Below, piece after piece: positions 1 to 64,000 of a DNA stretch of 64,000 nucleotides. Made by a program: the position numbers and the translations under genes. The notes below the pieces were generated by a model, which worked only from the letters and a program-made list of their open reading frames with translations, was not told the origin of the DNA and did no database searches. Each line of letters opens with the position of its first letter. The first letter of the stretch is position 1. Source of the DNA: Terriglobia bacterium (GTDB lineage: Bacteria > Acidobacteriota > Terriglobia > Bryobacterales > Bryobacteraceae); the NCBI GenBank assembly GCA_020073145.1, contig JAIQFS010000007.1, positions 1 to 64,000 on the forward strand. Reading direction: 5' to 3'.

Positions 1-1
1 T

Positions 2-136
2 CTCCGCCGAGAAACGCGTGCCTGGAATCGGCGGATGAATCGCGAACGCGTCAAAATCAATTGGGAGTTCGATCGCAAAGCGGCTCGCCGAAAGTTCGGG
101 TACAAAAGGAAATCTTTCACACGGTCAAAGAACTAG
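2..136 (+). pseudogene. C-terminal tail of an IS630-type transposase (partial at window start)
   Basis: An open frame runs in from the left edge and stops at TAG 134-136. Its 44 residues contain the pattern AWNRR-N-(6)-INWEF-(4)-ARRKF, which resembles the usual end of IS630-family transposases (W-RN-W-F-AR-KL). Only the tail is visible, so I cannot say whether the element is intact. The assignment rests on this short motif. It could also be the end of an unrelated small protein. Confidence 0.45.
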
Positions 137-684
137 TGTCCGTGCGTCGCGCTCTATACGCAGTTAAAGCTATCACTCTGACCCTGATGCTTGCGGCTGT
201 ACAATCGTCGGCACAAACATCGTCTTCCGCGGATCGAGGGCCTGTCCTGATCAACTTGTTCCGGCCAGTCTATCCACCCCTGGCCTTGACTGCACGAATC
301 TCGGGTAACGTAGAACTTATCGTCACCGTGCGGCCAGACGGCAGTCTTAATTCCGTACGCGTGATCAACGGCCAGCAATTGCTTAGGGAAGTTGCACTTG
401 AAAGCGCCCAACGATCTCGGTATGCGTGCACGGGTTGTAGTCAGGCCGTGACATCTTCGACCCTCATCTACACGTTTCAATTGGGACCAACGATATACTG
501 TACGACTACGCCGGTCAAAGCCAATAAAGAGCCGGAACCCGCGGAACAATTTCCGCAGATTATCCAGTCACAGAATCACGTGACAGTAGTCGATCGTCCA
601 GTGGGTACTTGCGACGTAGCGCCTGATCGGGTCAAAGTCCGATCCGCAAACTGCCTGTTCTTGTGGAAGTGTGGGGTTCGCTGA
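136..684 (+). CDS. Secreted TonB C-terminal-domain protein
   Basis: About 182 residues. A hydrophobic signal-like segment (VKAITLTLMLAAVQSSAQ) is followed by a TonB C-terminal fold: YPPLA at about residue 47, then GNVELIVTVRPDG and a helix-strand end. Energy-transducing TonB-like proteins touch the TonB box of outer-membrane receptors; this one lacks an obvious proline-rich periplasmic spacer, so it may be a TonB-domain protein rather than a true energy transducer. I chose GTG 136 because it overlaps the stop of the preceding frame; GTG 142 is equally possible. The C-terminal 50 residues after the TonB domain are not recognisable. It stands alone, with the next gene convergent. Confidence 0.6.
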   Translation: MSVRRALYAVKAITLTLMLAAVQSSAQTSSSADRGPVLINLFRPVYPPLALTARISGNVELIVTVRPDGSLNSVRVINGQQLLREVALESAQRSRYACTGCSQAVTSSTLIYTFQLGPTIYCTTTPVKANKEPEPAEQFPQIIQSQNHVTVVDRPVGTCDVAPDRVKVRSANCLFLWKCGVR

Positions 685-848
685 AACCGCAGGGCTCAGT
701 CGCCCTCTAAGCCCATTCGTCGCCATGAAATGGAAGGCGCTGTGGTGGGCGATAAGTACCGGAAACTGTTGCTCTGGAAGCTTCGATTCTGACGGCTGGG
801 TAACACTAATTTCGAATCGGGAGAGCGGCGTTAGCTGGGCTCCCTCCC

Positions 849-3278
849 TCACCTTTCGCGCTGCATGGCCATCCGCACCGAGTCCACCCTTCCTTCGGCG
901 CCGGTGAAGAGATCCGCGGGGAAGCGGCGGTGGGCCAGCATGCCGTCGTAGATCGCCGCGGCGTCGTCACGGTTCAGCCCGAGGCCTGCCAGGTATTCCA
1001 TTCGCAGGTTGCGGTCGCGATTGAGGGCGGCGCCCTGGAGCCAGCCGGTGAGATCGGATCTCCGGCCCGCGTAGGTCGCAAACAGGTCTTCCGGGGAGTT
1101 CATGCCGACCTCGGCCAGCGATTGGGGAATCTGGCTGGCGCCGCCACTGCGATAGCCGAAACGCTGCTCCATCTGGTCGAGATCGATCCGCAGCGGCTCG
1201 ACCTGGCCCAGCAGCACCAGGTCGTGGCCCTTGCCCTCATATGGATTGCCCCAGATGGTGGCGTTCGGGAAGACGTCGAAGAACGTGGCAACCGCACTCT
1301 TGACCGCATCCAGGTTGGTCTCGAAGAGCTGGATGTACATCGTCACGACGCCGCCGGGATTGAGATGCTGCCGCATGGCTTCGAGGAATTCGCGTGTGTA
1401 CAGGTTTGCCGCGCCCTTCACCCACGGATCCAACGGATCGACCGTAATGCCGTCGAAGCGCTCCTCGGTGGTCAGAAGATAGTGGCGGCCATCGTCGATG
1501 CGCACCCGGACCTTGGCGTTGTGGAGGACGTCAAAGTTCGGTCCGCCGAAATACGCGGCGGCGGCTTGGGGCACCAGGGGCTCAATCTCCACGATGGTCT
1601 CGCGCTCCACCCGGGGGTCGAGGGACACGGCGCCGGCGGTGATTCCCGCACCGCAGCCGATCACCAGGACCAAGCGGGGATGCGCCGCGGTCAGCGTGGT
1701 GAGGTGTCCCAGCATGCGCTGGAGCCGCATATCCCGAGGGGCGCTCGAGGCTTGCGTCTTGCCGGCGACGTGAAACGTGCGGACGCCGTTGGGAAAACTC
1801 GAGACCGCTACCGACGAGTTCAGGCCTTCGCCCGCATAGAGGATGTCGCCCTTCCCGGCCCAACTCGCGGAGTACCGGCCGTGCGCGATGAGCACGGTCG
1901 AAACGGGCGGAACGCTGTGGACGCAGAGGGCGGCTAGCAGGATTGCGGCGACTGCCAACGCCGCGCGGGACCCTAGGGACGGGGCTTTGGGCAGCAAGAG
2001 CACCAGACCGGCAACGGTGGACAACGCGATCAGCACTTGTTGGGCATGCTGCGACCCGATCCAGGCGATGAACAGGAGGCTCGCGCTGAGCGCGCCGGCG
2101 ATGGCGCCCAGGGTATTGGCGGCGTAGACGCCTGCCATGAGCCGGGCAATATCCTGGCCTTTTGCGGTGGCGGCGGCCAAGGCCAGGGGAAAACTCGCGC
2201 CCCACAGCAGCGTCGGCGGTAGTAGCGCCCAGAGCGCCCGCGCGAGGTCGAGCTGAAAGGTGAAGACGATATTCGAGGAAATCGACGGGTCGATGGGCCA
2301 GTACGGGAGCGAGGCAGTCAGGCTGTAGGCAGTCCACGCGATCGCGCCGGCAGCCAGCCACTGGCACCAACCTAATGCCTGTCGGGGGTGGGGCAGGGTC
2401 CGGCCTAGCAGTGATCCGATCGCGCTGCCGATCCCAAGGCCGATCAGAAAGACGGCCACGATGATGGAGAGGGCGTAGACGGAAGCGCCGAACAGCAGGC
2501 CGAGCAGGCGCGTCCAGAGGGCTTCGGCGGCCAGCGCGCAGAACCCTGAGAGGGCGATGGTGACGTAGACGCCATAGGGTGCGGGCGATTCGCCTACCCC
2601 GGGTTCGGTCATCAGGGCAAGCGAATCGCCTGCCCCACGGAGCCCCAAGGCGATGGCGGCAACCGCCGCGTTGACCGCCATGGCGACGTAGGTGGCGGTG
2701 GCGACATCGAATGCGCGCAGCAAATAGAAACCGGCGACCAGGCATCCGAAGACCGCGCCCGCGATGTTCGCGGCATAGAAAAAGCCGAGCGCCGCGACCC
2801 CGCCCGGCGTCTCATCGACCGTGCGGGCCAAGGCCGGCAAGGTCGCGCCCATCAGCAAGGCCGGCGCCAGAAGGCAGGCGGCCGCAACCGCACCGCGGAG
2901 CACGAAGCCTCGCAAGCCATAGCCGCTCCAGGCCGTGTAGACGCCGCCCGCGAACGGCATCAGCCGCAACACCAGGAACCCCAAGACGCCGATTCCGAGT
3001 TCGATCAGGGCGTACACCCGCAATGCACGGTATCGAGCGGAGACTAGGCGAGGAAACAGCAGGCTGCCGAGGCACATTCCCCCCATGAACGTGGCCAGCA
3101 GCACGCCGAGCGACACGGCCGTGGAGCCAATCACCAATTCCAGGAGTTGGAACCAGACGATCTCGTAGATCAGCGCCGCGACGCCGCTGCCGGCGGCGAG
3201 CAGGAGCAGTAACGGGAGCGGCCCTCGGGGAGACGGGCGCCCGCCCGCGCCGGAATCCGGGACCCTACTTCTTGCCAG
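849..3278 (-). CDS. Fused multi-membrane-span / spermidine-synthase-like protein
   Basis: The protein has about ten hydrophobic segments over its first 400 residues. A Rossmann methyltransferase-like domain follows, with the VLVIGCGAG motif and a DPRVERETIVEIEP acidic strand, then DGRHYL and DGITVDPLDPW, as in spermidine synthase (SpeE) folds. Such fusions are common and mostly uncharacterised. Polyamine transfer is not proven. The first usual start codons are TTG 3137 and GTG 3134, but they lie inside the conserved motif LIYEIVWFQLLELVIGS. The frame stays open upstream to 3314 with no ATG, GTG or TTG. CTG at 3276-3278 is my proposed start; it overlaps the end of the upstream gene by 14 bases, suggesting translational coupling. 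Confidence 0.75.
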   Translation of the reverse strand: MARSRVPDSGAGGRPSPRGPLPLLLLLAAGSGVAALIYEIVWFQLLELVIGSTAVSLGVLLATFMGGMCLGSLLFPRLVSARYRALRVYALIELGIGVLGFLVLRLMPFAGGVYTAWSGYGLRGFVLRGAVAAACLLAPALLMGATLPALARTVDETPGGVAALGFFYAANIAGAVFGCLVAGFYLLRAFDVATATYVAMAVNAAVAAIALGLRGAGDSLALMTEPGVGESPAPYGVYVTIALSGFCALAAEALWTRLLGLLFGASVYALSIIVAVFLIGLGIGSAIGSLLGRTLPHPRQALGWCQWLAAGAIAWTAYSLTASLPYWPIDPSISSNIVFTFQLDLARALWALLPPTLLWGASFPLALAAATAKGQDIARLMAGVYAANTLGAIAGALSASLLFIAWIGSQHAQQVLIALSTVAGLVLLLPKAPSLGSRAALAVAAILLAALCVHSVPPVSTVLIAHGRYSASWAGKGDILYAGEGLNSSVAVSSFPNGVRTFHVAGKTQASSAPRDMRLQRMLGHLTTLTAAHPRLVLVIGCGAGITAGAVSLDPRVERETIVEIEPLVPQAAAAYFGGPNFDVLHNAKVRVRIDDGRHYLLTTEERFDGITVDPLDPWVKGAANLYTREFLEAMRQHLNPGGVVTMYIQLFETNLDAVKSAVATFFDVFPNATIWGNPYEGKGHDLVLLGQVEPLRIDLDQMEQRFGYRSGGASQIPQSLAEVGMNSPEDLFATYAGRRSDLTGWLQGAALNRDRNLRMEYLAGLGLNRDDAAAIYDGMLAHRRFPADLFTGAEGRVDSVRMAMQRER

Positions 3279-4362
3279 CCTGTTCTTCCCTGCGGGCGCC
3301 GACCAGCATGCCGGTCATGGCGAAGTTCCCTTCGTGGCACGCCGAATCGAAGATCATGTGGCGGTTGTCGGGGGCTCTGCCCATCTCAATCCTCACGGTC
3401 CAGGGGCGGGTCCAGGTCTTGGGGTCGATGAACGTGATTTCACGGCGCAGCGTATTCGCGTTCACCCGGGAGAAGCGTTCGATCAGCTTGTACGTGTCCG
3501 GGTCGGATCCCTGAAAGCCCTCTTCGAAATTGGTGGTTTCCACCACCAGAATGTTGCCTTCCCAGTGGCCGCGCGAATCTCCCAGGTAAGTTTTGATGTT
3601 GGCGGGCAGGTGCGGACGCCCGTCCATGAAGATCACGCGGTTGCCGCCGCCGGCATGATCGTCCTCCATGTAGATCCCCATCGATTTGGGCGACTGCACG
3701 ATCTGCATCACGGTTCCCTGCGCGAACAGCGTGTTGAGGGGCAGGAACGGCATGGTCACACCCAGGCAGCGCGGATTTTGGGCCAAGGTTTCGGGATTAT
3801 CGGAAGTCAGATTGGGGACGGGAGGCAACCCAGCGGCTCCGCGGGCGCGCACGCCGCCGCGTCCGCCACCGCCGCCACCGAAGAAGCCGCGGGCCGGCGC
3901 CGATCCGGGAACGCGGGGAGGAATTCGGCCGTCCGGCGGATCGACGATCATGGAGGTCCGCCTGCCGGTCTTCAACACGGAATTGAATACGGCATTATAA
4001 GCACCACTGACGTCCTGCGTTTTATTGCCGGAGCGTTCGTTCCGCCCGGGATCCAATCCCTTGCGCTGATCCGAGGCCGCCACTTCCGCGTCGGTTAGGA
4101 ATTCCTTGCCGGCATTGGCTGCGGAGCGTTCCAGGGGGATGTCCTCGGTCACGAACCACGTGCCCTGCAGATTCGGATCGCCCCACGCAGTCTGAAGCGG
4201 GTTGGCGGCTTTCACGGTTCCCGGCGCTTTGGCGGCGGATTTGGCCGGTGCCGCCGGGGCCTTGGCCGGACTCTGACCGGTCATCGGAAGAGCCACCAGG
4301 GACACCAATGCCGCGACACCCGCGACAGCGCTCCATGAGTCTCGAAAACCTTGGCGGCGCAC
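3265..4362 (-). CDS. Secreted GxWEGD-motif protein, uncharacterised acidobacterial family
   Basis: 365 residues from GTG 4360-4362, which has AAAGAGG seven bases upstream. A signal segment (AVAGVAALVSLVALPMTGQS) is followed by a proline/alanine linker, DPNLQGTW near residue 72, a glycine-rich stretch, and the family core: VIFMDGRPHLP, GHWEGNILVVETTNF and DPKTWTRPWTVRIEM. This family is widespread in Acidobacteria, and I know no function for it. The conserved core is shared with the genes at 4574, 20822, 22693, 24408 and 42882. A good promoter lies upstream on this strand: TTGACG 4428-4433, an 18-base gap and TATGCT 4404-4409. It is divergent from the gene at 4574. Confidence 0.7.
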   Translation of the reverse strand: MRRQGFRDSWSAVAGVAALVSLVALPMTGQSPAKAPAAPAKSAAKAPGTVKAANPLQTAWGDPNLQGTWFVTEDIPLERSAANAGKEFLTDAEVAASDQRKGLDPGRNERSGNKTQDVSGAYNAVFNSVLKTGRRTSMIVDPPDGRIPPRVPGSAPARGFFGGGGGGRGGVRARGAAGLPPVPNLTSDNPETLAQNPRCLGVTMPFLPLNTLFAQGTVMQIVQSPKSMGIYMEDDHAGGGNRVIFMDGRPHLPANIKTYLGDSRGHWEGNILVVETTNFEEGFQGSDPDTYKLIERFSRVNANTLRREITFIDPKTWTRPWTVRIEMGRAPDNRHMIFDSACHEGNFAMTGMLVGARREEQAGKK

Positions 4363-4403
4363 CGAACACCTCTTTCGCGATTCCAACGTGCTTCGCAATG
4401 GGG

Positions 4404-4433
4404 AGCATATCACCCCCGAAGCGGATGCGTCAA
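4404..4433 (-). promoter_or_regulatory. Sigma70-type promoter for the minus-strand gene at 3265-4362
   Basis: Read on the minus strand, the elements are TTGACG (4428-4433), an 18-base spacer and TATGCT (4404-4409). The -10 lies about 42 bases upstream of the GTG start. Five of six -35 bases match the consensus. Confidence 0.5.
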
Positions 4434-4479
4434 TCGCAGCGCCGGTCGGGTCTGCGTGGAGGTGCATAGGCAGCGGCAT

Positions 4480-4509
4480 TTGACATTCATTACGCCCGGC
4501 GCGTATATG
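4480..4509 (+). promoter_or_regulatory. Sigma70-type promoter for the plus-strand gene at 4574
   Basis: The elements are TTGACA (4480-4485), an 18-base spacer and TATATG (4504-4509). The predicted transcript start near 4516 lies after the ATG at 4511. This supports the downstream ATG 4574, which has a strong GAGGGGGG ribosome site. Confidence 0.55.
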
Positions 4510-4573
4510 TATGTACTGTTCCCGCGTGGCTGTTGGGATGGCTTCGGCGGCGCGGATGAGGGGGGTCTCGCAC

Positions 4574-5554
4574 ATGCGATTTTCGGGCAAAGGGATTGGC
4601 GGCGCGGTGGTTTTGACAGGGGCTGCGATGGTTTTTTCGTGGGTCCTGTGGCGAAGCGCGGCGCCCGTGGGCGCAGCCGGGCCGGACGCCGCGGGCCGGA
4701 TCGCGGGCAAACCCGATTTCAATGGAATTTGGGAAGCCAACAACACCGCGAACTGGGACCTGCTGACGCACGAGGCCCGTCCCATGGTGGGGCAACCCGG
4801 CCTGCTCCCCAACACCGAGGTGCTCGCCGCGCCGGTGCTCGCCCTGGGTTCCATTGGATGGGTTCCCGGAGGGCTCGGGGTGGTGGAAGGCGATTCGATT
4901 CCGTATCAGCCTTGGGCCGCGGCGCGCAAGAAGGAAAACCAGGAACACTGGCTGGACCGTGACCCGGAGGTGAAGTGCTTCCAACCCGGGATTCCGCGCG
5001 GCATGTACATGCCGCACCCGTTCCAGATCATCCAGAGTTCCGCCCAGGTCCAGATGATCTTCGAGTACGCGAACGCCCAGCGCACCATCCACTTGACCAA
5101 GATGGACCCGTATCCGAACGTGCTGTACATGGGATACTCGGTCGGCCGATGGGAGGGCGATACGCTGGTGGTAGAGGTCACCAATTTCACCGATGCCACC
5201 TGGTTCGACCGGGCGGGCGATTTCCATAGCGACGCGTTGCACGTCACCGAGCGCTACACGCCCATGGGGCCGGACGCGATCCGCTACGAGGCCACCATGC
5301 AGGACCCGCAGGTGTTTACGCGCCCGTGGAAGATCAGCATGCCGCTCTACCGCCGTCTGGAGCCGAACGCCCAGCTCATGGATTTCAAGTGCGTGCCGAT
5401 GGTGGAAGAAACCATGTATGGGCATCTTCGCAAAGAGCAACTGGTCAAACATTGGGAGGGCGCCACGATGAATGTGGACATCACCCGCAAGATCCCGCCC
5501 GGCGAGGCCGTTTACGAACGCTACGTGTCTGGTAATCCGCCGCCCAAGAAATGA
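4574..5554 (+). CDS. Secreted GxWEGD-motif protein, uncharacterised acidobacterial family
   Basis: 326 residues. A signal peptide (about residues 1-36) is followed by KPDFNGIWEANNT, GMYMPHPFQIIQS, TIHLTKMDPYPNVLYMGYS, GRWEGDTLVVEVTNF and DPQVFTRPWKISMPL. This is the same uncharacterised family as the divergent neighbour, but a different subgroup. The start was chosen for the GAGGGGGG site eight bases upstream. It is followed after 74 bases by a DUF6152-type gene on the same strand. The same pairing of a GxWEGD protein with a DUF6152 protein recurs at 24.4-25.8 kb, so the two families probably act together, perhaps in the periplasm. Confidence 0.7.
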   Translation: MRFSGKGIGGAVVLTGAAMVFSWVLWRSAAPVGAAGPDAAGRIAGKPDFNGIWEANNTANWDLLTHEARPMVGQPGLLPNTEVLAAPVLALGSIGWVPGGLGVVEGDSIPYQPWAAARKKENQEHWLDRDPEVKCFQPGIPRGMYMPHPFQIIQSSAQVQMIFEYANAQRTIHLTKMDPYPNVLYMGYSVGRWEGDTLVVEVTNFTDATWFDRAGDFHSDALHVTERYTPMGPDAIRYEATMQDPQVFTRPWKISMPLYRRLEPNAQLMDFKCVPMVEETMYGHLRKEQLVKHWEGATMNVDITRKIPPGEAVYERYVSGNPPPKK

Positions 5555-5628
5555 AGCAGGACACTGCGGCGACGACAGGGTGCATCGGGTGTGAGATGAT
5601 AAGAAATCAGGAGGTCAGGGTTACTCTT

Positions 5629-6075
5629 ATGCGATCCAAGCTAGGCGTTGGCGGCGTTGTTCTCGCCGGCATGGTTCTGCTTTTGTCCCCGTCACCGGCG
5701 CAGGCCCACCATGCATTCGCGGCGGAATTTGACGCGAACAAGCCGGTGAAATTCCTGGACGCCACCGTCACCCGGGTCATGCTGATCAATCCGCATAGTT
5801 GGATCTACGTGGATGTGAAGCAGCCCGACGGCACCGTGGAGAATTGGGCCATCGAAGCGGGGAGCCCCAACATCCTGCTGCGGCGGGGCATCACCCGCGA
5901 TACGTTGAAGGCCGGGCAGAAGATCAACGTCGAAGGGTACCAGTCGAAGGACGGGTCGCACCGGGCCAACGGGCGGGACCTCACGTTGGAGAACGGGCAA
6001 AAACTGTTCCTCGGATCTTCGGGCGATGGCGCTCCCTATGAAGTGCAGCGCCCCGGCATCGACACGAAGAAGTAG
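5629..6075 (+). CDS. DUF6152-type secreted protein
   Basis: 148 residues. A signal peptide ends near AQAHHAF; the mature protein then carries the family pattern HHAFAAEFDANKPV, INPHSWIYVDV and GSPNILLRRG, which matches the small secreted proteins grouped as DUF6152. Function is unknown. The start ATG 5629 has AGGAGG 15 bases upstream, which is rather far. It follows the GxWEGD-motif gene on the same strand. A second copy of the family is at 25313-25768. Confidence 0.65.
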   Translation: MRSKLGVGGVVLAGMVLLLSPSPAQAHHAFAAEFDANKPVKFLDATVTRVMLINPHSWIYVDVKQPDGTVENWAIEAGSPNILLRRGITRDTLKAGQKINVEGYQSKDGSHRANGRDLTLENGQKLFLGSSGDGAPYEVQRPGIDTKK

Positions 6076-6410
6076 AGCCCCAGCGCGGCCGTCGCCGCCG
6101 ACCCGGTGACCGGATCTCGTGCTGTCGTGCGAGCTTGAGGCGGGCGATTTCTTACGGTGCGAGGACGTATTCCGGGTGAGAGGTCCGTCTTCCTGGGAGC
6201 CAGCCCATTTTCCTGAGACGGAGAGCCTTAACACGGGCCCGTCCTATTGATTGACGAACAATATCCCCCGCCATCTTCCTGCGCTGTGAGCGCGTCAACA
6301 GAGTGCAAACGCAATGCGGACCTCACTGCTGGTGCCGCGCAGAGTCACGGGCCGTGCCGCAGCCTTTGGACGCGAATATTTGAAAAGGTTGGGAAACGCT
6401 TGAACGGGAA
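6076..6410. other. Non-coding stretch, nothing recognised
   Basis: About 335 bases between the DUF6152 gene and the tRNA fragment. I see no gene, repeat or clear terminator. Open frames here are short, have unusual composition, and run through the tRNA scar. Confidence 0.5.
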
Positions 6411-6455
6411 TGGCGGGGACGACGGGGCTCGAACCCGCGACCTCCGACGTGACAG
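6411..6455 (-). other. 3' half of tRNA-Asp(GUC): probable integration (att) scar
   Basis: On the minus strand the sequence gives, in order: anticodon loop CTGTCAC (anticodon GTC, 6449-6455), 3' anticodon stem GTCGG, variable AGGTC, a paired T-arm GCGGG-TTCGAGC-CCCGT, the acceptor 3' strand CGTCCCC, the discriminator G and an encoded CCA. The 5' half is missing: the bases before the loop cannot pair with GTCGG and no GGGGACG occurs upstream. Such 3' tRNA halves are left when an element integrates into a tRNA gene. No integrase is visible in the window. Confidence 0.75.
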
Positions 6456-6983
6456 ATTCGCGTTCAGGGCCAGCCAAATCATGGACTTTCCTGTGTTCTC
6501 AGCAGCTTGCGAGCGTCAAGGTCCGACATCGAACGCCATAAAATGCCTCAAAACGATACATTTAGTTCACGAACTCGCGTTTTTATAGTCTACGAGCCAG
6601 CCGCAACAATCACTTCGAACCATACCCGAATAAATCCTGCACCGCTCGGGGCAGTCCCCAAAATAGCGAAGCATCGAGTCGGCCGAACCTACGCGGCAAG
6701 AAATTCCGAGAATATCTGCCCGAGTTGGCTGGCCTGCCCACCCGCCCGAGTTTGCCGCGTGGGAACCGAATCTCGAGCCGGATACCGAAAACGAATGCTG
6801 CGTTGCGCCACTGCGTCCTCCCATACCGCCCACCGGCGCGGGCGGCTGATCGCCAATCAGCTCGTGCTGTTCGCGCATCAGCGGAAGCCCGGCGGACACG
6901 GGACTCGGCGCGGAACCGGTTAGGCCCTCGGGGCCCCGGATTTGTTAATTTCATGTACAATGTCTTCGCCGGAGGAACCTGAA
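6456..6983. other. Non-coding stretch next to the tRNA scar
   Basis: About 530 bases with no gene I can support. Several short overlapping open frames exist on both strands but none shows a family motif. A possible -10 (TACAAT, 6958-6963) lies shortly before the esterase gene, without a convincing -35. Confidence 0.4.
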
Positions 6984-8063
6984 ATGAAGCTTGCGCTTGG
7001 TTTGTTCATGATGGCGCAATTTGCGCTGGCACAGGGGCCGTCCCCTGCCGCTCGTCCGTGTGACCCGCCTCCGGCGGTGCGTCCGAATGCAGCAGGGGCC
7101 GCTGCTGCCCCCAGGCGCGCTCCCGGCGCAACGGTGCCAGCAACGCCAGAAGATATCGCCGAAATGGCGAAACTCCCAACGCTTCCTAGTTGGCAAGGCC
7201 AAACCAGCGATGGCGATTACTCCATCGGGCCAGATTACGCGCCTGCCCCGGAACAAACCAAACGTGGCGGTGTGCCCGAGGGCAAAGTTGTCGAGTTTGT
7301 GATGGATTCGGCCGAGAGCAAATTCTATCCAGGGGTTAACGGGCCTTTCCAGCGCCACGTCTGCGTTTATGTTCCCGCCCAGTATGTTCCTGGCACGGCC
7401 GCACCGGTCATCGTCTCGGCGGATGCCTATGGCATGCGCTACGGCTTGCCCACCATTCTCGACAATATGATTGCCGACCACCGGCTCCCCGTGATGGTCG
7501 CGGTGATGATCGCAAACGGCGGCGCCGAACGCAGCATGGAATACGACACCGTTTCCGTTAAGTATGCCGACTTTGTGGAAGCCGAGGTTCTGCCGCGCGC
7601 AGAAAAAGAGGCGAAGGTGAAGCTGACGAAGGATCCCGATGGCCGCATGACCTTCGGCGGAAGTTCGGGTGGGGCCGTGTCCTTAACGATGGCTTGGTTC
7701 AAACCAGAGCTTTACCATCGCGTGCTGACATACTCCGGCACATATACCGATTTGCAGCACGGTCCCGACGCTCCGCACGGGGCATGGGAATACCTCGAGC
7801 ACTTTATTCCCGATCATCCGGCGAAGCCACTGCGCGTTTGGATGGAGGTCGCCGAGAACGACATTGGCGCCAACAGCCCATCCTCCGGTCGCCGCAATTG
7901 GGTCATCGCCAACCAGCGCATGGCCGCGGTGATGAAAGCCAAGGGTTACCACTACCAGTTCGTTTACGCGAAAAACGCAGGCCACGTCGACGTCAAGGTG
8001 ATTAATCAGACACTGCCACAGGCCCTCGAATTTCTTTGGAAGGGTTATCCCATTCAGAAGTAG
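6984..8063 (+). CDS. Secreted esterase of the enterochelin-esterase-like (PF00756) type
   Basis: 359 residues. The signal peptide (MKLALGLFMMAQFALAQG) is followed by an alanine/proline linker and an alpha/beta-hydrolase domain. The nucleophile elbow is GGSSGG (near residue 225) and a terminal GHVDVKV supplies the likely histidine. The start ATG 6984 has GGAGGA seven bases upstream. Family members cleave esters of aromatic acids or siderophores; the substrate here is unknown. It leads a four-gene plus-strand operon with a cytochrome, a PQQ dehydrogenase and a ThuA-like protein, so its product may be oxidised by the next two proteins. Confidence 0.75.
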   Translation: MKLALGLFMMAQFALAQGPSPAARPCDPPPAVRPNAAGAAAAPRRAPGATVPATPEDIAEMAKLPTLPSWQGQTSDGDYSIGPDYAPAPEQTKRGGVPEGKVVEFVMDSAESKFYPGVNGPFQRHVCVYVPAQYVPGTAAPVIVSADAYGMRYGLPTILDNMIADHRLPVMVAVMIANGGAERSMEYDTVSVKYADFVEAEVLPRAEKEAKVKLTKDPDGRMTFGGSSGGAVSLTMAWFKPELYHRVLTYSGTYTDLQHGPDAPHGAWEYLEHFIPDHPAKPLRVWMEVAENDIGANSPSSGRRNWVIANQRMAAVMKAKGYHYQFVYAKNAGHVDVKVINQTLPQALEFLWKGYPIQK

Positions 8064-8074
8064 GTGTTGAGAGC

Positions 8075-8962
8075 ATGTCGCTGGGCGCAAAACGGACCAT
8101 CTGTCTTCTCGGATCCATGCTGCTCGCTGTTAGTTGGATACCGGCGCAAGGCACGAACACCTCTGGTCAGGGAAACGTGAGCGGCTCGGGTGCCCGTATC
8201 CGGCGCGATCCGAATCAGAGCCCTGCCGCGCTGCCGAGACCTAAAACGAGCACGCCCCAAACCTATTCCGCGGCGCAGGTCCAGGCCGGCGAACTAAGAT
8301 TTGCCGCGCAATGCGCCTTTTGTCATGGCCGCGACGCGACTGGCGGCGAGTCGGGTCCGGACCTAACTCGCTCGGAACTCGTCGCGCAAGACATGCGCGG
8401 AGATAAGATCCGGCCGTTGCTTCGCACCGGGCGCGTGGATGCGGGTATGCCCAAGTTCGATCTGGCCGATGCCGAACTGGACGCGATGGTCGCGTTCATT
8501 CACGCGCAGATGGAAAAACTGGCCGTGTTGAAGGGCGGGAAGCGTTCCGTAGAACCCTCGGACTTGAGAACCGGAAATGCGGCCGATGGCCGTGCCTATT
8601 TTAACGGCATTGGCGGCTGCGCGGCCTGCCATTCTGCTACCGGCGACCTCGCCGGCATTGCCAGCCGCTATCAGGGATTCGCGCTGCTCCGACGCATGTT
8701 GTTCCCGAGCGGCCGTCCGGAACCCTCCCTGCCTAAGGCGACCTTCACGCTCGCCTCGGGTGAGACGGTCGTGGTGCCCTTGGTCGCAGAGGATGAATTC
8801 ACCGTCACTGTTCTGGACCCAATGGGGTCGCGGCAGACTTACTCCAGAGATGCGGTGAACGTCAAGATCGACAACCCGATATCGGCCCATTTCACGCAGC
8901 TCGGGAAATACAATGACGCCGCAATGCACAACGTCTTCGCATATCTGGACACGCTGAAGTGA
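8075..8962 (+). CDS. Secreted c-type cytochrome with two haem sites
   Basis: 295 residues. After a signal peptide there are two CxxCH haem-attachment motifs: CAFCH at residues 80-84 and CAACH at 181-185. GMPKFD after the first is a probable axial methionine. The C-terminal 100 residues carry no haem and end with FAYLDTLK. It starts 11 bases after the esterase stop, and the next gene (PQQ dehydrogenase) overlaps its stop. It probably accepts electrons from that dehydrogenase, which has no haem domain of its own. The second motif lies next to a short helical region and could be a degenerate cytochrome domain. Confidence 0.8.
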   Translation: MSLGAKRTICLLGSMLLAVSWIPAQGTNTSGQGNVSGSGARIRRDPNQSPAALPRPKTSTPQTYSAAQVQAGELRFAAQCAFCHGRDATGGESGPDLTRSELVAQDMRGDKIRPLLRTGRVDAGMPKFDLADAELDAMVAFIHAQMEKLAVLKGGKRSVEPSDLRTGNAADGRAYFNGIGGCAACHSATGDLAGIASRYQGFALLRRMLFPSGRPEPSLPKATFTLASGETVVVPLVAEDEFTVTVLDPMGSRQTYSRDAVNVKIDNPISAHFTQLGKYNDAAMHNVFAYLDTLK

Positions 8963-10506
8963 ACAAGTACGCACACGCTACGTTGCGCCTCGTAGCCAGC
9001 GCTGGGTTCCTCGCCGCCGTGGCCGCTCAAAGCGCCGATCTGCCCAACCTGCTGCGTCCGCCAGCAGACGCCTGGCTCACCTACCATGGCGAGTACGACG
9101 GCCAGCGCCATAGCAAGCTGACCGAAATCAAGCCGGAAAATGTCGGAAGGCTCGAACAGGCCTGGCGCTTCGAGACCGGTCAGAACCAGGCGATCAAGGC
9201 CTCGCCGATCCTGGTGGACGGCATCCTCTATCTCACGACTCCGGACAATCTCTGGGCCATTGACGCGCGCACCGGGAAACAGCTGTGGCATTACCGGCAC
9301 CCTCTCAACAACGCATTTCACATCGGCCACCGCGGCGCCGCTGTATACCAGGACACCGTCTATCTCACCACGCCGGATTGTCATTTGATCGCTTTCAATC
9401 GGCTCGACGGCACCGTGAAGTGGGACGTTGTCATTGCCAATTCAGACAAAGGATACTGGTCTTCGAACGCTCCTCTTATCGTGGGAAATCACGTCCTGGT
9501 CGGCGTTTCCGGAGATTTTGATAACGTGCCGGGACAACTCAAATCCATTGATGCCGACAGCGGCAAGACCCAGTGGATCTTCTACAGCACACCTCCCGCG
9601 GGAACGAAGGATTCGGCCAGCGGCGGAGCGACTGGCGGCCAAATGTGGACCACGGGCACATACGACCCCGAACTGAATCTGGTTTTCGTAGGCACCGGCA
9701 ATCCGACGCCCGTTCTGAACGGCGCCGCGCGGCCCGGTGACAACCCTTGGACGTGCAGCATCGTGGCGTTAAATCCCGATACGGGCAAGTTGGTGTGGGG
9801 CTTCCAGGTGTCGCCGCACGATACGCACGACTGGGACGCCAATGAGGTCCCCGTCCTGGCGGACGCCGTGTTCAGCGGAGAGACGCGTAAACTGCTCATG
9901 CAGGCGTCGCGCAACGGCTACTTTTTCGTGCTCGACCGAACCAACGGCAAAAGCCTGCTGACCGCCCCATTCGCGACCGTGAACTGGGCCAAAGGAATCG
10001 ATTCTCTGGGGCGCCCCATTCCCGATCCCGCCAAAGTGCCTGCCCGGGACGGCGTCCTAGTCGCGCCGAATGAGGCCGGCGCTACGAACTTCCGCCCTCC
10101 CAGCTTCGACCCAAAGACCGGGTTTCTGATTGTGAGTGCGCAGGACGGTTACGGGATTTACTTCTTCAAGCCGGAGCACGGCGGTTATGGCTGGGCGGGG
10201 GCCGATTATAACCTCGCCGGGAAGTCGTACCTGCGCGCCATAGACTACAGAACCGGCAAGATCGCTTGGGAGCATGCGCTTGGCGACGGGGCCGGCACCG
10301 CGGGCGTGCTGACTACCGAATCCGGCCTGACGATCAGCGGGGATAATCGCGTCAACGTGATGGCCCTGCGGACCAGCGATGGGGCCACTCTGTGGCACCA
10401 GGCCATTGGCAAGGTACAAAATGCGCCGATCACTTATCAGCTCGGGGGGAAACAGGTTCTCATCGTGGCCGGCGGCGAGTCGCTTTACGCGTTCACGCTC
10501 CCGTAA
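8959..10506 (+). CDS. Periplasmic PQQ-dependent dehydrogenase (beta-propeller)
   Basis: 515 residues with a signal peptide and then an eight-blade PQQ propeller. Blade motifs are clear: NVGRLEQAWRFETG, IDARTGKQLWHYRHP, ALNPDTGKLVWGF and DYRTGKIAWEHALG. GGATGGQMW and HDTHDWDANE lie where the cofactor and catalytic Asp region of quinoprotein alcohol dehydrogenases occur. The start is GTG 8959, overlapping the cytochrome stop (GTGA), so the two are translationally coupled. The family oxidises alcohols or sugars with PQQ and passes electrons to cytochrome c. The substrate is unknown. No PQQ biosynthesis gene is in the window. Confidence 0.8.
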   Translation: MNKYAHATLRLVASAGFLAAVAAQSADLPNLLRPPADAWLTYHGEYDGQRHSKLTEIKPENVGRLEQAWRFETGQNQAIKASPILVDGILYLTTPDNLWAIDARTGKQLWHYRHPLNNAFHIGHRGAAVYQDTVYLTTPDCHLIAFNRLDGTVKWDVVIANSDKGYWSSNAPLIVGNHVLVGVSGDFDNVPGQLKSIDADSGKTQWIFYSTPPAGTKDSASGGATGGQMWTTGTYDPELNLVFVGTGNPTPVLNGAARPGDNPWTCSIVALNPDTGKLVWGFQVSPHDTHDWDANEVPVLADAVFSGETRKLLMQASRNGYFFVLDRTNGKSLLTAPFATVNWAKGIDSLGRPIPDPAKVPARDGVLVAPNEAGATNFRPPSFDPKTGFLIVSAQDGYGIYFFKPEHGGYGWAGADYNLAGKSYLRAIDYRTGKIAWEHALGDGAGTAGVLTTESGLTISGDNRVNVMALRTSDGATLWHQAIGKVQNAPITYQLGGKQVLIVAGGESLYAFTLP

Positions 10507-10525
10507 ACTGGGTGGAAGAGGGGTT

Positions 10526-11473
10526 ATGACCAAAGCATTGTGGTTGATAGCCGCGGTACTCTCCGCCGCTTGCGTGTGCTCCGCCGCGGGACCGATCCCG
10601 GTGATGCTCCTCGACGGCGAAAGCGCCGGGACCTATCATAAATGGGCTCTCATCACGCCCGTGCTCAAGAAGCAGTTGGAAGAAACGGGGTTGTTCCGGG
10701 TCGACGTGGTCACCGCGCCCCCCGCTGGCGGCGATTACAATTCCTTCAAGCCCGCTTTCCGCAAATATGCGGTTGTCGTGTGGAACTACGACGCGCCGGA
10801 TGAGCGGTGGCCGGCGGATCTGAAGGCCTCATTTGAGCAATACGTTCGGGAAGGCGGAGGCTTGGTCAGCGTCCATGCCGCCGACAACGCTTTTCCCAAT
10901 TGGACTGCGTTCAACGAGATGATCGGCTTGGGAGGCTGGCGCGCCCGGACCCAACAGCAGGGGCCTTACTGGTATTACAAAGATGGAAAGCTGGCGCCGG
11001 ATCCGGCTCCGGGACCAGCCGGCAGCCATGGTCGGCGCACACCGTATCAGGTGACTGTTCGGGCCGGCCACCCTATCACCAATGGACTGCCCCAGCAGTG
11101 GATGCATCAGGGAGATGAGCTGTACGCGCGGTTGCGCGGACCTGGGAAAAACGTGACTGTACTCGCTACGGCATATTCCGACCCAGTCAACAACGGCTCT
11201 GGCCACGATGAGCCGGTGCTCATGGCAATCAGCTACGGCCGCGGGCGTGTCTTTCATACGACGATGGGACACGACATCAACGCTCTCAGCTCGGTCGATT
11301 TCGTCGCCACGTTTCAGCGCGGCACCGAATGGGCAGCAACGGGCGAAGTGACACAAAAAGTTCCGACGAGTTTTCCCACCGCCAACACCGTAAGCTATCG
11401 GACCGATTTTGCCGCCATGGATCCGGGCTACCGGAACGGGTTGAATCCCTTGGACGCAGCGCCACGGCAGTAG
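10526..11473 (+). CDS. ThuA-like (trehalose-utilisation) domain protein, secreted
   Basis: 315 residues. A signal peptide (ALWLIAAVLSAACVCSA) precedes a glutamine-amidotransferase-like fold: VMLLDGESAGTYHKW, VVVWNYDAPDERWP, GGGLVSVHAADNAF, HPITNGLPQQWMHQGDELY, and YGRGRVFHTTMGHD. Proteins with this fold are frequent next to sugar and PQQ dehydrogenases; catalytic activity is undefined. ATG 10526 follows GGAAGAGGGG. It is the last gene of the 6984-11473 operon. A 29-base segment of this gene (10607-10635) is repeated exactly at 16141-16169, where a ThuA gene has apparently decayed. Confidence 0.75.
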   Translation: MTKALWLIAAVLSAACVCSAAGPIPVMLLDGESAGTYHKWALITPVLKKQLEETGLFRVDVVTAPPAGGDYNSFKPAFRKYAVVVWNYDAPDERWPADLKASFEQYVREGGGLVSVHAADNAFPNWTAFNEMIGLGGWRARTQQQGPYWYYKDGKLAPDPAPGPAGSHGRRTPYQVTVRAGHPITNGLPQQWMHQGDELYARLRGPGKNVTVLATAYSDPVNNGSGHDEPVLMAISYGRGRVFHTTMGHDINALSSVDFVATFQRGTEWAATGEVTQKVPTSFPTANTVSYRTDFAAMDPGYRNGLNPLDAAPRQ

Positions 11474-11941
11474 TGCCGTGATTCCCGCGTTTTTGACCGA
11501 TTCGGGTTCGGTCCAGCGCGCCCGCTACCACCACAGACCTCAGTTCCCACACGCAATACTGTCCAGGACGGCTTAACCGATTCTTGACGGAGCGCTGGGT
11601 TCCGAATACAGAAATGATGCCATAGCCAGTCATGCCGTGGGGGCAGCGACTCTTGCCGAAAGTCCCACGGTCGAGAACCGTAAAGACACGAAGGGCTGGC
11701 TCGTTGGTCGTTCCGTTGCGGGACCACGGCTGCCACCCCGCATGTCACGAGGAGAATCCGAGCGGAGCGCGTGGCGAATTCCAGAGTCATGGGCCATGCG
11801 TTCTATCTGACTGACGTTTATGGACCGCGCCTGATCGGTCGTCAAAGACGACCGAGGCTCCTCTTTTTATGGACCCGACAGAACGAAAAAGGCAACTGAG
11901 CCCGAACAAAGACAGATCCGCCACCCAGCGTATTCCATCGG
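11474..11941. other. Intergenic stretch without a supported gene
   Basis: About 470 bases after the ThuA gene. I see only short open frames and a possible terminator near 11835-11868. The stretch ends at the hydrolase remnant. Confidence 0.4.
11835..11868 (+). terminator. Possible rho-independent terminator
   Basis: A 9-base stem (TCGGTCGTC with GACGACCGA, AAA loop, 11835-11855) is followed after seven bases by a run of five T (11864-11868). The gap before the T-run and the 360-base distance from the ThuA stop lower confidence. Confidence 0.35.
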
Positions 11942-12012
11942 CTACTTGATCCCTGTCTTCTCAACGTGCCATTTCGAGTCCTGGCAAAGGCCGCAATTCG
12001 CCCCGAGGAAGA
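11942..12012 (-). pseudogene. C-terminal remnant of a GHSCGG-type alpha/beta hydrolase
   Basis: On the minus strand the last 24 codons read VFLGANCGLCQDSKWHVEKTGIK and stop. They are nearly identical to the end of the intact hydrolase at 36575-37480 and similar to the end of the one at 57396. An in-frame TGA lies just upstream, and nothing of the remaining hydrolase is present. This is a leftover of a third copy of that gene. Confidence 0.7.
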
Positions 12013-12069
12013 CTTGTCAAAACCGAGCCAAGCGGCCCAGACACGCGCAAGCCGACCAGAGCGGCTCGA

Positions 12070-13086
12070 TCATGGGCGTCCCTCTCCGATTGCGAGCCAT
12101 GACTTCGCGCATTCCTGGACCACAGTGAGGTACTTCCGGACCTCCGGCCTTCCGACCACCCACGGATTCAGGTCGCCCGGTTTCCGCGCTTTGGTCTGCT
12201 CCAATCTTGCGAGCGCATCGTTATATTCGGTGTGATTGCCGATGATCACATCGGCGCCGGCGCCGTCCGCGATATCCAGTAGGCGGCCCGCGTTCAAGAT
12301 GTAGGACTGGAGCATTTCCTTCGACGTGTTTTTGCTCAGAGCAGTCCCGCCCCACTCCATCGCCAGGTGAGATACACCGTGGTCCTTCACTGGAACGAGG
12401 AAGGAAAGAGTGCCGCCGGTGTGACCGGGAGTGATGTAGATCGTGATTGTCGTATCGCCCAGCGTCAGCTTCTGTCCGTCCTTAGCGTCCATATCATGGC
12501 TGTATGGATTGGCTTGCCGCGCGGCCAGTTCCCAGTCTTTGGGCGCCAGAATGACGTGGGGGTGGTAAGTATCCTGCAGAAATTTGACCGCGCCATCGTG
12601 ATCGCCGTGCGCATGACTGATTACGATGTATTTAATATCAGCCGGATCGAGGCCCAGCTTCTTCATGCCGTCCACGATTTCGTCCTGGGCGGCGTAGCCG
12701 AAAAGGGTGTCGATCAGAATGATCCCGGCCGAAGTCTTTACTGCCCAGGCGCTGTTGACCTTTGTGGTGAGCATATACAAGTTGTCAAAAACCTGCCCAC
12801 CTTCGGCATACCAGTTCTCGCGCGGCGGGGTTGCGCCGCGTCCGGCGTTACCACCGGGGCGCCCAGAGCCCCGGGCTTCCGCGCCTCGGGCCGGACCATC
12901 GCCCGGCGGGTTAGCGGCCGGTTCGGGAAATATGGAAGCAGGGCAGGCGAGGCGGGCGGCTCCAGTGTTATTGGAGTTCAGTAACGCAGTCGCCGCAGCC
13001 TTGTGAGCGGTGCCAGTATCGGTTGACCTACCAAGAGCCATGACGCTTAGGAAAGCGGAGAGCGGGATCATACGAGCAAGCTGCAT
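12070..13086 (-). CDS. Secreted metallo-beta-lactamase-fold hydrolase
   Basis: 338 residues. A signal segment is followed by a long proline/glycine linker and a metallo-beta-lactamase fold: the zinc motif HAHGDH at about residues 158-163, PGHTGGTL as the next histidine, and GNHTEYND near the end. The arrangement resembles subclass-B3-like enzymes. Substrate is unknown, and acidobacterial homologues are often misannotated as lactamases. ATG 13086 is the best start for a signal peptide, though no clear ribosome site is seen. The next gene upstream on the strand (13139-13759) is 53 bases away and probably in the same operon. Confidence 0.75.
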   Translation of the reverse strand: MQLARMIPLSAFLSVMALGRSTDTGTAHKAAATALLNSNNTGAARLACPASIFPEPAANPPGDGPARGAEARGSGRPGGNAGRGATPPRENWYAEGGQVFDNLYMLTTKVNSAWAVKTSAGIILIDTLFGYAAQDEIVDGMKKLGLDPADIKYIVISHAHGDHDGAVKFLQDTYHPHVILAPKDWELAARQANPYSHDMDAKDGQKLTLGDTTITIYITPGHTGGTLSFLVPVKDHGVSHLAMEWGGTALSKNTSKEMLQSYILNAGRLLDIADGAGADVIIGNHTEYNDALARLEQTKARKPGDLNPWVVGRPEVRKYLTVVQECAKSWLAIGEGRP

Positions 13087-13138
13087 GGTTTGGTAGTCTA
13101 TCGCATATCGAGAGCCGTGCGCATGGCCTCTGCTGAAG

Positions 13139-13759
13139 CTATTTCGAACCACCGGTCAGCGGCAGTGATCCGTCCGGGTTGCGTTGATCCACGGCGCGCA
13201 GAGCCACGGCGGCCATTGCGTAGTCGCCCATGATCCACGCGGCTTCTGCCATACCTCTCTGGCCGAACGTCTTCACAATCTCGGCGTACAGTTCTGAGCT
13301 GACTCTGTGTTCGCGAAACAGCGCCCGCCCGAACTGAATCATCAGCGCCTCTTTAGGGGGGAGATCCTTCAGTTCACGGTTGAATTGTATTGCCTGGATC
13401 GTTTTCTCAGAAATGCCGACGCGCCTGGCGGTGGCGGCGTGGCCTGTCCATTCGAAGTCTTCGTCAAATTCGCGCGCGGCAACTAGCGCACAGACTTCAA
13501 ACATCTGCGAACCGAGCACAGTCGATCGGAGACGCGAGTTGAGTGTCCGGATCGACTCGGCAACCGGGGGGCTGTACAGCGAAACCCGCCCAGGTGCCGT
13601 GTTGGCGACGTCATCAAACACCTTCTTATCCTCGTCGCTTAGCTGGTCCCGCTGAATTAATGGCAGGCGCGAATTAGATTGCGGATCGATATCAGGTGGT
13701 AGTTTCGGACTTTGTCCGAATATTGATGCGGCGAAACAAATAAGGGCCAGAGTTCGCAT
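13139..13759 (-). CDS. Secreted carboxymuconolactone-decarboxylase-like protein
   Basis: 206 residues with a signal peptide (MRTLALICFAASIFGQ). It carries an AhpD/CMD-like helical fold: EVCALVAAREFDEDFEWTGHAATARRVGIS around residues 85-115, and SSELYAEIVKTFGQRGMAEAAWIMGDY. The paired cysteines of AhpD (CxxC) are absent, so peroxidase activity is unlikely; it belongs instead to the group of non-thiol CMD proteins. Its role beside the lactamase-fold protein is unknown. ATG 13759 gives a good signal peptide; GTG 13768 is an alternative. Confidence 0.65.
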   Translation of the reverse strand: MRTLALICFAASIFGQSPKLPPDIDPQSNSRLPLIQRDQLSDEDKKVFDDVANTAPGRVSLYSPPVAESIRTLNSRLRSTVLGSQMFEVCALVAAREFDEDFEWTGHAATARRVGISEKTIQAIQFNRELKDLPPKEALMIQFGRALFREHRVSSELYAEIVKTFGQRGMAEAAWIMGDYAMAAVALRAVDQRNPDGSLPLTGGSK

Positions 13760-13908
13760 GAAGCGCACTATATCAGACAGGCCATGGCCGCGGGCCGGTG
13801 GTACTGTATTAGACGACTTCTGAGAGGCTTCGGAAGAATCCCGTTAAGCCGGGCGGTGACAGCGGAGCGCCGCAACGGCAAAATGGCACACGAGGCAAGA
13901 GTGACTAC

Positions 13909-16053
13909 ATGTCAATGAACCGACGTGAACTTCTAATGGCATCGGTGGCAGGAGCCGCCACATGGAATGGGCAGAAGGCGTTCGCGGCTTCTCCGGCTAA
14001 CATTCAGGCCGCGATCGACGCGTCCAGGGTTGGCGCGCCGATCAATCCCATGATTTTCGGCGGCTACATGGAACCGGCCACGACGAGAGTTTGGGCCGAA
14101 ATGCTGACCGATAGGAAGTTTTTGAGCCCGATTGCCGAAGCACCGGCGGCTGCGCCCGCAAATCCGGTCACGCGGCGCTTTGCAGGCGAGCCGTTCCGAC
14201 CTGTTGGACCCGCCGGGACGGTCGAGATGGACAGTGCGAAGGCGTTTGTCGGCACGCACAGCCCGCGTGTCAAGCTCGCCGGGTCCGAACCTCGCGGCAT
14301 CCAGCAGTCCGGATTGCGTCTGCACAAGGGGAAGTCGTATGTGGGCCGCGTGTGGCTTGCCGGCGATCCCGGCGCCAAAATCACGGTCCGGCAAGTCTGG
14401 GGGGCCGGCGCGAACGAGTCGCAAACCATCGCCGTTGGGCCGCTAACGAGTGCATACCAGAAATTTCCGCTGAAGTTCACAGCGCCAGCCGACTCAGCAA
14501 ATGCGCGACTGGAGATTGTGGGCACGGGCAGCGGCACGTTCCACATCGGGGCCGCATCGCTCATGCCAGCCGACAATATGCAGGGGTTTCATGCCGGGCA
14601 GATTCAGGCTTTTCGGGATGCCGGCTTCAAAATGGCCAAGTGGCCCGGAGGCAACTTCGTCTCTGGCTACGACTTCCGCGACGGTCTTGGCGATGTCGAT
14701 AAGCGCGCGCCGAAAGCCCAGCTTATGTGGGGTGGGAGGGCCGAATCCAACGATGTCGGCCTTCACGAATATGTAGCCTTCTGCCGGCTGCTGGGAGCGG
14801 AGCCCGATCTCACGATCAACAGCGGCTTCGGAGATGCGAACAGCGCAGCCGAGCAGGTGGAGTACTGCAACGGCTCGGTTAAGACTCGTATGGGAAGGTT
14901 GCGGGCGCAGAACGGCAGTCCCGAGCCATTCCACATTCGCTACTGGACAATCGGCAATGAAATGTATGGTCCCTGGCAGTACGGCCGGATGTCGTTGAAC
15001 CAGTACTGGGCGAAGCACAACTCAATCGTCGAAGCCATGAAGAAGGTGGACCCTACGATCAAAGTGGTCCTGTCCGGGGCAACCATCTGTGAAAGATCGA
15101 TTGGCGGCGCCGAGAAAAAGGGAAATTTCTTCCCGAGCGAGTGGGAGCCGCCTATACCCGAGAGGCTGCCCTGGGAGCTTTGGGGCCACGAGGACTGGAC
15201 CGGATTGCTGCTCACCAACTGCGAGGGCAACGTCGATTTCGTTTCCGAGCATACGTACTCGTATCCGCGCCTGGCATATGACGCGCAGAAGCAGTCCTTT
15301 GCTAATGTCGAGGATCCGTTGCCAACCCAGGCGCGCAGGACCTCCAATCGTGTCGGCGAAGCGTTGGAAGTGTGGGCGAAGTATGTCGAAAAGCTGCCGT
15401 GGTTGAAAGAGAAGAACGTCAAGTTCATTTTCGACGAGTGGGGCTGCCGCCATCGACAGATGGGCGGCGCCTACCAGCCGCCCGGCATGCTGACGCCGCT
15501 CTGTTACGCGCTCTTTCTGAACGAGGTGTTCCGTAATTCCGATATGGTGGAAGCCAGTTGCGCGACCGGAGGTCTGGGCACAGTACTGGTTGACAATACC
15601 GGCGAGGTTACGGGATTCTCCGCGGAGGGACTGGTGATGAAGCTCTTGGCCAACCATTTTGCTGGCGCCCTGCCGGTCACGGTGGGAGGAACCTCGCCTC
15701 AGCAGGCTGTGCCCGGCACTCCGTGGGTGGACATTCCTAAAGTCCCCATCGGAAGTCCCACGTATCCCCTCGATGTGACCGCAGCCCTCTCCAGCGACCG
15801 CAAGAAACTCATTTTCTCCGTCGTCAACCCGACGGAAGAGAAACAGGAGTTAGCGCCAAGAGTTACGGGGGTCAAGCTGCGTGGCCCTGGCAAGCTGTTC
15901 CAGATCGCTCCGCCCAGCCTGACTTCGGCGAATTTACCGGGGCAAAAGCCAGCCGTCGAAATCGTGGAACACCCGCAAACGTCGTTTCCGGAGACGCTGC
16001 AAATTCCGCCCGTGAGCATCGGCGTATACGAGTTTGAGATAGAGAGCGCGTAA
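13909..16053 (+). CDS. Exported GH51-type alpha-L-arabinofuranosidase
   Basis: 714 residues. RRELLMASVAGAATW near the N-terminus resembles a Tat-type signal. A carbohydrate-binding-like beta domain (about residues 80-210) comes before the TIM barrel. The acid/base glutamate is E351 in WTIGNEMYG, the nucleophile is E510 in FDEWG. A beta-sandwich follows after about residue 610. These residues match the GH51 clan GH-A pattern. The enzyme releases L-arabinose from arabinan or arabinoxylan, which often carry feruloyl esters, fitting the esterases elsewhere in this window. Start ATG 13909 follows GGCAAGAGTGAC. Confidence 0.75.
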   Translation: MSMNRRELLMASVAGAATWNGQKAFAASPANIQAAIDASRVGAPINPMIFGGYMEPATTRVWAEMLTDRKFLSPIAEAPAAAPANPVTRRFAGEPFRPVGPAGTVEMDSAKAFVGTHSPRVKLAGSEPRGIQQSGLRLHKGKSYVGRVWLAGDPGAKITVRQVWGAGANESQTIAVGPLTSAYQKFPLKFTAPADSANARLEIVGTGSGTFHIGAASLMPADNMQGFHAGQIQAFRDAGFKMAKWPGGNFVSGYDFRDGLGDVDKRAPKAQLMWGGRAESNDVGLHEYVAFCRLLGAEPDLTINSGFGDANSAAEQVEYCNGSVKTRMGRLRAQNGSPEPFHIRYWTIGNEMYGPWQYGRMSLNQYWAKHNSIVEAMKKVDPTIKVVLSGATICERSIGGAEKKGNFFPSEWEPPIPERLPWELWGHEDWTGLLLTNCEGNVDFVSEHTYSYPRLAYDAQKQSFANVEDPLPTQARRTSNRVGEALEVWAKYVEKLPWLKEKNVKFIFDEWGCRHRQMGGAYQPPGMLTPLCYALFLNEVFRNSDMVEASCATGGLGTVLVDNTGEVTGFSAEGLVMKLLANHFAGALPVTVGGTSPQQAVPGTPWVDIPKVPIGSPTYPLDVTAALSSDRKKLIFSVVNPTEEKQELAPRVTGVKLRGPGKLFQIAPPSLTSANLPGQKPAVEIVEHPQTSFPETLQIPPVSIGVYEFEIESA

Positions 16054-16140
16054 CTGCTAAGCGCCTTTAGGACGTTCTGAGGCGCTAGTTGCGAAGGGGC
16101 ACTCTTCGACGCAGCTCGTGGAAGAAAGTCATCATAAAGA

Positions 16141-16169
16141 CTCCTCGACGGCGAAAGCGCCGGGACCTA
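16141..16169. repeat. 29-base exact repeat of the ThuA gene start
   Basis: The 29 bases 16141-16169 are identical to 10607-10635, which encode the LLDGESAGT motif of the ThuA-like protein. No other part of that gene is recognisable on either side. It is a short remnant or a recombination footprint between the GH51 gene and the TonB receptor. Confidence 0.65.
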
Positions 16170-16186
16170 CCCAGGCATTCCCGAGT

Positions 16187-19100
16187 TCAAAACATCACTT
16201 TGAAGGCGAACTGCATAATTCTTCCGCCTGTGCCTGTACTGATCCCGGTGCCGGCGCCGGTGGTCGGCTGATCGCCGGTGATCTGCCCGTATGTGCCGCT
16301 CAGGGTCGCGTTGGGGAGTCCAAGCCGAACCGAATTGGTGACGTTGAAAGCTTCGGCGCGGAATTGCAGGCGAACGCCTTCGCGCAGTGGAAATTCGCGG
16401 GTGACGGCTTGATCCCATTCCCAGAAATCCGGACCGCGCAGCGTACCGACACCCATGTTCCCGTACGTTCCGATCGCGGGAGTGGCGACTGCCGCGGGGT
16501 TTAAATAGCTGACGCAAGGCGCGGGTGAGCAGGACTGGCCCTGGTTGGGCGCGTAAACGTTGGGAAGCACCTGGTCCGGCCGCTGCGGCACGGGATTGTT
16601 GCCGGCCGAGGCGAACCCGTTTAGCGCATTGTCGAGACTCGAATTGAGCGACGCCGTGATCGGCGCGCCGGTGCGGAACGTGTAGATGGTCGAGAAGCTC
16701 CAGTTACTCGCGATCCGGCGCGCCCAAGCCCGCGCGAAACGAGGGGTTCTGGCCTGAATGATGAGATTGACGATGTGGCGGATGTCTTCGGAGTTGCCGT
16801 TGCAGTCTCCCATATCCAGATGGCGGTTCTGCGGTCCGTTATTCTGGTAGGGCTGATGGGGATAGACTGCGCCGAGGTTCGAAATGTTGGTGGCGGGCAG
16901 GCCGATGCAGTGCGACCAGGTCCAGTTGGCCGAAACATCCACGTTGTCGGTCGCGCGCCAGCGGGCATTCGACAGCAGGCCATCATAATGCTGCGTTCCC
17001 CCCGAATCGAGACTGGTAATCGAGCCGTAATCATTTACATTCGGAGCCGTTGGATTGGTGATTTCCAGCAGGCGCCGGAAATTCTCGGCGCTCCCGCCAC
17101 AATTGGCCTGCAGACCAGCACATTGACCGAACTGCGCCGCCGACGCCGGACTGGCAATCACGGGTTTACCTGGAAGCCAGATGGCCGGATTGAGGTCTAC
17201 GTTGTCCCATAGGTGGGCAATCGCCGAACCCACATATGTAGCGGAGAGGAAAAGCCGCGAGCTGGCCTGGTGCTGGATCCCGAAATTCCAGGTATACTGC
17301 GCCGGAGTCTTCAGATTCGGGTCGACGGGAAGAAATCCCTGATACAGATACTGGCTGGGAAACACCGGGTTGCGCGAATTGTAACTGTAGGGGAAAGGGT
17401 TTCCTCCTGGATTGTTCGCGTAAGGGTTGTCCAGCGAGAGAGATCCGGGTCCGGCAAAATTCTGAATCACGGTCAGCCGGAAGGGGGAAACTGACGAAGT
17501 GTTCTCGTGGATGTCCATACGGATCGTGTCATAGGCAATTCCCGCGCCGGCCCGGATTACGGTTTTCCCGGCGCCCGTAGGATCCCAGGCGATGCCAATG
17601 CGCGGTTCGACGTGGCCCAGCTGATTATTCATGCCGGATTTGCCGTTAACACCCTGGTCGCCCACGTACAGCAGTCCGGGAGGCGCCGTCGGCACCACCG
17701 TGCTGCGCACGTTTGCATAGAAGTTGCTGAGGCTAAAGTTGTATGTGTCTCCGTTGCGGAATGACATGGGGAGGAAAGGATTCCATCGCAACCCGTAGGA
17801 GATGCTCAGCCTGCGAGTTACCTTCCAGTTATCCGACGCGTACATCCCCACCAGGTTCTGCGTCACGTTGTCCGGATTGGGATTCGACTGGTGAAGGTTC
17901 ACCACATTTCCGGTCAGGAAATCGATCAGCGGCGAACCGAATATGCCAGCGAAGATGAAGAGCCCCTGCGAGAAGGCATAAGACTGGGCGTTCAGCAGCG
18001 ATCGCGTAATCCCGCCGCCAAACGCGAACTGGTGCGATCCGCGCACCAGAGTCAGGTCATCGTTGAATCCGAAATTGGTGATCGTGTCGCTGCCCGCGGC
18101 GAAGTTGGCGGGAAAATCCGTATTGAAGCCTACTCCTGCCATGAGGATGGGCACGAACCCGTAGTAGCTGTAGAAATTCATGCCGACGTTCTGAGGTGTG
18201 AAGGGCACGGCGGCGGGCGTCCGGGCTCCCACTCTGGTACCGGAGAAATGAACCGAGTTCACGGTTGTCGAGTTGATCAACCAGGTTTCACCGAGGGCCA
18301 GCGCCTGCGCCTGATCGTCCTGCCCCACCTGGTTGGTTGCGAGCACGTTGTGCGTGATGTCGTAAGGGAGTTCGGTATCGATCCGCGTGATGAGATACCG
18401 CGCAAAAAGATTGTGTTTCGGGCTGAGCTGATAGTCGATTCGGAGGGGCGCCTGAAGCTGGTTCTGATGAACCGGCGTTCCGTAGAGTACGTGCCCGCAT
18501 GGATTGGTGGTCTGCGGCAGATAAGCTGCGATTTTGAGCGCGGCAGGACTCAGAGCGAAAGGCCCCGAAAAGTGGCTCAGCACTGCCGGTGATACCGCCA
18601 CCCCGGCAGCACCGGGGCATCCCGCGGCGATGAATTGCGAGAAATCGCCTTTCAGTTCGGCAGCGGTGGGGACATACGCGCTTCCGTTCACCAGGTTCTG
18701 CCGGATGGTTGTTCCCTGGTAGCCGAGAAAGAAGAATAGCTTGTCGCGAATGATCCGGCCGCCCAGTACGCCGCCGAACTGATTGCGCTTGAGACCGTCG
18801 CTGCCGGCAGCGAAAAAGTCTCTGGCATTCAGATCGGAGTTGCGGAAAAACTCGAACAAGTCACCGTGAAAGGCATTGGTGCCCGACCGGGTGACCGCGT
18901 CAACGCTCGCCCCCGAATGGCCGCCGCTGGATGCCTCCTGTGCTCCTGTAGAAAGGCGGAACTCCTGCAGCGAGTCCGGGAATGGAAGCGGCATGCTGGT
19001 TCCCACAAAGGTGTCCACGTGAGGAGCGCCATCCAGGTTGTACTGCACGCTCCAGCTCATACCGCCGGCGACGGCAATGCTCGGGCCCGTATTCATTGTG

Positions 19101-19600
19101 TAAGTCGGCTGCGAGTTGGAGGTTGTGACCGCGAAACCGTTTAGCGGAATAAGATCGGTGGCCTGGCGGCCGTTCAGCGGCAGATCGACAATCTTCTGGG
19201 TATCCACAATGGTGGTTCCGACCCCCGCCGTACGCGTCTCCAACTCACTGGCAGTCGCCTCAACCAGGACCTTGTCCGACAGTTCGCCCAAGCGCAGGGA
19301 AACGGGGATTTCGGGGTTCGTTCCGACCTGCAGGACAATGCCCATGCGTTCGAACGTCTGAAATCCCATTTTGGTCGCTTCCAGAGTATACGGGCCCAGC
19401 GGCAGATCGGGAATGACATATAGCCCCTTGCTATCGGAAGCCACCGCTCGTTTCAAGCCCGTTTCGGTCTGCGTGACCGTCAATTGGACGCCGGGTACAA
19501 CCGCGCCGCTCTGATCGGTTACGGTACCGCTGATCTGAGCCACCTGCTGGCCGAATACAGTCGCACAACACAACAATGAGAGACCGATAGTTGATTTCAT
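16187..19600 (-). CDS. TonB-dependent receptor with N-terminal carboxypeptidase-like domain
   Basis: 1137 residues. After the signal peptide, residues 22-105 form a carboxypeptidase regulatory-like domain (AQISGTVTDQSGAVVPGVQL and GLYVIPDLPLGPYTLE). A plug-like region with LPLNGRQATDLIPLNG and then a long barrel follow, ending in the aromatic strand terminus QFAFKVMF. This is the Oar-like large-receptor type of Acidobacteria, used to bring oligomers such as glycans across the outer membrane. The N-terminal domain replaces the STN domain. It sits convergent with the GH51 gene. Confidence 0.85.
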   Translation of the reverse strand: MKSTIGLSLLCCATVFGQQVAQISGTVTDQSGAVVPGVQLTVTQTETGLKRAVASDSKGLYVIPDLPLGPYTLEATKMGFQTFERMGIVLQVGTNPEIPVSLRLGELSDKVLVEATASELETRTAGVGTTIVDTQKIVDLPLNGRQATDLIPLNGFAVTTSNSQPTYTMNTGPSIAVAGGMSWSVQYNLDGAPHVDTFVGTSMPLPFPDSLQEFRLSTGAQEASSGGHSGASVDAVTRSGTNAFHGDLFEFFRNSDLNARDFFAAGSDGLKRNQFGGVLGGRIIRDKLFFFLGYQGTTIRQNLVNGSAYVPTAAELKGDFSQFIAAGCPGAAGVAVSPAVLSHFSGPFALSPAALKIAAYLPQTTNPCGHVLYGTPVHQNQLQAPLRIDYQLSPKHNLFARYLITRIDTELPYDITHNVLATNQVGQDDQAQALALGETWLINSTTVNSVHFSGTRVGARTPAAVPFTPQNVGMNFYSYYGFVPILMAGVGFNTDFPANFAAGSDTITNFGFNDDLTLVRGSHQFAFGGGITRSLLNAQSYAFSQGLFIFAGIFGSPLIDFLTGNVVNLHQSNPNPDNVTQNLVGMYASDNWKVTRRLSISYGLRWNPFLPMSFRNGDTYNFSLSNFYANVRSTVVPTAPPGLLYVGDQGVNGKSGMNNQLGHVEPRIGIAWDPTGAGKTVIRAGAGIAYDTIRMDIHENTSSVSPFRLTVIQNFAGPGSLSLDNPYANNPGGNPFPYSYNSRNPVFPSQYLYQGFLPVDPNLKTPAQYTWNFGIQHQASSRLFLSATYVGSAIAHLWDNVDLNPAIWLPGKPVIASPASAAQFGQCAGLQANCGGSAENFRRLLEITNPTAPNVNDYGSITSLDSGGTQHYDGLLSNARWRATDNVDVSANWTWSHCIGLPATNISNLGAVYPHQPYQNNGPQNRHLDMGDCNGNSEDIRHIVNLIIQARTPRFARAWARRIASNWSFSTIYTFRTGAPITASLNSSLDNALNGFASAGNNPVPQRPDQVLPNVYAPNQGQSCSPAPCVSYLNPAAVATPAIGTYGNMGVGTLRGPDFWEWDQAVTREFPLREGVRLQFRAEAFNVTNSVRLGLPNATLSGTYGQITGDQPTTGAGTGISTGTGGRIMQFAFKVMF

Positions 19601-19801
19601 GCTCCCGCCCAGAACCTCGTGGAAAGATACGCAGAAACCCGCGCCGCAACCATTCAGGATTGCTTGCGCGCGAGATCAGTAACTACCCAATCCCTGCAAG
19701 TTCCGCGCTTGTAGGGACACTATATGTCTGGTCGGAGTGATCTGTAAAATTGTTTGTTACGATGTCAGCTATTTGCACCGGCGATACCGAAAGAGTGCAC
19801 T

Positions 19802-20779
19802 TCAAGCGCGCACCCGGCTCCGTATGTTTACTGTCTGTGGGCGGGGCTTCGGACGCGGAGAGTCCTGCGTCTGAACCGGCGGAACTACGCTTCTGAGCAG
19901 TGAGCGGAGCCATAGCGTGCCGGGATCCCGATCCCGCGACTTGTGCCACTGCATGGACTCCTGGAATGTGGCGATGTCAAAAGGCGGTTTGATCAGTTTG
20001 AGGGGCAGGTAGCGTCTATAGAACATCGCTAGACGCCGGTGCAGCGTGGCGATTCTGAAGCCCCCAACCAGCAGTTGAGGGACCAGATTAAAGGCGGTGG
20101 TGACTACCTCGACTCTGCGTTCATGGCCGAATCTCTCCATGAACCATTCATCAAAGGTGGTCAATTCCTGGTGTTTCCCGAACCGCACTACGATATGTCC
20201 CATGCCGAGATAATCATCCAGCGAGATCGTGGATTTGACACTCGTGTTCCCGGACCAAACGACACAGGTGAACTCGTCCTCGAACAACAGCTCCGAAGGA
20301 TGCTCCGCCCCGACGCGTATGGAGGGGACGATGGATAGGTCGATTTCGCCACGGTCGAGCGCATCCATCCCGCCTTCGACGTTGGAGATGAACTCCAGCC
20401 TGATACCTGGCGCAAACTGCTCGATTCGGGGCAGCGCCTCAGTCATCAACACCGTCTCAACATAATCCGACATTAGAACCCTGAACTTGCGAGTGGACGA
20501 GGAGGGATCGAAGACGGGATTGTTGTGGCGGATCGCCTCGGCCTGGAGCAGGAAATTCCGGACGGGTTCCACCAGCGATTCCGCCACTGGTGTCAAAACC
20601 ATCTTTCGGCCGACAGGGACCAGAAGTTGATCGCGAAAGACATCTCTCAAGCGGGCCAACGCGCCGCTGGTCGCCGACTGGCTGAGATGCAGACGACTGC
20701 CCGCGCGCGAAACATTCTTCTCCGCGAACAACGCGTCCAGCGCAACCAGCAGATTGAGATCAAGCCCTTCAAGGTCCAT
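19802..20779 (-). CDS. LysR-family transcriptional regulator
   Basis: 325 residues. The N-terminal winged helix is typical: LDLNLLVALDALFAEKNVSRAGSRLHLSQSATSGALARLR. Residues 95-300 form the periplasmic-binding-protein-like effector domain (RVLMSDYVETVL, LDRGEIDLSIVPS, GGFRIATLHRRLA). LysR regulators usually control a neighbouring divergent gene; here the flanking genes lie on the same strand, with the TonB receptor downstream and 42 bases to the next gene upstream. It may act on the 20822-26926 operon or the receptor. The effector is unknown. Confidence 0.85.
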   Translation of the reverse strand: MDLEGLDLNLLVALDALFAEKNVSRAGSRLHLSQSATSGALARLRDVFRDQLLVPVGRKMVLTPVAESLVEPVRNFLLQAEAIRHNNPVFDPSSSTRKFRVLMSDYVETVLMTEALPRIEQFAPGIRLEFISNVEGGMDALDRGEIDLSIVPSIRVGAEHPSELLFEDEFTCVVWSGNTSVKSTISLDDYLGMGHIVVRFGKHQELTTFDEWFMERFGHERRVEVVTTAFNLVPQLLVGGFRIATLHRRLAMFYRRYLPLKLIKPPFDIATFQESMQWHKSRDRDPGTLWLRSLLRSVVPPVQTQDSPRPKPRPQTVNIRSRVRA

Positions 20780-20821
20780 ATGGCAATTTCCAAAAAATGC
20801 GGCGCCGAATCTAACGTCTTC

Positions 20822-22687
20822 CTACTTGTTTGTTCCCTTCGGCGGGTTTTTCAAACTTGTATACACGGCTTCCACAAACATCGGGGTAGTCCAGGATCCA
20901 GACGTGGCGCCGAAGCGGGTGTCGTAATCGGCGGTAACGCGCGCGGCCTGAACCTGATCGAGCGTTGCACCGCTGCGAAGGAGGTCCTGCACACGGTCGC
21001 GGACGATGACCAGCATGTCCCGATATTCCGCGAGTTCCCACTCATCGCATACACGCCCGTGTCCAGGCACGATCATTGTGCCGTCTTCTTCGTCGTGTTT
21101 ATAGACGGTGCGGTCCAGGATGAAATTGAGCGCATCGAGCTCGCCCTGGATCGTGCCTCCGTTCTTTGTATCGATGTGCGGATAGGTCACCAGATTGAAA
21201 ATGTCACCGGTGACGATCACGTCGGAGCGCCGGAAATGAACGATGCTGTCTGCATCGGTCACAGCGTTCGGCATGTGAAAGATCTCGACCGGCTCGCCAT
21301 TCTGGAACTTCCGCCGTCGCGCTTGCACAAAAGTGTCGCTGGGCCAGCCGTCAGAAGGAGTTTTCAGTGCAATCAAATGGTTCTGGACATTCTGATGACC
21401 GATGATCGTCGCGCCTTTTCCGGCATCCGCGAACTGACCCGAGAAGAATGAACCCTGCACGCTTGGATCGAAGCCCGCCGCACGGAGTTTCACATTGCCG
21501 CCCGTGAAATCCGCCTGGAAACCGGTGTTGACAATGAACTGAATCGGCTTATCGCTGAGCTTTTTGATTGCCGCAATGACCTTGTCCGAAAGGGCCCCGG
21601 CGCCGGCGTTGACGACTATCGGACCCTGGTCGCCCACCTGCACCGCGATATTGCCGCCATCGCCGGTCAGCAGAAAAACGCCGCCCTGCACCGGCAGCAC
21701 ATGGATATCCCCGTCATGCGGCGTTGGGTCGGCGGCGCGGCTCGCCACTAGTGGCCCGGCAGAGGGTTTCAGCTCGGCAAGCGCGGCCTCTCCGGCCGCC
21801 TTTTCGTCGTTGACGCGGTCGAACAGTTCGGCATACATTGTCACCGGACCGCCGAGCGTGGCTAGAAAAGGAATCTTGTTCTTATCCGCAAATTCATGCA
21901 CAAACGGATGCCGGCCCCAGAGGTAGCTTTCCACCTGATCCTCTTTGCGTCCGAGGATCTGTTCCCCGTCATCGCACGCATATTGCCACGCATCTGGCTC
22001 CTTGATGCTACGGCCAAGCGTGTATGTCCGGCTGAACGGTTCATCCAGATAGACTGGATCGCTCACTACGGCGAGATAAGTAATCCGGTCCCCGTGCCGG
22101 ATGAAATGTTCAACAAGGGTAGCCTCGTCGCTTTGGGGTATGCCATTCGCGCGGATCCATCCGCGCTTGAGGTGGGTTGTATAGACAGTCAGCTGATTGC
22201 CTTCGTATTTTCCGGTTGAAAAACCAGACCAGGTGTGCTGGGCGTAAGCCGGCGGATGCGGGCGATCGTCCATCCAGATAGTCCGTGTGCCTTCGGCGAT
22301 CTGCCAATAGTGCTTAATTGCAACCAGACGCTGCGTGTAAGGATCACGTTCTTCCCAGAACCGGAGGTTACCGGGCTGATTGTAGGTATACGGCGGAACG
22401 TAACCCATGCACTGATGCTGCCGGCCCTGAATTCGCGAGGGGTTCCACGCCAGCGCATAAAGCCTGCCGGCCTCACTCAGCGGGATGCCTCCGTATTCGG
22501 CAAGCGCGCCGGAGGCAGTGATCAGTCCGGAATCCTGGAAGGGCAAGGGATACCAGGCGCCTGAGATGTCGATACCGGCAGGCAGGCCGGTGTGGCCCGA
22601 GAAGTCGAGCCCTTGACCGAAGGCGAAAACCGAAGGAAGCACGAGGAGTAATCCCGTGGATGCAGCTATGGTCCAGCGTCTCTTCAT
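20822..22687 (-). CDS. Fusion of GxWEGD-type domain with a degenerate metallo-beta-lactamase domain
   Basis: 621 residues with a signal peptide. Residues 30-290 belong to the GxWEGD secreted family (ISGAWYPLP, WMDDRPHPPAYAQHTW, FSTGKYEGNQLTVYTTHL, IRANGIPQSD). Residues 335-600 are a lactamase-like fold (GGNIAVQVGDQGPIVVNAGAG, GDIFNLV, VPGHGRV). The zinc motif HxHxDH is replaced by GFQADF (residues about 388-393) in NTGFQADFTGGN, leaving only the aspartate; HMPNAVTDADS still has one histidine. It is probably not a zinc hydrolase. ATG 22687 lies five bases after the upstream stop, within an operon. Confidence 0.75.
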   Translation of the reverse strand: MKRRWTIAASTGLLLVLPSVFAFGQGLDFSGHTGLPAGIDISGAWYPLPFQDSGLITASGALAEYGGIPLSEAGRLYALAWNPSRIQGRQHQCMGYVPPYTYNQPGNLRFWEERDPYTQRLVAIKHYWQIAEGTRTIWMDDRPHPPAYAQHTWSGFSTGKYEGNQLTVYTTHLKRGWIRANGIPQSDEATLVEHFIRHGDRITYLAVVSDPVYLDEPFSRTYTLGRSIKEPDAWQYACDDGEQILGRKEDQVESYLWGRHPFVHEFADKNKIPFLATLGGPVTMYAELFDRVNDEKAAGEAALAELKPSAGPLVASRAADPTPHDGDIHVLPVQGGVFLLTGDGGNIAVQVGDQGPIVVNAGAGALSDKVIAAIKKLSDKPIQFIVNTGFQADFTGGNVKLRAAGFDPSVQGSFFSGQFADAGKGATIIGHQNVQNHLIALKTPSDGWPSDTFVQARRRKFQNGEPVEIFHMPNAVTDADSIVHFRRSDVIVTGDIFNLVTYPHIDTKNGGTIQGELDALNFILDRTVYKHDEEDGTMIVPGHGRVCDEWELAEYRDMLVIVRDRVQDLLRSGATLDQVQAARVTADYDTRFGATSGSWTTPMFVEAVYTSLKNPPKGTNK

Positions 22688-22692
22688 CTGTC

Positions 22693-23427
22693 TCACCATC
22701 TGGTCACGCACGGCCGGACTTTCCATCCCGCGCTATCCATCTGTTTCCTGAAATGCGATGCGCTCTGAAAGGGTTGCGCCAGATAATCGGGGTCCTCAAC
22801 GGTACTTGTCACCACCAGATAAGCGTTGCCGTCCGGTTCATTGACGCGGTCAAGATACTCGCTGAGCACAGCGTTCGCGCTGTATGGAACACCGTTCTTG
22901 CGCAAATAACCCGGCCGAATGTTGGTAGTGACCACCTTCAGAGAGCCGGTCGGCTTTTCGCCCCGCCCGGCCGCCACGACTTCCCACAGCGCTTTCGAAT
23001 AACCCTGCCATTGACCGGCTCCGCTTTGGACGGAGCCGAAATGAAGCAGCCGCGTCTGCTCCCCGTTGTCGGCTTCGATTTTCAAAGTGTCCTCATCCTG
23101 CCAGGTGATATGCAGCCGGCCGGGATTATTCATGATGGCGGCCGCGCCATAGCTCCGGCATTGTTCGCCGGACTGTTCGTCTTTGGCGGGATCCCACGCC
23201 TGGGCGATCTTTCGCCCGGCGGGATTGAGAGCAACGCCGCCGAAGTCGCCCTTGAGCGGAGTGACCATGCGATATCGCCAGTCCTCCGTGACCACGGCGA
23301 CCCAGTAGCCGGTGATATCGTAGAGCGCTGCGGCTTTGGCAGTTCGAGGCGGCGCGGGACCGCGGCCGAACTGCGCGTATACGGTGATTGCTAAGAAGAA
23401 AACTGCTACTCCAAAACGCTGGGACAT
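22693..23427 (-). CDS. Secreted GxWEGD-family protein (short form)
   Basis: 244 residues. The signal peptide (VAVFFLAITVYAQFG) is followed by ITGYWVAVVTEDWRYRM, QCRSYGAAAIMNNPGRLHITWQD, LKVVTTNIRPGYLRKNGVPYS and PFQSASHFRKQ. The spacing matches the N-terminal domain of the neighbouring fusion protein. Function unknown. ATG 23425-23427 overlaps the stop of the upstream gene (TGATG), which indicates translational coupling. Confidence 0.65.
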   Translation of the reverse strand: MSQRFGVAVFFLAITVYAQFGRGPAPPRTAKAAALYDITGYWVAVVTEDWRYRMVTPLKGDFGGVALNPAGRKIAQAWDPAKDEQSGEQCRSYGAAAIMNNPGRLHITWQDEDTLKIEADNGEQTRLLHFGSVQSGAGQWQGYSKALWEVVAAGRGEKPTGSLKVVTTNIRPGYLRKNGVPYSANAVLSEYLDRVNEPDGNAYLVVTSTVEDPDYLAQPFQSASHFRKQMDSAGWKVRPCVTRW

Positions 23428-24395
23428 CACAATCCCCTCCGCCGCGCGATGTTGACTTCCGTGCAGGCCGCCATCACCCGCAGGAACTTCTGATATTCGC
23501 CGCGACCGACGACGAACGGATTTGGCTGGCCAGACTGGCGCGTTTTTAGCTGATCGAGCTTTGGCTGAATCGGGTCCATCAGAGGATGATTTTGCAGCTC
23601 GACTTCGACTCCCGCCTTCTTCGTTTCCTCTTCGAAATGCGGCACCGATTCGGCGTACTGGGCAAGACCTTCGTCCGAGACAAATCCCGGCGTCAGGATG
23701 GTGCCCGCATACATGGCACCCATCCTGGTTTTTCCGTTATCGTTGACGGGGAAAATGAATCCCATCGACCCCGGCGTATGGCCCGGCACGGCCACGGGCA
23801 TCAGTCTAAAGTCACCCAGCACGACCGGGTGTCCTTCGGCGAGCACCTGATCATGCCTGGGCAATACGGCCGGAGGGCCGCCTCTGCCGCCACGCGCCGG
23901 AGGATTTTCCATCAGATTCCAGTCCGCATCCGAGAGGTAAATCTTGGAACCGAAATGCTCCTGAAAGTAGGGAGCGCCTCCGAAGTGATCCGCGTGCCCG
24001 TGCCCGACCACGACAATCTTCACCATGGCAGGATCCAGACCGAGCGTTTGGAAGCCCGGCAGCAGCTTTGTCTGCGTGTCATTGGGAGACAATGAATCGA
24101 TCATCAACAGACCGGCGGATGTGCGGATCACATACGCGACCGTCCCCTGATCCCCGATCGCATACACGTTATCAAAGATTTTCGCCGGCTCGATCGGTGG
24201 ATCGCTGGGACTGTTGGCGCGAGGCGCTTCACAGAAGAAGTGTTCCTCGTCCGCCCAGCGGGGGCCGGCCAGCTTTTTGACTTTTTCGACGAGAGCTTTA
24301 ACGGCATCCGAATCCGGCTTGGCCGGGGAGGCAGCCTGAGGTTGCCCGGCGAGCACAGCGGTTGATAGCACGACGGCAGCAATCGCGTTTCTCAT
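23427..24395 (-). CDS. Secreted metallo-beta-lactamase-fold protein (B3-like)
   Basis: 322 residues with a signal peptide (AIAAVVLSTAVLAGQPQA). The zinc-binding motif GHGHADH is complete near residues 129-135, and PGHTPGSMGF supplies the next histidine. This is the active partner next to a degenerate lactamase fold at 20822. The family includes B3 lactamases and many unknown hydrolases. The start ATG 24395 has GAGG six bases upstream. It stands in the minus-strand run 26926-20822. Confidence 0.75.
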   Translation of the reverse strand: MRNAIAAVVLSTAVLAGQPQAASPAKPDSDAVKALVEKVKKLAGPRWADEEHFFCEAPRANSPSDPPIEPAKIFDNVYAIGDQGTVAYVIRTSAGLLMIDSLSPNDTQTKLLPGFQTLGLDPAMVKIVVVGHGHADHFGGAPYFQEHFGSKIYLSDADWNLMENPPARGGRGGPPAVLPRHDQVLAEGHPVVLGDFRLMPVAVPGHTPGSMGFIFPVNDNGKTRMGAMYAGTILTPGFVSDEGLAQYAESVPHFEEETKKAGVEVELQNHPLMDPIQPKLDQLKTRQSGQPNPFVVGRGEYQKFLRVMAACTEVNIARRRGL

Positions 24396-24407
24396 GTTCA
24401 TCCTCGC

Positions 24408-25301
24408 CTAATGAATGACCCCGCCAGCTGGATCGCGAACTCGTTTATTGAACAAATCCACCTCGTCCGCCGGTGCGCACACATCTTCCAGCAGGCCGGT
24501 CCACCCATCTACGGTCTTGATGCCGTTCTTTACCAGCTTGCGGAATCTCTTGAGCTCGCTTACCCACGGCTGTGTATAGATTTTGGGATCGTTGATAGTC
24601 ATCGTCAGCTCCAGCGCGTCGTAAGTGGTGCGCCGGTATCGCTCTTCGAGGACCATGTCGGCGCTGTGAGGATAGCCGTATTGATCCACCCAGGTTCTTT
24701 CGTCCACACCCGTGGTGGTGACCACGAACGTGTCTCCCTCCCAATGTCCCGTCGAATAACCCCACCACCGGGGCAGATCCGGATCCATCAAAGGCGGCCG
24801 CCCGTCAGTCCACAGAATTCTTGTCCCCCAGCCCCATTCAAATTGCTGAATAATGCGGTCCGGCAGCACGCTCATTTCCATCGGATCGACGTAAATCAGC
24901 GCGCGGGTCGGACCCATCGGATTGCAGTGCTGATAAGGATCGCTGTCGTTCGCGGGCGGAACGGCACGCCGGCGTCCGATATCTTCTTCAGGATGTGCGG
25001 CGGCATCGGCGCTCCCCAGGAGGCGGCCGTAGGAGGGCTTGTTGGCGTCGAACATCTTTTTCCCGAGCGCCGTCAGGGGAGGGACCTTTGCGGCATATCC
25101 GCGATCGCCGCAGTCGCGGCACGTTCCACCGCCGCCGTATCCGCCGGGAGATCCGTTGCGGGTCCAGATTCCCGAGAGATCGTGTTTATCGTAAGGCTTA
25201 TTGTCATTGGCGGGATTATGCGCCATGATGCCGCGCCCGCCCTGCGCGAATAGCGCCGGCGAAAAGGCGCACAACAGTGCAGCGTGAATGGTGAAGTTCA
25301 T
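24408..25301 (-). CDS. Secreted GxWEGD-motif protein, uncharacterised family
   Basis: 297 residues. A signal peptide (MNFTIHAALLCAFSPALFA) is followed by KHDLSGIWTRNG, a glycine/cysteine patch with CRDC, CNPMGPTRALIYVDPMEMS, ILWTDGRPPL, STGHWEGDTFVVTTTGVDERTW and DPKIYTQPWVSE. The cysteine pair CRDCGDRGY could bind a metal or form a disulfide, which the other copies lack. It is followed by the lactamase gene after 12 bases and preceded by a DUF6152 gene, so it belongs to the operon. Confidence 0.65.
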   Translation of the reverse strand: MNFTIHAALLCAFSPALFAQGGRGIMAHNPANDNKPYDKHDLSGIWTRNGSPGGYGGGGTCRDCGDRGYAAKVPPLTALGKKMFDANKPSYGRLLGSADAAAHPEEDIGRRRAVPPANDSDPYQHCNPMGPTRALIYVDPMEMSVLPDRIIQQFEWGWGTRILWTDGRPPLMDPDLPRWWGYSTGHWEGDTFVVTTTGVDERTWVDQYGYPHSADMVLEERYRRTTYDALELTMTINDPKIYTQPWVSELKRFRKLVKNGIKTVDGWTGLLEDVCAPADEVDLFNKRVRDPAGGVIH

Positions 25302-25312
25302 GAGCTGAGCCC

Positions 25313-25768
25313 TTATTTGGGTTCCGCAGCCGCGGCAGGCGGAGGCGTTGCGCCGCCCTGCGGCACTTCACCCGGACCACCGCCGGCCACCCCGAGGAGC
25401 ACTTCGCCCTTTTCGTTGAGTAGCTTCAGAATCGCGCCGACTTTCGTCCCGGCGCGCGCGGGCGCCAGCGTGACGGTGATCTTGACGCCCGTGGCGAGTG
25501 CAGCCTCAGACCGCTTCTTGCCCCAGCCGCCCTGAATGAGTTGCGCCGGATTGGGATAAAACTCAGCGCTCCAGTGCGTCACCTCACCCTTGTCGTCGGT
25601 GACATCGAAGAATAATTGCGGGTGCGGGTTGGCGTAGTGGAACTCCGTCACAACTCCCTGGAGCGTGACGGGATGCGACAGGTCATAAGAGGCCCCGGTT
25701 CCGTGGTGCGCCGGCATCGGCAACGCAGCGGCCAGCAGAGCAAACAAAAGGCTGAATCTGAATTTCAT
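25313..25768 (-). CDS. DUF6152-type secreted protein
   Basis: 151 residues with a signal peptide ending at PMPAHH. The mature start HHGTGASYDLSHPVTLQGVV and the ANPHPQLFFDV motif match the DUF6152-like small secreted proteins, as in 5629-6075. It ends with a proline/alanine-rich tail (PQGGATPPPAAAAEPK). It lies 12 bases from the downstream GxWEGD gene and 12 bases from the upstream cytochrome gene. Function unknown. Confidence 0.65.
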   Translation of the reverse strand: MKFRFSLLFALLAAALPMPAHHGTGASYDLSHPVTLQGVVTEFHYANPHPQLFFDVTDDKGEVTHWSAEFYPNPAQLIQGGWGKKRSEAALATGVKITVTLAPARAGTKVGAILKLLNEKGEVLLGVAGGGPGEVPQGGATPPPAAAAEPK

Positions 25769-25780
25769 AGAATCCCTTTC

Positions 25781-26926
25781 CTAGTGGGCCTGGTTCCCGG
25801 CGGGCGTAAGCACCGCAGGCGCGGGTTTGGCGAATCTGCCAGCCGGAACCGCGGCATCGGCTTGAATTTCGGTCACCTTCCATATCGATTGGCCATTGGT
25901 CCAGGTCACGGTCCATTGGTACGGCAGCTTCACGCCCCCCACGTCGCGGTAGTCCGCGTAATCGACCTGATACGGGTTCGTCCCCACAACCGTGCTGACA
26001 TAGCGTACTTGCCGTAAGAGGAGCCCGGTCTCGAGGTCAAAGTACAATTTAAATCTGGTACGGGCCGGACCGGCGCCTTCCATGACTTGCACATCCTTGT
26101 CCCCGACGTCGGTTTGCGGGAATCCCGTGCGCCACTGGCTCGGGGCCTGCCGGATCCCGGAGGGGAAAAACAACTGCGCGTCGAGGCGCGCTCCGTCGGA
26201 TTCAGCACCTGACGCCATCGGCAGCAGCATTACCGGATTGTTCGGTGAGGCGACCCACCCCTGATTCCCGTCGTAAACGGTAGTGCTTGCGCCGTTCTGG
26301 GTGTGGACCACGGTGGCCATCTGCGCCGGGGCCTTGACCCAAAGTTCAAAGGGCACCTGCTGATGATACGTTTCGTAACCTTCGTACGTGCCGCGGATGC
26401 TGTAGCTGGTGTGATTCGCACGCGTGCCGCCGGACGCCGCGACGAATTTCTCCAGCAGTTGGTCGGCTGAGGGACCCGCAACCGCCTGAGGCGGAACTTC
26501 CACCTCATTCGGGTCCTCCTCCGGCGTCCCGTACTGCAGCGCGAGGCTGGGAACCGACTTCGGCCTCTCGTTCCCGTGATGGCAGGAATAACAGGTCACC
26601 ACGGCGCGCCCACCGAAATTGTTTTTGTTGATCGTGTTCACCATCGCCAGCATGTTTCGGGCGATTCGCTTGCGCGGAACGTCTTCGGCGAACTTCTTCC
26701 AGTCCTGCAGGCTTTCCGGCACATGACAGAAAACGCAGTTGAGTCCAAGCGACGCCGAGAAGAAACCCATCGTGCCCATGAATTCGCTTACCGGAATTCC
26801 TTTGAGCACCTGAACGTTGGTGAAGACCTGCTCGGCCAGGGGCTGTTTGTCAGCAGCAGGCTGCGCGCCGAGACGTGCCCCGAGAATCAAGGCAATGAGT
26901 GCGAGGCGTCGAATCGGGTGCATCAT
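25781..26926 (-). CDS. Photosynthetic-reaction-centre-type c cytochrome, secreted
   Basis: 381 residues. A signal peptide is followed by two CxxCH haem motifs: CVFCH at 64-68 and CYSCH at 112-116, in the sequence context EFMGTMGFFSASLGLNCVFCH that is typical of the PSRC cytochrome subunit family found in non-photosynthetic Acidobacteria. The C-terminal 230 residues form a beta-rich domain of unknown use (TYEGYETYHQ, GVKLPYQWTV). It is the first gene of a minus-strand run that continues to 20822. ATG 26926 is chosen for the signal peptide; ATG 26923 is equally possible. Confidence 0.75.
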   Translation of the reverse strand: MMHPIRRLALIALILGARLGAQPAADKQPLAEQVFTNVQVLKGIPVSEFMGTMGFFSASLGLNCVFCHVPESLQDWKKFAEDVPRKRIARNMLAMVNTINKNNFGGRAVVTCYSCHHGNERPKSVPSLALQYGTPEEDPNEVEVPPQAVAGPSADQLLEKFVAASGGTRANHTSYSIRGTYEGYETYHQQVPFELWVKAPAQMATVVHTQNGASTTVYDGNQGWVASPNNPVMLLPMASGAESDGARLDAQLFFPSGIRQAPSQWRTGFPQTDVGDKDVQVMEGAGPARTRFKLYFDLETGLLLRQVRYVSTVVGTNPYQVDYADYRDVGGVKLPYQWTVTWTNGQSIWKVTEIQADAAVPAGRFAKPAPAVLTPAGNQAH

Positions 26927-26970
26927 AATTTGGGCGAATACACCTACCCTGCCACCGCAGGGCAACAAAC

Positions 26971-26999
26971 ACACTATCGAATCGTGATCAATTGGGCAA
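26971..26999 (-). promoter_or_regulatory. Possible promoter for the cytochrome-led operon 26926-20822
   Basis: On the minus strand the elements are TTGCCC (26994-26999), a 17-base gap and TAGTGT (26971-26976), about 45 bases upstream of the ATG. The -10 is imperfect. Confidence 0.35.
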
Positions 27000-27053
27000 A
27001 TCGATTGTTCCAATAATTTGCATCGATACCATCGATAGATGGCCGACCCGCTG

Positions 27054-27875
27054 TCAATCTCCCCCAGCCGCGGCGCCGGCCGTCCTGCGGCTGCTTTTGG
27101 CAGGGCTGCGGAGCGAATCGAGACTAAGCGCTCCTGCGCCGCAAGTCGCGAGGAACAAGAATACGGTGAGGTACAGCGCAGTCTCGTTTCCGCCGTTGCG
27201 GAGGGGCCATAGTCCGCGGGGAGCCGCATCGAGAAGATACGCCGCGGCTAGCTCGACGCAGGTGATCGCGGCCGACCAGCGAGTGAACAGACCGAGGAGG
27301 AGGAGCACTCCGCCCAAGGTTTCCCACCAGCCGAAAAACGCGGGGAGCTGATCGATCGCCAAAGGCATTATGGCGGCGCGCCCCGCCGATTTGGGGAACA
27401 GTCCAAAGACGTGACGGTATCCATGGAGCATGAAAGTGAAGGCCAGCGCGATCCGCATTATGGCGCGTCCCCAGGGTTCCCACCCGGTCAGCGTGGCGCC
27501 CAGCTGGGATACCCGGCCGATGAGGTGATCCAAACTCCAGACACCGCCACCGGCAGTGACGAACCACAGATACGTGAAGCAGAACATTACGGCTTCTTCC
27601 CCGCCGTTGCTGATGGGAAGAAACCCGCGCCCGGCCCACTGATCGAAGTACGCCACCGCCATCTGCCCGCACAAAACGAACGCCGCTAACCGAGTGAACA
27701 GGCCGGCCACGACCATGGTTCCGCCAACTACCTCGAGAGGTCCGGCGAGGCCGTGTAACGTCAGAAACCGATGGTCAATCTGGCCGCCGGTGAATCCCCA
27801 CAGTTTCTCGGCTCCGTGCTGGAAGAACAAAAGCCCGGTGACGATGCGAATCAAGCTCAAGAGGCGTAAGTTCAC
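27054..27875 (-). CDS. DoxX-family membrane protein, tandem duplication
   Basis: 273 residues. Two DoxX units are joined: residues 1-125 (RIVTGLLFFQHGAEKLWGF and LEVVGGTMVVAGLFTRLAA) and residues 135-260 (RIALAFTFMLHGYRHVFGLFP and LGGVLLLLGLFTRWSAA). Each has four predicted membrane helices. DoxX proteins are often linked to thiosulfate or respiratory oxidation and are mostly single. The gene lies 32 bases downstream of the broken dioxygenase and may be its operon partner. The function of the fused form is unknown. Confidence 0.75.
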   Translation of the reverse strand: MNLRLLSLIRIVTGLLFFQHGAEKLWGFTGGQIDHRFLTLHGLAGPLEVVGGTMVVAGLFTRLAAFVLCGQMAVAYFDQWAGRGFLPISNGGEEAVMFCFTYLWFVTAGGGVWSLDHLIGRVSQLGATLTGWEPWGRAIMRIALAFTFMLHGYRHVFGLFPKSAGRAAIMPLAIDQLPAFFGWWETLGGVLLLLGLFTRWSAAITCVELAAAYLLDAAPRGLWPLRNGGNETALYLTVFLFLATCGAGALSLDSLRSPAKSSRRTAGAAAGGD

Positions 27876-27907
27876 TGGGACCCCTATGATAAGCCTACGA
27901 GGCAGGC

Positions 27908-28387
27908 TTAGTGAGCTTCGGCTGTCTTCTTGACGATTTGTGACGGGTCCGCGCCTACCCGGTCGGATTGCCCGCCCACCGCTTCCGCCAGCCTGAAGTT
28001 GAAATGGATACTCGGCAGGGCGCTAAATGGGGAGCCGGGATCGCCCTGTTTCGGTTCGGTAATTAGCGATTCGTTCGCGCCGAATACAGTGTCTGAGTCG
28101 ATGTGCTCATCGTCGGCCATATACAGCGCGGTGATCGCCTCGCGGTATCCAGCCGCGCCGACCAGAAAATGGATGTGGGCCGGGCGCCAGCCGTGCCGTC
28201 CCTGTGCCCGCACCATGTCGCCCACTGGCCCGTCCATCGGAATTTTGTAGCCGCGCGGTTTAATCGTGCGGAAAAAATACCGGCCCTCGTCATCGCTGAA
28301 GAAACGGCCACGAAGCTCCATCTGGCTGGGGTCCTGTTTCTGCAAATCGTAAAATCCGTTTTCATCTGGCTGCCGTGAGCTGCGCAT
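27908..28387 (-). CDS. Catalytic half of a split intradiol (catechol-type) dioxygenase
   Basis: 159 residues from ATG 28387. This frame holds the complete iron-binding part of an intradiol dioxygenase: the first Tyr in GFYDLQ, the second Tyr in RGYKIPMDGPVG, and the two His in GRHGWRPAHIHFLV. The N-terminal half lies in another frame directly upstream (28407-28931). In the usual protein, one chain runs through a VWQ motif here; instead there is a TGA at the Trp position, a roughly 16-base extra segment bounded by AGC, and a frame change. No good ribosome site precedes ATG 28387. It is probably a pseudogene half, but all metal ligands remain. Confidence 0.7.
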   Translation of the reverse strand: MRSSRQPDENGFYDLQKQDPSQMELRGRFFSDDEGRYFFRTIKPRGYKIPMDGPVGDMVRAQGRHGWRPAHIHFLVGAAGYREAITALYMADDEHIDSDTVFGANESLITEPKQGDPGSPFSALPSIHFNFRLAEAVGGQSDRVGADPSQIVKKTAEAH

Positions 28388-28406
28388 TTTTCATGCTGCT
28401 TACCTG

Positions 28407-28931
28407 TCAGACTTCGATGGACGCATGTGCGACCGGTTTTCCGTTCCCGCTCAGCACGCGGCCGTGAACGCCTATGACCTCACCCGGACAATTTTCAGCG
28501 ATGGAACGGCCGAGGGGCAGCGTAGGCGAATCCTGCCGGTAAAACGGACCGAGCAGGCTCGACTTGGTGCTCTCCTGAATCGAACGCCTGTCATTCAGTG
28601 CGTTCACCAGGCTGCTTAAACCAAGCGTATCGGAAAGCAAAATGAATTCCTGCCGGTATTCGGTGCAGGCATGTCCGATCGCGGTGAGAAACCGGACGCC
28701 CTGAATCCACTCGTCGGGCGTCAGATTCACCTCACGGGCGAAGGCGTGAAGGTGCCGCACGGCCGCATTCATGATCTCCTTCAGCCGGGCATCCTTCGTG
28801 CCAGACATCTGGTCGATTACGGCATCAGTAATGGTGTGTTCGTCGATAGCGCGAAGCATAATCCGTTGAAGATCATACTCTACGCGGGGGGCAATTGCCG
28901 TGATAGGAGCTATCGGCGGGACCGATAACAT
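28407..28931 (-). pseudogene. N-terminal half of a split intradiol dioxygenase
   Basis: 174 residues as the longest frame, with ATG 28859 as another likely start. It carries the helical linker domain (DAVIDQMSGTKDARLKEIMNAAVRHLHAFARE, EFILLSDTLGLSSLVN) and the start of the catalytic beta fold (GPFYRQDSPTLPLGRSIA, GRVLSGNGKPVAHASIEV). It then stops at TGA 28407-28409, exactly where the family has Trp in VWQ. The rest of the enzyme is in the next frame. A single-base change and a small insertion together would explain the break. Confidence 0.7.
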
Positions 28932-29062
28932 TGGCCTGCATGCCGGCGCATGAACTCGTGCGTCCTAACAACCCGCCCCACAGCACGGCAAAGCCGCGAC
29001 CGAAATCGAATCCGAAGTTCCATACTGATTCAGCCCTGCGGATTCGTGTATAACAAATACCG

Positions 29063-31219
29063 ATGAAACTTCACGGAATCTTCAGTGGCCAGCACTCTCT
29101 GGCGCTGCGAGCGCTCGCCGCGCTGGGCGTTATCGTCATCGGGCTTCAATCCCCCTGTCCGCTAAATGCACAGTCGAACAACAACGCCACCTACACTGCA
29201 ATTCAGGCGAGCGCTGGCAGAACAGCGTATTCACAAGCTTGTGCGAGTTGCCACGGGCTGAATACCGATGATGGCGAATTCGCTCCGCCGCTCAAAGGCG
29301 CGGCTTTCACGCAGAAGTATGCAGGCCAGCCGGTCAGTGAACTGATCAGTTACATAATCGGTAAGATGCCACCAGGCAATCCGGGCAGTCTCAGCGCGCC
29401 GGCCTACACGCAGATTGCAGCGTTCCTTCTTCAGCAGAATGGCGCGCCTGCTGGCAGTACGGACCTACCGGCTGATGCGCCACAGCTTGCGCGTCTGGTC
29501 TTTCCGGGTGGCGCGGCGACCCGCGGGCGTGGCCCTGGCGCCGGTCCTAGCGGCGGGCTGACTCCAGGCGTAACGCTGCCGCCGCCGCCAACGAAGACTA
29601 ATCCGCTGGACCAAATTACACCGGTGTCAGACGCTCTGTTGGAGAATCCTCCGGCAGCAGACTGGCTCACGTGGCGTCGGGGCTTCGACTACCAGGGGTT
29701 CAGTCCGCTGAAGCAGATCAGAAAATCAAACGTAAACAACCTGCGCGTGGCGTGGACGTGGACGCTGCCTCCGGGCGCGAATGAAGCCACGCCGCTGGTT
29801 CACGATGGCGTCATGCTGGTGTACGGATTCGGTGACAGCATTCAGGCTCTGGATGCGGCGACCGGCGACCTACTCTGGCAGTATTCGCGCGATCTGCCCA
29901 AGGGCTTCAACCCGACCGTCAAACGCAACATCGCAATCTACGGCAACAAGGTTTACCTCGGAACTTCGGACGTTCACGTGGTCGCGCTCGAAGTGAAGAC
30001 CGGCAAGGTTGCATGGGACCAAGCGCTCGAGTCCGACAAAGGCTTCCAACTCACCGGTGGACCGCTCATCGCCAAAGGCAAGCTCATGATCGGCACGGGT
30101 GGGCGTGTCTCGGGTGGGAACTACATCATCGCGCTCGATGCGGAGACCGGAAAGGAAGCCTGGCGCTTTAAGACCATCGCGCAGCCGGACGAACCCGGCG
30201 GCGACACCTGGAACAATCATCCGCTAGCCGACCGCAATGGCGCGTCGGTGTGGGTTGCGGGCAGTTATGACGCGCGGCTCAACCTGACGTTCTGGGGTGT
30301 CGCGCAGACCTACGATACCGGCGTTCTGGCGCATCCGAAGCCGGCCGTGAACAACGACGGCCTTTACACCGACTGCACGCTGGCGCTCAATCCCGACACC
30401 GGCAAGCTGGTCTGGTATTACCAGCATCTGCCGAACGATCAGTGGGACCTGGACTGGGTGTTCGAGCGGCAGATTGTTCGCATGCCGGTCAATGGAACCG
30501 TGCGTCCACTGGTGATGACGGCTGGCAAGATGGCGATCTATGACGTACTCGATGCGGAAACCGGCAAGTGGATTTACTCGAAGGATCTCGGGCTGCAGAA
30601 CATTGTCACGTCCATTGATCCGAAGACGGGGAAAAAGAACATCGATCCCAATTCCTTGCCCGGCGATGGCAAGGACCGCGTGATCTGTCCGCATGCGGGC
30701 GGCGCTAAGAGCTGGATTCCAGGTTCGTTCAACCCGGATACCAAGATTCTGTATGTGCCGCTGGTGGAATCCTGCATGGATCTGAATCCGGTGCGTGATG
30801 GCGGACGCGGCAGCCTTTCAACGGGCGTGCGCTGGTCGCTGCGTCCGCGTCCAGATTCGGACGGAAGATACGGGCGCGTCCAGGCGATCAATATGCTGAC
30901 GCGCGAAGTCGTATGGACATCGCGGCATCGTGCGCCGGAATCCAGCGGCGTACTCGATACGGCTGGGGGCGTCGTCTTCAGCGGCTCCATCGACCGGTAT
31001 TTCCGTGCCTATGATGATCAAACCGGGAAGGTGCTTTGGGAGACGCGCCTGAATGATGTGCCCAGCAATGCGCCGATCAGCTACTCCGTGAACGGCAGGC
31101 AATATATCGCCATCGGTGTGGGGAACGGCGGCGCGCAGGCTATCACCTTTCCTCCGCTCGTGCCGGAAATTCAGAACACGGATCGCGCCGCCACAATTTG
31201 GGTCTTCGAGGCGCCGTAG
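29063..31219 (+). CDS. Secreted cytochrome c-PQQ dehydrogenase fusion (quinohaemoprotein)
   Basis: 718 residues. The signal peptide is followed by one cytochrome domain (CASCH at residues 60-64, GKMPPGNPG as a probable Met ligand), a proline/glycine linker, and a PQQ propeller from about residue 195: PAADWLTWRRGFDYQGFSPLKQI, VNNLRVAWTWTLPPG, ALDAATGDLLWQY, ALNPDTGKLVWYYQHLPNDQWDLDWVFE and YDDQTGKVLWETRL. The DQWDLDWVF segment sits at the catalytic-Asp region. In most quinohaemoproteins the cytochrome is C-terminal, here it is N-terminal. It starts divergently from the dioxygenase gene. Confidence 0.8.
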   Translation: MKLHGIFSGQHSLALRALAALGVIVIGLQSPCPLNAQSNNNATYTAIQASAGRTAYSQACASCHGLNTDDGEFAPPLKGAAFTQKYAGQPVSELISYIIGKMPPGNPGSLSAPAYTQIAAFLLQQNGAPAGSTDLPADAPQLARLVFPGGAATRGRGPGAGPSGGLTPGVTLPPPPTKTNPLDQITPVSDALLENPPAADWLTWRRGFDYQGFSPLKQIRKSNVNNLRVAWTWTLPPGANEATPLVHDGVMLVYGFGDSIQALDAATGDLLWQYSRDLPKGFNPTVKRNIAIYGNKVYLGTSDVHVVALEVKTGKVAWDQALESDKGFQLTGGPLIAKGKLMIGTGGRVSGGNYIIALDAETGKEAWRFKTIAQPDEPGGDTWNNHPLADRNGASVWVAGSYDARLNLTFWGVAQTYDTGVLAHPKPAVNNDGLYTDCTLALNPDTGKLVWYYQHLPNDQWDLDWVFERQIVRMPVNGTVRPLVMTAGKMAIYDVLDAETGKWIYSKDLGLQNIVTSIDPKTGKKNIDPNSLPGDGKDRVICPHAGGAKSWIPGSFNPDTKILYVPLVESCMDLNPVRDGGRGSLSTGVRWSLRPRPDSDGRYGRVQAINMLTREVVWTSRHRAPESSGVLDTAGGVVFSGSIDRYFRAYDDQTGKVLWETRLNDVPSNAPISYSVNGRQYIAIGVGNGGAQAITFPPLVPEIQNTDRAATIWVFEAP

Positions 31220-31223
31220 GTGG

Positions 31224-32462
<1,239 letters not shown>

Positions 32463-34031
32463 CTATTCGCGGCACTCAAAGTTTGCCGCATCTTCGGTGT
32501 TACCGCTTCCTTTGTACTGTGCATGAAGCGGGTAGGCGCAGAGCGGACGGCTGCGTCCGGGGAAGGAACGTCCCGTGGCCGTGAGACTTTCGGGCGCGAC
32601 GCCCTGCTCGACCCAACGCACCATCGCGCTGAGCGCGTCGAAGGAATCGAGCGTCTCCGGACCGCCGGCGCAGTGGCCCATTCCCGGCACAAGATAGAGG
32701 CGGCTCCACGTGCGTACTTTGTCGTCGCCGCCATTGGCTTTCGTCATGCGCTCGTAGTAATCGACGGTATCCTGCGAAGAGAACCAGGGATCGCTGTTGC
32801 CGTGGTAGAAGAGGAGCTTGCCGCCGTGGCCGGAGAACGTGTTGAGATTGGTCCAGCGCGCGGTGGTATTGAGAGGCTCGGCGGGGTCGTTGCGCACCCG
32901 ATCCACTGCGGCGTCAACATCCATGCCAATATCGGTGAATCCGGGGCCGACGGGGCTCGATCCGCCATGCAGAAGACCGGGGATGCCCTGCGTTGAAGCG
33001 ATCCCAGTGTCGAAGAAGAATCCGGCATAGACCTGACGGCCTTGGGAATCCTTCGGACCGGCGAAACCTTTCTCGAGCGCGGCGGCCTGCGCGGCGGAGA
33101 GACAGCCTTCGGCCTTCGCGCCTCTGCAGACCAGGGCTTTGGGATCGAAGTGGCAGGCCTTCCGGTTGAAGATCATGCGATCTTTGACGCCGTCGAGCGC
33201 GTCGCACTGATTGATCAGGCCCTCGATCACCGTTTTCCTGTCGCTGTCGGAAAGAGCATCGTTCGTGATCGGCTGACCTTTGTCATTTTTCGGGGCGATT
33301 TCGTTGAGCGAAGCGGCGACCCATCGATCGCCGATGCCCGAGTAGCTCGTACGCATGGCGGGCGAGCCAGCGATGACTCCATCGAAGTATGTCGGATAGC
33401 GCTCAGCCATCAGCATGGCTTCGCGGCCACCGGTGGAGCATCCGGCGAAGTAAGAATGATCGATGGGTTTGCCGTAATGCTGCGCGACGATGCGCTTTGC
33501 GATTTCGGCGAAGCGGCCGATGGCGATATAAGCGAAATCGAGACTGGCGAGCTGATCCTGCTGGAAGCTGCCATCGAAGCCGCCGCGGCCCTCGTGACCG
33601 GTGTCGGTGCTGGCGACCGCGAAGCCCCGCGCGAGTCCGGGTTCAGTTCCTGCCCCGCTCGCGCCGATTGGCGCCTGCACGGAGCCGTTGAGGCCTCCAC
33701 CGCCCTGCAGAAGAAAGCGTCCGTTCCAGTTCTGCGGCAATACGATGGCGAAGCCTATACCGTAGGTCGCGCCCGCAGCGCCGGTGCGCTTGTCGATCAT
33801 GCCGTCAATGCGGCAGTATGCAGGCAGCTTGACCGTGGAAGCCAGCGCTCCGCGACCGGGAAGCGCCGATCCGGCAGGGAACCATTCCGTTTTGGCGACC
33901 TCTAGACTCACGCCCGCCACCTGCAGCTGTTTCATGGAGGCGCACGCGGCGGCAGGATCGGCGGATTGCGCCAGAGCGCTTCCACAAACGATGAACGGAA
34001 CGGCGGCTATTGTTGAGCTAAGGTATTTCAT
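32463..34031 (-). CDS. Tannase/feruloyl-esterase family protein
   Basis: 522 residues with a signal peptide. The alpha/beta-hydrolase carries the complete CS-D-HC motif of this family: GCSTGGRE (the Cys next to the catalytic Ser), GNSDPWF (Asp) and GMGHCAGG (His-Cys). The two cysteines make the disulfide that holds the catalytic Ser and His together. GGGGLNG near residue 115 is the oxyanion loop. The family hydrolyses ester bonds of gallic, ferulic or related acids; the exact substrate is unknown. Its ATG overlaps the stop of the MFS transporter, with AGGAG seven bases upstream, so transport and hydrolysis are coupled. Confidence 0.85.
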   Translation of the reverse strand: MKYLSSTIAAVPFIVCGSALAQSADPAAACASMKQLQVAGVSLEVAKTEWFPAGSALPGRGALASTVKLPAYCRIDGMIDKRTGAAGATYGIGFAIVLPQNWNGRFLLQGGGGLNGSVQAPIGASGAGTEPGLARGFAVASTDTGHEGRGGFDGSFQQDQLASLDFAYIAIGRFAEIAKRIVAQHYGKPIDHSYFAGCSTGGREAMLMAERYPTYFDGVIAGSPAMRTSYSGIGDRWVAASLNEIAPKNDKGQPITNDALSDSDRKTVIEGLINQCDALDGVKDRMIFNRKACHFDPKALVCRGAKAEGCLSAAQAAALEKGFAGPKDSQGRQVYAGFFFDTGIASTQGIPGLLHGGSSPVGPGFTDIGMDVDAAVDRVRNDPAEPLNTTARWTNLNTFSGHGGKLLFYHGNSDPWFSSQDTVDYYERMTKANGGDDKVRTWSRLYLVPGMGHCAGGPETLDSFDALSAMVRWVEQGVAPESLTATGRSFPGRSRPLCAYPLHAQYKGSGNTEDAANFECRE

Positions 34032-35271
34032 TCGTTACTCCTTGATTGATGGCAAAAGCTGTATTGGGTTTCGTCGACCTGGCGGAACACACGAATCGTG
34101 GGGTTGAACATCCAGTTCAGCGTTAGTCCGATGAACAGCACAGCGGCAAATCCGGTGGCAAGAACGAATCCATAGCCCGGGCCGCCCATTCTGTCGCTGA
34201 TCGCCCCCATCGCGAGAGGCGCGAGTACGGCGGATACACACGTGAAAAATAGAATGACGCCGGCCGCCGCCCCGTGTTCCGATTTCGGCAGGCAGCTGAT
34301 GCCTTTGGAATTAATGGTCGGGTAGATCACTGACATGAACACTCCCGAGAGCGGCAGCAGATAAATGGCCCACGCGATGCCGCCAGCCACGCACGCCATA
34401 AAACAAGCGAGGATCAGTGCGGAAAACACCGCGAGCACTCCGGTCCATTGAAAGCGATTGAGCATCCACGAGCCGAGAAATCGTCCCGCGGCGCGCAGTA
34501 AAAAACGATGGAGATGCTGTAAGCTGCGAGCCATGCAGAGCGCCCGTGATAGCCGGCGACCAGCGTTGGCATCCAGACGTAGACTGCTGATTCCACCGCC
34601 ACGTACAGGAAGGCTCCGAGAGAGAAGGCCAGAACGTAGCGATTTGTGAATGCGGACATAGTGTTGGACCGAGGGGCTTCGGCGGATTTGGCCGCGGGGT
34701 AACGCACTGAGGCCGCAGTCACGATCAGCAGGACGCACATCGTCCCGGCGATCACGTAGAGCCATTGCCATGAAAGACCGCGGAGCAGAAGCGGGGCCAG
34801 AATCGCGGGGCCGATGATCGATCCAACGCCGAAGAAGCCTTCCACCGTGTTCATGATCGAGGTGTGTTCTGCCGTTGAGGAAACGATGTCGCCGATGAGC
34901 GCGAGCGCCGCTGTTTTGAAGATACAGATTGCCGCGCCCGAGAGAGCCATGAGCGCGCAAAAATACCAGAACGAATTGCCTGCGATAAACAGATAAGATG
35001 CCGCAGCGAAGAGTGTGAGTCCGGCGATGATGGCCGGTTTGCGGCCGATGCGATCGGCGAGGTGGCCGAGCAGGAAACCCGCCAAGGCGATGCCGCCCAT
35101 GGTCGCGTATTGAAATGACCCGGCAGCTGTCAGGCTGAGATGGAAGTTTCTGACGATTTCCGGAATGATGATGCCGACGGAATCGGTGGTCATCGCAAAC
35201 ATCATGAACATGACGAAGGTCAGGGCTTTGATCACGGTAAGGTGCTGGCGCGTCAATGTCGCGGCCGACAC
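34028..35271 (-). pseudogene. MFS transporter with a single-base frameshift
   Basis: Two overlapping frames together encode a complete MFS transporter of about 414 residues. The first ends with AAYSISIVF and the second continues LLRAAGRFLGSW. The break is at a run of six A (34500-34505 on the plus strand); seven would restore the frame. Twelve hydrophobic segments are present overall and signature loop LLGHLADRIGRKPAI is intact. The start is doubtful: GTG 35271 precedes VSAATLTRQHLTVIK, and the original N-terminus may have been cut by the neighbouring inversion. It lies upstream of the tannase gene and overlaps it by four bases. Confidence 0.7.
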
Positions 35272-35293
35272 CGGTGCGGCGGAGCAGGTCGAG

Positions 35294-35548
35294 AATGGCG
35301 CCGATGCCGGCTTCGATCCCATCGATCACACGAAGGTCGATCAGCGGCTCGGCTCCTGGGATGACGTTCGGTCGCTGAGCCGTGTAGTGGACATCATGGC
35401 CGACCTCATCGGTAGGCCAGAAGAAAGGCAACAAATGAACGCCGCCGAACAGGCCGGCGAACGGGCCATCGAGAAGCTGCTGAAGTTCACGCATGCCGCC
35501 GCCGGAAAAGCGATCGACATAAGCAATCAGCTGGACCTGGTTTTTCAT
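35294..35548 (-). pseudogene. Sucrose phosphorylase remnant with an internal inversion
   Basis: The minus strand from ATG 35548 reads MKNQVQLIAYVDRF, LLDGPFAGLFGGVHLLPFFWPT, close to the N-terminus of sucrose phosphorylase (known MKNKVQLITYADRLG and GVHILPFF). The next 39 codons exist but on the plus strand at 35294-35410, reading NGADAGFDPIDHTKVDQRLG, then SWDDVRSLSRVVDIMADLI. Joined, they give FFWPTNGADAGFDPIDH, as expected. Thus a 117-base piece was inverted in place; the rest of the gene is lost. The start ATG overlaps the stop of the transporter remnant upstream. Confidence 0.75.
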
Positions 35549-35690
35549 ACCCGGTGCTCAATCTCCTCGAGCCGGATGCGGGCGGTTTCGGGATAGAACT
35601 TCAGCACAACAAAGAACTGCGCCGTCATCATGACCGCGAAGAAGACGAATGGCCCAACCTGTAAATACAGATTGCCGTCCCCTGTTGGTA
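35545..35690 (-). pseudogene. C-terminal remnant of a sugar (MFS) transporter
   Basis: The minus strand ends with VGPFVFFAVMMTAQFFVVLKF, YPETARIRLEEIEHRV and a TGA that overlaps the ATG of the sucrose phosphorylase remnant. A last membrane helix followed by a PETxxxxLEEIE tail is typical of sugar-porter MFS proteins. The rest is missing. The pair was probably a sucrose transport and phosphorolysis operon. Confidence 0.65.
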
Positions 35691-35733
35691 ACTTTGGCAC
35701 TGCAAGCAAGTATCTGGTGTCGGGTTATGGATG

Positions 35734-35862
35734 TCAATCCGTTTTGCGCGGGCCGCACGACTCGCGGACGACCAGGTGGAAGTTGAGCAGAATATCGCGC
35801 GCGGGGAGTTTCGGCTCCAGGCCGGACGCGCACGAATGACGGGCGAGCAGGATTCGAAGGCA
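35734..35862 (-). pseudogene. C-terminal remnant of a LacI-type regulator
   Basis: On the minus strand the frame before TGA 35734-35736 reads KLPARDILLNFHLVVRESCG. This matches the end of LacI/GalR repressors (usually a hydrophobic strand, then LVVRES). The DNA-binding part is gone. Together with the transporter and phosphorylase remnants it suggests a decayed sugar locus. Confidence 0.55.
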
Positions 35863-36173
35863 CGTACCAGAATGCCGATCCAGTCGAGCTTAAACTCGGG
35901 CTGCTGCGGATCGGCGACGTTGCGATGGGCGCGGTCGACGCGGAGGTATTCAATCTGATCGCGCAGAGACTGAAGAAAGAGTCGCCATACACTGCGACCA
36001 TGATGGCGACGCTGACGAACGGAATGGCGCGCTCCGGATATATACCGAACGATGCGGCGTACGGGATGGATACGTTCGAAGTGCTGTCTTCACGCCTGAA
36101 ACCGGGGTGCGCGGAGGGTGCGATTGTCAACGGGATTCTGGATCTGATGGCCCGGTCCCGCGGCCATGAGTAA
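35842..36173 (+). pseudogene. C-terminal remnant of a neutral ceramidase-like protein
   Basis: The plus-strand frame to TAA 36171-36173 reads LGLLRIGDVAMGAVDAEVF, IAQRLKKESPYTATMMATL, TNGMARSGYIPNDAAYGMDT and AEGAIVNGILDLMAR. The TNG-x-GYIP-x-AAY pattern and the last helix agree with neutral ceramidase-family proteins. Only about 110 residues are left, with no start codon of its own at the expected place. It is adjacent to the LacI remnant on the opposite strand. Confidence 0.6.
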
Positions 36174-36185
36174 GAGAGTACCGGA

Positions 36186-36412
36186 AATCACGTCTTCGAG
36201 CGGGTCTTTAGGGAGGCGCTCCGAGAACATGCTTATCTCGCCCGGAATCCGAACCAAAGGACCGACGCCCGCACCCTGCGGCGCGTGGCCCTGCGGCATC
36301 ACGATCAGCATCGGCCGGGCTTTGCCACATCTAGCTCGATAGCGATGGCGCGCATACGTGGACGGTGTGGCGCAAATACCTGGCCGATTTTACGCCGCGG
36401 CTGTTTCGATGA
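36186..36412 (+). pseudogene. PF00756-type esterase remnant with inverted segment
   Basis: Two pieces of one esterase lie next to each other in opposite orientation. On the plus strand, 36344-36412 reads DGAHTWTVWRKYLADFTPRLFR and stop, matching the end of the esterase at 31224 (same PRLFR ending). On the minus strand, 36326-36186 reads GKARPMLIVMPQGHAPQGAG and GEISMFSERLPKDPLEDVI, matching the middle of such esterases before the serine elbow. The elbow itself is missing. Confidence 0.65.
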
Positions 36413-36487
36413 ATGCAGGACTCGCAATTCCCGTGCAGTACAGACTCCTCTAAACAAGAGAAACTCGTTGCCCCCGTTGGCAGTCTC

Positions 36488-36543
36488 ATACCAGTCAACC
36501 GGTATGAATTGGCTTTGACTAATCGTTTCGGCCACGATAGACT
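36488..36543 (+). promoter_or_regulatory. Operator site 1 and promoter of the hydrolase-tannase operon
   Basis: The 18-base partial palindrome ATACCAGTCAACCGGTAT (36488-36505; flanked by TC and GA, giving 22 bases) is followed by a strong promoter: TTGACT (36515-36520), 17 bases and TAGACT (36538-36543). The operator ends nine bases before the -35. Three more copies of the palindrome are at 42813, 45840 and 50945. Confidence 0.7.
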
Positions 36544-36574
36544 GGCAATGCTCATCAAGCCCGAAGGAGTTGAC

Positions 36575-37480
36575 ATGAAAAAGATGCTGTTCGCTTTGAT
36601 TTGTACGGCCTCGTGCTTGTGGGGTCAGGAAGGAACCGGCCCATTTCCTGCGGTAATGGAGCAGGACCCAGCCCTGCCGACACACACGATTTATCGGCCC
36701 AAAGATCTGGCAGCGCTCCACGGGCAGAAACTTCCAATCATCGCCTGGGGAGAGGGAGGCTGCTCGAATAATGGTGCCTTCTATAAGAACTTCCTCGGTG
36801 AAATCTCCTCGCACGGGTTTCTGGCGATCGCCATCGGACCGCCCCAGGCGCCGCGTCCCGCGGGCAATCCAGGCGCGCAGCCTGGCGGGCAACCCGGCGC
36901 TGGCCGCGGCGCGGGCAGAGGACCTGCCACGAAATCGTCGCAGTTGATCGATGCTATCAACTGGGCGGAGGCTGAGAACGCGCGCAAGGACAGCCAGTTC
37001 TACCACAGGATCGAAACTTCGAAGGTTGCGGTGATGGGCCACTCCTGCGGAGGCATTCAGGCGTTGGCGGTTGCTACGGATCCTCGCATCAAGCTGGTCG
37101 TGAACTGGAGCGGCGGACTCTTCGTTACTCCTCCAAATGGTGCGGCCGGCATGGTAGAGAACGTGCCCAAAGAGCAACTGCAGAAACTTCACACCCCGGT
37201 GTTCTACATCTCGGGTGATTCTACTGACATCGCTTTCGCAAACAGCAACGACGATTTCGGACGCATCACCAAAGTGCCTGCCTTCCGTGCGTACAAAGAT
37301 GGCGTCGGGCACGGCGGCACTTATACGCAACCGGACGGCGGAGATTTTGGCAAGGTCGCCGTTGCTCTGCTCGATTGGCAATTTAAGGGCGACAAAGTTG
37401 CCGGCAAGATGTTCCTCGGCGCGAATTGCGGCCTTTGCCAGGATACGAAATGGCACGTCGAGAAGAAAGGGATCAAATAG
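36575..37480 (+). CDS. Secreted alpha/beta hydrolase (dienelactone-hydrolase/PET-hydrolase-like fold)
   Basis: 301 residues. The signal peptide (MLFALICTASCLWGQ) is followed by an alpha/beta hydrolase with YRPKDLAALHGQKLPIIAWGEGG, the serine elbow GHSCGG, a STDIAF acid loop, and GHGGTYTQPDGGDFG. The serine is flanked by a cysteine as in several plant-polymer esterases. ATG 36575 has GGAG six bases upstream. A paralogue is at 57396 and a C-terminal remnant at 11942. It opens the operon with the tannase at 37484, and is under the palindromic operator. Substrate unknown. Confidence 0.75.
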   Translation: MKKMLFALICTASCLWGQEGTGPFPAVMEQDPALPTHTIYRPKDLAALHGQKLPIIAWGEGGCSNNGAFYKNFLGEISSHGFLAIAIGPPQAPRPAGNPGAQPGGQPGAGRGAGRGPATKSSQLIDAINWAEAENARKDSQFYHRIETSKVAVMGHSCGGIQALAVATDPRIKLVVNWSGGLFVTPPNGAAGMVENVPKEQLQKLHTPVFYISGDSTDIAFANSNDDFGRITKVPAFRAYKDGVGHGGTYTQPDGGDFGKVAVALLDWQFKGDKVAGKMFLGANCGLCQDTKWHVEKKGIK

Positions 37481-37483
37481 CCG

Positions 37484-39196
37484 ATGAGACACACTGCCTG
37501 GCGGATCTTTCGTCATTCGGGCGCGTTGGCCCTATTCTGCTCGGCCGTCGTCGGCGCGCAAGCTTCGGATGCGCCGCGAACCATCACCGAGGCGGACTGC
37601 ACCGCCGCCAAACTCGGCGACGGCATCCCGGTCTCAGCTATCGGCGAGCCGGTCTCCGGCGTCACACTCAGCGCGCCTCGCTGGAATCCTGCGGGAAGGA
37701 ATCCTGCGGCATGGTGCAGCGTGAATGGATCAATGGCTCCGGTCGATCACGCCGCAACCGCCAAACCGATCAATTTCCAGGTCACCTTTCCGGCCACGTG
37801 GAATGGCCGCGCTGTGCAAATGGGCGGCGGAGGCATGAACGGCACGATCCCGATGCTGGCGGGCGGACCCCTGGCGCAGGGATTCGTGACTTATGGCAGC
37901 GATTCCGGCCATCAGATTAGCTTTGGGCGGGGACCCGGTAGAGGTGATGGGGCTTCTGACGACTGGGCGCTGAACGAAGAAGCGATCCGCAATCTCGGCT
38001 ACATGCAACTGAAGAAGACGCACGACGCCGCGATGGTGCTGATCGAACGATTGTACGGACGCAGGCCCGAGTACAACTACTTCGTCGGTTCCTCGCAGGG
38101 CGGACGGGAAGCTTTGACCGTGGCGGAGCGCTATCCGAACGACTACAACGGCATCGCCGCAAACGTGCCGATCGTCGGCTTCTCGTCGCTGATGCTAGGT
38201 CCCGCGCTTATCCGCAGCCACGAAAAGCCGCAGGCGAACTGGGTGACCTCCGCCAAGATCAATGCCATTCGCGGCGAGTTCATGCGCCAGTGCGACAAAC
38301 TGGATGGTCTCGTTGACGGCATCATCAACAACTACATGGCCTGCCGCGCCATCTTCGACGTGAAACAGGGCAAGGCGAATCGCCATCCGTGGGCCGCCAA
38401 GCGCTGCCCCAACAATGTAGACCCGAATCCCGCCGACACAAGCGCGGACGCCTGTCTCACCGATGGCCAGATCTCCACGCTCGAACTCGTCTACAGCCGC
38501 TATTCGTTTTCTCAGCCGCTGGCGAATGGGGTCAAGACGTTCGGGATGTGGCTGCCGAATACCGATCCCAGCGGCAGCGGTCTGATCGCGAACACGCGTT
38601 TCCGCGGCCAGGAGGGGGCAGCTGAAAATGCGCCTCCGTACAACTGGATCGGCGTGCTGGGCGTCACCGGCTTCCTGATGCAGGATCTCCATGCGGATCC
38701 CCTCGATTACGTCGAAGGAGGTAAGTACAGCGGTCGCCGCGAGGCATTGTCCGGGATCCTCGATTCCGCAAATTTCGACTTCTCGGCCTTCACGCGTCGT
38801 GGCGGGAAGATGATCGTTGCGATCGGCACCAACGACACGCTCGCTTCGCCCGGAACTCAGCTCGATTTTTACCAGTCGATTCTGGACAAGATGGGGCGCT
38901 CCAAGGTCGATAGTTTCGCGCGGCTCTACGTGCTGCCGCAGACCGGCCACGGACTCACCGGCATGAACTATACGACCGACGGCGACGGAAAAACGCTGGA
39001 AGCGAAGCCCATTCCGAATACGTTCGATCGTCTGGCGCTGCTCACGGAGTGGGTGGAGAAAGGAACAGCACCGGGCAAGTCGATCAAAGTTACCGCGGGC
39101 GAGCGCAGCATGCCGATGTGCTCTTATCCCGAATATCCGAAGTACGCCAAGGGTCCGGTTGAGGCGGCGGAATCGTGGCAATGTGGCGCCCGCTGA
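37484..39196 (+). CDS. Tannase/feruloyl-esterase family protein without CS-D-HC cysteines
   Basis: 570 residues with a signal peptide. The fold is that of tannase/feruloyl esterases: GGGGMNGTIP oxyanion loop, elbow VGSSQGGRE with Ser204, GTNDTLASPG (Asp) and PQTGHGLTG (His). The family normally has GCS before and HC after; here the cysteines are replaced by Ser203 and by Gly after the histidine, so the disulfide joining Ser and His cannot form. Both are lost together, pointing to a functional subgroup. It follows the hydrolase gene by three bases. Confidence 0.8.
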   Translation: MRHTAWRIFRHSGALALFCSAVVGAQASDAPRTITEADCTAAKLGDGIPVSAIGEPVSGVTLSAPRWNPAGRNPAAWCSVNGSMAPVDHAATAKPINFQVTFPATWNGRAVQMGGGGMNGTIPMLAGGPLAQGFVTYGSDSGHQISFGRGPGRGDGASDDWALNEEAIRNLGYMQLKKTHDAAMVLIERLYGRRPEYNYFVGSSQGGREALTVAERYPNDYNGIAANVPIVGFSSLMLGPALIRSHEKPQANWVTSAKINAIRGEFMRQCDKLDGLVDGIINNYMACRAIFDVKQGKANRHPWAAKRCPNNVDPNPADTSADACLTDGQISTLELVYSRYSFSQPLANGVKTFGMWLPNTDPSGSGLIANTRFRGQEGAAENAPPYNWIGVLGVTGFLMQDLHADPLDYVEGGKYSGRREALSGILDSANFDFSAFTRRGGKMIVAIGTNDTLASPGTQLDFYQSILDKMGRSKVDSFARLYVLPQTGHGLTGMNYTTDGDGKTLEAKPIPNTFDRLALLTEWVEKGTAPGKSIKVTAGERSMPMCSYPEYPKYAKGPVEAAESWQCGAR

Positions 39197-39257
39197 TTGC
39201 TCGGTGCGCCGTTGTATCCGGCGCAACTAAAGCACTGAACATAAGGAGAGGACCACT

Positions 39258-40143
39258 ATGAAATCTCAATACCGATGCTTCATGACTATTGGCGTGGCGC
39301 TGCTGTATTGTTCAGCCAGGCCGCGTCTGCTCAAGCCGCCGGCTTAACAGCAATCCGCTCAGGTAGGCCCCGGTCGGGGACGTGGCCCGGGTCCCGTCCG
39401 CCCGCCTGATCCGCGCGTGCATCAGCGCACCTATCGCTTTGCCGAAGCGGACAAGGACATGGCGTACGCGCTTTACGTTTGCTCCAAAGTCACCAGGGCA
39501 AAAGCCGCACCGCTGATCGTCGCACTCCACGGGATGGGCGGCGACCAGAACTCGCTGCTGCGCGGCAACGCCATCGATCTGGCCGAGGAGGGCGGATACA
39601 TTCTGGTCGGACCAATGGGCTACAACCCGCAGGGCTGGTTCGGCTCTCCCGTCATCACGCCGCGCCGCGGAGGGCCGGGTGGAGAGCAAACCTCGAACGA
39701 TCCTCCCAATCTGCGCGAACTTAGCGAAAAGGACGTCATGAACGTTCTCGATCTCGTTCGCAAAGAATTCAATGTCGACCCGCAACGTACGTATCTGATG
39801 TGGCACTCCATGGGCGGGGCGGGCACCCTCTTCCTCGGCCCGAAGTACGCATCGAACTGGGCGGCCATCGCAGCGATGGCGCCGGCTGCTTTCGCCATGC
39901 TCCCGACCGCGACCGACCTGCTCACGCCGATCAAGAGCACCATGCCGGTACTGCTGCTTCAGGGAGACGCCGACAATGTCGTGCCGCCCGACTACGCCCG
40001 GCGCTGGGCCGCGGCCATGAAAGACCTGAATATGAACTATAAGTACGTCGAGATGCGGCGAAGATCACGGCACCATCATCGCGAAGTCGATGCCGGAAAG
40101 TTTCCGGTACTTCGGTGAGCACTCGAAACCGGCAACACACTGA
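39258..40143 (+). pseudogene. Frameshifted esterase, paralogue of the one at 58376
   Basis: ATG 39258 has AAGGAGAGG, but the signal-peptide region leaves frame and meets TAA 39345-39347. The main frame then runs on from before 39417 (QQSAQVGPGRG, APLIVALHGMGGDQNSLL, NVLDLVRKEFNVDPQRTY). Instead of GHSMGG it has WHSMGG. Near 40062 the frame shifts again: the catalytic-histidine part DHGTIIAKSMPESFRYFGEH continues in another frame to TGA 40141. Two frame breaks and the damaged elbow mark it as a pseudogene. Confidence 0.7.
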
Positions 40144-40166
40144 AGCCGAAGATCAACTGACCACGT

Positions 40167-41768
40167 CTACTCTTTACAAGTGAAACTCGCCGCGTCATTC
40201 TGCGGCCCTGTCCCGTTGTATTGAGCATGCTTCGGCCAGGCGCACAGCGGCCGCGACACGTTGGGGAACTGCGCGCCAGTGGCCCGCAGGCTGTCGGGAG
40301 CCTTGCCGTTCTCGACCCACTTCACAATCGCATCCAGAGCATCGAAGTTGTCGAGCGCCGGTCCGCCCGCGCAATGGTTCATGCCCGGTACCGGGAAGAA
40401 ACGCGCGAAACTCATCGTTTTGTCGAGTCCGCCGTTGTCTTTCGCGAGCCGCTCATAATAGTGCTGCGTATCGAGTGCGGAAAAGAACGGGTCGGCCATG
40501 CCGTGATACAGCAGGAGTTTGCCACCATGATCGGTGAATGTCTCGATGTCTGTGGACGTCGGGTCTTCCAGCGCGGCCGTGTCCTCCACCCGCGGCGTGT
40601 CCTTGTCGAAGTCGAACTTCAGGGGATCGAACGACTCATCGTACGGATACATGAAGTAGCCCTTGAGCCCGCTCAGCATCAGCAGCACATCGATGGAATT
40701 GGATTGCGCTGTGGGGGACGTGCCCAGCTTCAGCGCGCGCCACCCGGGCGAGGCCATCCCAGGGTCCCACGGCCAATCGGAATAAATTGCATCGCCGCGC
40801 GAATTTTTCGGACCGCTCATCACCTTCTCCAGAGCCGTTACCTGCTCGCGGCTGAGGCAACCGGGCTGCTTGGCCCCGGCGCACATCAGCGTTTTTGGAT
40901 CGAACCGGCAGGCCTTCGTGTTCATCACCAGGCGGTCTGCGAGGCCATCGAGTGCATCACACTGTTTGAGAATGCCGTCGGCCACAAGCTTGAGATCGGC
41001 GTCGGAAAACGCGCGGCTCAGGATCGGCCGCCCTGAATCGTCTTTTGGCGCGATATTCAGAAACGTCTGCGTCTCCCAGGCCGAGCCGATTCCGGCGTGG
41101 GTTACGCGGAATGCGGGAGCGCCGGAAACGATGCCGTCGAAATCGCGTGGATAGCGCTGCGCGGCCATTAGTGCCTGACGTCCACCGTTTGAACAGCCAT
41201 CGAAGTAGGCGTGCCGCCAGGGCTCTCCGTAGTACCGCATGGCGATCTGCTTCGAAACCTGTGTCACGCGCTCAATCGAACGGTAAGCATTGTCGATGCG
41301 CGCCTGCTGATCGCGGGCGAACGATGCGTCGGCCTCGGGCATCGGAGGAGCGCCCGTGTGACCGGCGTCGGTTGAAACGACGGCGAACCCTCGCGCGAGT
41401 GCCGGATTCGGATTGGCGCCCGATGCGGCGCCGAGCGCAGGCCGAACCGTGCCATCCATTCCGCCACCGCCCTGAAAAAGAAAGCGCCGTTCCCATTTGA
41501 CCGGCAGGCGCATCTCGAAGCCGATCGCGAACGGCTTGCCGCCAAAGCCGACGCGCCTGTCGATCGCCCCGCGAACGAGGCAGTGTTCGGGTACCGTGCC
41601 GCTGCCGCGACCCGCAGGGCCTGCCGGCGTGAGCATCGCGGAGGTGATCTCGACTTCCGGGATCGATACGCGGTTGAGAGCCGAGCAGCGATCCGCATCC
41701 GTCTGTGCGTAAAGCGTGACGGCAAACAGCGGGAGAAACGTCAAACTTCTGGCGAACATAATTTTCAT
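40167..41768 (-). CDS. Tannase/feruloyl-esterase family protein
   Basis: 533 residues with a signal peptide. The complete CS-D-HC motif is present: GCSNGGRQ (Cys-Ser), GMADPFFSALD (Asp) and GMNHCAGG (His-Cys). QGGGGMDGTVRP forms the oxyanion loop. The cysteines C-(n)-C in CDALDGLADRL, CRFDPKTLMCAGAKQPGC also match the family's calcium/lid region. It is close in length and order to the copy at 32463. ATG 41768 overlaps the stop of the esterase gene upstream (ATGA), so the two are one operon, controlled from the 42813 operator. Confidence 0.85.
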   Translation of the reverse strand: MKIMFARSLTFLPLFAVTLYAQTDADRCSALNRVSIPEVEITSAMLTPAGPAGRGSGTVPEHCLVRGAIDRRVGFGGKPFAIGFEMRLPVKWERRFLFQGGGGMDGTVRPALGAASGANPNPALARGFAVVSTDAGHTGAPPMPEADASFARDQQARIDNAYRSIERVTQVSKQIAMRYYGEPWRHAYFDGCSNGGRQALMAAQRYPRDFDGIVSGAPAFRVTHAGIGSAWETQTFLNIAPKDDSGRPILSRAFSDADLKLVADGILKQCDALDGLADRLVMNTKACRFDPKTLMCAGAKQPGCLSREQVTALEKVMSGPKNSRGDAIYSDWPWDPGMASPGWRALKLGTSPTAQSNSIDVLLMLSGLKGYFMYPYDESFDPLKFDFDKDTPRVEDTAALEDPTSTDIETFTDHGGKLLLYHGMADPFFSALDTQHYYERLAKDNGGLDKTMSFARFFPVPGMNHCAGGPALDNFDALDAIVKWVENGKAPDSLRATGAQFPNVSRPLCAWPKHAQYNGTGPQNDAASFTCKE

Positions 41769-42787
41769 CGCTTCGGTGTTTCAGTCAGGTGCTCGGAAAA
41801 GAATGGCAAAACCTTCGCCGTGAAACGGGCCGTGATGCGGTTGCCGTGATCGCCGTCGTAGCTCTCGAAAGTGTGAGCTACTCCCAGACGCGTCAGTGCC
41901 TGATCGAGCTGCGTATTCGTGGTGATGAATGGGTCCTTGGTTCCGACGTCTATAGCAATCGCGCGATACATCTTCAGCGCCGGCACATATTGATCCACCA
42001 TCACGAGAGGCGAGTTGGTGGTCCATTTGGCGGCGATCAGCGGCTGGAGTTCGCCATCTTTGCTTGGAAGGTCGAAATACGTTGGTGGATTCATCGTGTC
42101 GGGCGCCCACGCCGCGGCCTGCGCGGAGAGCGCGTGCGCCAGAGCACCGCTAGGCGGCTGATTCGCCGATGCCCCCGGAAGCAGGCGCTGCGGATCGTTC
42201 ATCAGGCAGCAGGAACTCATCGCATAAAGCACCGAGAAAGCTTCGGGATGCTTCATGCCGATGCGTACCGTTCCATATCCGCCCATCGAATGGCCTGCGA
42301 GACCTCGCGCGCTCCGATCCGCAATCGTTCGGTAGTGGGTGTCGGTGTAATCGATCAGGTCTTTTGCGATGTACATCTCCCAATCGCCTGTGGTGGGTGA
42401 ATTCGAAAACATGCTGCCGTCATAAACAGAAAATGCATCGGGAAGCACCAGGATCATTTCATGTGCCGACCCATTGGCGATATCCGCGTCAGCAGCGGCG
42501 GGAACGTCGAGCGACCTCCAGTAGGTCTCGGCGTGCGCGGCGTATCCATGGAGGAAGTAAACCACCGGATAGCGCCGGTTCGGATTTGTGGTATAACTCG
42601 GCGGCAAATAAACGAACACGTCGCGATCCGGCGAATCACCCTCGAGATTTCCTTCAAGCGATTTACCGTGGACCTTGATCTTTTCCCATGAACCTTTCTT
42701 TCCCGCGTCACTGTTCTGCGCCCTGCTTCCAGGAGCGGCAAACACCACCATGGATGTGGCAACGAGTACGGTCAGAGCAGTCCTCAT
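41765..42787 (-). CDS. Secreted esterase (PF00756 type)
   Basis: 340 residues. The signal peptide MRTALTVLVATSMVVFAAPGSRAQ is followed by DRDVFVYLPPSYTTNPNRRY, VVYFLHGYAAHAETYW, the elbow LAGHSMGGYGTVRIG (Ser), DVGTKDPF (acid) and SYDGDHGNRI (His). The order is that of the S-formylglutathione hydrolase/feruloyl esterase group. Its promoter contains the palindromic operator between the -35 and -10. It forms a two-gene operon with the tannase at 40167. Confidence 0.8.
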   Translation of the reverse strand: MRTALTVLVATSMVVFAAPGSRAQNSDAGKKGSWEKIKVHGKSLEGNLEGDSPDRDVFVYLPPSYTTNPNRRYPVVYFLHGYAAHAETYWRSLDVPAAADADIANGSAHEMILVLPDAFSVYDGSMFSNSPTTGDWEMYIAKDLIDYTDTHYRTIADRSARGLAGHSMGGYGTVRIGMKHPEAFSVLYAMSSCCLMNDPQRLLPGASANQPPSGALAHALSAQAAAWAPDTMNPPTYFDLPSKDGELQPLIAAKWTTNSPLVMVDQYVPALKMYRAIAIDVGTKDPFITTNTQLDQALTRLGVAHTFESYDGDHGNRITARFTAKVLPFFSEHLTETPKR

Positions 42788-42809
42788 CGGTTTGTCCTTC
42801 ACGTTGCAG

Positions 42810-42869
42810 TTTATACCAGTCAGCCGGTATGATGTCATATTGCCGGAAGACAATCGGCCGCGCTACACT
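42810..42869. promoter_or_regulatory. Operator site 2 with two divergent promoters
   Basis: The palindrome ATACCAGTCAGCCGGTAT is at 42813-42830. On the minus strand, the promoter of the esterase gene is ATGACA (42833-42838), 17 bases and TATAAA (42810-42815), so the palindrome fills the space between -35 and -10. On the plus strand, TTGCCG (42840-42845), 18 bases and TACACT (42864-42869) serve the GxWEGD gene, with the palindrome nine bases upstream of the -35. Confidence 0.7.
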
Positions 42870-42881
42870 GGAATTCCTATT

Positions 42882-43733
42882 GTGCAGACCAAATTCGTAA
42901 TCGCCACGCGAGGCGTCCTTTTCGCGACACTCCTGTTTTCTCTGACCATGACCCCCTTATTGCGGGCGCAATGGCTCGGTTATGCGACGAAGGATGTGCC
43001 GAAGAAACCCGATGGCACTCCCGATCTCTCGGCGCCTGCTCCACGCACTGCCGACGGAAAGCCAGACCTCTCGGGTATGTGGGGATGGGTCAATATCGGA
43101 CCGCCGTGCGGCGCTCAGTGTACGGACACGCAGATTTCGCGCGAGTTCATCAATATCGCTTCTTCTCTGAAAGGGGCGCTGCCGTACCAGCCCTGGGCAG
43201 CGGAGCTGGTGAAGAAGCGGAGCCTCGAGCAGGGCTCGGACCCGAACGTTCATTGCATGCCGCGCGACGCGCCACGCCTCTGGACGGACGACTACTATAA
43301 GCGCATTTTCATGGTGCCCGGCCGGGTCATCGTCCTGGTCGAACGTAATATGCAGTACCGGCAGATCTTCACGGACGGAAGAGCGCTCCCCAAGGACCCG
43401 AATCCCACCTGGAACGGGTATTCGGTCGGCCGTTGGGAAGGTGACACGTTCGTCGTAGAGACTACCGGTTTCCGCGACGATCTGTGGCTGGATGCCGCCG
43501 GGAATCCTCTGACCGAGCAGGGCAGGATGACCGAAAGAATCCGGCGGCCCAACTACGGTACGCTCGAGGTCGAGATTACGATCAACGATCCGAAGGCCTA
43601 TACGGCGCCGTGGACTGTAAAAGTCAATCAGCCTCTGGTTCTCGACAGCGAACTTATCGATTACTATTGTCTCGAAAACGAACGCGACTCCACGCACATG
43701 CGGAAACAGGACACTCCGATCGGCGTCCGGTAG
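42882..43733 (+). CDS. Secreted GxWEGD-motif protein, uncharacterised family
   Basis: 283 residues from GTG 42882. A signal peptide (GVLFATLLFSLTMTPLLRAQ) is followed by KPDLSGMWGWVNIGPPCGAQ, CMPRDAPRLWTDD, GRWEGDTFVVETTGFRDD and DPKAYTAPWTVKVNQPLVLD, the family core. The gene lies in the palindrome-controlled regulon, next to esterases, which is the only hint of a role. A degenerate copy of its end (GPWTVKINQPLALE) is at 49722. The start lies about six bases after the predicted transcript start, so the mRNA may be nearly leaderless. Confidence 0.65.
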   Translation: MQTKFVIATRGVLFATLLFSLTMTPLLRAQWLGYATKDVPKKPDGTPDLSAPAPRTADGKPDLSGMWGWVNIGPPCGAQCTDTQISREFINIASSLKGALPYQPWAAELVKKRSLEQGSDPNVHCMPRDAPRLWTDDYYKRIFMVPGRVIVLVERNMQYRQIFTDGRALPKDPNPTWNGYSVGRWEGDTFVVETTGFRDDLWLDAAGNPLTEQGRMTERIRRPNYGTLEVEITINDPKAYTAPWTVKVNQPLVLDSELIDYYCLENERDSTHMRKQDTPIGVR

Positions 43734-43748
43734 CAATCCTGAAGGGTT

Positions 43749-45749
43749 TCAACTAGTGCGAACCTCCGAAGCCTTGCCGGCTCCGAATAGATAAATATCG
43801 CAGAAGCAGGCCGCTAACTCGACGGGTCCAAGCGAACCGCCTTTCTGGTACCACTCGACGGTGCGGTCGAGCAGTCCCCGGAGCATGGAAGCCAGATAGC
43901 GCGGCTCCACATCCGCGCGAATGGATCCGTTCTTCTGCCCTTCCTCGATCATCCGGCGGATTCCGGTCTGGTAAATCTTCCGCATGCTGACAATTTCCGA
44001 AAGGCGCTCTGGGGAGAGAGCTCGCACCTCGGCCAGCGCGGTCGCGTGTTGAGTCTGATCACGGAGCAGGCTCATGCAATGTGCTCGAATCAGCACGGCG
44101 AGGTGCTCGATCGGGCAAGTGATTCCCTCAACCGCTTTGTTCACCTCCTCCTGCAGTGTTTCGACTGAAGACTTGGTGATCAGGTACAGGAGGTCCTGTT
44201 TGCTCTTGACGTGGTAGTACAGCGTCGCCTTTTCCATGCCGATCAGCGCCGAGAGCGACCGTGTGCTGGTGGACGCGTAACCCTGCTTTGAAAACAGTTC
44301 GGCCGCAGTGCGGACGAACTTGCCGAGAGTGCCGCTGGGGCCTGAGCTGGGGCGTCTCCTGCTGAGGCTTTTCAACTCGGGCACGGACGGCCTTCCACGG
44401 CCCGGAGTGACAATGCCCTCGAAAAACACCCGAGCGTAGATTCCCGCGAGATCGTCCAGAGGCAACCTGCCCGAGATCTGATACCAGCGTGGGGTCCAGT
44501 TCAGATAGTTGAAGAGGGCGAGTCGAAGGATGGAGAGGGGAATGTCCTTGCGCACCATGCCCGCCTTTACGGCGGATGCGAGCTCTCGATGGAGCAGGTC
44601 AGAATAACTCCGGCGCAGCGCCGTGAACTCCCGGCGATGGGCGCGAGAGAGGGACCGCAATTCACCGATTGCCGCCAGCGCCCGATTCGGGTTTTCGAAC
44701 AGGCCCTGGAGATGCCCGCGGATGAAAGCGCACAGACGGTCGCGCTCGTCCCCGCGGCTGTGGAGCGCCGCGCCGACCTGTCGTTCCACGACTTCGAGAA
44801 CGAGTTTGCTGATGCGATACAGCAGATCCTCTTTCCCGGAGATGTGATAGTAAAGCGACGCCTGATGAATGTTCAGACGGGCGGCGATTTCGCGGGTTGT
44901 GGTCTCTCTGAAACCTTTTTCACAGAACAGCGCCGCAGCCGCCTCGAGTACCAGCTGAGACGTGGGACCGGCCGTTTCGCCATTGTGGGTCTGGGGCGTG
45001 GCTCTTCCCTTGGGGGGCCGATGTGCGGCGGCAGTTTTCGCCTTGGCAACGACGCGGCCAGGCCTGTCAATGGCGTTCTTAACGCCCCGCAGCGCAAACC
45101 GCGCATGCTCACGCACAAGGGCTTCGGCCCCGGCCGCATCGCCGGTTTGAATAGTGTCGAGAATCGCTTCATGCTCCCGGATCGCCTGCGCAAAACCTCC
45201 GGGTTCTGCCGGAGTCACGACCGCGGCAGGAGAGGCGAAAGCGATGGACTGAACACGATCGAGCGAAAGCTGCAGCATCGGGCTCTTCGCGAGGGCGACG
45301 AGTGCTTTGTGAAAAGCCAGGTTCAATTCGCCGAAACGGGCCATCTGGTCGGCGGTCGGAGATTCCGTTGTGCTGAACGAGGCTGTCGCTTCGCGCAGTG
45401 CGGCATTGAGGCGGCGAGTTCGGTCGAGTTGCGCGGAATCGGCGCCGCGCCGTGCCGCCATGCCGGCGGCAAGACTTTCCAGTGCGCCGCGCGCCTCAAT
45501 GGAATCCGCGATGTCCTGAGCGCTGAAAATACGAGGCGCGAAGGCACCCGCGGACAACTCTTCCAACAGGCCTTCCTGGTGCAATTGTTCCAGAATCGCG
45601 CGAACGATGGGCCGGGAGGCGCCGAGCGTCTTTGAAAGTTCCACGTCTTCGATGGTTTTTCGGTTGGCGAATTCACCACGCAGAACCATTTCGCGAACGG
45701 TGACCAGCGCCTGTGCGCGGCGTGAATTCACGCGTGGAGAGTTAGGCAT
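43749..45749 (-). CDS. Triple-headed regulator: GntR/FCD fused to two TetR units
   Basis: 666 residues. Residues 10-75 are a GntR winged helix (TIEDVELSKTLGASRPIVRA, ILEQLHQEGLLEE). Residues 80-225 are an FCD domain with His147, His193 and His215 at usual metal-ligand places. After a basic linker, residues 265-312 are a TetR helix-turn-helix (TTREIAARLNIHQASLYYHI) followed by its helical partner to about 445. After a second linker, residues 475-523 are another TetR head (STRSLSALIGMEKATLYYHV) and its ligand domain to the end. I know no characterised protein of this order. It is convergent with the gene at 42882 and divergent from the TonB receptor, with a copy of the palindrome between them, so it is the likely binder. 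Confidence 0.85.
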   Translation of the reverse strand: MPNSPRVNSRRAQALVTVREMVLRGEFANRKTIEDVELSKTLGASRPIVRAILEQLHQEGLLEELSAGAFAPRIFSAQDIADSIEARGALESLAAGMAARRGADSAQLDRTRRLNAALREATASFSTTESPTADQMARFGELNLAFHKALVALAKSPMLQLSLDRVQSIAFASPAAVVTPAEPGGFAQAIREHEAILDTIQTGDAAGAEALVREHARFALRGVKNAIDRPGRVVAKAKTAAAHRPPKGRATPQTHNGETAGPTSQLVLEAAAALFCEKGFRETTTREIAARLNIHQASLYYHISGKEDLLYRISKLVLEVVERQVGAALHSRGDERDRLCAFIRGHLQGLFENPNRALAAIGELRSLSRAHRREFTALRRSYSDLLHRELASAVKAGMVRKDIPLSILRLALFNYLNWTPRWYQISGRLPLDDLAGIYARVFFEGIVTPGRGRPSVPELKSLSRRRPSSGPSGTLGKFVRTAAELFSKQGYASTSTRSLSALIGMEKATLYYHVKSKQDLLYLITKSSVETLQEEVNKAVEGITCPIEHLAVLIRAHCMSLLRDQTQHATALAEVRALSPERLSEIVSMRKIYQTGIRRMIEEGQKNGSIRADVEPRYLASMLRGLLDRTVEWYQKGGSLGPVELAACFCDIYLFGAGKASEVRTS

Positions 45750-45839
45750 TCGAAGTTTTGGACATACCGCACCGGGCAGTCCACATCATAGCGCAGGCTC
45801 AAAATAGCCCGCCGGGCCATGGTGCCGGGCGCTTTTTTT

Positions 45840-45885
45840 TTACCAATCGACCGGTATTGACATCGGCTCCGGAAGCGGGTAAACT
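45840..45885 (+). promoter_or_regulatory. Operator site 3 and promoter of the TonB receptor
   Basis: The palindrome TTACCAATCGACCGGTAT (45840-45857) ends on the first base of a consensus promoter: TTGACA (45857-45862), 17 bases and TAAACT (45880-45885), which leads to the TonB receptor at 45953. On the other strand the palindrome borders a TAAAAA that could serve as the -10 of the regulator gene at 45749, with a poor -35. Confidence 0.7.
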
Positions 45886-45952
45886 CCGTGCTGATCGTTA
45901 CAACTTGCAGGGGGTCTGGGAACGGGAGAGCCCGCCCAGGAAGGGGAATACA

Positions 45953-48900
45953 ATGTATCGATTTTTGCTGGTTATTTTGCTAGCGTGCGTCGCTGCGTTC
46001 GGTCAGGGCGACCGCGGGACTATTACAGGGACCATTACCGATCCCGCAGGCGCTGTCGTGGCGGGCGCGGGCATCGAAGCCAAGAATATTGAGACGGGCG
46101 TGCCGTTCCAGGCAGCCAGTACGGAGACGGGGAACTTCACGATTCCACAGTTGCCGGTCGGAGTGTACGAACTCTCGGTCACAGTGCCGGGTTTCAAGAA
46201 ATATGTACGGTCGGGCCTGACGGTAGCGGCGACGCAGACGATTCGCGTCGACATCCCGTTGGAGGTGGGCGCCGCTACGGATTCGGTGACGGTGCAAGCA
46301 GACGCCACGCTCTTAAAGACCGAGAGCGGCGAAATCAGCCACACGATCCAGGCGCAGCACCTGGTCGACCTCGGGTTGCTCGGCATCGGCGGAACGTTTT
46401 CGTCAAGCCAGGGCTTGCGCTTCTACCAGGCGGAAATCGCACTGATTCCAGGAGCCTCCGCACCGGCCTCGGGATTTGTCTTAGGGGTCCGCGTGAACGG
46501 GGCGCCTAATGGCACGGGACGCACGCAGATCGACGGAATGGACGGCACCAACCAGATCAACGCCGTCCAGGCCGGCGTCGGAGCCAGCGTGGATGCAATC
46601 CAGGAGAGCGCCATCCAGACCAACAACTTCTCGCCGGAATATGGCTCGGTGGGCGGCGGGCTGTTCAACCTCACCATGCGGTCGGGCACCAATCAATATC
46701 ACGGCGCGGGCTACGATTACCTCTCCAATGAAGCCTTCAACGCCTCCACGCCGTTCGTCAATACCCGGCAGCGAATTCGACGCAACGACTACGGCTTCAA
46801 CGTCGGCGGCCCGGTGCGCATTCCCAAGGTATACAACGGCAAGGACAAGACGTTCTTCTTTTACAACCGCGAGCAGTACCGCGAATTCTTCGTCGTCAAC
46901 GACACCTTTATCACGGTGCCCACCGCGGCTTATCGCACGGGCGACTTCAGCGGGGCCATCACCGGCGCGAACCTCGGAAAGGATCCGCTGGGCAACACCA
47001 TCCTGGAGGGCATGATCTACGATCCGGCTTCCGTGCAAAACGTCAACGGGCAACTGGTACGAACTCAGTTTTCGAACAACGCCATCCCGGCCGCGCGGTT
47101 CGACAAAGTTGCGGTGGCAATCCAGAACTTGATTCCCAACCCGACGAATGGCAACAACTCGCTGAACAATCTGCCGTCGTTCCCGAACGACCGGGTGACG
47201 ACCAATGAATCGGTAAAGCTGGATCACCAGTTAAACAGCAGGATGAAAATCAGCGGTCTGTTTCTGACCAACGCAACCGCCACCCAGTACTCGCAGAGCC
47301 TGAACGGCTCTGAAGGGCTGCCCGCCACCATTACCGCGACCCGGGGCAGTTTCAGCCGATCCCAACAATGGCGTCTGAATTTTGACGACACGCTGAGCCC
47401 CACTGTGCTTCTGCACGTGGGGGCGGGCCTCTTGAATTACTTACTCGATGACCACTCCCCTACTACCAATTTCAACGACAGCGCCATTGGGCTGACCGGC
47501 GTTTCCAACCCCGGCGGGCGCTTCCCGAGCCTGAGCGGATTGTGCTCGGCAGGCTTGGGCACCAACACCTCGCCATGCACCGGAACGGGTGGAACGATGA
47601 GCATGGGCCCCGGCGTTGGGGCCGCACAGTCGATCACCAAACAAATGACGCCGACCTATCAGGCCTCCGTCACCTGGGTAAAGGACAACCACACGTTCAA
47701 GTTCGGCAGCGAGGTGCGCGAGTTCGGTTACCCGCTGCTGGCGCTGGCTGCCACAAACGGGTCGTTCGTCTTCTCGGCGAATCAAACGGCCCAGCCGTAC
47801 GCTCAATCCGCGATTATCGGGGGACGCTCGGTCGGATTCCCCTATGCCAGCTTCCTGCTGGGCCTGGTAAACAGCGGCATGGTGAATCCGCCGGCGGATC
47901 TGCGCATGGGAAAACATTTCATCTCGTTCTTCGCCCAGGATTCCTGGAAAGTCACTCGCAAGCTGACGTTCAATTACGGTCTACGGTACGACTACGACAC
48001 TTATCCCAGAGAGCAATATGGACGCATGCCGACCCTAGCCCCCGGCTTGGCGAATCCGACGGTCGGGGGACGTCCCGGTGGCGTGATTTACGAGTCCACG
48101 TGCAATTGCAGCTTTGCCCACAATTATCCGTACGCATTCGGTCCCCGCCTTGGTGTGGCCTACCAGATCACGGCCAAGACGGTATTCCGCGCCGGCATTG
48201 GTATCGCCTACGACGGCACCGCGACGGCGGCCACGGGAACTGGGAGCGCATCGCCCGCCAACAACTTCACGGCGCCCGGATTTGGCGATCCGGCGATGAC
48301 GCTGGCCGGGGGAGTGCCGCAGCAGTACGTGCTCCCGTGGCCTAATCTCTCGGCCGGTGCGTACCCCAATCCCAACTTCCCCGCCGCTCAGAACGGGCCG
48401 ACTTCCGTGGTGGATCAGAACGCCGGCCGGCCAGCTCGCCAGGTCCAGTGGAGCGTTGGGGTCCAGCGCGAGATCTTCCCGAATCTGCTCCTGGACGTCA
48501 ACTATGTCGGCAACCGCGGCGCGTGGTGGCTGAGTACCGTCCTCGACAACTACAACGCAATCACCACACAGATCTTGAGCGCCAACGGGCTGGATATCAA
48601 TACCGCGGCAGATCGCGCGATTCTCCGGTCCACGATTGGATCCGCGGGCGCTGGGCGTTTCCAAAATAAGCTGCCTTACGCCGGTTTCCCGCTGGGCTCA
48701 ACGGTCGCCCAGTCTCTGCGGCCCTTCCCGCAGTTCACGGCCGGGCTGGCGCCGCTGTGGGCGCCGCAAGGACGCACCTGGTACGACTCGCTGCAGTTGA
48801 AAGTCACCAAGCGCTTCTCTCACGGCCTGATCCTCGATTACGCCTTCACCTACGCCAAGGAGGAGCAACTCGGCGTCGAAGGGGGCACGGTCAACGACTT

Positions 48901-49576
48901 TCAAAACCGGATGCAGAACAAAACCCTCTCCGGATTCTCGCGTCCGTTTGTGAGCGTAGTGTCAGCCAACTACCGGCTGCCCGCATGGGGACCGAACAAG
49001 GTCTTCTCGCAGGTGGTCCGCGACTGGACGATCGGTTCGGTGCTAAGCTACGCGAGCGGCCTGCCCATTCTTGCGCCCACCTCGACGAATAATCTGAGCA
49101 CGCTGTTGTTTCGCTCGACCTACTTCAACCGCAACCCGGGCGTGTCGCCGTTCCTCAAGGATTTGAACTGCCACTGCGTCGATCCCACGAAGGACCTGGT
49201 GCTGAACCCGGCGGCATGGAGCAACCCGACCGACGGCCAGTGGGGCACTGCGGCGCCGTACTATAACGATTACCGCTACGAGCGGCGGCCATCCGAATCG
49301 CTGAGCCTCGGCCGCATCTTCAAATTCAACGAGAGCGGGATGGCGCTGACGGTCCGGATGAACTTCCAGAACATCTTCAACCGTACGCAGCTATCGAATC
49401 CGACAGCCACTAACCCTCTCGCCTCCACGACCTGCACCGCGGGCGCCGGCGCGGTCTGCGCGAATCCGGCGACGGCCGGCAAGTACACCGGCGGGTTCGG
49501 CTTCATTAACTACGTGGGCGGCTCGACATTCCAGCCGCCGCGGCAAGGCACGCTGGAGATGCGCTTTCAGTTCTGA
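45953..49576 (+). CDS. TonB-dependent receptor with carboxypeptidase-like domain (large)
   Basis: 1207 residues; ATG 45953 with AGGAAGGGG upstream. Residues 20-105 form the carboxypeptidase regulatory-like domain (GTITGTITDPAGAVVAGAGI, TGNFTIPQLPVGVYELSV). The plug (about residues 120-250) includes GAPNGTGRTQIDGMDGTNQ. The barrel ends in LEMRFQF. It is the outer-membrane import protein of the palindrome-controlled set; the promoter is overlapped by operator site 3 and the regulator gene is divergent. A strong terminator follows at 49626. The imported compound is unknown. Confidence 0.85.
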   Translation: MYRFLLVILLACVAAFGQGDRGTITGTITDPAGAVVAGAGIEAKNIETGVPFQAASTETGNFTIPQLPVGVYELSVTVPGFKKYVRSGLTVAATQTIRVDIPLEVGAATDSVTVQADATLLKTESGEISHTIQAQHLVDLGLLGIGGTFSSSQGLRFYQAEIALIPGASAPASGFVLGVRVNGAPNGTGRTQIDGMDGTNQINAVQAGVGASVDAIQESAIQTNNFSPEYGSVGGGLFNLTMRSGTNQYHGAGYDYLSNEAFNASTPFVNTRQRIRRNDYGFNVGGPVRIPKVYNGKDKTFFFYNREQYREFFVVNDTFITVPTAAYRTGDFSGAITGANLGKDPLGNTILEGMIYDPASVQNVNGQLVRTQFSNNAIPAARFDKVAVAIQNLIPNPTNGNNSLNNLPSFPNDRVTTNESVKLDHQLNSRMKISGLFLTNATATQYSQSLNGSEGLPATITATRGSFSRSQQWRLNFDDTLSPTVLLHVGAGLLNYLLDDHSPTTNFNDSAIGLTGVSNPGGRFPSLSGLCSAGLGTNTSPCTGTGGTMSMGPGVGAAQSITKQMTPTYQASVTWVKDNHTFKFGSEVREFGYPLLALAATNGSFVFSANQTAQPYAQSAIIGGRSVGFPYASFLLGLVNSGMVNPPADLRMGKHFISFFAQDSWKVTRKLTFNYGLRYDYDTYPREQYGRMPTLAPGLANPTVGGRPGGVIYESTCNCSFAHNYPYAFGPRLGVAYQITAKTVFRAGIGIAYDGTATAATGTGSASPANNFTAPGFGDPAMTLAGGVPQQYVLPWPNLSAGAYPNPNFPAAQNGPTSVVDQNAGRPARQVQWSVGVQREIFPNLLLDVNYVGNRGAWWLSTVLDNYNAITTQILSANGLDINTAADRAILRSTIGSAGAGRFQNKLPYAGFPLGSTVAQSLRPFPQFTAGLAPLWAPQGRTWYDSLQLKVTKRFSHGLILDYAFTYAKEEQLGVEGGTVNDFQNRMQNKTLSGFSRPFVSVVSANYRLPAWGPNKVFSQVVRDWTIGSVLSYASGLPILAPTSTNNLSTLLFRSTYFNRNPGVSPFLKDLNCHCVDPTKDLVLNPAAWSNPTDGQWGTAAPYYNDYRYERRPSESLSLGRIFKFNESGMALTVRMNFQNIFNRTQLSNPTATNPLASTTCTAGAGAVCANPATAGKYTGGFGFINYVGGSTFQPPRQGTLEMRFQF

Positions 49577-49625
49577 TAGGGAAGGACCTGTCAAGTCCCA
49601 CGTGATTTGAGGGGTTTGGTTTTCG

Positions 49626-49666
49626 GGCCGGCTCGCCTCCTGCGGAGGCAAGCCGGCCTTTTCTTT
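49626..49666 (+). terminator. Rho-independent terminator after the TonB receptor
   Basis: GGCCGGCT (49626-49633) pairs with AGCCGGCC (49651-49658), and GCCTCC pairs with GGAGGC inside it around a TGC loop. The stem is followed by TTTTCTTT (49659-49666). It lies 50 bases after the receptor stop. Confidence 0.75.
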
Positions 49667-49721
49667 GCGCGGGTGTCACGACGATCTTTGGCCCGGCGCA
49701 GCCGGACCTTTAATACCCTGG

Positions 49722-49819
49722 GACCCTGGACCGTGAAGATCAATCAGCCCCTGGCGCTGGAGAACGAGAAAGGACTCGTCCACCTGCGGACCCAGGCTCC
49801 ATTTCCGAATGCGCGCTAG
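49722..49819 (+). pseudogene. C-terminal remnant of a GxWEGD-family gene
   Basis: The plus-strand frame reads GPWTVKINQPLALENEKGLV before TAG 49817-49819. The first part matches APWTVKVNQPLVLDSELIDY at the end of the gene at 42882. The rest has diverged and the upstream part is absent. Confidence 0.55.
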
Positions 49820-49934
49820 ATTGACTCGCCTGAAGCACGGCCAGACGCCGCGTCGGGGCAAGTTCGATCGTAGGATTGAGAACGGGCCAGGTGCGTTCAA
49901 CGCGGGGACACAGCACCTGGCCTGAAGACAACGG

Positions 49935-50810
49935 CTACGGTTTCGGGGCGGGGAAATACGTTGCGACGCGGTCGTTCAGCGTGAACTCCATCCCGAGGCC
50001 AGGATACTGCGCCAGAACCTTTGCCTTCATCTCAGCGGCATTTTTTGAGTTCGCGAAGTTGGCGTCCCAATCGGCCATGTATTTCTTCATGGACTGAATG
50101 GAACGCAGGTCGCGGGTGGCGCCGGGCCCCTCGTGCCCGGGCACGATGATGGCAGGCTGCAGAGCGGTGATCTGATCGATGGTCTTGTTCCAATCCTCGC
50201 GGGCCTTGTCCCGCGTCACTCCAAAATAGACGTGATCGAAGACGATGTCTCCTGTCACGACTGCCTTGAGCGAAGGGATGTAGACGTAGCTGTTGCCTGC
50301 GCCGTCGCTGCCCGGCACCGGCCCGGTAACCGGAAACTGCTCGCCTTCGAGCGTCAGCACGGGCGTCGTGAGTTCTTCCGGCACCACCGGATCGGGTCCC
50401 GGAATGTTGTTGCCATACGTCGGGAACCAGAACTTCTGGCGGGCCGGCCAGGCTGTTTTGGCCGCGTTTGCCGTTGCGGGCAATGCGACGATCCGGGCGC
50501 CGGGGAATGCCTGCTTGAGAACAGCCAGTCCGAATAGGTGATCCGGATGCGGGTGCGTGATGTAGATGGTGGTGAGGTTCTTTTTCGATTCCAGAATCTC
50601 AGCCGCGAGACGGTGCGCCTCGCTGAGGCTGAATTGCGGGTCGATCAGGATCATGTCCTTTTCGCCGGAAATCATGGTCGAGTTCACGTCGTAGCCTGTC
50701 TGGCCGTGGCCCGTATGCACCTTGAGCTCAAGGTGCGACTGCGCTGCAGCGCTGGCCGCAAACAGAGCTGTGCCGAGTGCCACGGCGGCAAAAGCGGCGT
50801 TAATTCTCAT
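49935..50810 (-). CDS. Secreted metallo-beta-lactamase-fold hydrolase
   Basis: 291 residues with a signal peptide (AAFAAVALGTALFAASAAAQ). The zinc motif is THPHPDHLFG at residues about 83-92, followed by VTGDIVFDHVYF and VPGHEGPGATRD. The motif and the HEGP loop match glyoxalase-II-like proteins of the lactamase fold. It is transcribed from a good promoter (TTGACA 50918-50923, 18 bases, TAGAAT 50894-50899). The palindromic operator (50945) lies just upstream of it and inside the promoter of the divergent ankyrin gene. Substrate unknown. Confidence 0.8.
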   Translation of the reverse strand: MRINAAFAAVALGTALFAASAAAQSHLELKVHTGHGQTGYDVNSTMISGEKDMILIDPQFSLSEAHRLAAEILESKKNLTTIYITHPHPDHLFGLAVLKQAFPGARIVALPATANAAKTAWPARQKFWFPTYGNNIPGPDPVVPEELTTPVLTLEGEQFPVTGPVPGSDGAGNSYVYIPSLKAVVTGDIVFDHVYFGVTRDKAREDWNKTIDQITALQPAIIVPGHEGPGATRDLRSIQSMKKYMADWDANFANSKNAAEMKAKVLAQYPGLGMEFTLNDRVATYFPAPKP

Positions 50811-50893
50811 TGAGATTCCATCCTGTTCTGGTTTTGTAAAACGACTTAAGAGTTCAGCCGGCCTGAGCTGCCTGAAAACACTTCTGGAGGGCG

Positions 50894-50965
50894 ATTCTAC
50901 AATGTTCGGAAGCTTTCTGTCAAAGGACAGCAGGTCTTGCACTTATACCTGTCGGCTGGTAAAAT
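50894..50965. promoter_or_regulatory. Operator site 4 with divergent promoters
   Basis: The palindrome ATACCTGTCGGCTGGTAA (50945-50962) lies between TTGCAC (50937-50942) and TAAAAT (50960-50965), a 17-base-spaced promoter reading plus to the ankyrin operon. The minus-strand promoter TTGACA (50918-50923), 18 bases and TAGAAT (50894-50899) serves the lactamase-fold gene; the palindrome is 21 bases upstream of its -35. Confidence 0.7.
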
Positions 50966-50975
50966 TTATGACGCA

Positions 50976-50999
50976 ACTTGCCGCTCCGCGGCGGCAAGT
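50976..50999 (+). other. Leader hairpin before the ankyrin gene
   Basis: ACTTGCCGC (50976-50984) pairs perfectly with GCGGCAAGT (50991-50999), with TCCGCG as loop. The stem ends just before the TGGAGG ribosome site of the ankyrin gene. No T-run follows, so it is not a simple terminator. It could affect translation or mRNA stability. Confidence 0.5.
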
Positions 51000-51013
51000 C
51001 TGGAGGACGCTCC

Positions 51014-52573
51014 ATGAAGGCTCGATTCGCCGGATTCCTGCTCGCTTGCCTGGTTTCGCTATGGCCGCCGGCGGCGGCCGCGGCGGATGCGAAGGTTGCC
51101 GCGGCCGCACGCGACGACGATCGCACGACGGTCATTGCGCTGGTGCGCAAAGGATCAGAGGATCCAAACGCAAAACTGCCGGACGGCACCTCCGCTTTGC
51201 ACTGGGCCGTCCGATCCGACGATTCTGAACTGGTTTCGCTCCTGCTCCAGGCGAAGGCCGACGCCAATGCCGCCGATCCAGATGGCGTGACTCCTCTCGC
51301 GATCGCCAGCGCGAATGCCAATGCGGAGGTGGTTCGCAGGCTGCTGGCTGCCGGAGCCAACCCCGATCTGGCGGATCGCGCGGGGTTCACGCCGCTCATG
51401 CTGGCTGTCAGCCGCCCGCGATCCGAGAACGTCCGCATTCTGCTCGATGCGGGCGCGAAGGCGGACGCACGAGAAAGCGAAGCGCAGGAAACGGCTCTCA
51501 TGATAGCTGTGAGAGAAAACAACGCGGCGGCCGTCCGCCTCCTGCTAGAACACGGAGCGGACGTCAATGCGGCAACGCGGGTGGGGAAAACGCCAGCTCG
51601 CCGTCCACCGGGCGCCGGCGGCGGGTCTCACGGTGTGGGCATTGTGCGCAGCGGCTGGCCGGAACAAGGCTATCAGGAGGCGACGCCGGGAGGAATGACG
51701 CCGCTCCTTTATGCAGCCAGAGACGGGCGCACGGAAATTGCCCGGATGCTGATTGGCGCGGGCGCGAAGGTGAGTGTGCCGGATGCCAACAAAATCACTC
51801 CTCTGCTGATGGCGATCACCAACAACCAGCCGGACTCAGCCGATCTTCTGATCCAGAACGGCGCGGAGATCAACGGCTCCGACTTCTGGGGAAGAACGCC
51901 TCTATGGGCCGCGGTGGAAATGCGCGATCTCGAATACAGCCGCGGCGGGGAACACAATGTTGACCGAGAGCGCCTTCTGCAGTTAATTGGCGAACTGCTC
52001 GATCGGGGCGCCAATGCAAACGCGCGAACGGCGGAAGTTCCTCCGACCCGACGATTCCTGATGGGGCTCGGCGATCTCTCGTGGGTCGATTTCACCGGAC
52101 AGACGCCGTTTCTGCGCGCAGCGCTGTCCGGCGATCTTACCGTCATGAAACTGCTGCTGGAAAAGGGGGCCGATGCGAATATTCCCACGTTCGCGGGAAC
52201 CACGGCGCTGATGGCTGCCTCGGGCATCAACTGGGTGATCAACCAGACGTTCACCGAGGGTCCTGCAACACAGATCGAAGCGGTGAAGTTGTGCCTCGAA
52301 AAAGGCGCCGATATCAACGCTGCCAACTCCATGGGGCTGACGCCGGTATTCGGGGCCGCGAACAGGGGCGCGGACGATCTCCTGGCATTTCTCGTAGAGC
52401 ACGGCGCGCGTTTGGACGTCAAAGATAAAGAAGGAAGAACCCCGATGGTGTGGGCCGAAGGTGTGTTCCTGGCAACAAACGCGCCGGAGAGCAAGCCCTC
52501 CACGATTGCGCTCATCGAAAAGCTTTCGAAGAAAGATGTTGCGACGTCGTCGCCGGTGGCCAGTACCCGATGA
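51014..52573 (+). CDS. Secreted ankyrin-repeat protein
   Basis: 519 residues. A signal peptide (ARFAGFLLACLVSLWPPAAAAA) is followed by about ten ankyrin repeats, for example DGTSALHWAVRSDDSELVSLLLQ, GVTPLAIASANANAEVVRRLLAAG and GFTPLMLAVSRPRSENVRILLD. Ankyrin repeats bind proteins. In Acidobacteria such proteins often accompany DUF1592/DUF1552 genes, as here. The next gene's ATG overlaps the stop (ATGA). ATG 51014 has TGGAGG upstream. Binding partner unknown. Confidence 0.8.
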   Translation: MKARFAGFLLACLVSLWPPAAAAADAKVAAAARDDDRTTVIALVRKGSEDPNAKLPDGTSALHWAVRSDDSELVSLLLQAKADANAADPDGVTPLAIASANANAEVVRRLLAAGANPDLADRAGFTPLMLAVSRPRSENVRILLDAGAKADARESEAQETALMIAVRENNAAAVRLLLEHGADVNAATRVGKTPARRPPGAGGGSHGVGIVRSGWPEQGYQEATPGGMTPLLYAARDGRTEIARMLIGAGAKVSVPDANKITPLLMAITNNQPDSADLLIQNGAEINGSDFWGRTPLWAAVEMRDLEYSRGGEHNVDRERLLQLIGELLDRGANANARTAEVPPTRRFLMGLGDLSWVDFTGQTPFLRAALSGDLTVMKLLLEKGADANIPTFAGTTALMAASGINWVINQTFTEGPATQIEAVKLCLEKGADINAANSMGLTPVFGAANRGADDLLAFLVEHGARLDVKDKEGRTPMVWAEGVFLATNAPESKPSTIALIEKLSKKDVATSSPVASTR

Positions 52574-54861
52574 ACGCTTTCCATATCACCGCCGCTCTGA
52601 CGCTCCTGCTGAGTGCGTACCATCCGGCCGCTGCGCAGAAGCCGGCCGCATCTGAGCGGCAGTTTGTTACGCAGTACTGTCAGGGCTGCCATAACGGCCG
52701 GCTCAAAACCGGCGGGCTTTCGCTGGAACAGATGGATCCTGGGCAGGTGTCGCAAAGTCCCGAGGCCTGGGAAAAAGTGGTGCGAAAGCTGCGGGCGGGC
52801 ATGATGCCGCCGAGCGGCGCTCCCCGCCCGGATCGAGCCGCAATCGATGCATTCGCTGCTCATATCGAGAATTCGCTGGATCAATTCGCGGTGGGGCATC
52901 CGAACTCAGGGACTGTCGGGTTGCACCGCCTGAATCGCGCGGAGTATGCGAACGCGGTGCGCGATCTGCTGGATGTGGACGTCGACGTATCGACGTTGCT
53001 GCCCTCTGACGACTCGAGCGAAGGATTCGACAACATTGCCGCCGCTCTGGGAGTTTCGCCGGCGCTACTGGAGCGCTATGTGGCGGCAGCCACAAACATC
53101 AGCAGCCTCGCCATAGGCGACCCCGCAACCACGCCTACGACAAACACGTGGCGCGCTCCGGGAGACCTTTCGCAGACCGCGCACATCGAAGGGCTGCCCA
53201 TCGGCACGCGGGGCGGAATGCTGTTCAAATACACGTTCCCCCTGGATGCGGAGTACGCCTTCAAAATTCGCGCGCGCAGCGCCGGTCTCGGCGTTGGCGC
53301 GGGCGGCGGGCCCGTGCCCCTCGAGATCACTCTCGACGGAGCCCGCATCAACCCGGGAAAGAGCGCGACCGATTTTCGGCTTACGATCACAGCCGGGCCC
53401 CATAACATCGGCGTCGCCATGCCGCAGCACAGTTCGGCAGGCGTGGATGACATTTACGGCACATATCCGGACAATGCCGGCGTGACGAGCGTGGCGATCA
53501 CCGGACCGACCAATCCTTCAGGTCCCGGTGACACCCCCAGCCGGCGAAAGATTTTCGTTTGCCGCCCCGGTCCCGGTGAGGACGAGACCATTTGCGCTAA
53601 ACGCATTCTGACATCTCTTGCGGAAAGGGCTTTCCGGCGGCCGGTCCGCGACACCGATCTCGAAACCTTGCTCGGCTTCTATCAGCAGGCCAAGAACGCG
53701 GGTGGATTCGAGCACGGAATCGAAGCGGCTTTGGCGCGTATTCTGATGGATCCGTGGTTTATCTTCCGCATCGAGCACGAGCCGGCGGGAACAGCCCCGG
53801 GCGGAGTCTATGCGGTGAGCGATGTGGAGCTCGCTTCCCGGCTTTCTTTCTTCCTTTGGAGCAGCATTCCGGATGAGGAACTGCTGCGGCTGGCGGAGCA
53901 AAACAAGCTGCATGAACCCCAGATTCTCGTGCAGCAAACCCGCCGCATGCTGGCCGATTCGAAGGCCTCGGCGCTGACCGTCAACTTTGCGGGCCAGTGG
54001 CTTTATCTCCGCGAATTGAAAAGCGCCCGGCCCGACACCCGCGAGTTCAACGACAATCTTCGTCAATCGTTCCGGCGTGAGACGGAAATGTTCTTCGACA
54101 GCATCGTCCGCGAAGATCGCAGCGTGGTCGGTCTGCTGGATGCCGACTACACCTTTGTCGACGAACGTCTGGCAAAGCACTATGGCATCCCAGACGTCTA
54201 CGGCAGCCGCTTCCGCCGCGTGAAACCGTCGGACGATTCGCGGCGGGGATTGCTGGGCCAAGGCAGTATTCTGCTGGTTACGTCCGTGGCCACCAGAACG
54301 TCTCCCGTGGCTCGAGGCAAGTGGGTTCTCGAAAACATCCTCGGCAGCCCGCCGCCTCTTCCGCCGCCGAACGTGCCGGCTCTACCCGAGGACGCCTCTT
54401 CAGTGAAACCGGTCTCCGTGCGAGAACGAATGGAGGCACATCGTAAGAACCCCGTATGCGCATCATGCCATAAGATCATGGATCCGATTGGATTCTCACT
54501 CGAAAATTTCGACCTGACCGGCAGATGGCGGACGACCGACGGAGGCGTGCCGGTGGATGCGTCGAGCGAGATGGTGGATGGAACGAAACTGTCCGGCCCC
54601 GCCAGCCTGCGCCAGGCGTTGTTAGGCCGCTCAGACGTCTTTGTCTCCACATTGACCGAGAAGCTGATGACTTATGCGCTCGGCCGCGGATTGAAATACT
54701 ACGACATGCCGGCAGTGCGCGCGATTGTGCGCGAGGCCGGCCGCAATAACGATCGTTTCTCTTCCATCGTGCTGGGGATTGTCAAGAGCACACCATTTCA
54801 GATGAAAGCGAAACCGGTCGAAAACACCGGGACCGAAGCACAGAGGGCCGCGTTGCGCTGA
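52570..54861 (+). CDS. Cytochrome-type protein with DUF1587-DUF1595-DUF1592-DUF1588-DUF1585 order
   Basis: 763 residues. After the signal peptide, a haem motif CQGCH lies at residues 37-41, followed by LHRLNRAEYANAVRDLL (DUF1587), AFRRPVRDTDLETLLGFYQQA (DUF1595), LASRLSFFLWSSIPDEELL (DUF1592), ARGKWVLENILGSPPPLPPPNVP plus CASCHK (DUF1588 with the second haem) and LMTYALGRGLKYYDMPAVR (DUF1585). This Planctomycete/Acidobacteria family is always paired with a DUF1552 protein. Its function is unknown, perhaps electron transfer in polymer breakdown. It is translationally coupled to the ankyrin gene. Confidence 0.85.
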   Translation: MNAFHITAALTLLLSAYHPAAAQKPAASERQFVTQYCQGCHNGRLKTGGLSLEQMDPGQVSQSPEAWEKVVRKLRAGMMPPSGAPRPDRAAIDAFAAHIENSLDQFAVGHPNSGTVGLHRLNRAEYANAVRDLLDVDVDVSTLLPSDDSSEGFDNIAAALGVSPALLERYVAAATNISSLAIGDPATTPTTNTWRAPGDLSQTAHIEGLPIGTRGGMLFKYTFPLDAEYAFKIRARSAGLGVGAGGGPVPLEITLDGARINPGKSATDFRLTITAGPHNIGVAMPQHSSAGVDDIYGTYPDNAGVTSVAITGPTNPSGPGDTPSRRKIFVCRPGPGEDETICAKRILTSLAERAFRRPVRDTDLETLLGFYQQAKNAGGFEHGIEAALARILMDPWFIFRIEHEPAGTAPGGVYAVSDVELASRLSFFLWSSIPDEELLRLAEQNKLHEPQILVQQTRRMLADSKASALTVNFAGQWLYLRELKSARPDTREFNDNLRQSFRRETEMFFDSIVREDRSVVGLLDADYTFVDERLAKHYGIPDVYGSRFRRVKPSDDSRRGLLGQGSILLVTSVATRTSPVARGKWVLENILGSPPPLPPPNVPALPEDASSVKPVSVRERMEAHRKNPVCASCHKIMDPIGFSLENFDLTGRWRTTDGGVPVDASSEMVDGTKLSGPASLRQALLGRSDVFVSTLTEKLMTYALGRGLKYYDMPAVRAIVREAGRNNDRFSSIVLGIVKSTPFQMKAKPVENTGTEAQRAALR

Positions 54862-54890
54862 CCGCGCCACGGGCCAAGGAGAAGGCTTTC

Positions 54891-56216
54891 ATGAACTTCA
54901 TTACGAAAAAGCATCTTCCGCGGCGCACGTTCCTGCGTGGAGCGGGCGTCACCATCGCCCTGCCGCTGCTGGATTCGATGATCGCGGCCCAGACGCCTCT
55001 GGCGCGGACGGCAGCGAATCCTCGGAGCCGGCTGGGGTGCATCTACGTGCCGCACGGCGCCACGATGGACAAATGGACGCCGGCCCAGGAAGGCAAGGGC
55101 TTCGAGTTCACCGAGATTCTCAAGCCGCTGGAAAAATACCGCGACCGCCTTGTGGTGGTGAGTAATCTGGCGCATCCGCAGGCTGCGGGTGTCGGCAGCG
55201 ATGCGGGCGCGGACCACGCGCGTTCGGCTGCTGTTTTTCTGAGCGGCGCGCATCCCGAGAAAGAAAGTGTGCACGTGGGGACCACGATCGACCAGATTGT
55301 GGCGGAGCAACTGGGGCAGGATACGCCCCTGCCGTCCTTGGAGGTGGCGATCGAGGAGAACGGGCTGAACTGCGGCGCGGGTTACGGCTGCGCGTACACC
55401 AACACCATCTCTTGGAAGACGCCGACGCTGCCCCTGCCGATGGAGCACAATCCGCAGGTCCTGTTTGAGAGGTTGTTTGGCGAAGGCAGCACGGCAGAGG
55501 AACGGGTGGCGCGCAAGCAGCAATCGCGCAGCCTGCTGGATTCGGTCACGAAGGAGATCGCTTCCCTGAACAAGGAGTTGCCTGCTTCCGATCGCGGGCG
55601 TATGAGCGACTTCCTCGACGACGTCCGAGAAATCGAGCGCCGGATCCAGAAGGCCGAGCATCAGGCGTCCCGAGACGTGAAAGTGCCGGACGCGCCGGTG
55701 GGCATTCCCGAGGCCTTCGACGATCACTTCAAGATCATGTTCGACCTTCAGGCGATCGCGTTCCAGGCGAACATCACGCGCGTCGCGACTATGATGTACG
55801 CTCGGGACACCAGCGGCGCGGTATATCCGCAGAGCGGCGTCAGAGAAGGTTTCCATGTGGCCTCGCATCACTCGAACAATCGAGCGAACATGGACCGGTT
55901 CGCGGTGATTAACCGCTACCACACGAGCCTTTTGGCGTACTTTATCGAGAAACTACATTCCACGCCGGATGGCGATGGCACGCTGCTGGATCATTCGCTG
56001 ATTCTCTATGGGAGCAGCATGAGCAACGGCAACCAGCACGATCACGATCCGCTGCCCGTGGTGGTGGCCGGCGGGGCGTCCGGCAATTTGCGTGGAGACC
56101 GGCATATCATCGCGGCGCCTCACACACCCATGTCGAACCTGCTGCTGAGTATCCTCGGCAAGCTGGGAGTTCAGCAGAATTCGTTTGGCGACAGCACGGG
56201 TACAATCGAGCTCTGA
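54891..56216 (+). CDS. DUF1552 family protein with Tat-type signal
   Basis: 441 residues. HLPRRTFLRGAGVTIALPLLDSM is a twin-arginine-type signal. The rest follows DUF1552: LGCIYVPHGATMDKWTP, LVVVSNLAHPQAAG, HARSAAVFLSG and LDHSLILYGSSMSNGNQHDHDPLPVVVAGG. These proteins may be related to the sulfatase/alkaline-phosphatase fold, but no activity is proven. It is placed 29 bases after the DUF1592 gene, as in most genomes with this pair. Confidence 0.85.
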   Translation: MNFITKKHLPRRTFLRGAGVTIALPLLDSMIAAQTPLARTAANPRSRLGCIYVPHGATMDKWTPAQEGKGFEFTEILKPLEKYRDRLVVVSNLAHPQAAGVGSDAGADHARSAAVFLSGAHPEKESVHVGTTIDQIVAEQLGQDTPLPSLEVAIEENGLNCGAGYGCAYTNTISWKTPTLPLPMEHNPQVLFERLFGEGSTAEERVARKQQSRSLLDSVTKEIASLNKELPASDRGRMSDFLDDVREIERRIQKAEHQASRDVKVPDAPVGIPEAFDDHFKIMFDLQAIAFQANITRVATMMYARDTSGAVYPQSGVREGFHVASHHSNNRANMDRFAVINRYHTSLLAYFIEKLHSTPDGDGTLLDHSLILYGSSMSNGNQHDHDPLPVVVAGGASGNLRGDRHIIAAPHTPMSNLLLSILGKLGVQQNSFGDSTGTIEL

Positions 56217-57076
56217 TGATGAACATTCGGAAAAACGCCACACTGGAATGGAGCCGGCGGGACGCGCTGGCCGCGGGAGCCGCGCTGGCCTGGGTGTGGG
56301 CTGCTCCCGCCCGCGCAGATGAAACCGGCTCCGGGCCCTTGCCGCTCCAGACGACTGGACTGGAACATATCGGGATGACGGTATCCGACCAAAAGGCTTC
56401 GGCGGAGTGGTACGGCCGCATTTTCGATCCGCAATTGTTCCAGGAGCGCGATCCACCGCCGCGGTACTATGTGCGCATGGGGAGCGCCTACATAGCCTTC
56501 GGCGGCGCGCCCGCTACGGATCCGACGCCCAAGATCGATCACTTCTGCGCGCTCGTGAAGGGCTACAAACCCGATGAGATGCGTGCCGCCATCGAAAAGG
56601 CCGGTATCAGCATGGGAACCGGCCGCCTTGGTATGCCGACTGATGGGGATGGAATTCGCCTGCAGTTGTTGGGTGTTCCGGGGGGACTGGCGAGAACCAT
56701 CATTCCGGCCGCCCGCATCACCACCGATGACGCTGCGGTCGCGTCTGTGGGTCTCGATCACATCGTTCTCGCCGTGTCGGATGTGGACCGCGCTTCTGCC
56801 CACTACGCCAAATTCTTCGGCCCTCCCGCGACCAAACAAGCCGGCCAGGTCTGGTTCCAGGTCGCAAACACGCGCCTGGGATTGGAGCCGGTTGCGTCCG
56901 GCGGCAAGCCCGCGATCGAACGGCTCTCGTTCCGCGTCGCCGGTTTTGATAGGAGGGCGATTGCCTCGAAGCTGGGGAAGCTCGGAGTGGAAGCGACTCC
57001 TGGCGCGGGCGGTCATGCAGTGCGCTTCCGCGATCCCAACGGCTTCACCATCGAGCTGGTTGGTCAACAGAGGTGA
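56216..57076 (+). CDS. Exported protein with two VOC (glyoxalase-fold) domains
   Basis: 286 residues. The N-terminus has WSRRDALAAGAALAWVWAAPARA, a Tat-like signal. Two VOC domains follow: GLEHIGMTVSDQKASAEWYGRIF and onward (residues about 45-160) and GLDHIVLAVSDVDRASAHYAKFF and onward (about 175-285, ending FRDPNGFTIELV). VOC folds bind metals in dioxygenases and glyoxalases; here His residues in HIG and HIV fit the first metal position. ATG 56216 overlaps the DUF1552 stop (TGATG). The reaction is unknown. Confidence 0.75.
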   Translation: MMNIRKNATLEWSRRDALAAGAALAWVWAAPARADETGSGPLPLQTTGLEHIGMTVSDQKASAEWYGRIFDPQLFQERDPPPRYYVRMGSAYIAFGGAPATDPTPKIDHFCALVKGYKPDEMRAAIEKAGISMGTGRLGMPTDGDGIRLQLLGVPGGLARTIIPAARITTDDAAVASVGLDHIVLAVSDVDRASAHYAKFFGPPATKQAGQVWFQVANTRLGLEPVASGGKPAIERLSFRVAGFDRRAIASKLGKLGVEATPGAGGHAVRFRDPNGFTIELVGQQR

Positions 57077-57122
57077 ATGGAGTTAGTTCATCGGACTTGA
57101 TGCGCCATGCCTCCGAAATTGA

Positions 57123-57368
57123 GCGAATCGACAGCACCTGCCATATTACGACACTGGTTGCCCGATTCACGCTCTCAATCGTCGTGACGAAGCGCTTGCA
57201 GAAATGTGGCGCGCGCGCCACGAGAATTCCGCGTCTCTTTACTCGGTGGACGTTGATCCAAAATTGGCTTCACTTCGGAGAGACCCGCGGCTCGCTGCGT
57301 TTCGGAAAGGCTGTTTCGATCTTGAGCGCTTTCTGGCGAAGGCAAGCGCAGCCCGGTCTTCGATATAG
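57123..57368 (+). pseudogene. Possible C-terminal remnant of a TPR-type protein
   Basis: A frame without its own start, from 57123 to TAG 57366-57368, reads HALNRRDEALAEMWRARHEN and VDVDPKLASLRRDPRLAAF. This resembles the ends of helical-repeat proteins in which a TPR is followed by a DPxxxxLRxDPRF line. It occupies the 319-base gap after the VOC gene. Recognition rests on this short pattern only. Confidence 0.35.
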
Positions 57369-57395
57369 TTTTGGTGGTTTGGAAAGGATGAACCG

Positions 57396-58379
57396 ATGAC
57401 GATCAGCCATGCACGATTTACCGCTATTTCCTCGCTGGCGCTCACTGCATTCGTGATCCTCACCTGGCATGGCGCGGCGCAGACTCGCGGGGGCGCTCTG
57501 CCGCGACTAACAACAGGATCGGGTCCTTACAAAGCCGTTATGGAAATGGATGCGGGTCTGCCGGACCACACGGTGTACCGGCCAGAAGATATGTCGGCGC
57601 TGAACGGCGTCACTTTACCGCTCGTGATTTGGGGCAATGGCGCCTGTGTGAACGCGGGAAACTCGTTCAGCAATTTCCTGACCGATATGTCTTCGTATGG
57701 ATTTCTTGCCATCGCCTTGGGCCCGATCGTCGAGCGGAACGCAGGTGGTCCTCCTGCAGCCCCAGCGCCCCTGCCAGCGATTCAGCAGCCAGCCGACACG
57801 ACTCAGCTTCCCCGCAATCTCCCGCCCGCCGCCACTCATCCGTCGCAGATGATCGATGCCATCAAATGGGCTGCCGCTGAGAATGACCGCGCAGGCAGCA
57901 AGTATTACAAGCACCTCAACACCGCCAAAATTGCGGTGATGGGTCAATCGTGCGGAGGCGTTCAGGCGATCGAAGTTGCTGCAGACCCGCGCATAACGAC
58001 AGCTGTGGTCTGGAATAGCGGTCTCTTCGCCCAACCCTCCGACATGGGCGGCGGAAAAACGCTCAGTAAGAAAGACCTCGAATCCATCCACGTTCCGATG
58101 GCCTACATCAGCGGCGATTCGACCGATATCGCGTTCAACAACGCGAATGCCGATTTCGAGTACATCAAATCGATCCCTGTCCTTCGCGCCTGGGAAAGAG
58201 GCATTGGCCACGGCGGAACGTATAACCAGCCAAATGGCGGCGAATTTGCCGGAATCGGAGTGGCATGGCTAAACTGGCAGTTGAACGGCGATCAGAAGGC
58301 GGCCCAGATGTTCCGCGGTCCCGATTGTGGGTTGTGCGTCAATCCCAAATGGGTTGTGCAGTCGAAGAATCTGAAATGA
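57396..58379 (+). CDS. Secreted alpha/beta hydrolase, paralogue of 36575
   Basis: 327 residues. A signal peptide precedes YRPEDMSALNGVTLPLVIWG, the serine elbow GQSCGGVQAIEVAADPRI, ISGDSTDIAFNNANADF and GHGGTYNQPNGGEFAG. The elbow has GQSCGG instead of GHSCGG. A proline-rich insertion (APAPLPAIQQP) lies before it. The gene opens an operon of six plus-strand genes linked by overlaps. Its partner at 36575 has an operator; none is seen here. Start ATG 57396 has GGAAAGGATG upstream. Confidence 0.75.
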   Translation: MTISHARFTAISSLALTAFVILTWHGAAQTRGGALPRLTTGSGPYKAVMEMDAGLPDHTVYRPEDMSALNGVTLPLVIWGNGACVNAGNSFSNFLTDMSSYGFLAIALGPIVERNAGGPPAAPAPLPAIQQPADTTQLPRNLPPAATHPSQMIDAIKWAAAENDRAGSKYYKHLNTAKIAVMGQSCGGVQAIEVAADPRITTAVVWNSGLFAQPSDMGGGKTLSKKDLESIHVPMAYISGDSTDIAFNNANADFEYIKSIPVLRAWERGIGHGGTYNQPNGGEFAGIGVAWLNWQLNGDQKAAQMFRGPDCGLCVNPKWVVQSKNLK

Positions 58380-59275
58380 AAGTAGCATTCGCACTATTCC
58401 TCGCGTTCTTTTTCGGGGCGCTTCTGGCGCAGGCGCAGCCCATCCCTTTCGGCTCCGCGCTGGATGCCGACCAGCAGGTTGCCGAATCGCAGAAACTCGC
58501 GAAAGACCTGCTGTCGACGCCGAGCTCTCAGTTACGCGCGAAGGGAGATCAGCATCGAACCTACATTTTCCCGGCTGCGAATAAGGCGATGCCTTATCGC
58601 CTCTACGTTCCCACCACGTGGGACGGTCAATCCAAGCTGCCGCTCATCGTGCTGCTCCATGGCGCTGGGTCGGATGAGAACCGCTACATGGATTCAAATA
58701 ACAAACAAGTCGAGCGCCTCGCCGAACAACACGGCTATATCGTCGTCTCACCACTCGGCTACAGCCCGATGGGCGGCTATGGAACGCCCCTGCGACTGCC
58801 TGCTGTCTTTGACCAGCCTCAGACCGCCGCCAAACAGAGAGCCGGCGTAACACCCGATGCCGAGCACACGCTCGAACTCAGCGAAAAGGACGTGATCAAC
58901 GTCCTTGAGATCGTCCTGAACGAGTATCCCATCAACCGTTCCGCCGTGTTCCTCACCGGACACTCGATGGGGTCGGGAGGAACGTGGTATCTCGGTGCGA
59001 AGTATTCGAAATATTGGAGTGCTATCGCGCCGATGTCCGGGCCGTTCGTCGATCAGGCGAATTATCCCTGGGAGCGTCTCAAATCCATCCCGATCATGAT
59101 GAGCGAGGGCACTTTGGCCACACCCTCCCTGCAAGGCAGCCACGTGATGCGCGATTGGATGTTTCAGCACGATTTTAGGTTCGAATACTACGAGGTTAAA
59201 GCCGACCACGGTGGCATGCTGCCTCTAGTGCTGCCGGCCGTCTTCGACTTCTTTGACCGTTACCCGGAGAAGTAA
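58376..59275 (+). CDS. Secreted esterase, phospholipase/carboxylesterase-like
   Basis: 299 residues. A signal peptide (VAFALFLAFFFGALLAQAQ) is followed by LPLIVLLHGAGSDENRYMDS, SEKDVINVLEIVLNEYPINR, the serine elbow GHSMGSGGTWYLG and ADHGG (histidine). It is the intact version of the broken gene at 39258. The ATG overlaps the preceding stop (ATGA). It is shorter than polymer hydrolases and may cleave small esters released by the first enzyme. Confidence 0.75.
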   Translation: MKVAFALFLAFFFGALLAQAQPIPFGSALDADQQVAESQKLAKDLLSTPSSQLRAKGDQHRTYIFPAANKAMPYRLYVPTTWDGQSKLPLIVLLHGAGSDENRYMDSNNKQVERLAEQHGYIVVSPLGYSPMGGYGTPLRLPAVFDQPQTAAKQRAGVTPDAEHTLELSEKDVINVLEIVLNEYPINRSAVFLTGHSMGSGGTWYLGAKYSKYWSAIAPMSGPFVDQANYPWERLKSIPIMMSEGTLATPSLQGSHVMRDWMFQHDFRFEYYEVKADHGGMLPLVLPAVFDFFDRYPEK

Positions 59276-59277
59276 CC

Positions 59278-60510
59278 CTGAACAAGCCCCTCGACGGCAT
59301 CACCGTCCTCGATCTGACTGTCGCCCTCGCCGGGCCGTTCGCCACGCTCATCCTGGCGGGACTGGGCGCGAAAGTCATCAAAGTGGAAAATCCCGAGGGC
59401 GGCGATTCGTGCAGAACAAATGCTCCTTACCTCGGCGCGGACGGCCCTAAACTCTCGCGGGAATCCGGAGACGATATCTCCGTCTCGGCTCTCAACCGGC
59501 TCCGTAACAAGTTGGGTGTGACACTGAATCTCAAGCACCCGGACGCCCGCGCTGTTTATGCCGACCTCGTCAGGAAATCCGATATTGTTGTTGAAAACTC
59601 CAGCCGCGGCACGATGGGGCGGCTCGGAGTCGGCTACGACTTCGCGAGGGAGGTCAATCCCCGGATCATTTACTGTTCGATCACGGGGTTCGGAAGCACT
59701 CCGGATGCGAGTCCGGCGAAAGCGATGGACTCCATTGTTCAGGCCCTGAGCGGCACAATGATGACGTCCGGCGGGCCCGGCGACCCGCCCATCCGGGTCG
59801 GGCTGCCCATCGGTGATCTGGCGGCCCCGCTGTTCGGCGTGATTGGCATCCTCGCCGCGCTTCACCAGGCGCAGCATACCGGGCAAGGCCAGCACATTGA
59901 CGTATCGATGCTGGGCGCTCTTACCATGATGGTTGCGGTGGAAACCTTCGACCTTCTCGAGCGATGCGGAATCCCTCAGCGCACGGGTTTGACGGTTCCG
60001 CGCCTGGCGCCCTTCGGCCTGTACCGCACAAACGACGGCTACGTTTCGATCTGCGCGCCGCAGGAAACACTCGCTCGCTCATTGTTCGAAGCAATGGGGC
60101 GATCCGACTTAATGACTGATCCGCGATTCCGTACGCGGGACGCGCGTGTCGAGAACGTCCGGGAGCTCGACGCCATTATCGGTGAATTCACGAGCCGGTA
60201 CACGAACGCGGAGGCTGTCTCGATCTTCGAACGCGCGGGCGTGCCGGCCGCTGAGGTGCGCAATCCGGATGAAGCCGTTCGCGACCCTCGTGTGCTCGCC
60301 CGCGGCGAAACCGTTCGCCTGGAGCATCCGAAATTCGGAGCCGTCGACGAGGTGTACGGGATGGGCATTCCGATCAAATTTTCCGGCGCGACGGCTGGCC
60401 TTGACCAGCCCGCGCCAGGGTTGGGCGAACACAACGAAGCCGTCTACGGCGGAATCCTCGGATACTCAAAGGAGAATCTGGAGCGTTTGAAGTCGGGCGG
60501 AGTGATCTGA
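59278..60510 (+). CDS. CaiB/BaiF-type (class III) CoA transferase
   Basis: 410 residues if initiated at CTG 59278-59280. The N-terminal family motif LDGITVLDLTVALAGPFATL and LAGLGAKVIKVENP begin right there, and no ATG, GTG or TTG lies upstream in frame before a stop. CTG has GGAG eight bases upstream inside the end of the preceding gene. Conserved parts include NLKHPDARAVYADLVRKSDIVVEN and HIDVSMLGALTMMV (Asp as the acyl carrier). It moves CoA between acids, giving the substrate of the two dehydratase-like proteins downstream. Confidence 0.8.
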   Translation: MNKPLDGITVLDLTVALAGPFATLILAGLGAKVIKVENPEGGDSCRTNAPYLGADGPKLSRESGDDISVSALNRLRNKLGVTLNLKHPDARAVYADLVRKSDIVVENSSRGTMGRLGVGYDFAREVNPRIIYCSITGFGSTPDASPAKAMDSIVQALSGTMMTSGGPGDPPIRVGLPIGDLAAPLFGVIGILAALHQAQHTGQGQHIDVSMLGALTMMVAVETFDLLERCGIPQRTGLTVPRLAPFGLYRTNDGYVSICAPQETLARSLFEAMGRSDLMTDPRFRTRDARVENVRELDAIIGEFTSRYTNAEAVSIFERAGVPAAEVRNPDEAVRDPRVLARGETVRLEHPKFGAVDEVYGMGIPIKFSGATAGLDQPAPGLGEHNEAVYGGILGYSKENLERLKSGGVI

Positions 60511-60513
60511 TCC

Positions 60514-61614
60514 GTGACCGTGAAGGCTCGTTCTGCAGTCGAGCAGCTCACTTGGCACTATGACCATCCTTTCGCGCATGCTATTAAAAAGGCCGCCGAG
60601 GGGATGCCGGTCGCCGGTATGACATCCAACACAGTGCCTTGGGAACTGCTGCGCGCCGCCGGCTATTTTCCGGTAATGCTGAATCCTTCAGGTGAACCCA
60701 CGCCTGTCGCCGACCGCTTCATGGAAGACGGTGTCTTCAGCGCCCGAATTCGTGGAATTTTCGACGGCATCACGTCCGGCGCCTGGCCGTTCCTGAAGAT
60801 GGTCGTGATTCCGCGAACGTCGGAGCAGGAGCACAAATGTTTTCTGTATTTGCGCGAAATGGGGCGCCAGGGACTTTCTAAGGGCTTGCCGGAGCTGTAT
60901 CTCTATAACCTGCTGCACACGCGTTCCGCCGAGGCCGAACAATATGGGCTGGAGCGGACGCGGGAATTCAGCACCTATCTTCAGGCAGACGATCTCGCAA
61001 CCGCCATAGAAGAGTCGAACCGGGCCTGTCGCGCTATTCGAAAGCTGCTTGCCTTTCGTGAAGGTGCCGAGCCGCGGCTGAGCGGCACGGAGGCACTTGC
61101 TCTCATTGGCGCGGTGTATTTCATGGACCGCGCGGAATACGCGCAGCTTGCCGATGAAGCGGCAGCCGACTTCTCCCGCCATACTCCGTTGCGCGGTCCG
61201 CGCGTCCTGATTAAAGGATCTCCGCTCCACCATACCGGTTTGCATCGTGCCATCGAGTCACATGGCGCAGTGGTTATAGCGGAAGACGATTGGTGGGGTT
61301 CGCGGGCTCTTACGCAGGAAATCGCAGAACACGACGATCTGGTTCGCGCGATCTTCCGAGCGTATTACCGTGAAGCGCCGAGTCCACGTGAGGCTTCCAA
61401 CGAGTGGTTTCTCGCCAGATCGGCGACTGTCGATGGAGTCGTTTTCTATTTGCCCCAAGAAGACGACGTGCTTGGGTGGGACTATCCGGGGTTGCGGGAG
61501 GCACTCGACCAGCGTGGCACCCCCAGCCTGTTGCTGCGGGAGGATGCAGCAAACGACCTAAGCTCAGAGTGCCATCAGCGTATAGCAGAATTTGTTCGGA
61601 AGCTGGACACCTAA
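60514..61614 (+). CDS. 2-hydroxyacyl-CoA dehydratase-like beta subunit lacking cluster cysteines
   Basis: 366 residues from GTG 60514. The fold of HgdB/HadC-type subunits is recognisable: SNTVPWELLRAAGYFPVML, VVIPRTSEQEHKC, RVLIKGSPLHHTGLHRAIE, DGVVFYLPQEDDVLGWDYP. The family binds a [4Fe-4S] cluster through three cysteines: in YCPEE, MCDT and KFCDP contexts. Here the positions hold Thr/Val, Ser and Asp, so no cluster of that type is expected. The reaction may differ or the subunit may be structural. It follows the CoA transferase by three bases. Confidence 0.75.
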   Translation: MTVKARSAVEQLTWHYDHPFAHAIKKAAEGMPVAGMTSNTVPWELLRAAGYFPVMLNPSGEPTPVADRFMEDGVFSARIRGIFDGITSGAWPFLKMVVIPRTSEQEHKCFLYLREMGRQGLSKGLPELYLYNLLHTRSAEAEQYGLERTREFSTYLQADDLATAIEESNRACRAIRKLLAFREGAEPRLSGTEALALIGAVYFMDRAEYAQLADEAAADFSRHTPLRGPRVLIKGSPLHHTGLHRAIESHGAVVIAEDDWWGSRALTQEIAEHDDLVRAIFRAYYREAPSPREASNEWFLARSATVDGVVFYLPQEDDVLGWDYPGLREALDQRGTPSLLLREDAANDLSSECHQRIAEFVRKLDT

Positions 61615-62903
61615 TGTCGGAAAAACAACTCGAATCTACGGTCGCTGCGGCTGAGTACCAGAAGGACTGGTTCGCACAGCTGCGCCGCGACGTATTCGAA
61701 AACCAGAAGCCATATGCGATTGTTCAGGCCGACATGCCGCTTGAGCTGTTTCAGGCCATGGACGTGCCCGTAGTCAGCAATCAGTGGTGGGCAGCAATCG
61801 TATCCGCGAAGCGGCTGTCGCCGATGTACCTCGATTGCATGAACGGGCGCGGTTTTCATGATGGCCTGTGCCGCTACTGCAGCCTGCCGCTGGCATCCAC
61901 TCTGTGCGGCGATGCGGCGCCTGCACCGTGGGGCGGCCTTCCGCGCCCGGCACTAATCGCAGCCCGCCTCACCTGCGACTGCATTCAGCGGGTTTTCGGA
62001 ATCTGGTCCGAAGCGTTCGGCACGGAGTTTATCGCACTCGATGCGCCCGGCGCTTCCGAACTTCCACCGCGTTGGTGGGAGTTGAGCCGTCATCGGTGGC
62101 ACGAATTATTCGAGGAGCATCGGCTGGACTTCATGGTGGTGCAGTTCCGGAAGCTGATCGAACGCCTTGAGCGGCTCACCTCAAAGAATTTCGATCCCGA
62201 TCGGCTGCGCACTCTGATGGACGGCGTGAACCGCCAGGAAGAGTATTTCGAGGAAGTCCGTGATCTGATATGCACCGCTCCGCAGACTCCGGTTCGCATG
62301 CAGGAGCAGGTCAGCAACGTCATGGCGACCCAATGGCTGCGCGGGTCGGAATGGGCCGTCTCGCATGCGAAACGATTTCGCGATGAAGTGAAGGCGCGTG
62401 TCGGACGGGGCATCGCCGCATGCCCTGTGGAGCGGCTGCGGCTCATGTGGATAGGCGCCGGACTCTGGCACGATATGGACTTCTATTCGGCTTTCGAAGC
62501 TGAACATGGAGCCGTGTTTGTCTGGTCCATGTATCTCGCGTTCGGACCGGACGGTTACATTCGTTATGGTCTGGACGATCCGCTGAAAGCGCTTGCCAGC
62601 CGCACAGTCAGTATGAATGAACAATTGCACAACCCACCGTGGGCGAACGAATGGATCGTGGACCAGGCGAGACAGCATCGCATCGATGGGGCTCTGGTTT
62701 TGACTCCGCTGGGTACGCGCCCCTCGGCGACTGGAAACCGGTTCATCGAACTTGCGCTCGAACGCGCCGGCATTCCTGTATTGCCGGTTTTTGCCGATAT
62801 GGCCGATGCGCGAGGCTGGGACCCGGCGGGTATGCGTCGCAAGGTAGCACAATTTCTCGAACAGCGGGTCGCGCCCGCCGTGGCCGGAAGGAACGGGGAT
62901 TGA
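61614..62903 (+). CDS. 2-hydroxyacyl-CoA dehydratase-like alpha subunit
   Basis: 429 residues. The start ATG overlaps the stop of the previous gene (TAATG). It resembles HadB/HgdA-type subunits: PVVSNQWWAAIVSAKR, CRYCSLPLAS (first cysteine position), ARLTCDCIQRVFGIW (second) and GIPVLPVFADMADARGW near the end. The third cysteine position (SCK in relatives) reads TRPSAT and lacks cysteine. The pair with 60514 would normally need an ATP-driven activator, which is not in the window. Related enzymes dehydrate phenyllactyl-CoA and similar compounds or reduce benzoyl-CoA. Confidence 0.75.
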   Translation: MSEKQLESTVAAAEYQKDWFAQLRRDVFENQKPYAIVQADMPLELFQAMDVPVVSNQWWAAIVSAKRLSPMYLDCMNGRGFHDGLCRYCSLPLASTLCGDAAPAPWGGLPRPALIAARLTCDCIQRVFGIWSEAFGTEFIALDAPGASELPPRWWELSRHRWHELFEEHRLDFMVVQFRKLIERLERLTSKNFDPDRLRTLMDGVNRQEEYFEEVRDLICTAPQTPVRMQEQVSNVMATQWLRGSEWAVSHAKRFRDEVKARVGRGIAACPVERLRLMWIGAGLWHDMDFYSAFEAEHGAVFVWSMYLAFGPDGYIRYGLDDPLKALASRTVSMNEQLHNPPWANEWIVDQARQHRIDGALVLTPLGTRPSATGNRFIELALERAGIPVLPVFADMADARGWDPAGMRRKVAQFLEQRVAPAVAGRNGD

Positions 62904-64000
62904 CCATTCGTCCGCGCCATTGGACGACCTCCGTCGCCGCCGTGATCCTCGCCATGATGGCGATCCAGATGTCGAGTCTTGGCTTTTCGCCGCTCTTGCC
63001 GGCCATTCGCATAGACCTTGCCGCCTCTTACTCGCAGATGGGACTCTTCACCGGGATGTACGGGCTGATCGCGATCTTCATCAGCCTGCCCGCGGGAATC
63101 CTCGCTGCACGCTTCGGCGAAAAACGAATGCTTCTGAGCGGGCTGATAGTGACCGCCGTGGGTCTTGCGAGTCTTGGCGTTGCGCATAGCTACGGCGTCG
63201 CGCTCGCCAGCCGCGCGCTTTGGCTCGTCGGCTATCGGTTCGCGTTCATCTGTGTGTTCACCGCCATGGCAGTCGGGACTCCGGAAAAGTACCGCAGCAG
63301 AACGATGGGAACCCTCGGCGCGCTGGCCGCGCTTGCCTCGGTGATTGGCGCACCTTTCGGAACCCGCCTCGCCGAATCGGTCGGCTGGAGAGGCGGAATC
63401 TTCGGATTCGCGGGCATCGCCCTCGCCGGCGGAGCGCTCTTCGCAGCACTTTACTGGCCCGCCGCAACTGGCTCGGCATCTGCCGGGGGAGCTCACGGAT
63501 ATGCCTTCACTCCCGGACCTGTGTCTGCAATGCGCAATCCCGTTATGTGGGGGCTCATCTTCCTGGGCCTGATCAATATGGGCGGCTTCAGCGCTACATT
63601 TTTCGTCCCCTACGCGGTGGAGAGCGTCTTCGGTCTGAACGCGAGAGAATCGGCGGCCATCATCAGCTCCAGTTACCTTTTCAGCATCTTCCTCAATCTG
63701 ACCGTCGGTTGGCTGTGCGACCGTTATTCCCGTTGGAACATCATGATCGTTCTGGCAGTGCTGCTGGTTCCCGCCAGCTTCGCCGTGCTGTCGCACGATC
63801 TGCTTGTCTTCCGGATCGGCGTTGTGCTGGTAGTCTCGCTCGGCCACGCTGCGACGAATCAGATCTACGCGATCTGCGGCTCTGTCCTGGCCCGGAATGA
63901 GATTGGCACCGGAATGGGCATTGTCGGCTTGGGTAGCGGTATCTTCGGCTACCTTGGCCCGCAAATGCTGGGCTACCTGCGCGACTCCACCGGCGGTTTT
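62900..64000 (+). CDS. MFS transporter (partial, runs past the window end)
   Basis: At least 367 residues, from TTG 62900, which overlaps the stop of the dehydratase subunit (TTGA), to the window edge without a stop. It shows about ten hydrophobic segments, the first being TSVAAVILAMMAIQMSSLGF. The cytoplasmic loop has LAARFGEKRMLL, the usual motif A position. The strong antisense frame on the other strand is a shadow. As the last visible gene of the operon it probably imports or exports the compound handled by the CoA transferase and dehydratase. Confidence 0.8.
   Translation, partial: MTIRPRHWTTSVAAVILAMMAIQMSSLGFSPLLPAIRIDLAASYSQMGLFTGMYGLIAIFISLPAGILAARFGEKRMLLSGLIVTAVGLASLGVAHSYGVALASRALWLVGYRFAFICVFTAMAVGTPEKYRSRTMGTLGALAALASVIGAPFGTRLAESVGWRGGIFGFAGIALAGGALFAALYWPAATGSASAGGAHGYAFTPGPVSAMRNPVMWGLIFLGLINMGGFSATFFVPYAVESVFGLNARESAAIISSSYLFSIFLNLTVGWLCDRYSRWNIMIVLAVLLVPASFAVLSHDLLVFRIGVVLVVSLGHAATNQIYAICGSVLARNEIGTGMGIVGLGSGIFGYLGPQMLGYLRDSTGGF

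Follow-up and report, generated by a model that had tools for sequence, protein, structure and literature searches.

We found a gene in a Terriglobia bacterium (Acidobacteriota; Bryobacteraceae) whose product carries a GntR/FCD unit followed by two TetR units in one chain. We consider it rather probable that this protein is a two-input regulator acting at receptor promoters, made by the fusion of two regulators that served such promoters separately. The reading frame, its homologues, the synteny and the agreement between promoter boxes and regulators were established by computation. Below, "the window" is the whole stretch of DNA that was analyzed (64,000 nucleotides, contig JAIQFS010000007.1, positions 1 to 64,000).

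No report of a natural GntR/FCD-TetR-TetR protein was found in the open-licence PMC literature, in line with the initial annotation, which had called the architecture undescribed. The nearest cases found there are Mce3R and an engineered GntR-TetR switch, and no GntR-TetR fusion appears in the available portions of two TetR surveys (PMC4482099, PMC3511530). Double TetR-family regulators (double TFRs) are known and one has been solved, but we found none that is fused to a second, unrelated regulator family.

Gene and domain layout

The open reading frame starts with ATG and encodes 666 amino acids in the order GntR/FCD-TetR-TetR. Its parts are as follows.

43749..45749, minus strand: GntR/FCD-TetR-TetR regulator, whole gene, 666 amino acids (open reading frame, Pfam, full-length relatives)
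45525..45749, minus strand: GntR winged helix, residues 1-75 (Pfam score below the cut-off, score of the relative L040, fold match)
45066..45524, minus strand: FCD domain, residues 76-228 (Pfam; N143, H147, H193 and H215 at the Zn-ligand positions of Atu1419)
44970..45065, minus strand: linker 1, residues 229-260 (low model confidence; 29% identity to L040)
44406..44969, minus strand: TetR unit 1, residues 261-448, recognition helix HQASLYY (Pfam, tree, model, helix comparison)
44334..44405, minus strand: linker 2, residues 449-472 (low model confidence)
43770..44333, minus strand: TetR unit 2, residues 473-660, recognition helix EKATLYY (Pfam, tree, model, helix comparison)

Pfam matches above the cut-off are FCD at residues 83-217 (E 4.6e-21), TetR_N in two stretches (E 1.2e-24) and TetR_C_24 in two stretches (E 3.7e-46); TetR_C_4 matches residues 530-632. 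The GntR match (residues 18-63) reaches 19.3 bits, below the Pfam cut-off of 27, and the corresponding region of L040, one of three other fusions, scores 40.7 bits. In the full-length model, whose pTM is 0.36, confidence falls below 50 at residues 230-260 and 446-472, within or around both linkers.

The initial annotation had read the frame as one uninterrupted chain of GntR/FCD and then two TetR units, with three helix-turn-helix regions and flexible basic linkers. The open reading frame, Pfam, the model and the relatives confirm the chain and its order. The three helix-turn-helix regions are supported as well, and so are the flexible, basic linkers, which we place at about residues 229-260 and 449-472. 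Linker 2 of the window protein contains a GRGRP sequence that is absent from the three other fusions; we take it to resemble the core of an AT-hook.

Relatives, distribution and descent

Full-length, stop-free fusion homologues occur in three other genomes and are 50-52% identical to the window protein, so neither chance nor an assembly slip explains the frame. These three fusions belong to a second genus, and their genomes are metagenome-assembled and assigned to Terriglobia or Bryobacteraceae. With the best five candidates per genome scored, the fusion is present in 4 of the family's 237 genomes, and a fusion or tandem match in 7 of the 237. The receptor search and the class-wide draw scored the best two candidates per genome, and weaker copies may be missed in any of these searches. 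At the cut-offs used, no further fusion appeared in the class-wide draw (399 genomes) or the phylum-wide draw (396 genomes); tandem TetRs of two additional families came from the latter. The window genome comprises 6.3 Mb in 88 contigs, and the nearest relative in it is a TetR-TetR protein (C15:147228; 40% identity over residues 259-658). Two lone GntR/FCD proteins, 41% and 37% identical, are encoded there too.

Close pairs among the three non-window fusions give dN/dS values of 0.07-0.20 in all four domains and higher values, 0.29-2.2 where computable, in the short linkers. On these sequence comparisons, purifying selection appears to act on each domain in these three proteins. Between the window protein and L040, identity is 41% in the GntR winged helix, 56% in FCD, 49% in TetR unit 1 and 63% in TetR unit 2, so the winged helix is the most diverged domain.

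The fusions form one clade in each domain tree (support 100/99 for the TetR N half, 98/100 for the TetR C half and 99/100 for GntR/FCD, in a tree that counted one gene twice, L016 being L151). In the tree of TetR halves, for which 13 of 14 tandem chains (G034:C87 left out) and 4 of 18 single TetRs were used, the 13 N halves make up one group (92/93) with the 13 C halves outside it. The N halves of the fusions group with those of two tandem-only proteins (96/85). A full-length alignment that included single TetRs was set aside because these were split across both units. Judging from the trees, the two TetR units are old paralogues. Given that the N halves stand apart from the C halves and that the fusions are one clade in each tree, we conclude that the TetR doubling came first and that GntR/FCD was added later, most simply once. 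The fusion GntR/FCD units are not nested among the lone GntR/FCD proteins linked to the receptor cluster described below, and the tree therefore does not identify the precise donor.

The TetR pair is predicted to resemble Mce3R

Modeled alone, from four sequences, residues 256-666 yield a pTM of 0.80. The best solved match of this model is Mycobacterium tuberculosis Mce3R (9b7y), which it spans over both domains (Foldseek TM 0.76/0.80 over 409 columns; VIA Z 30.4, rmsd 3.5, 365 residues), and the next matches, with Z of 22.2 or less, are single-domain TetRs. The five tandem models have mean pLDDT values of 81, 71, 59, 55 and 53, the best being clearly ahead. Mce3R is not among the 50 best structural matches of the low-confidence full-length model; this probably means that the packing was not recovered there, rather than that it is disproved.

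The recognition helices also distinguish the two units. Immediately before the A/P-S/T-L/V-Y motif, the residue is Q in 13/13 N halves and K or R in 13/13 C halves (13 of 14 tandem chains compared, G034:C87 left out), a fixed difference that is expected if the helices read different half-sites. Two complete TetR units of distinct TetR lineages (Pfam, tree) are what the sequence criteria of a double TFR call for. In the tandem-only model, the two units look like one double TFR, not like two sensors.

According to the accessible part of its description (PMC11667970), Mce3R is an asymmetric bundle that binds a non-palindromic operator; a symmetric alternative was tested on Mce3R itself and asymmetry was found, and 204 double TFRs had earlier been predicted in actinomycetes. 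The window protein shares with Mce3R two TetR units of distinct descent per chain, two non-identical recognition helices and, in the tandem-only model, the packing (365 residues). By contrast, Mce3R has no GntR/FCD unit and is only 15-18% identical to the tandem part of the window protein, and its operator sites, used in pairs, are asymmetric and 25 bp long (same source), whereas the candidate box described below is a 14-bp near-palindrome.

The initial annotation had proposed three independent sensors. That proposal fits poorly with old paralogues, different recognition helices and Mce3R-like packing of the pair modeled alone; judging by the pair modeled alone, it is likelier that there are two modules for DNA binding, with perhaps two signals.

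The GntR/FCD part resembles VanR

Residues 7-237 of the full-length model match GntR/FCD structures such as 7u5q (Z 20.5, rmsd 3.1 over 214) and 6z74 (Z 19.7, rmsd 5.0 over 220). The latter is Atu1419, which is also the nearest solved GntR/FCD protein by sequence (E 3e-26). Like Atu1419, to which it is about 30% identical over 220 residues of structural alignment, the window protein has Asn/His/His/His metal ligands: the Zn ligands N137, H141, H192 and H214 of Atu1419 correspond to N143, H147, H193 and H215, and metal binding is predicted here. These four residues are invariant in a 10-row alignment of GntR relatives only. The winged helix of the window protein keeps the serine, the proline and the two arginines of the SRP..R motif.

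Atu1419 is the VanR of Agrobacterium fabrum and serves a hydroxycinnamate pathway, and its proposed effector is the folate derivative N5,N10-methylenetetrahydrofolate; it is a tetramer that binds ATGTATACAT palindromes and can loop DNA (accessible part of PMC7797058). As described there, it is a separate protein of about 250 residues without a TetR part. A TGTATACA-type box occurs at promoters of the window protein's relatives, in the form TTGYATRCAA in 3/3 other fusion promoters, but is absent from the window promoter. The FCD domain and the Asn/three-His residues by which the VanR subgroup is recognized are both present. Given the missing palindrome at the window promoter, we class the window protein as containing a GntR/FCD part rather than as a working VanR regulator.

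A conserved receptor locus

The fusion gene is divergent from a gene for a TonB-dependent-receptor-like protein, which heads a conserved cluster.

45953..49576, plus strand: divergent TonB-dependent-receptor-like outer-membrane protein, the likely target (Pfam OMP_b-brl_4 and CarboxypepD_reg; synteny)
50978..52570, plus strand: ankyrin-repeat protein of the conserved cluster (mechanical ORF bounds)
52450..54858, plus strand: PSD/PSCyt protein (DUF1592/1588/1587/1585/1595) of the conserved cluster (mechanical ORF bounds)
54891..56213, plus strand: DUF1552 (HXXSHH) protein of the conserved cluster (mechanical ORF bounds)

A divergent receptor gene, 70-71% identical to that of the window, adjoins all three other fusions and is followed there by ankyrin, PSD/PSCyt and DUF1552 genes (60-75% identical). 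Eleven receptor loci with at least 57% identity were found in the family search (best two candidates per genome scored). The fusion adjoins four of them, a lone GntR/FCD gene four, a tandem TetR gene one, and no regulator the remaining two. The lone GntR/FCD gene is divergent from the receptor in G148, G139 and G604, and lies at the receptor's other end in G024. The tandem TetR case is G598, which has two GntR/FCD genes on other contigs. The two receptor loci without an adjoining regulator are that of G134 and a frame-broken second copy in the fusion genome G119. Beside receptor paralogues of 48-51% identity, none of the 12 stretches fetched for comparison contained any of these regulators. 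This pattern of loci would be expected for two regulators of one kind of target that later fused.

Among 24 lone GntR/FCD loci checked, one (L016) is the G148 receptor case, another (L184) adjoins a receptor of about 50% identity and a third (L183) lies about 1.2 kb from a receptor piece (60% over 106 residues). The pairing of GntR/FCD with a receptor is thus not exclusive to the orthologue of the window receptor, and the lone GntR/FCD proteins may have several receptors of this kind as targets.

The second receptor copy of G119 (L156 6768-10366, G119:C8) is in two pieces, with the break near residue 272; both boxes described below are kept at its promoter, and no regulator adjoins it in the stretch fetched. 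A gene of the glyoxalase/dioxygenase family lies between the receptor and ankyrin genes in L040 (5125-5973) and L042 (5138-5974), with the Pfam assignment made on the L040 copy. In the corresponding place, the window has a gene with a metallo-beta-lactamase fold (49938-50942, minus strand). Convergent with the fusion gene is a gene (42675-43730) of a family without a Pfam match in the two members scanned and with a motif like GRWEGDT; this family recurs at L041, L079, L082, L085, L152, L154, L183, L185 and L187-L189, among others.

On the far side of the regulator (37484-42853), the window has two tannase/feruloyl-esterase genes and two other esterase-like genes. The initial annotation had suggested sensing of aromatic acids, an idea for which these tannase genes are the basis, and part of this suggestion survives: the likeness to Atu1419 favors it weakly, as do tannase-like matches of 30-33% near two of the 24 lone GntR/FCD loci (L173 and L181), which are themselves weak. 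However, the stretches fetched for the other three fusions contain no tannase match (that of L042 extends about 0.7 kb past the gene), and the neighbors that are conserved across the fusions lie on the opposite side from the tannase genes. Phenolic-acid sensing was therefore dropped as the main reading.

Two promoter boxes that follow the regulators

Three elements were found between the fusion gene and the receptor gene.

45842..45855, minus strand: tandem-TetR box ACCGGTCGATTGGT, centered at about -43.5 of the receptor promoter (candidate, pattern match)
45857..45885, plus strand: sigma-70-type promoter TTGACA-N17-TAAACT of the divergent receptor gene (matched by consensus; one occurrence, versus a mean of 0.1 in shuffles)
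45894..45903, plus strand: possible remnant half-site ATCGTTACAA in the register of the relatives' TTGYATRCAA (weak, 4/10 mismatches)

A TTGAC[A/T]-N17 promoter match is present in 4/4 fusion promoters, and all box positions are relative to start points assumed from the position of the -10 element. The tandem-TetR box is the 14-bp pattern ACCGGTCGAYNGGT, accepted with at most one mismatch; it has one strict half, ACCGGTCG, and one variable half, and the pattern itself favors the strict half. The GntR box, TTGYATRCAA, was accepted if its 8-base core was intact or if it had at most one mismatch.

The tandem-TetR box lies upstream of the -35 element in all four fusion promoters. Its positions are -53.5, -54.5 and -53.5 in L040-L042; the window, at -43.5, has it closer by about one helical turn. 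It is also present in both cluster promoters linked to tandem TetRs, those of the L086 receptor (-53.5) and the L083 PSD gene (-18.5), and at -53.5 of the second G119 receptor copy. It was found in none of the four GntR-only promoters, not in G134 (0/1) and not in the 12 paralogue promoters. G134 has a tandem TetR elsewhere in its genome, yet its receptor promoter lacks the box. Two of 10 tandem-only loci were part of this comparison. The L164 paralogue promoter was represented by no more than 166 bases, and L151 has other promoter matches besides the one used.

The GntR box occurs in 4/4 GntR-only promoters, at positions from -173.5 to +24.5, and in three of the four fusion promoters, 6.5 bp past the assumed start; these three have both boxes. 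It is present, too, in both tandem-linked promoters, in those of L156 and G134, and in two of the 12 paralogue promoters. The window promoter has no full GntR box, but only the possible half-site in that register. As an independent check, for 8 of 23 other GntR/FCD genes the GntR box is present in the 350 bp before the gene, compared to one match in 33 kb of the bodies and downstream DNA of those genes.

At least one tandem-TetR box occurs in six of 10 tandem-only loci, and none was found in the stretches fetched for L079, L080, L087 and L088. Binomial values computed for these loci were set aside, since their background included the promoters under test. L081 has two such boxes just past promoter matches. 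In L082 (7307) and L085 (8164), the gap between the tandem TetR gene and the next gene upstream contains the box, a placement that suggests autoregulation. L079 (G000:C15:147228-148451) is the second tandem TetR of the window genome, and the 17 kb fetched around it contain no tandem-TetR box; its operator may differ.

The number of tandem-TetR boxes is not informative by itself. The window genome has 14, versus 19 in a reversed control, and within the window, at two mismatches, 5 were found versus 2.14 expected, a number that 9 of 100 shuffles reach. In an exact scan of the family, 54 of 237 genomes contain the box; 49 of these have no tandem or fusion match, so the motif alone is not specific. 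Its specificity lies in its placement: in the seven tandem or fusion genomes, six of nine exact matches are no more than 7 kb from a tandem or fusion gene, but this count is partly circular, since the pattern was loosened after some of those loci had been seen; the stricter pattern was likewise tuned after some tandem loci were seen. A looser, fusion-only pattern has five matches in 155 kb of tandem loci (shuffle mean 0.4; 0/60 shuffles reach five); one of the five is intragenic, and another falls in the opening codons of a mechanical ORF. This pattern also has two matches in 96 kb of control loci. Given the lack of an excess, the claim for the box rests on its position and on its agreement with the regulator present. 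A large regulon for the window regulator was rejected for the same lack of excess in the genome scan.

Proposed mechanism and alternatives

We propose that two once-separate regulators of the receptor/ankyrin/PSD/DUF1552 cluster were fused into one one-component regulator. The first third of the chain would be a VanR-type GntR/FCD unit with a metal/effector pocket, and the last two thirds an Mce3R-like double TetR, whose halves would pack together and read one asymmetric box. The site of action would be the divergent promoter of the outer-membrane receptor gene. There, the TetR pair would bind the box upstream of the -35 element; the GntR box, about 60 bp from the TetR box and just beyond the start, would be bound by the GntR unit in the three other fusions. 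The chain is probably dimeric through FCD, and separate effectors would be bound in the FCD pocket and the TetR cavity. We infer the packing and the ligands, and likewise that the protein binds the boxes and bridges two of them. If one chain occupies both boxes together, release or activation would be governed by two different small molecules. In the window, where the GntR box has apparently decayed, the GntR/FCD part could work by sensing and oligomerization, or its specificity could have moved.

A stronger version is a natural single-molecule gate with two inputs, in which the fused GntR/FCD and double TetR clamp the two boxes on either side of the polymerase site, at a distance of about 60 bp, and integrate two metabolites by linkage instead of separate binding. 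We regard this as quite possible without counting it as probable. It applies first to the three other fusions, the second box of the window having decayed. Repression is our first guess for the mode of action, since the box overlaps the promoter or lies just beyond it at some tandem-only targets. The positions -43.5 and -53.5, one turn apart, would suit activation, and the sites in L081 and L083 would suit repression.

GntR/FCD proteins and single TetR proteins normally homodimerize, so the chain could also consist of three symmetric modules, with GntR-GntR, TetR1-TetR1 and TetR2-TetR2 contacts between two chains, three palindromic operators and up to three ligands. The failure of the full-length model to recover the Mce3R-like packing is consistent with this arrangement, but the tandem-only model pairs the halves within the chain and matches Mce3R over both domains, and the recognition residues of the halves are fixed and different. 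Moreover, only one TetR-type box was found within about 330 bp at the window promoter (two in L040), and Mce3R, tested for the symmetric alternative, was found to be asymmetric (accessible part of PMC11667970). We therefore regard symmetric modules as unlikely. A less improbable alternative, although still a doubtful one, is that the GntR part of the window protein no longer binds DNA specifically and acts as an effector-sensing and oligomerizing module for the double TetR. The window promoter lacks a GntR box, the winged helix is the most diverged domain, the Pfam GntR score is below the cut-off in the window copy but not in the other copy scored, and the FCD metal residues are kept. Against this, the serine, proline and two arginines of SRP..R persist in the window helix, a perfect GntR box is kept at the other three fusions, and specificity may have shifted instead of being lost.

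Two further explanations question the single chain itself. That the frame is translated or processed into separate proteins seems very unlikely to us: the linkers are variable and disordered in the model, and the annotated start lacks a strong ribosome-binding site, which leaves room for the use of weak starts, but the frame is open through both linkers in 4/4 genomes. The in-frame ATG, GTG or TTG codons near linkers have at most 4/6 matches to AGGAGG upstream, and none was found near linker 1 of the window. An assembly or binning artefact is hardly conceivable. The three public relatives are metagenome-assembled; nonetheless, the identical architecture with its divergent receptor recurs in four genomes, of which three are public records that come from two isolate series (SRVP, LS_FP), and each domain is under purifying selection among the three relatives. 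The fusion of two receptor-promoter regulators into one two-input protein remains our preferred reading.

Significance

The window protein would work like a double TFR tethered to a VanR-type regulator. Engineered single-chain TetR dimers exist and resemble it in having the TetR pair in one chain, but they are synthetic. The GntR of the engineered GntR-TetR switches is reportedly the gluconate repressor, which is of the LacI type and not GntR/FCD. These switches have two-input gates and resemble the window protein in that two regulators are fused into one switch, but they, too, are synthetic (available portion of PMC10450161).

The loci form a graded series at one kind of promoter, with GntR/FCD alone, double TetR alone and both fused, and the boxes follow. 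This series makes it testable what a single-chain fusion gains, be it cooperativity, logic or fixed stoichiometry. A further yield is a predicted operator for a group of tandem TetRs; for the receptor/ankyrin/PSD/DUF1552 clusters of these Acidobacteriota, the fusion is a candidate regulator. Apparently, a single molecule feeds two signals into one promoter in a soil bacterium whose relatives keep separate proteins.
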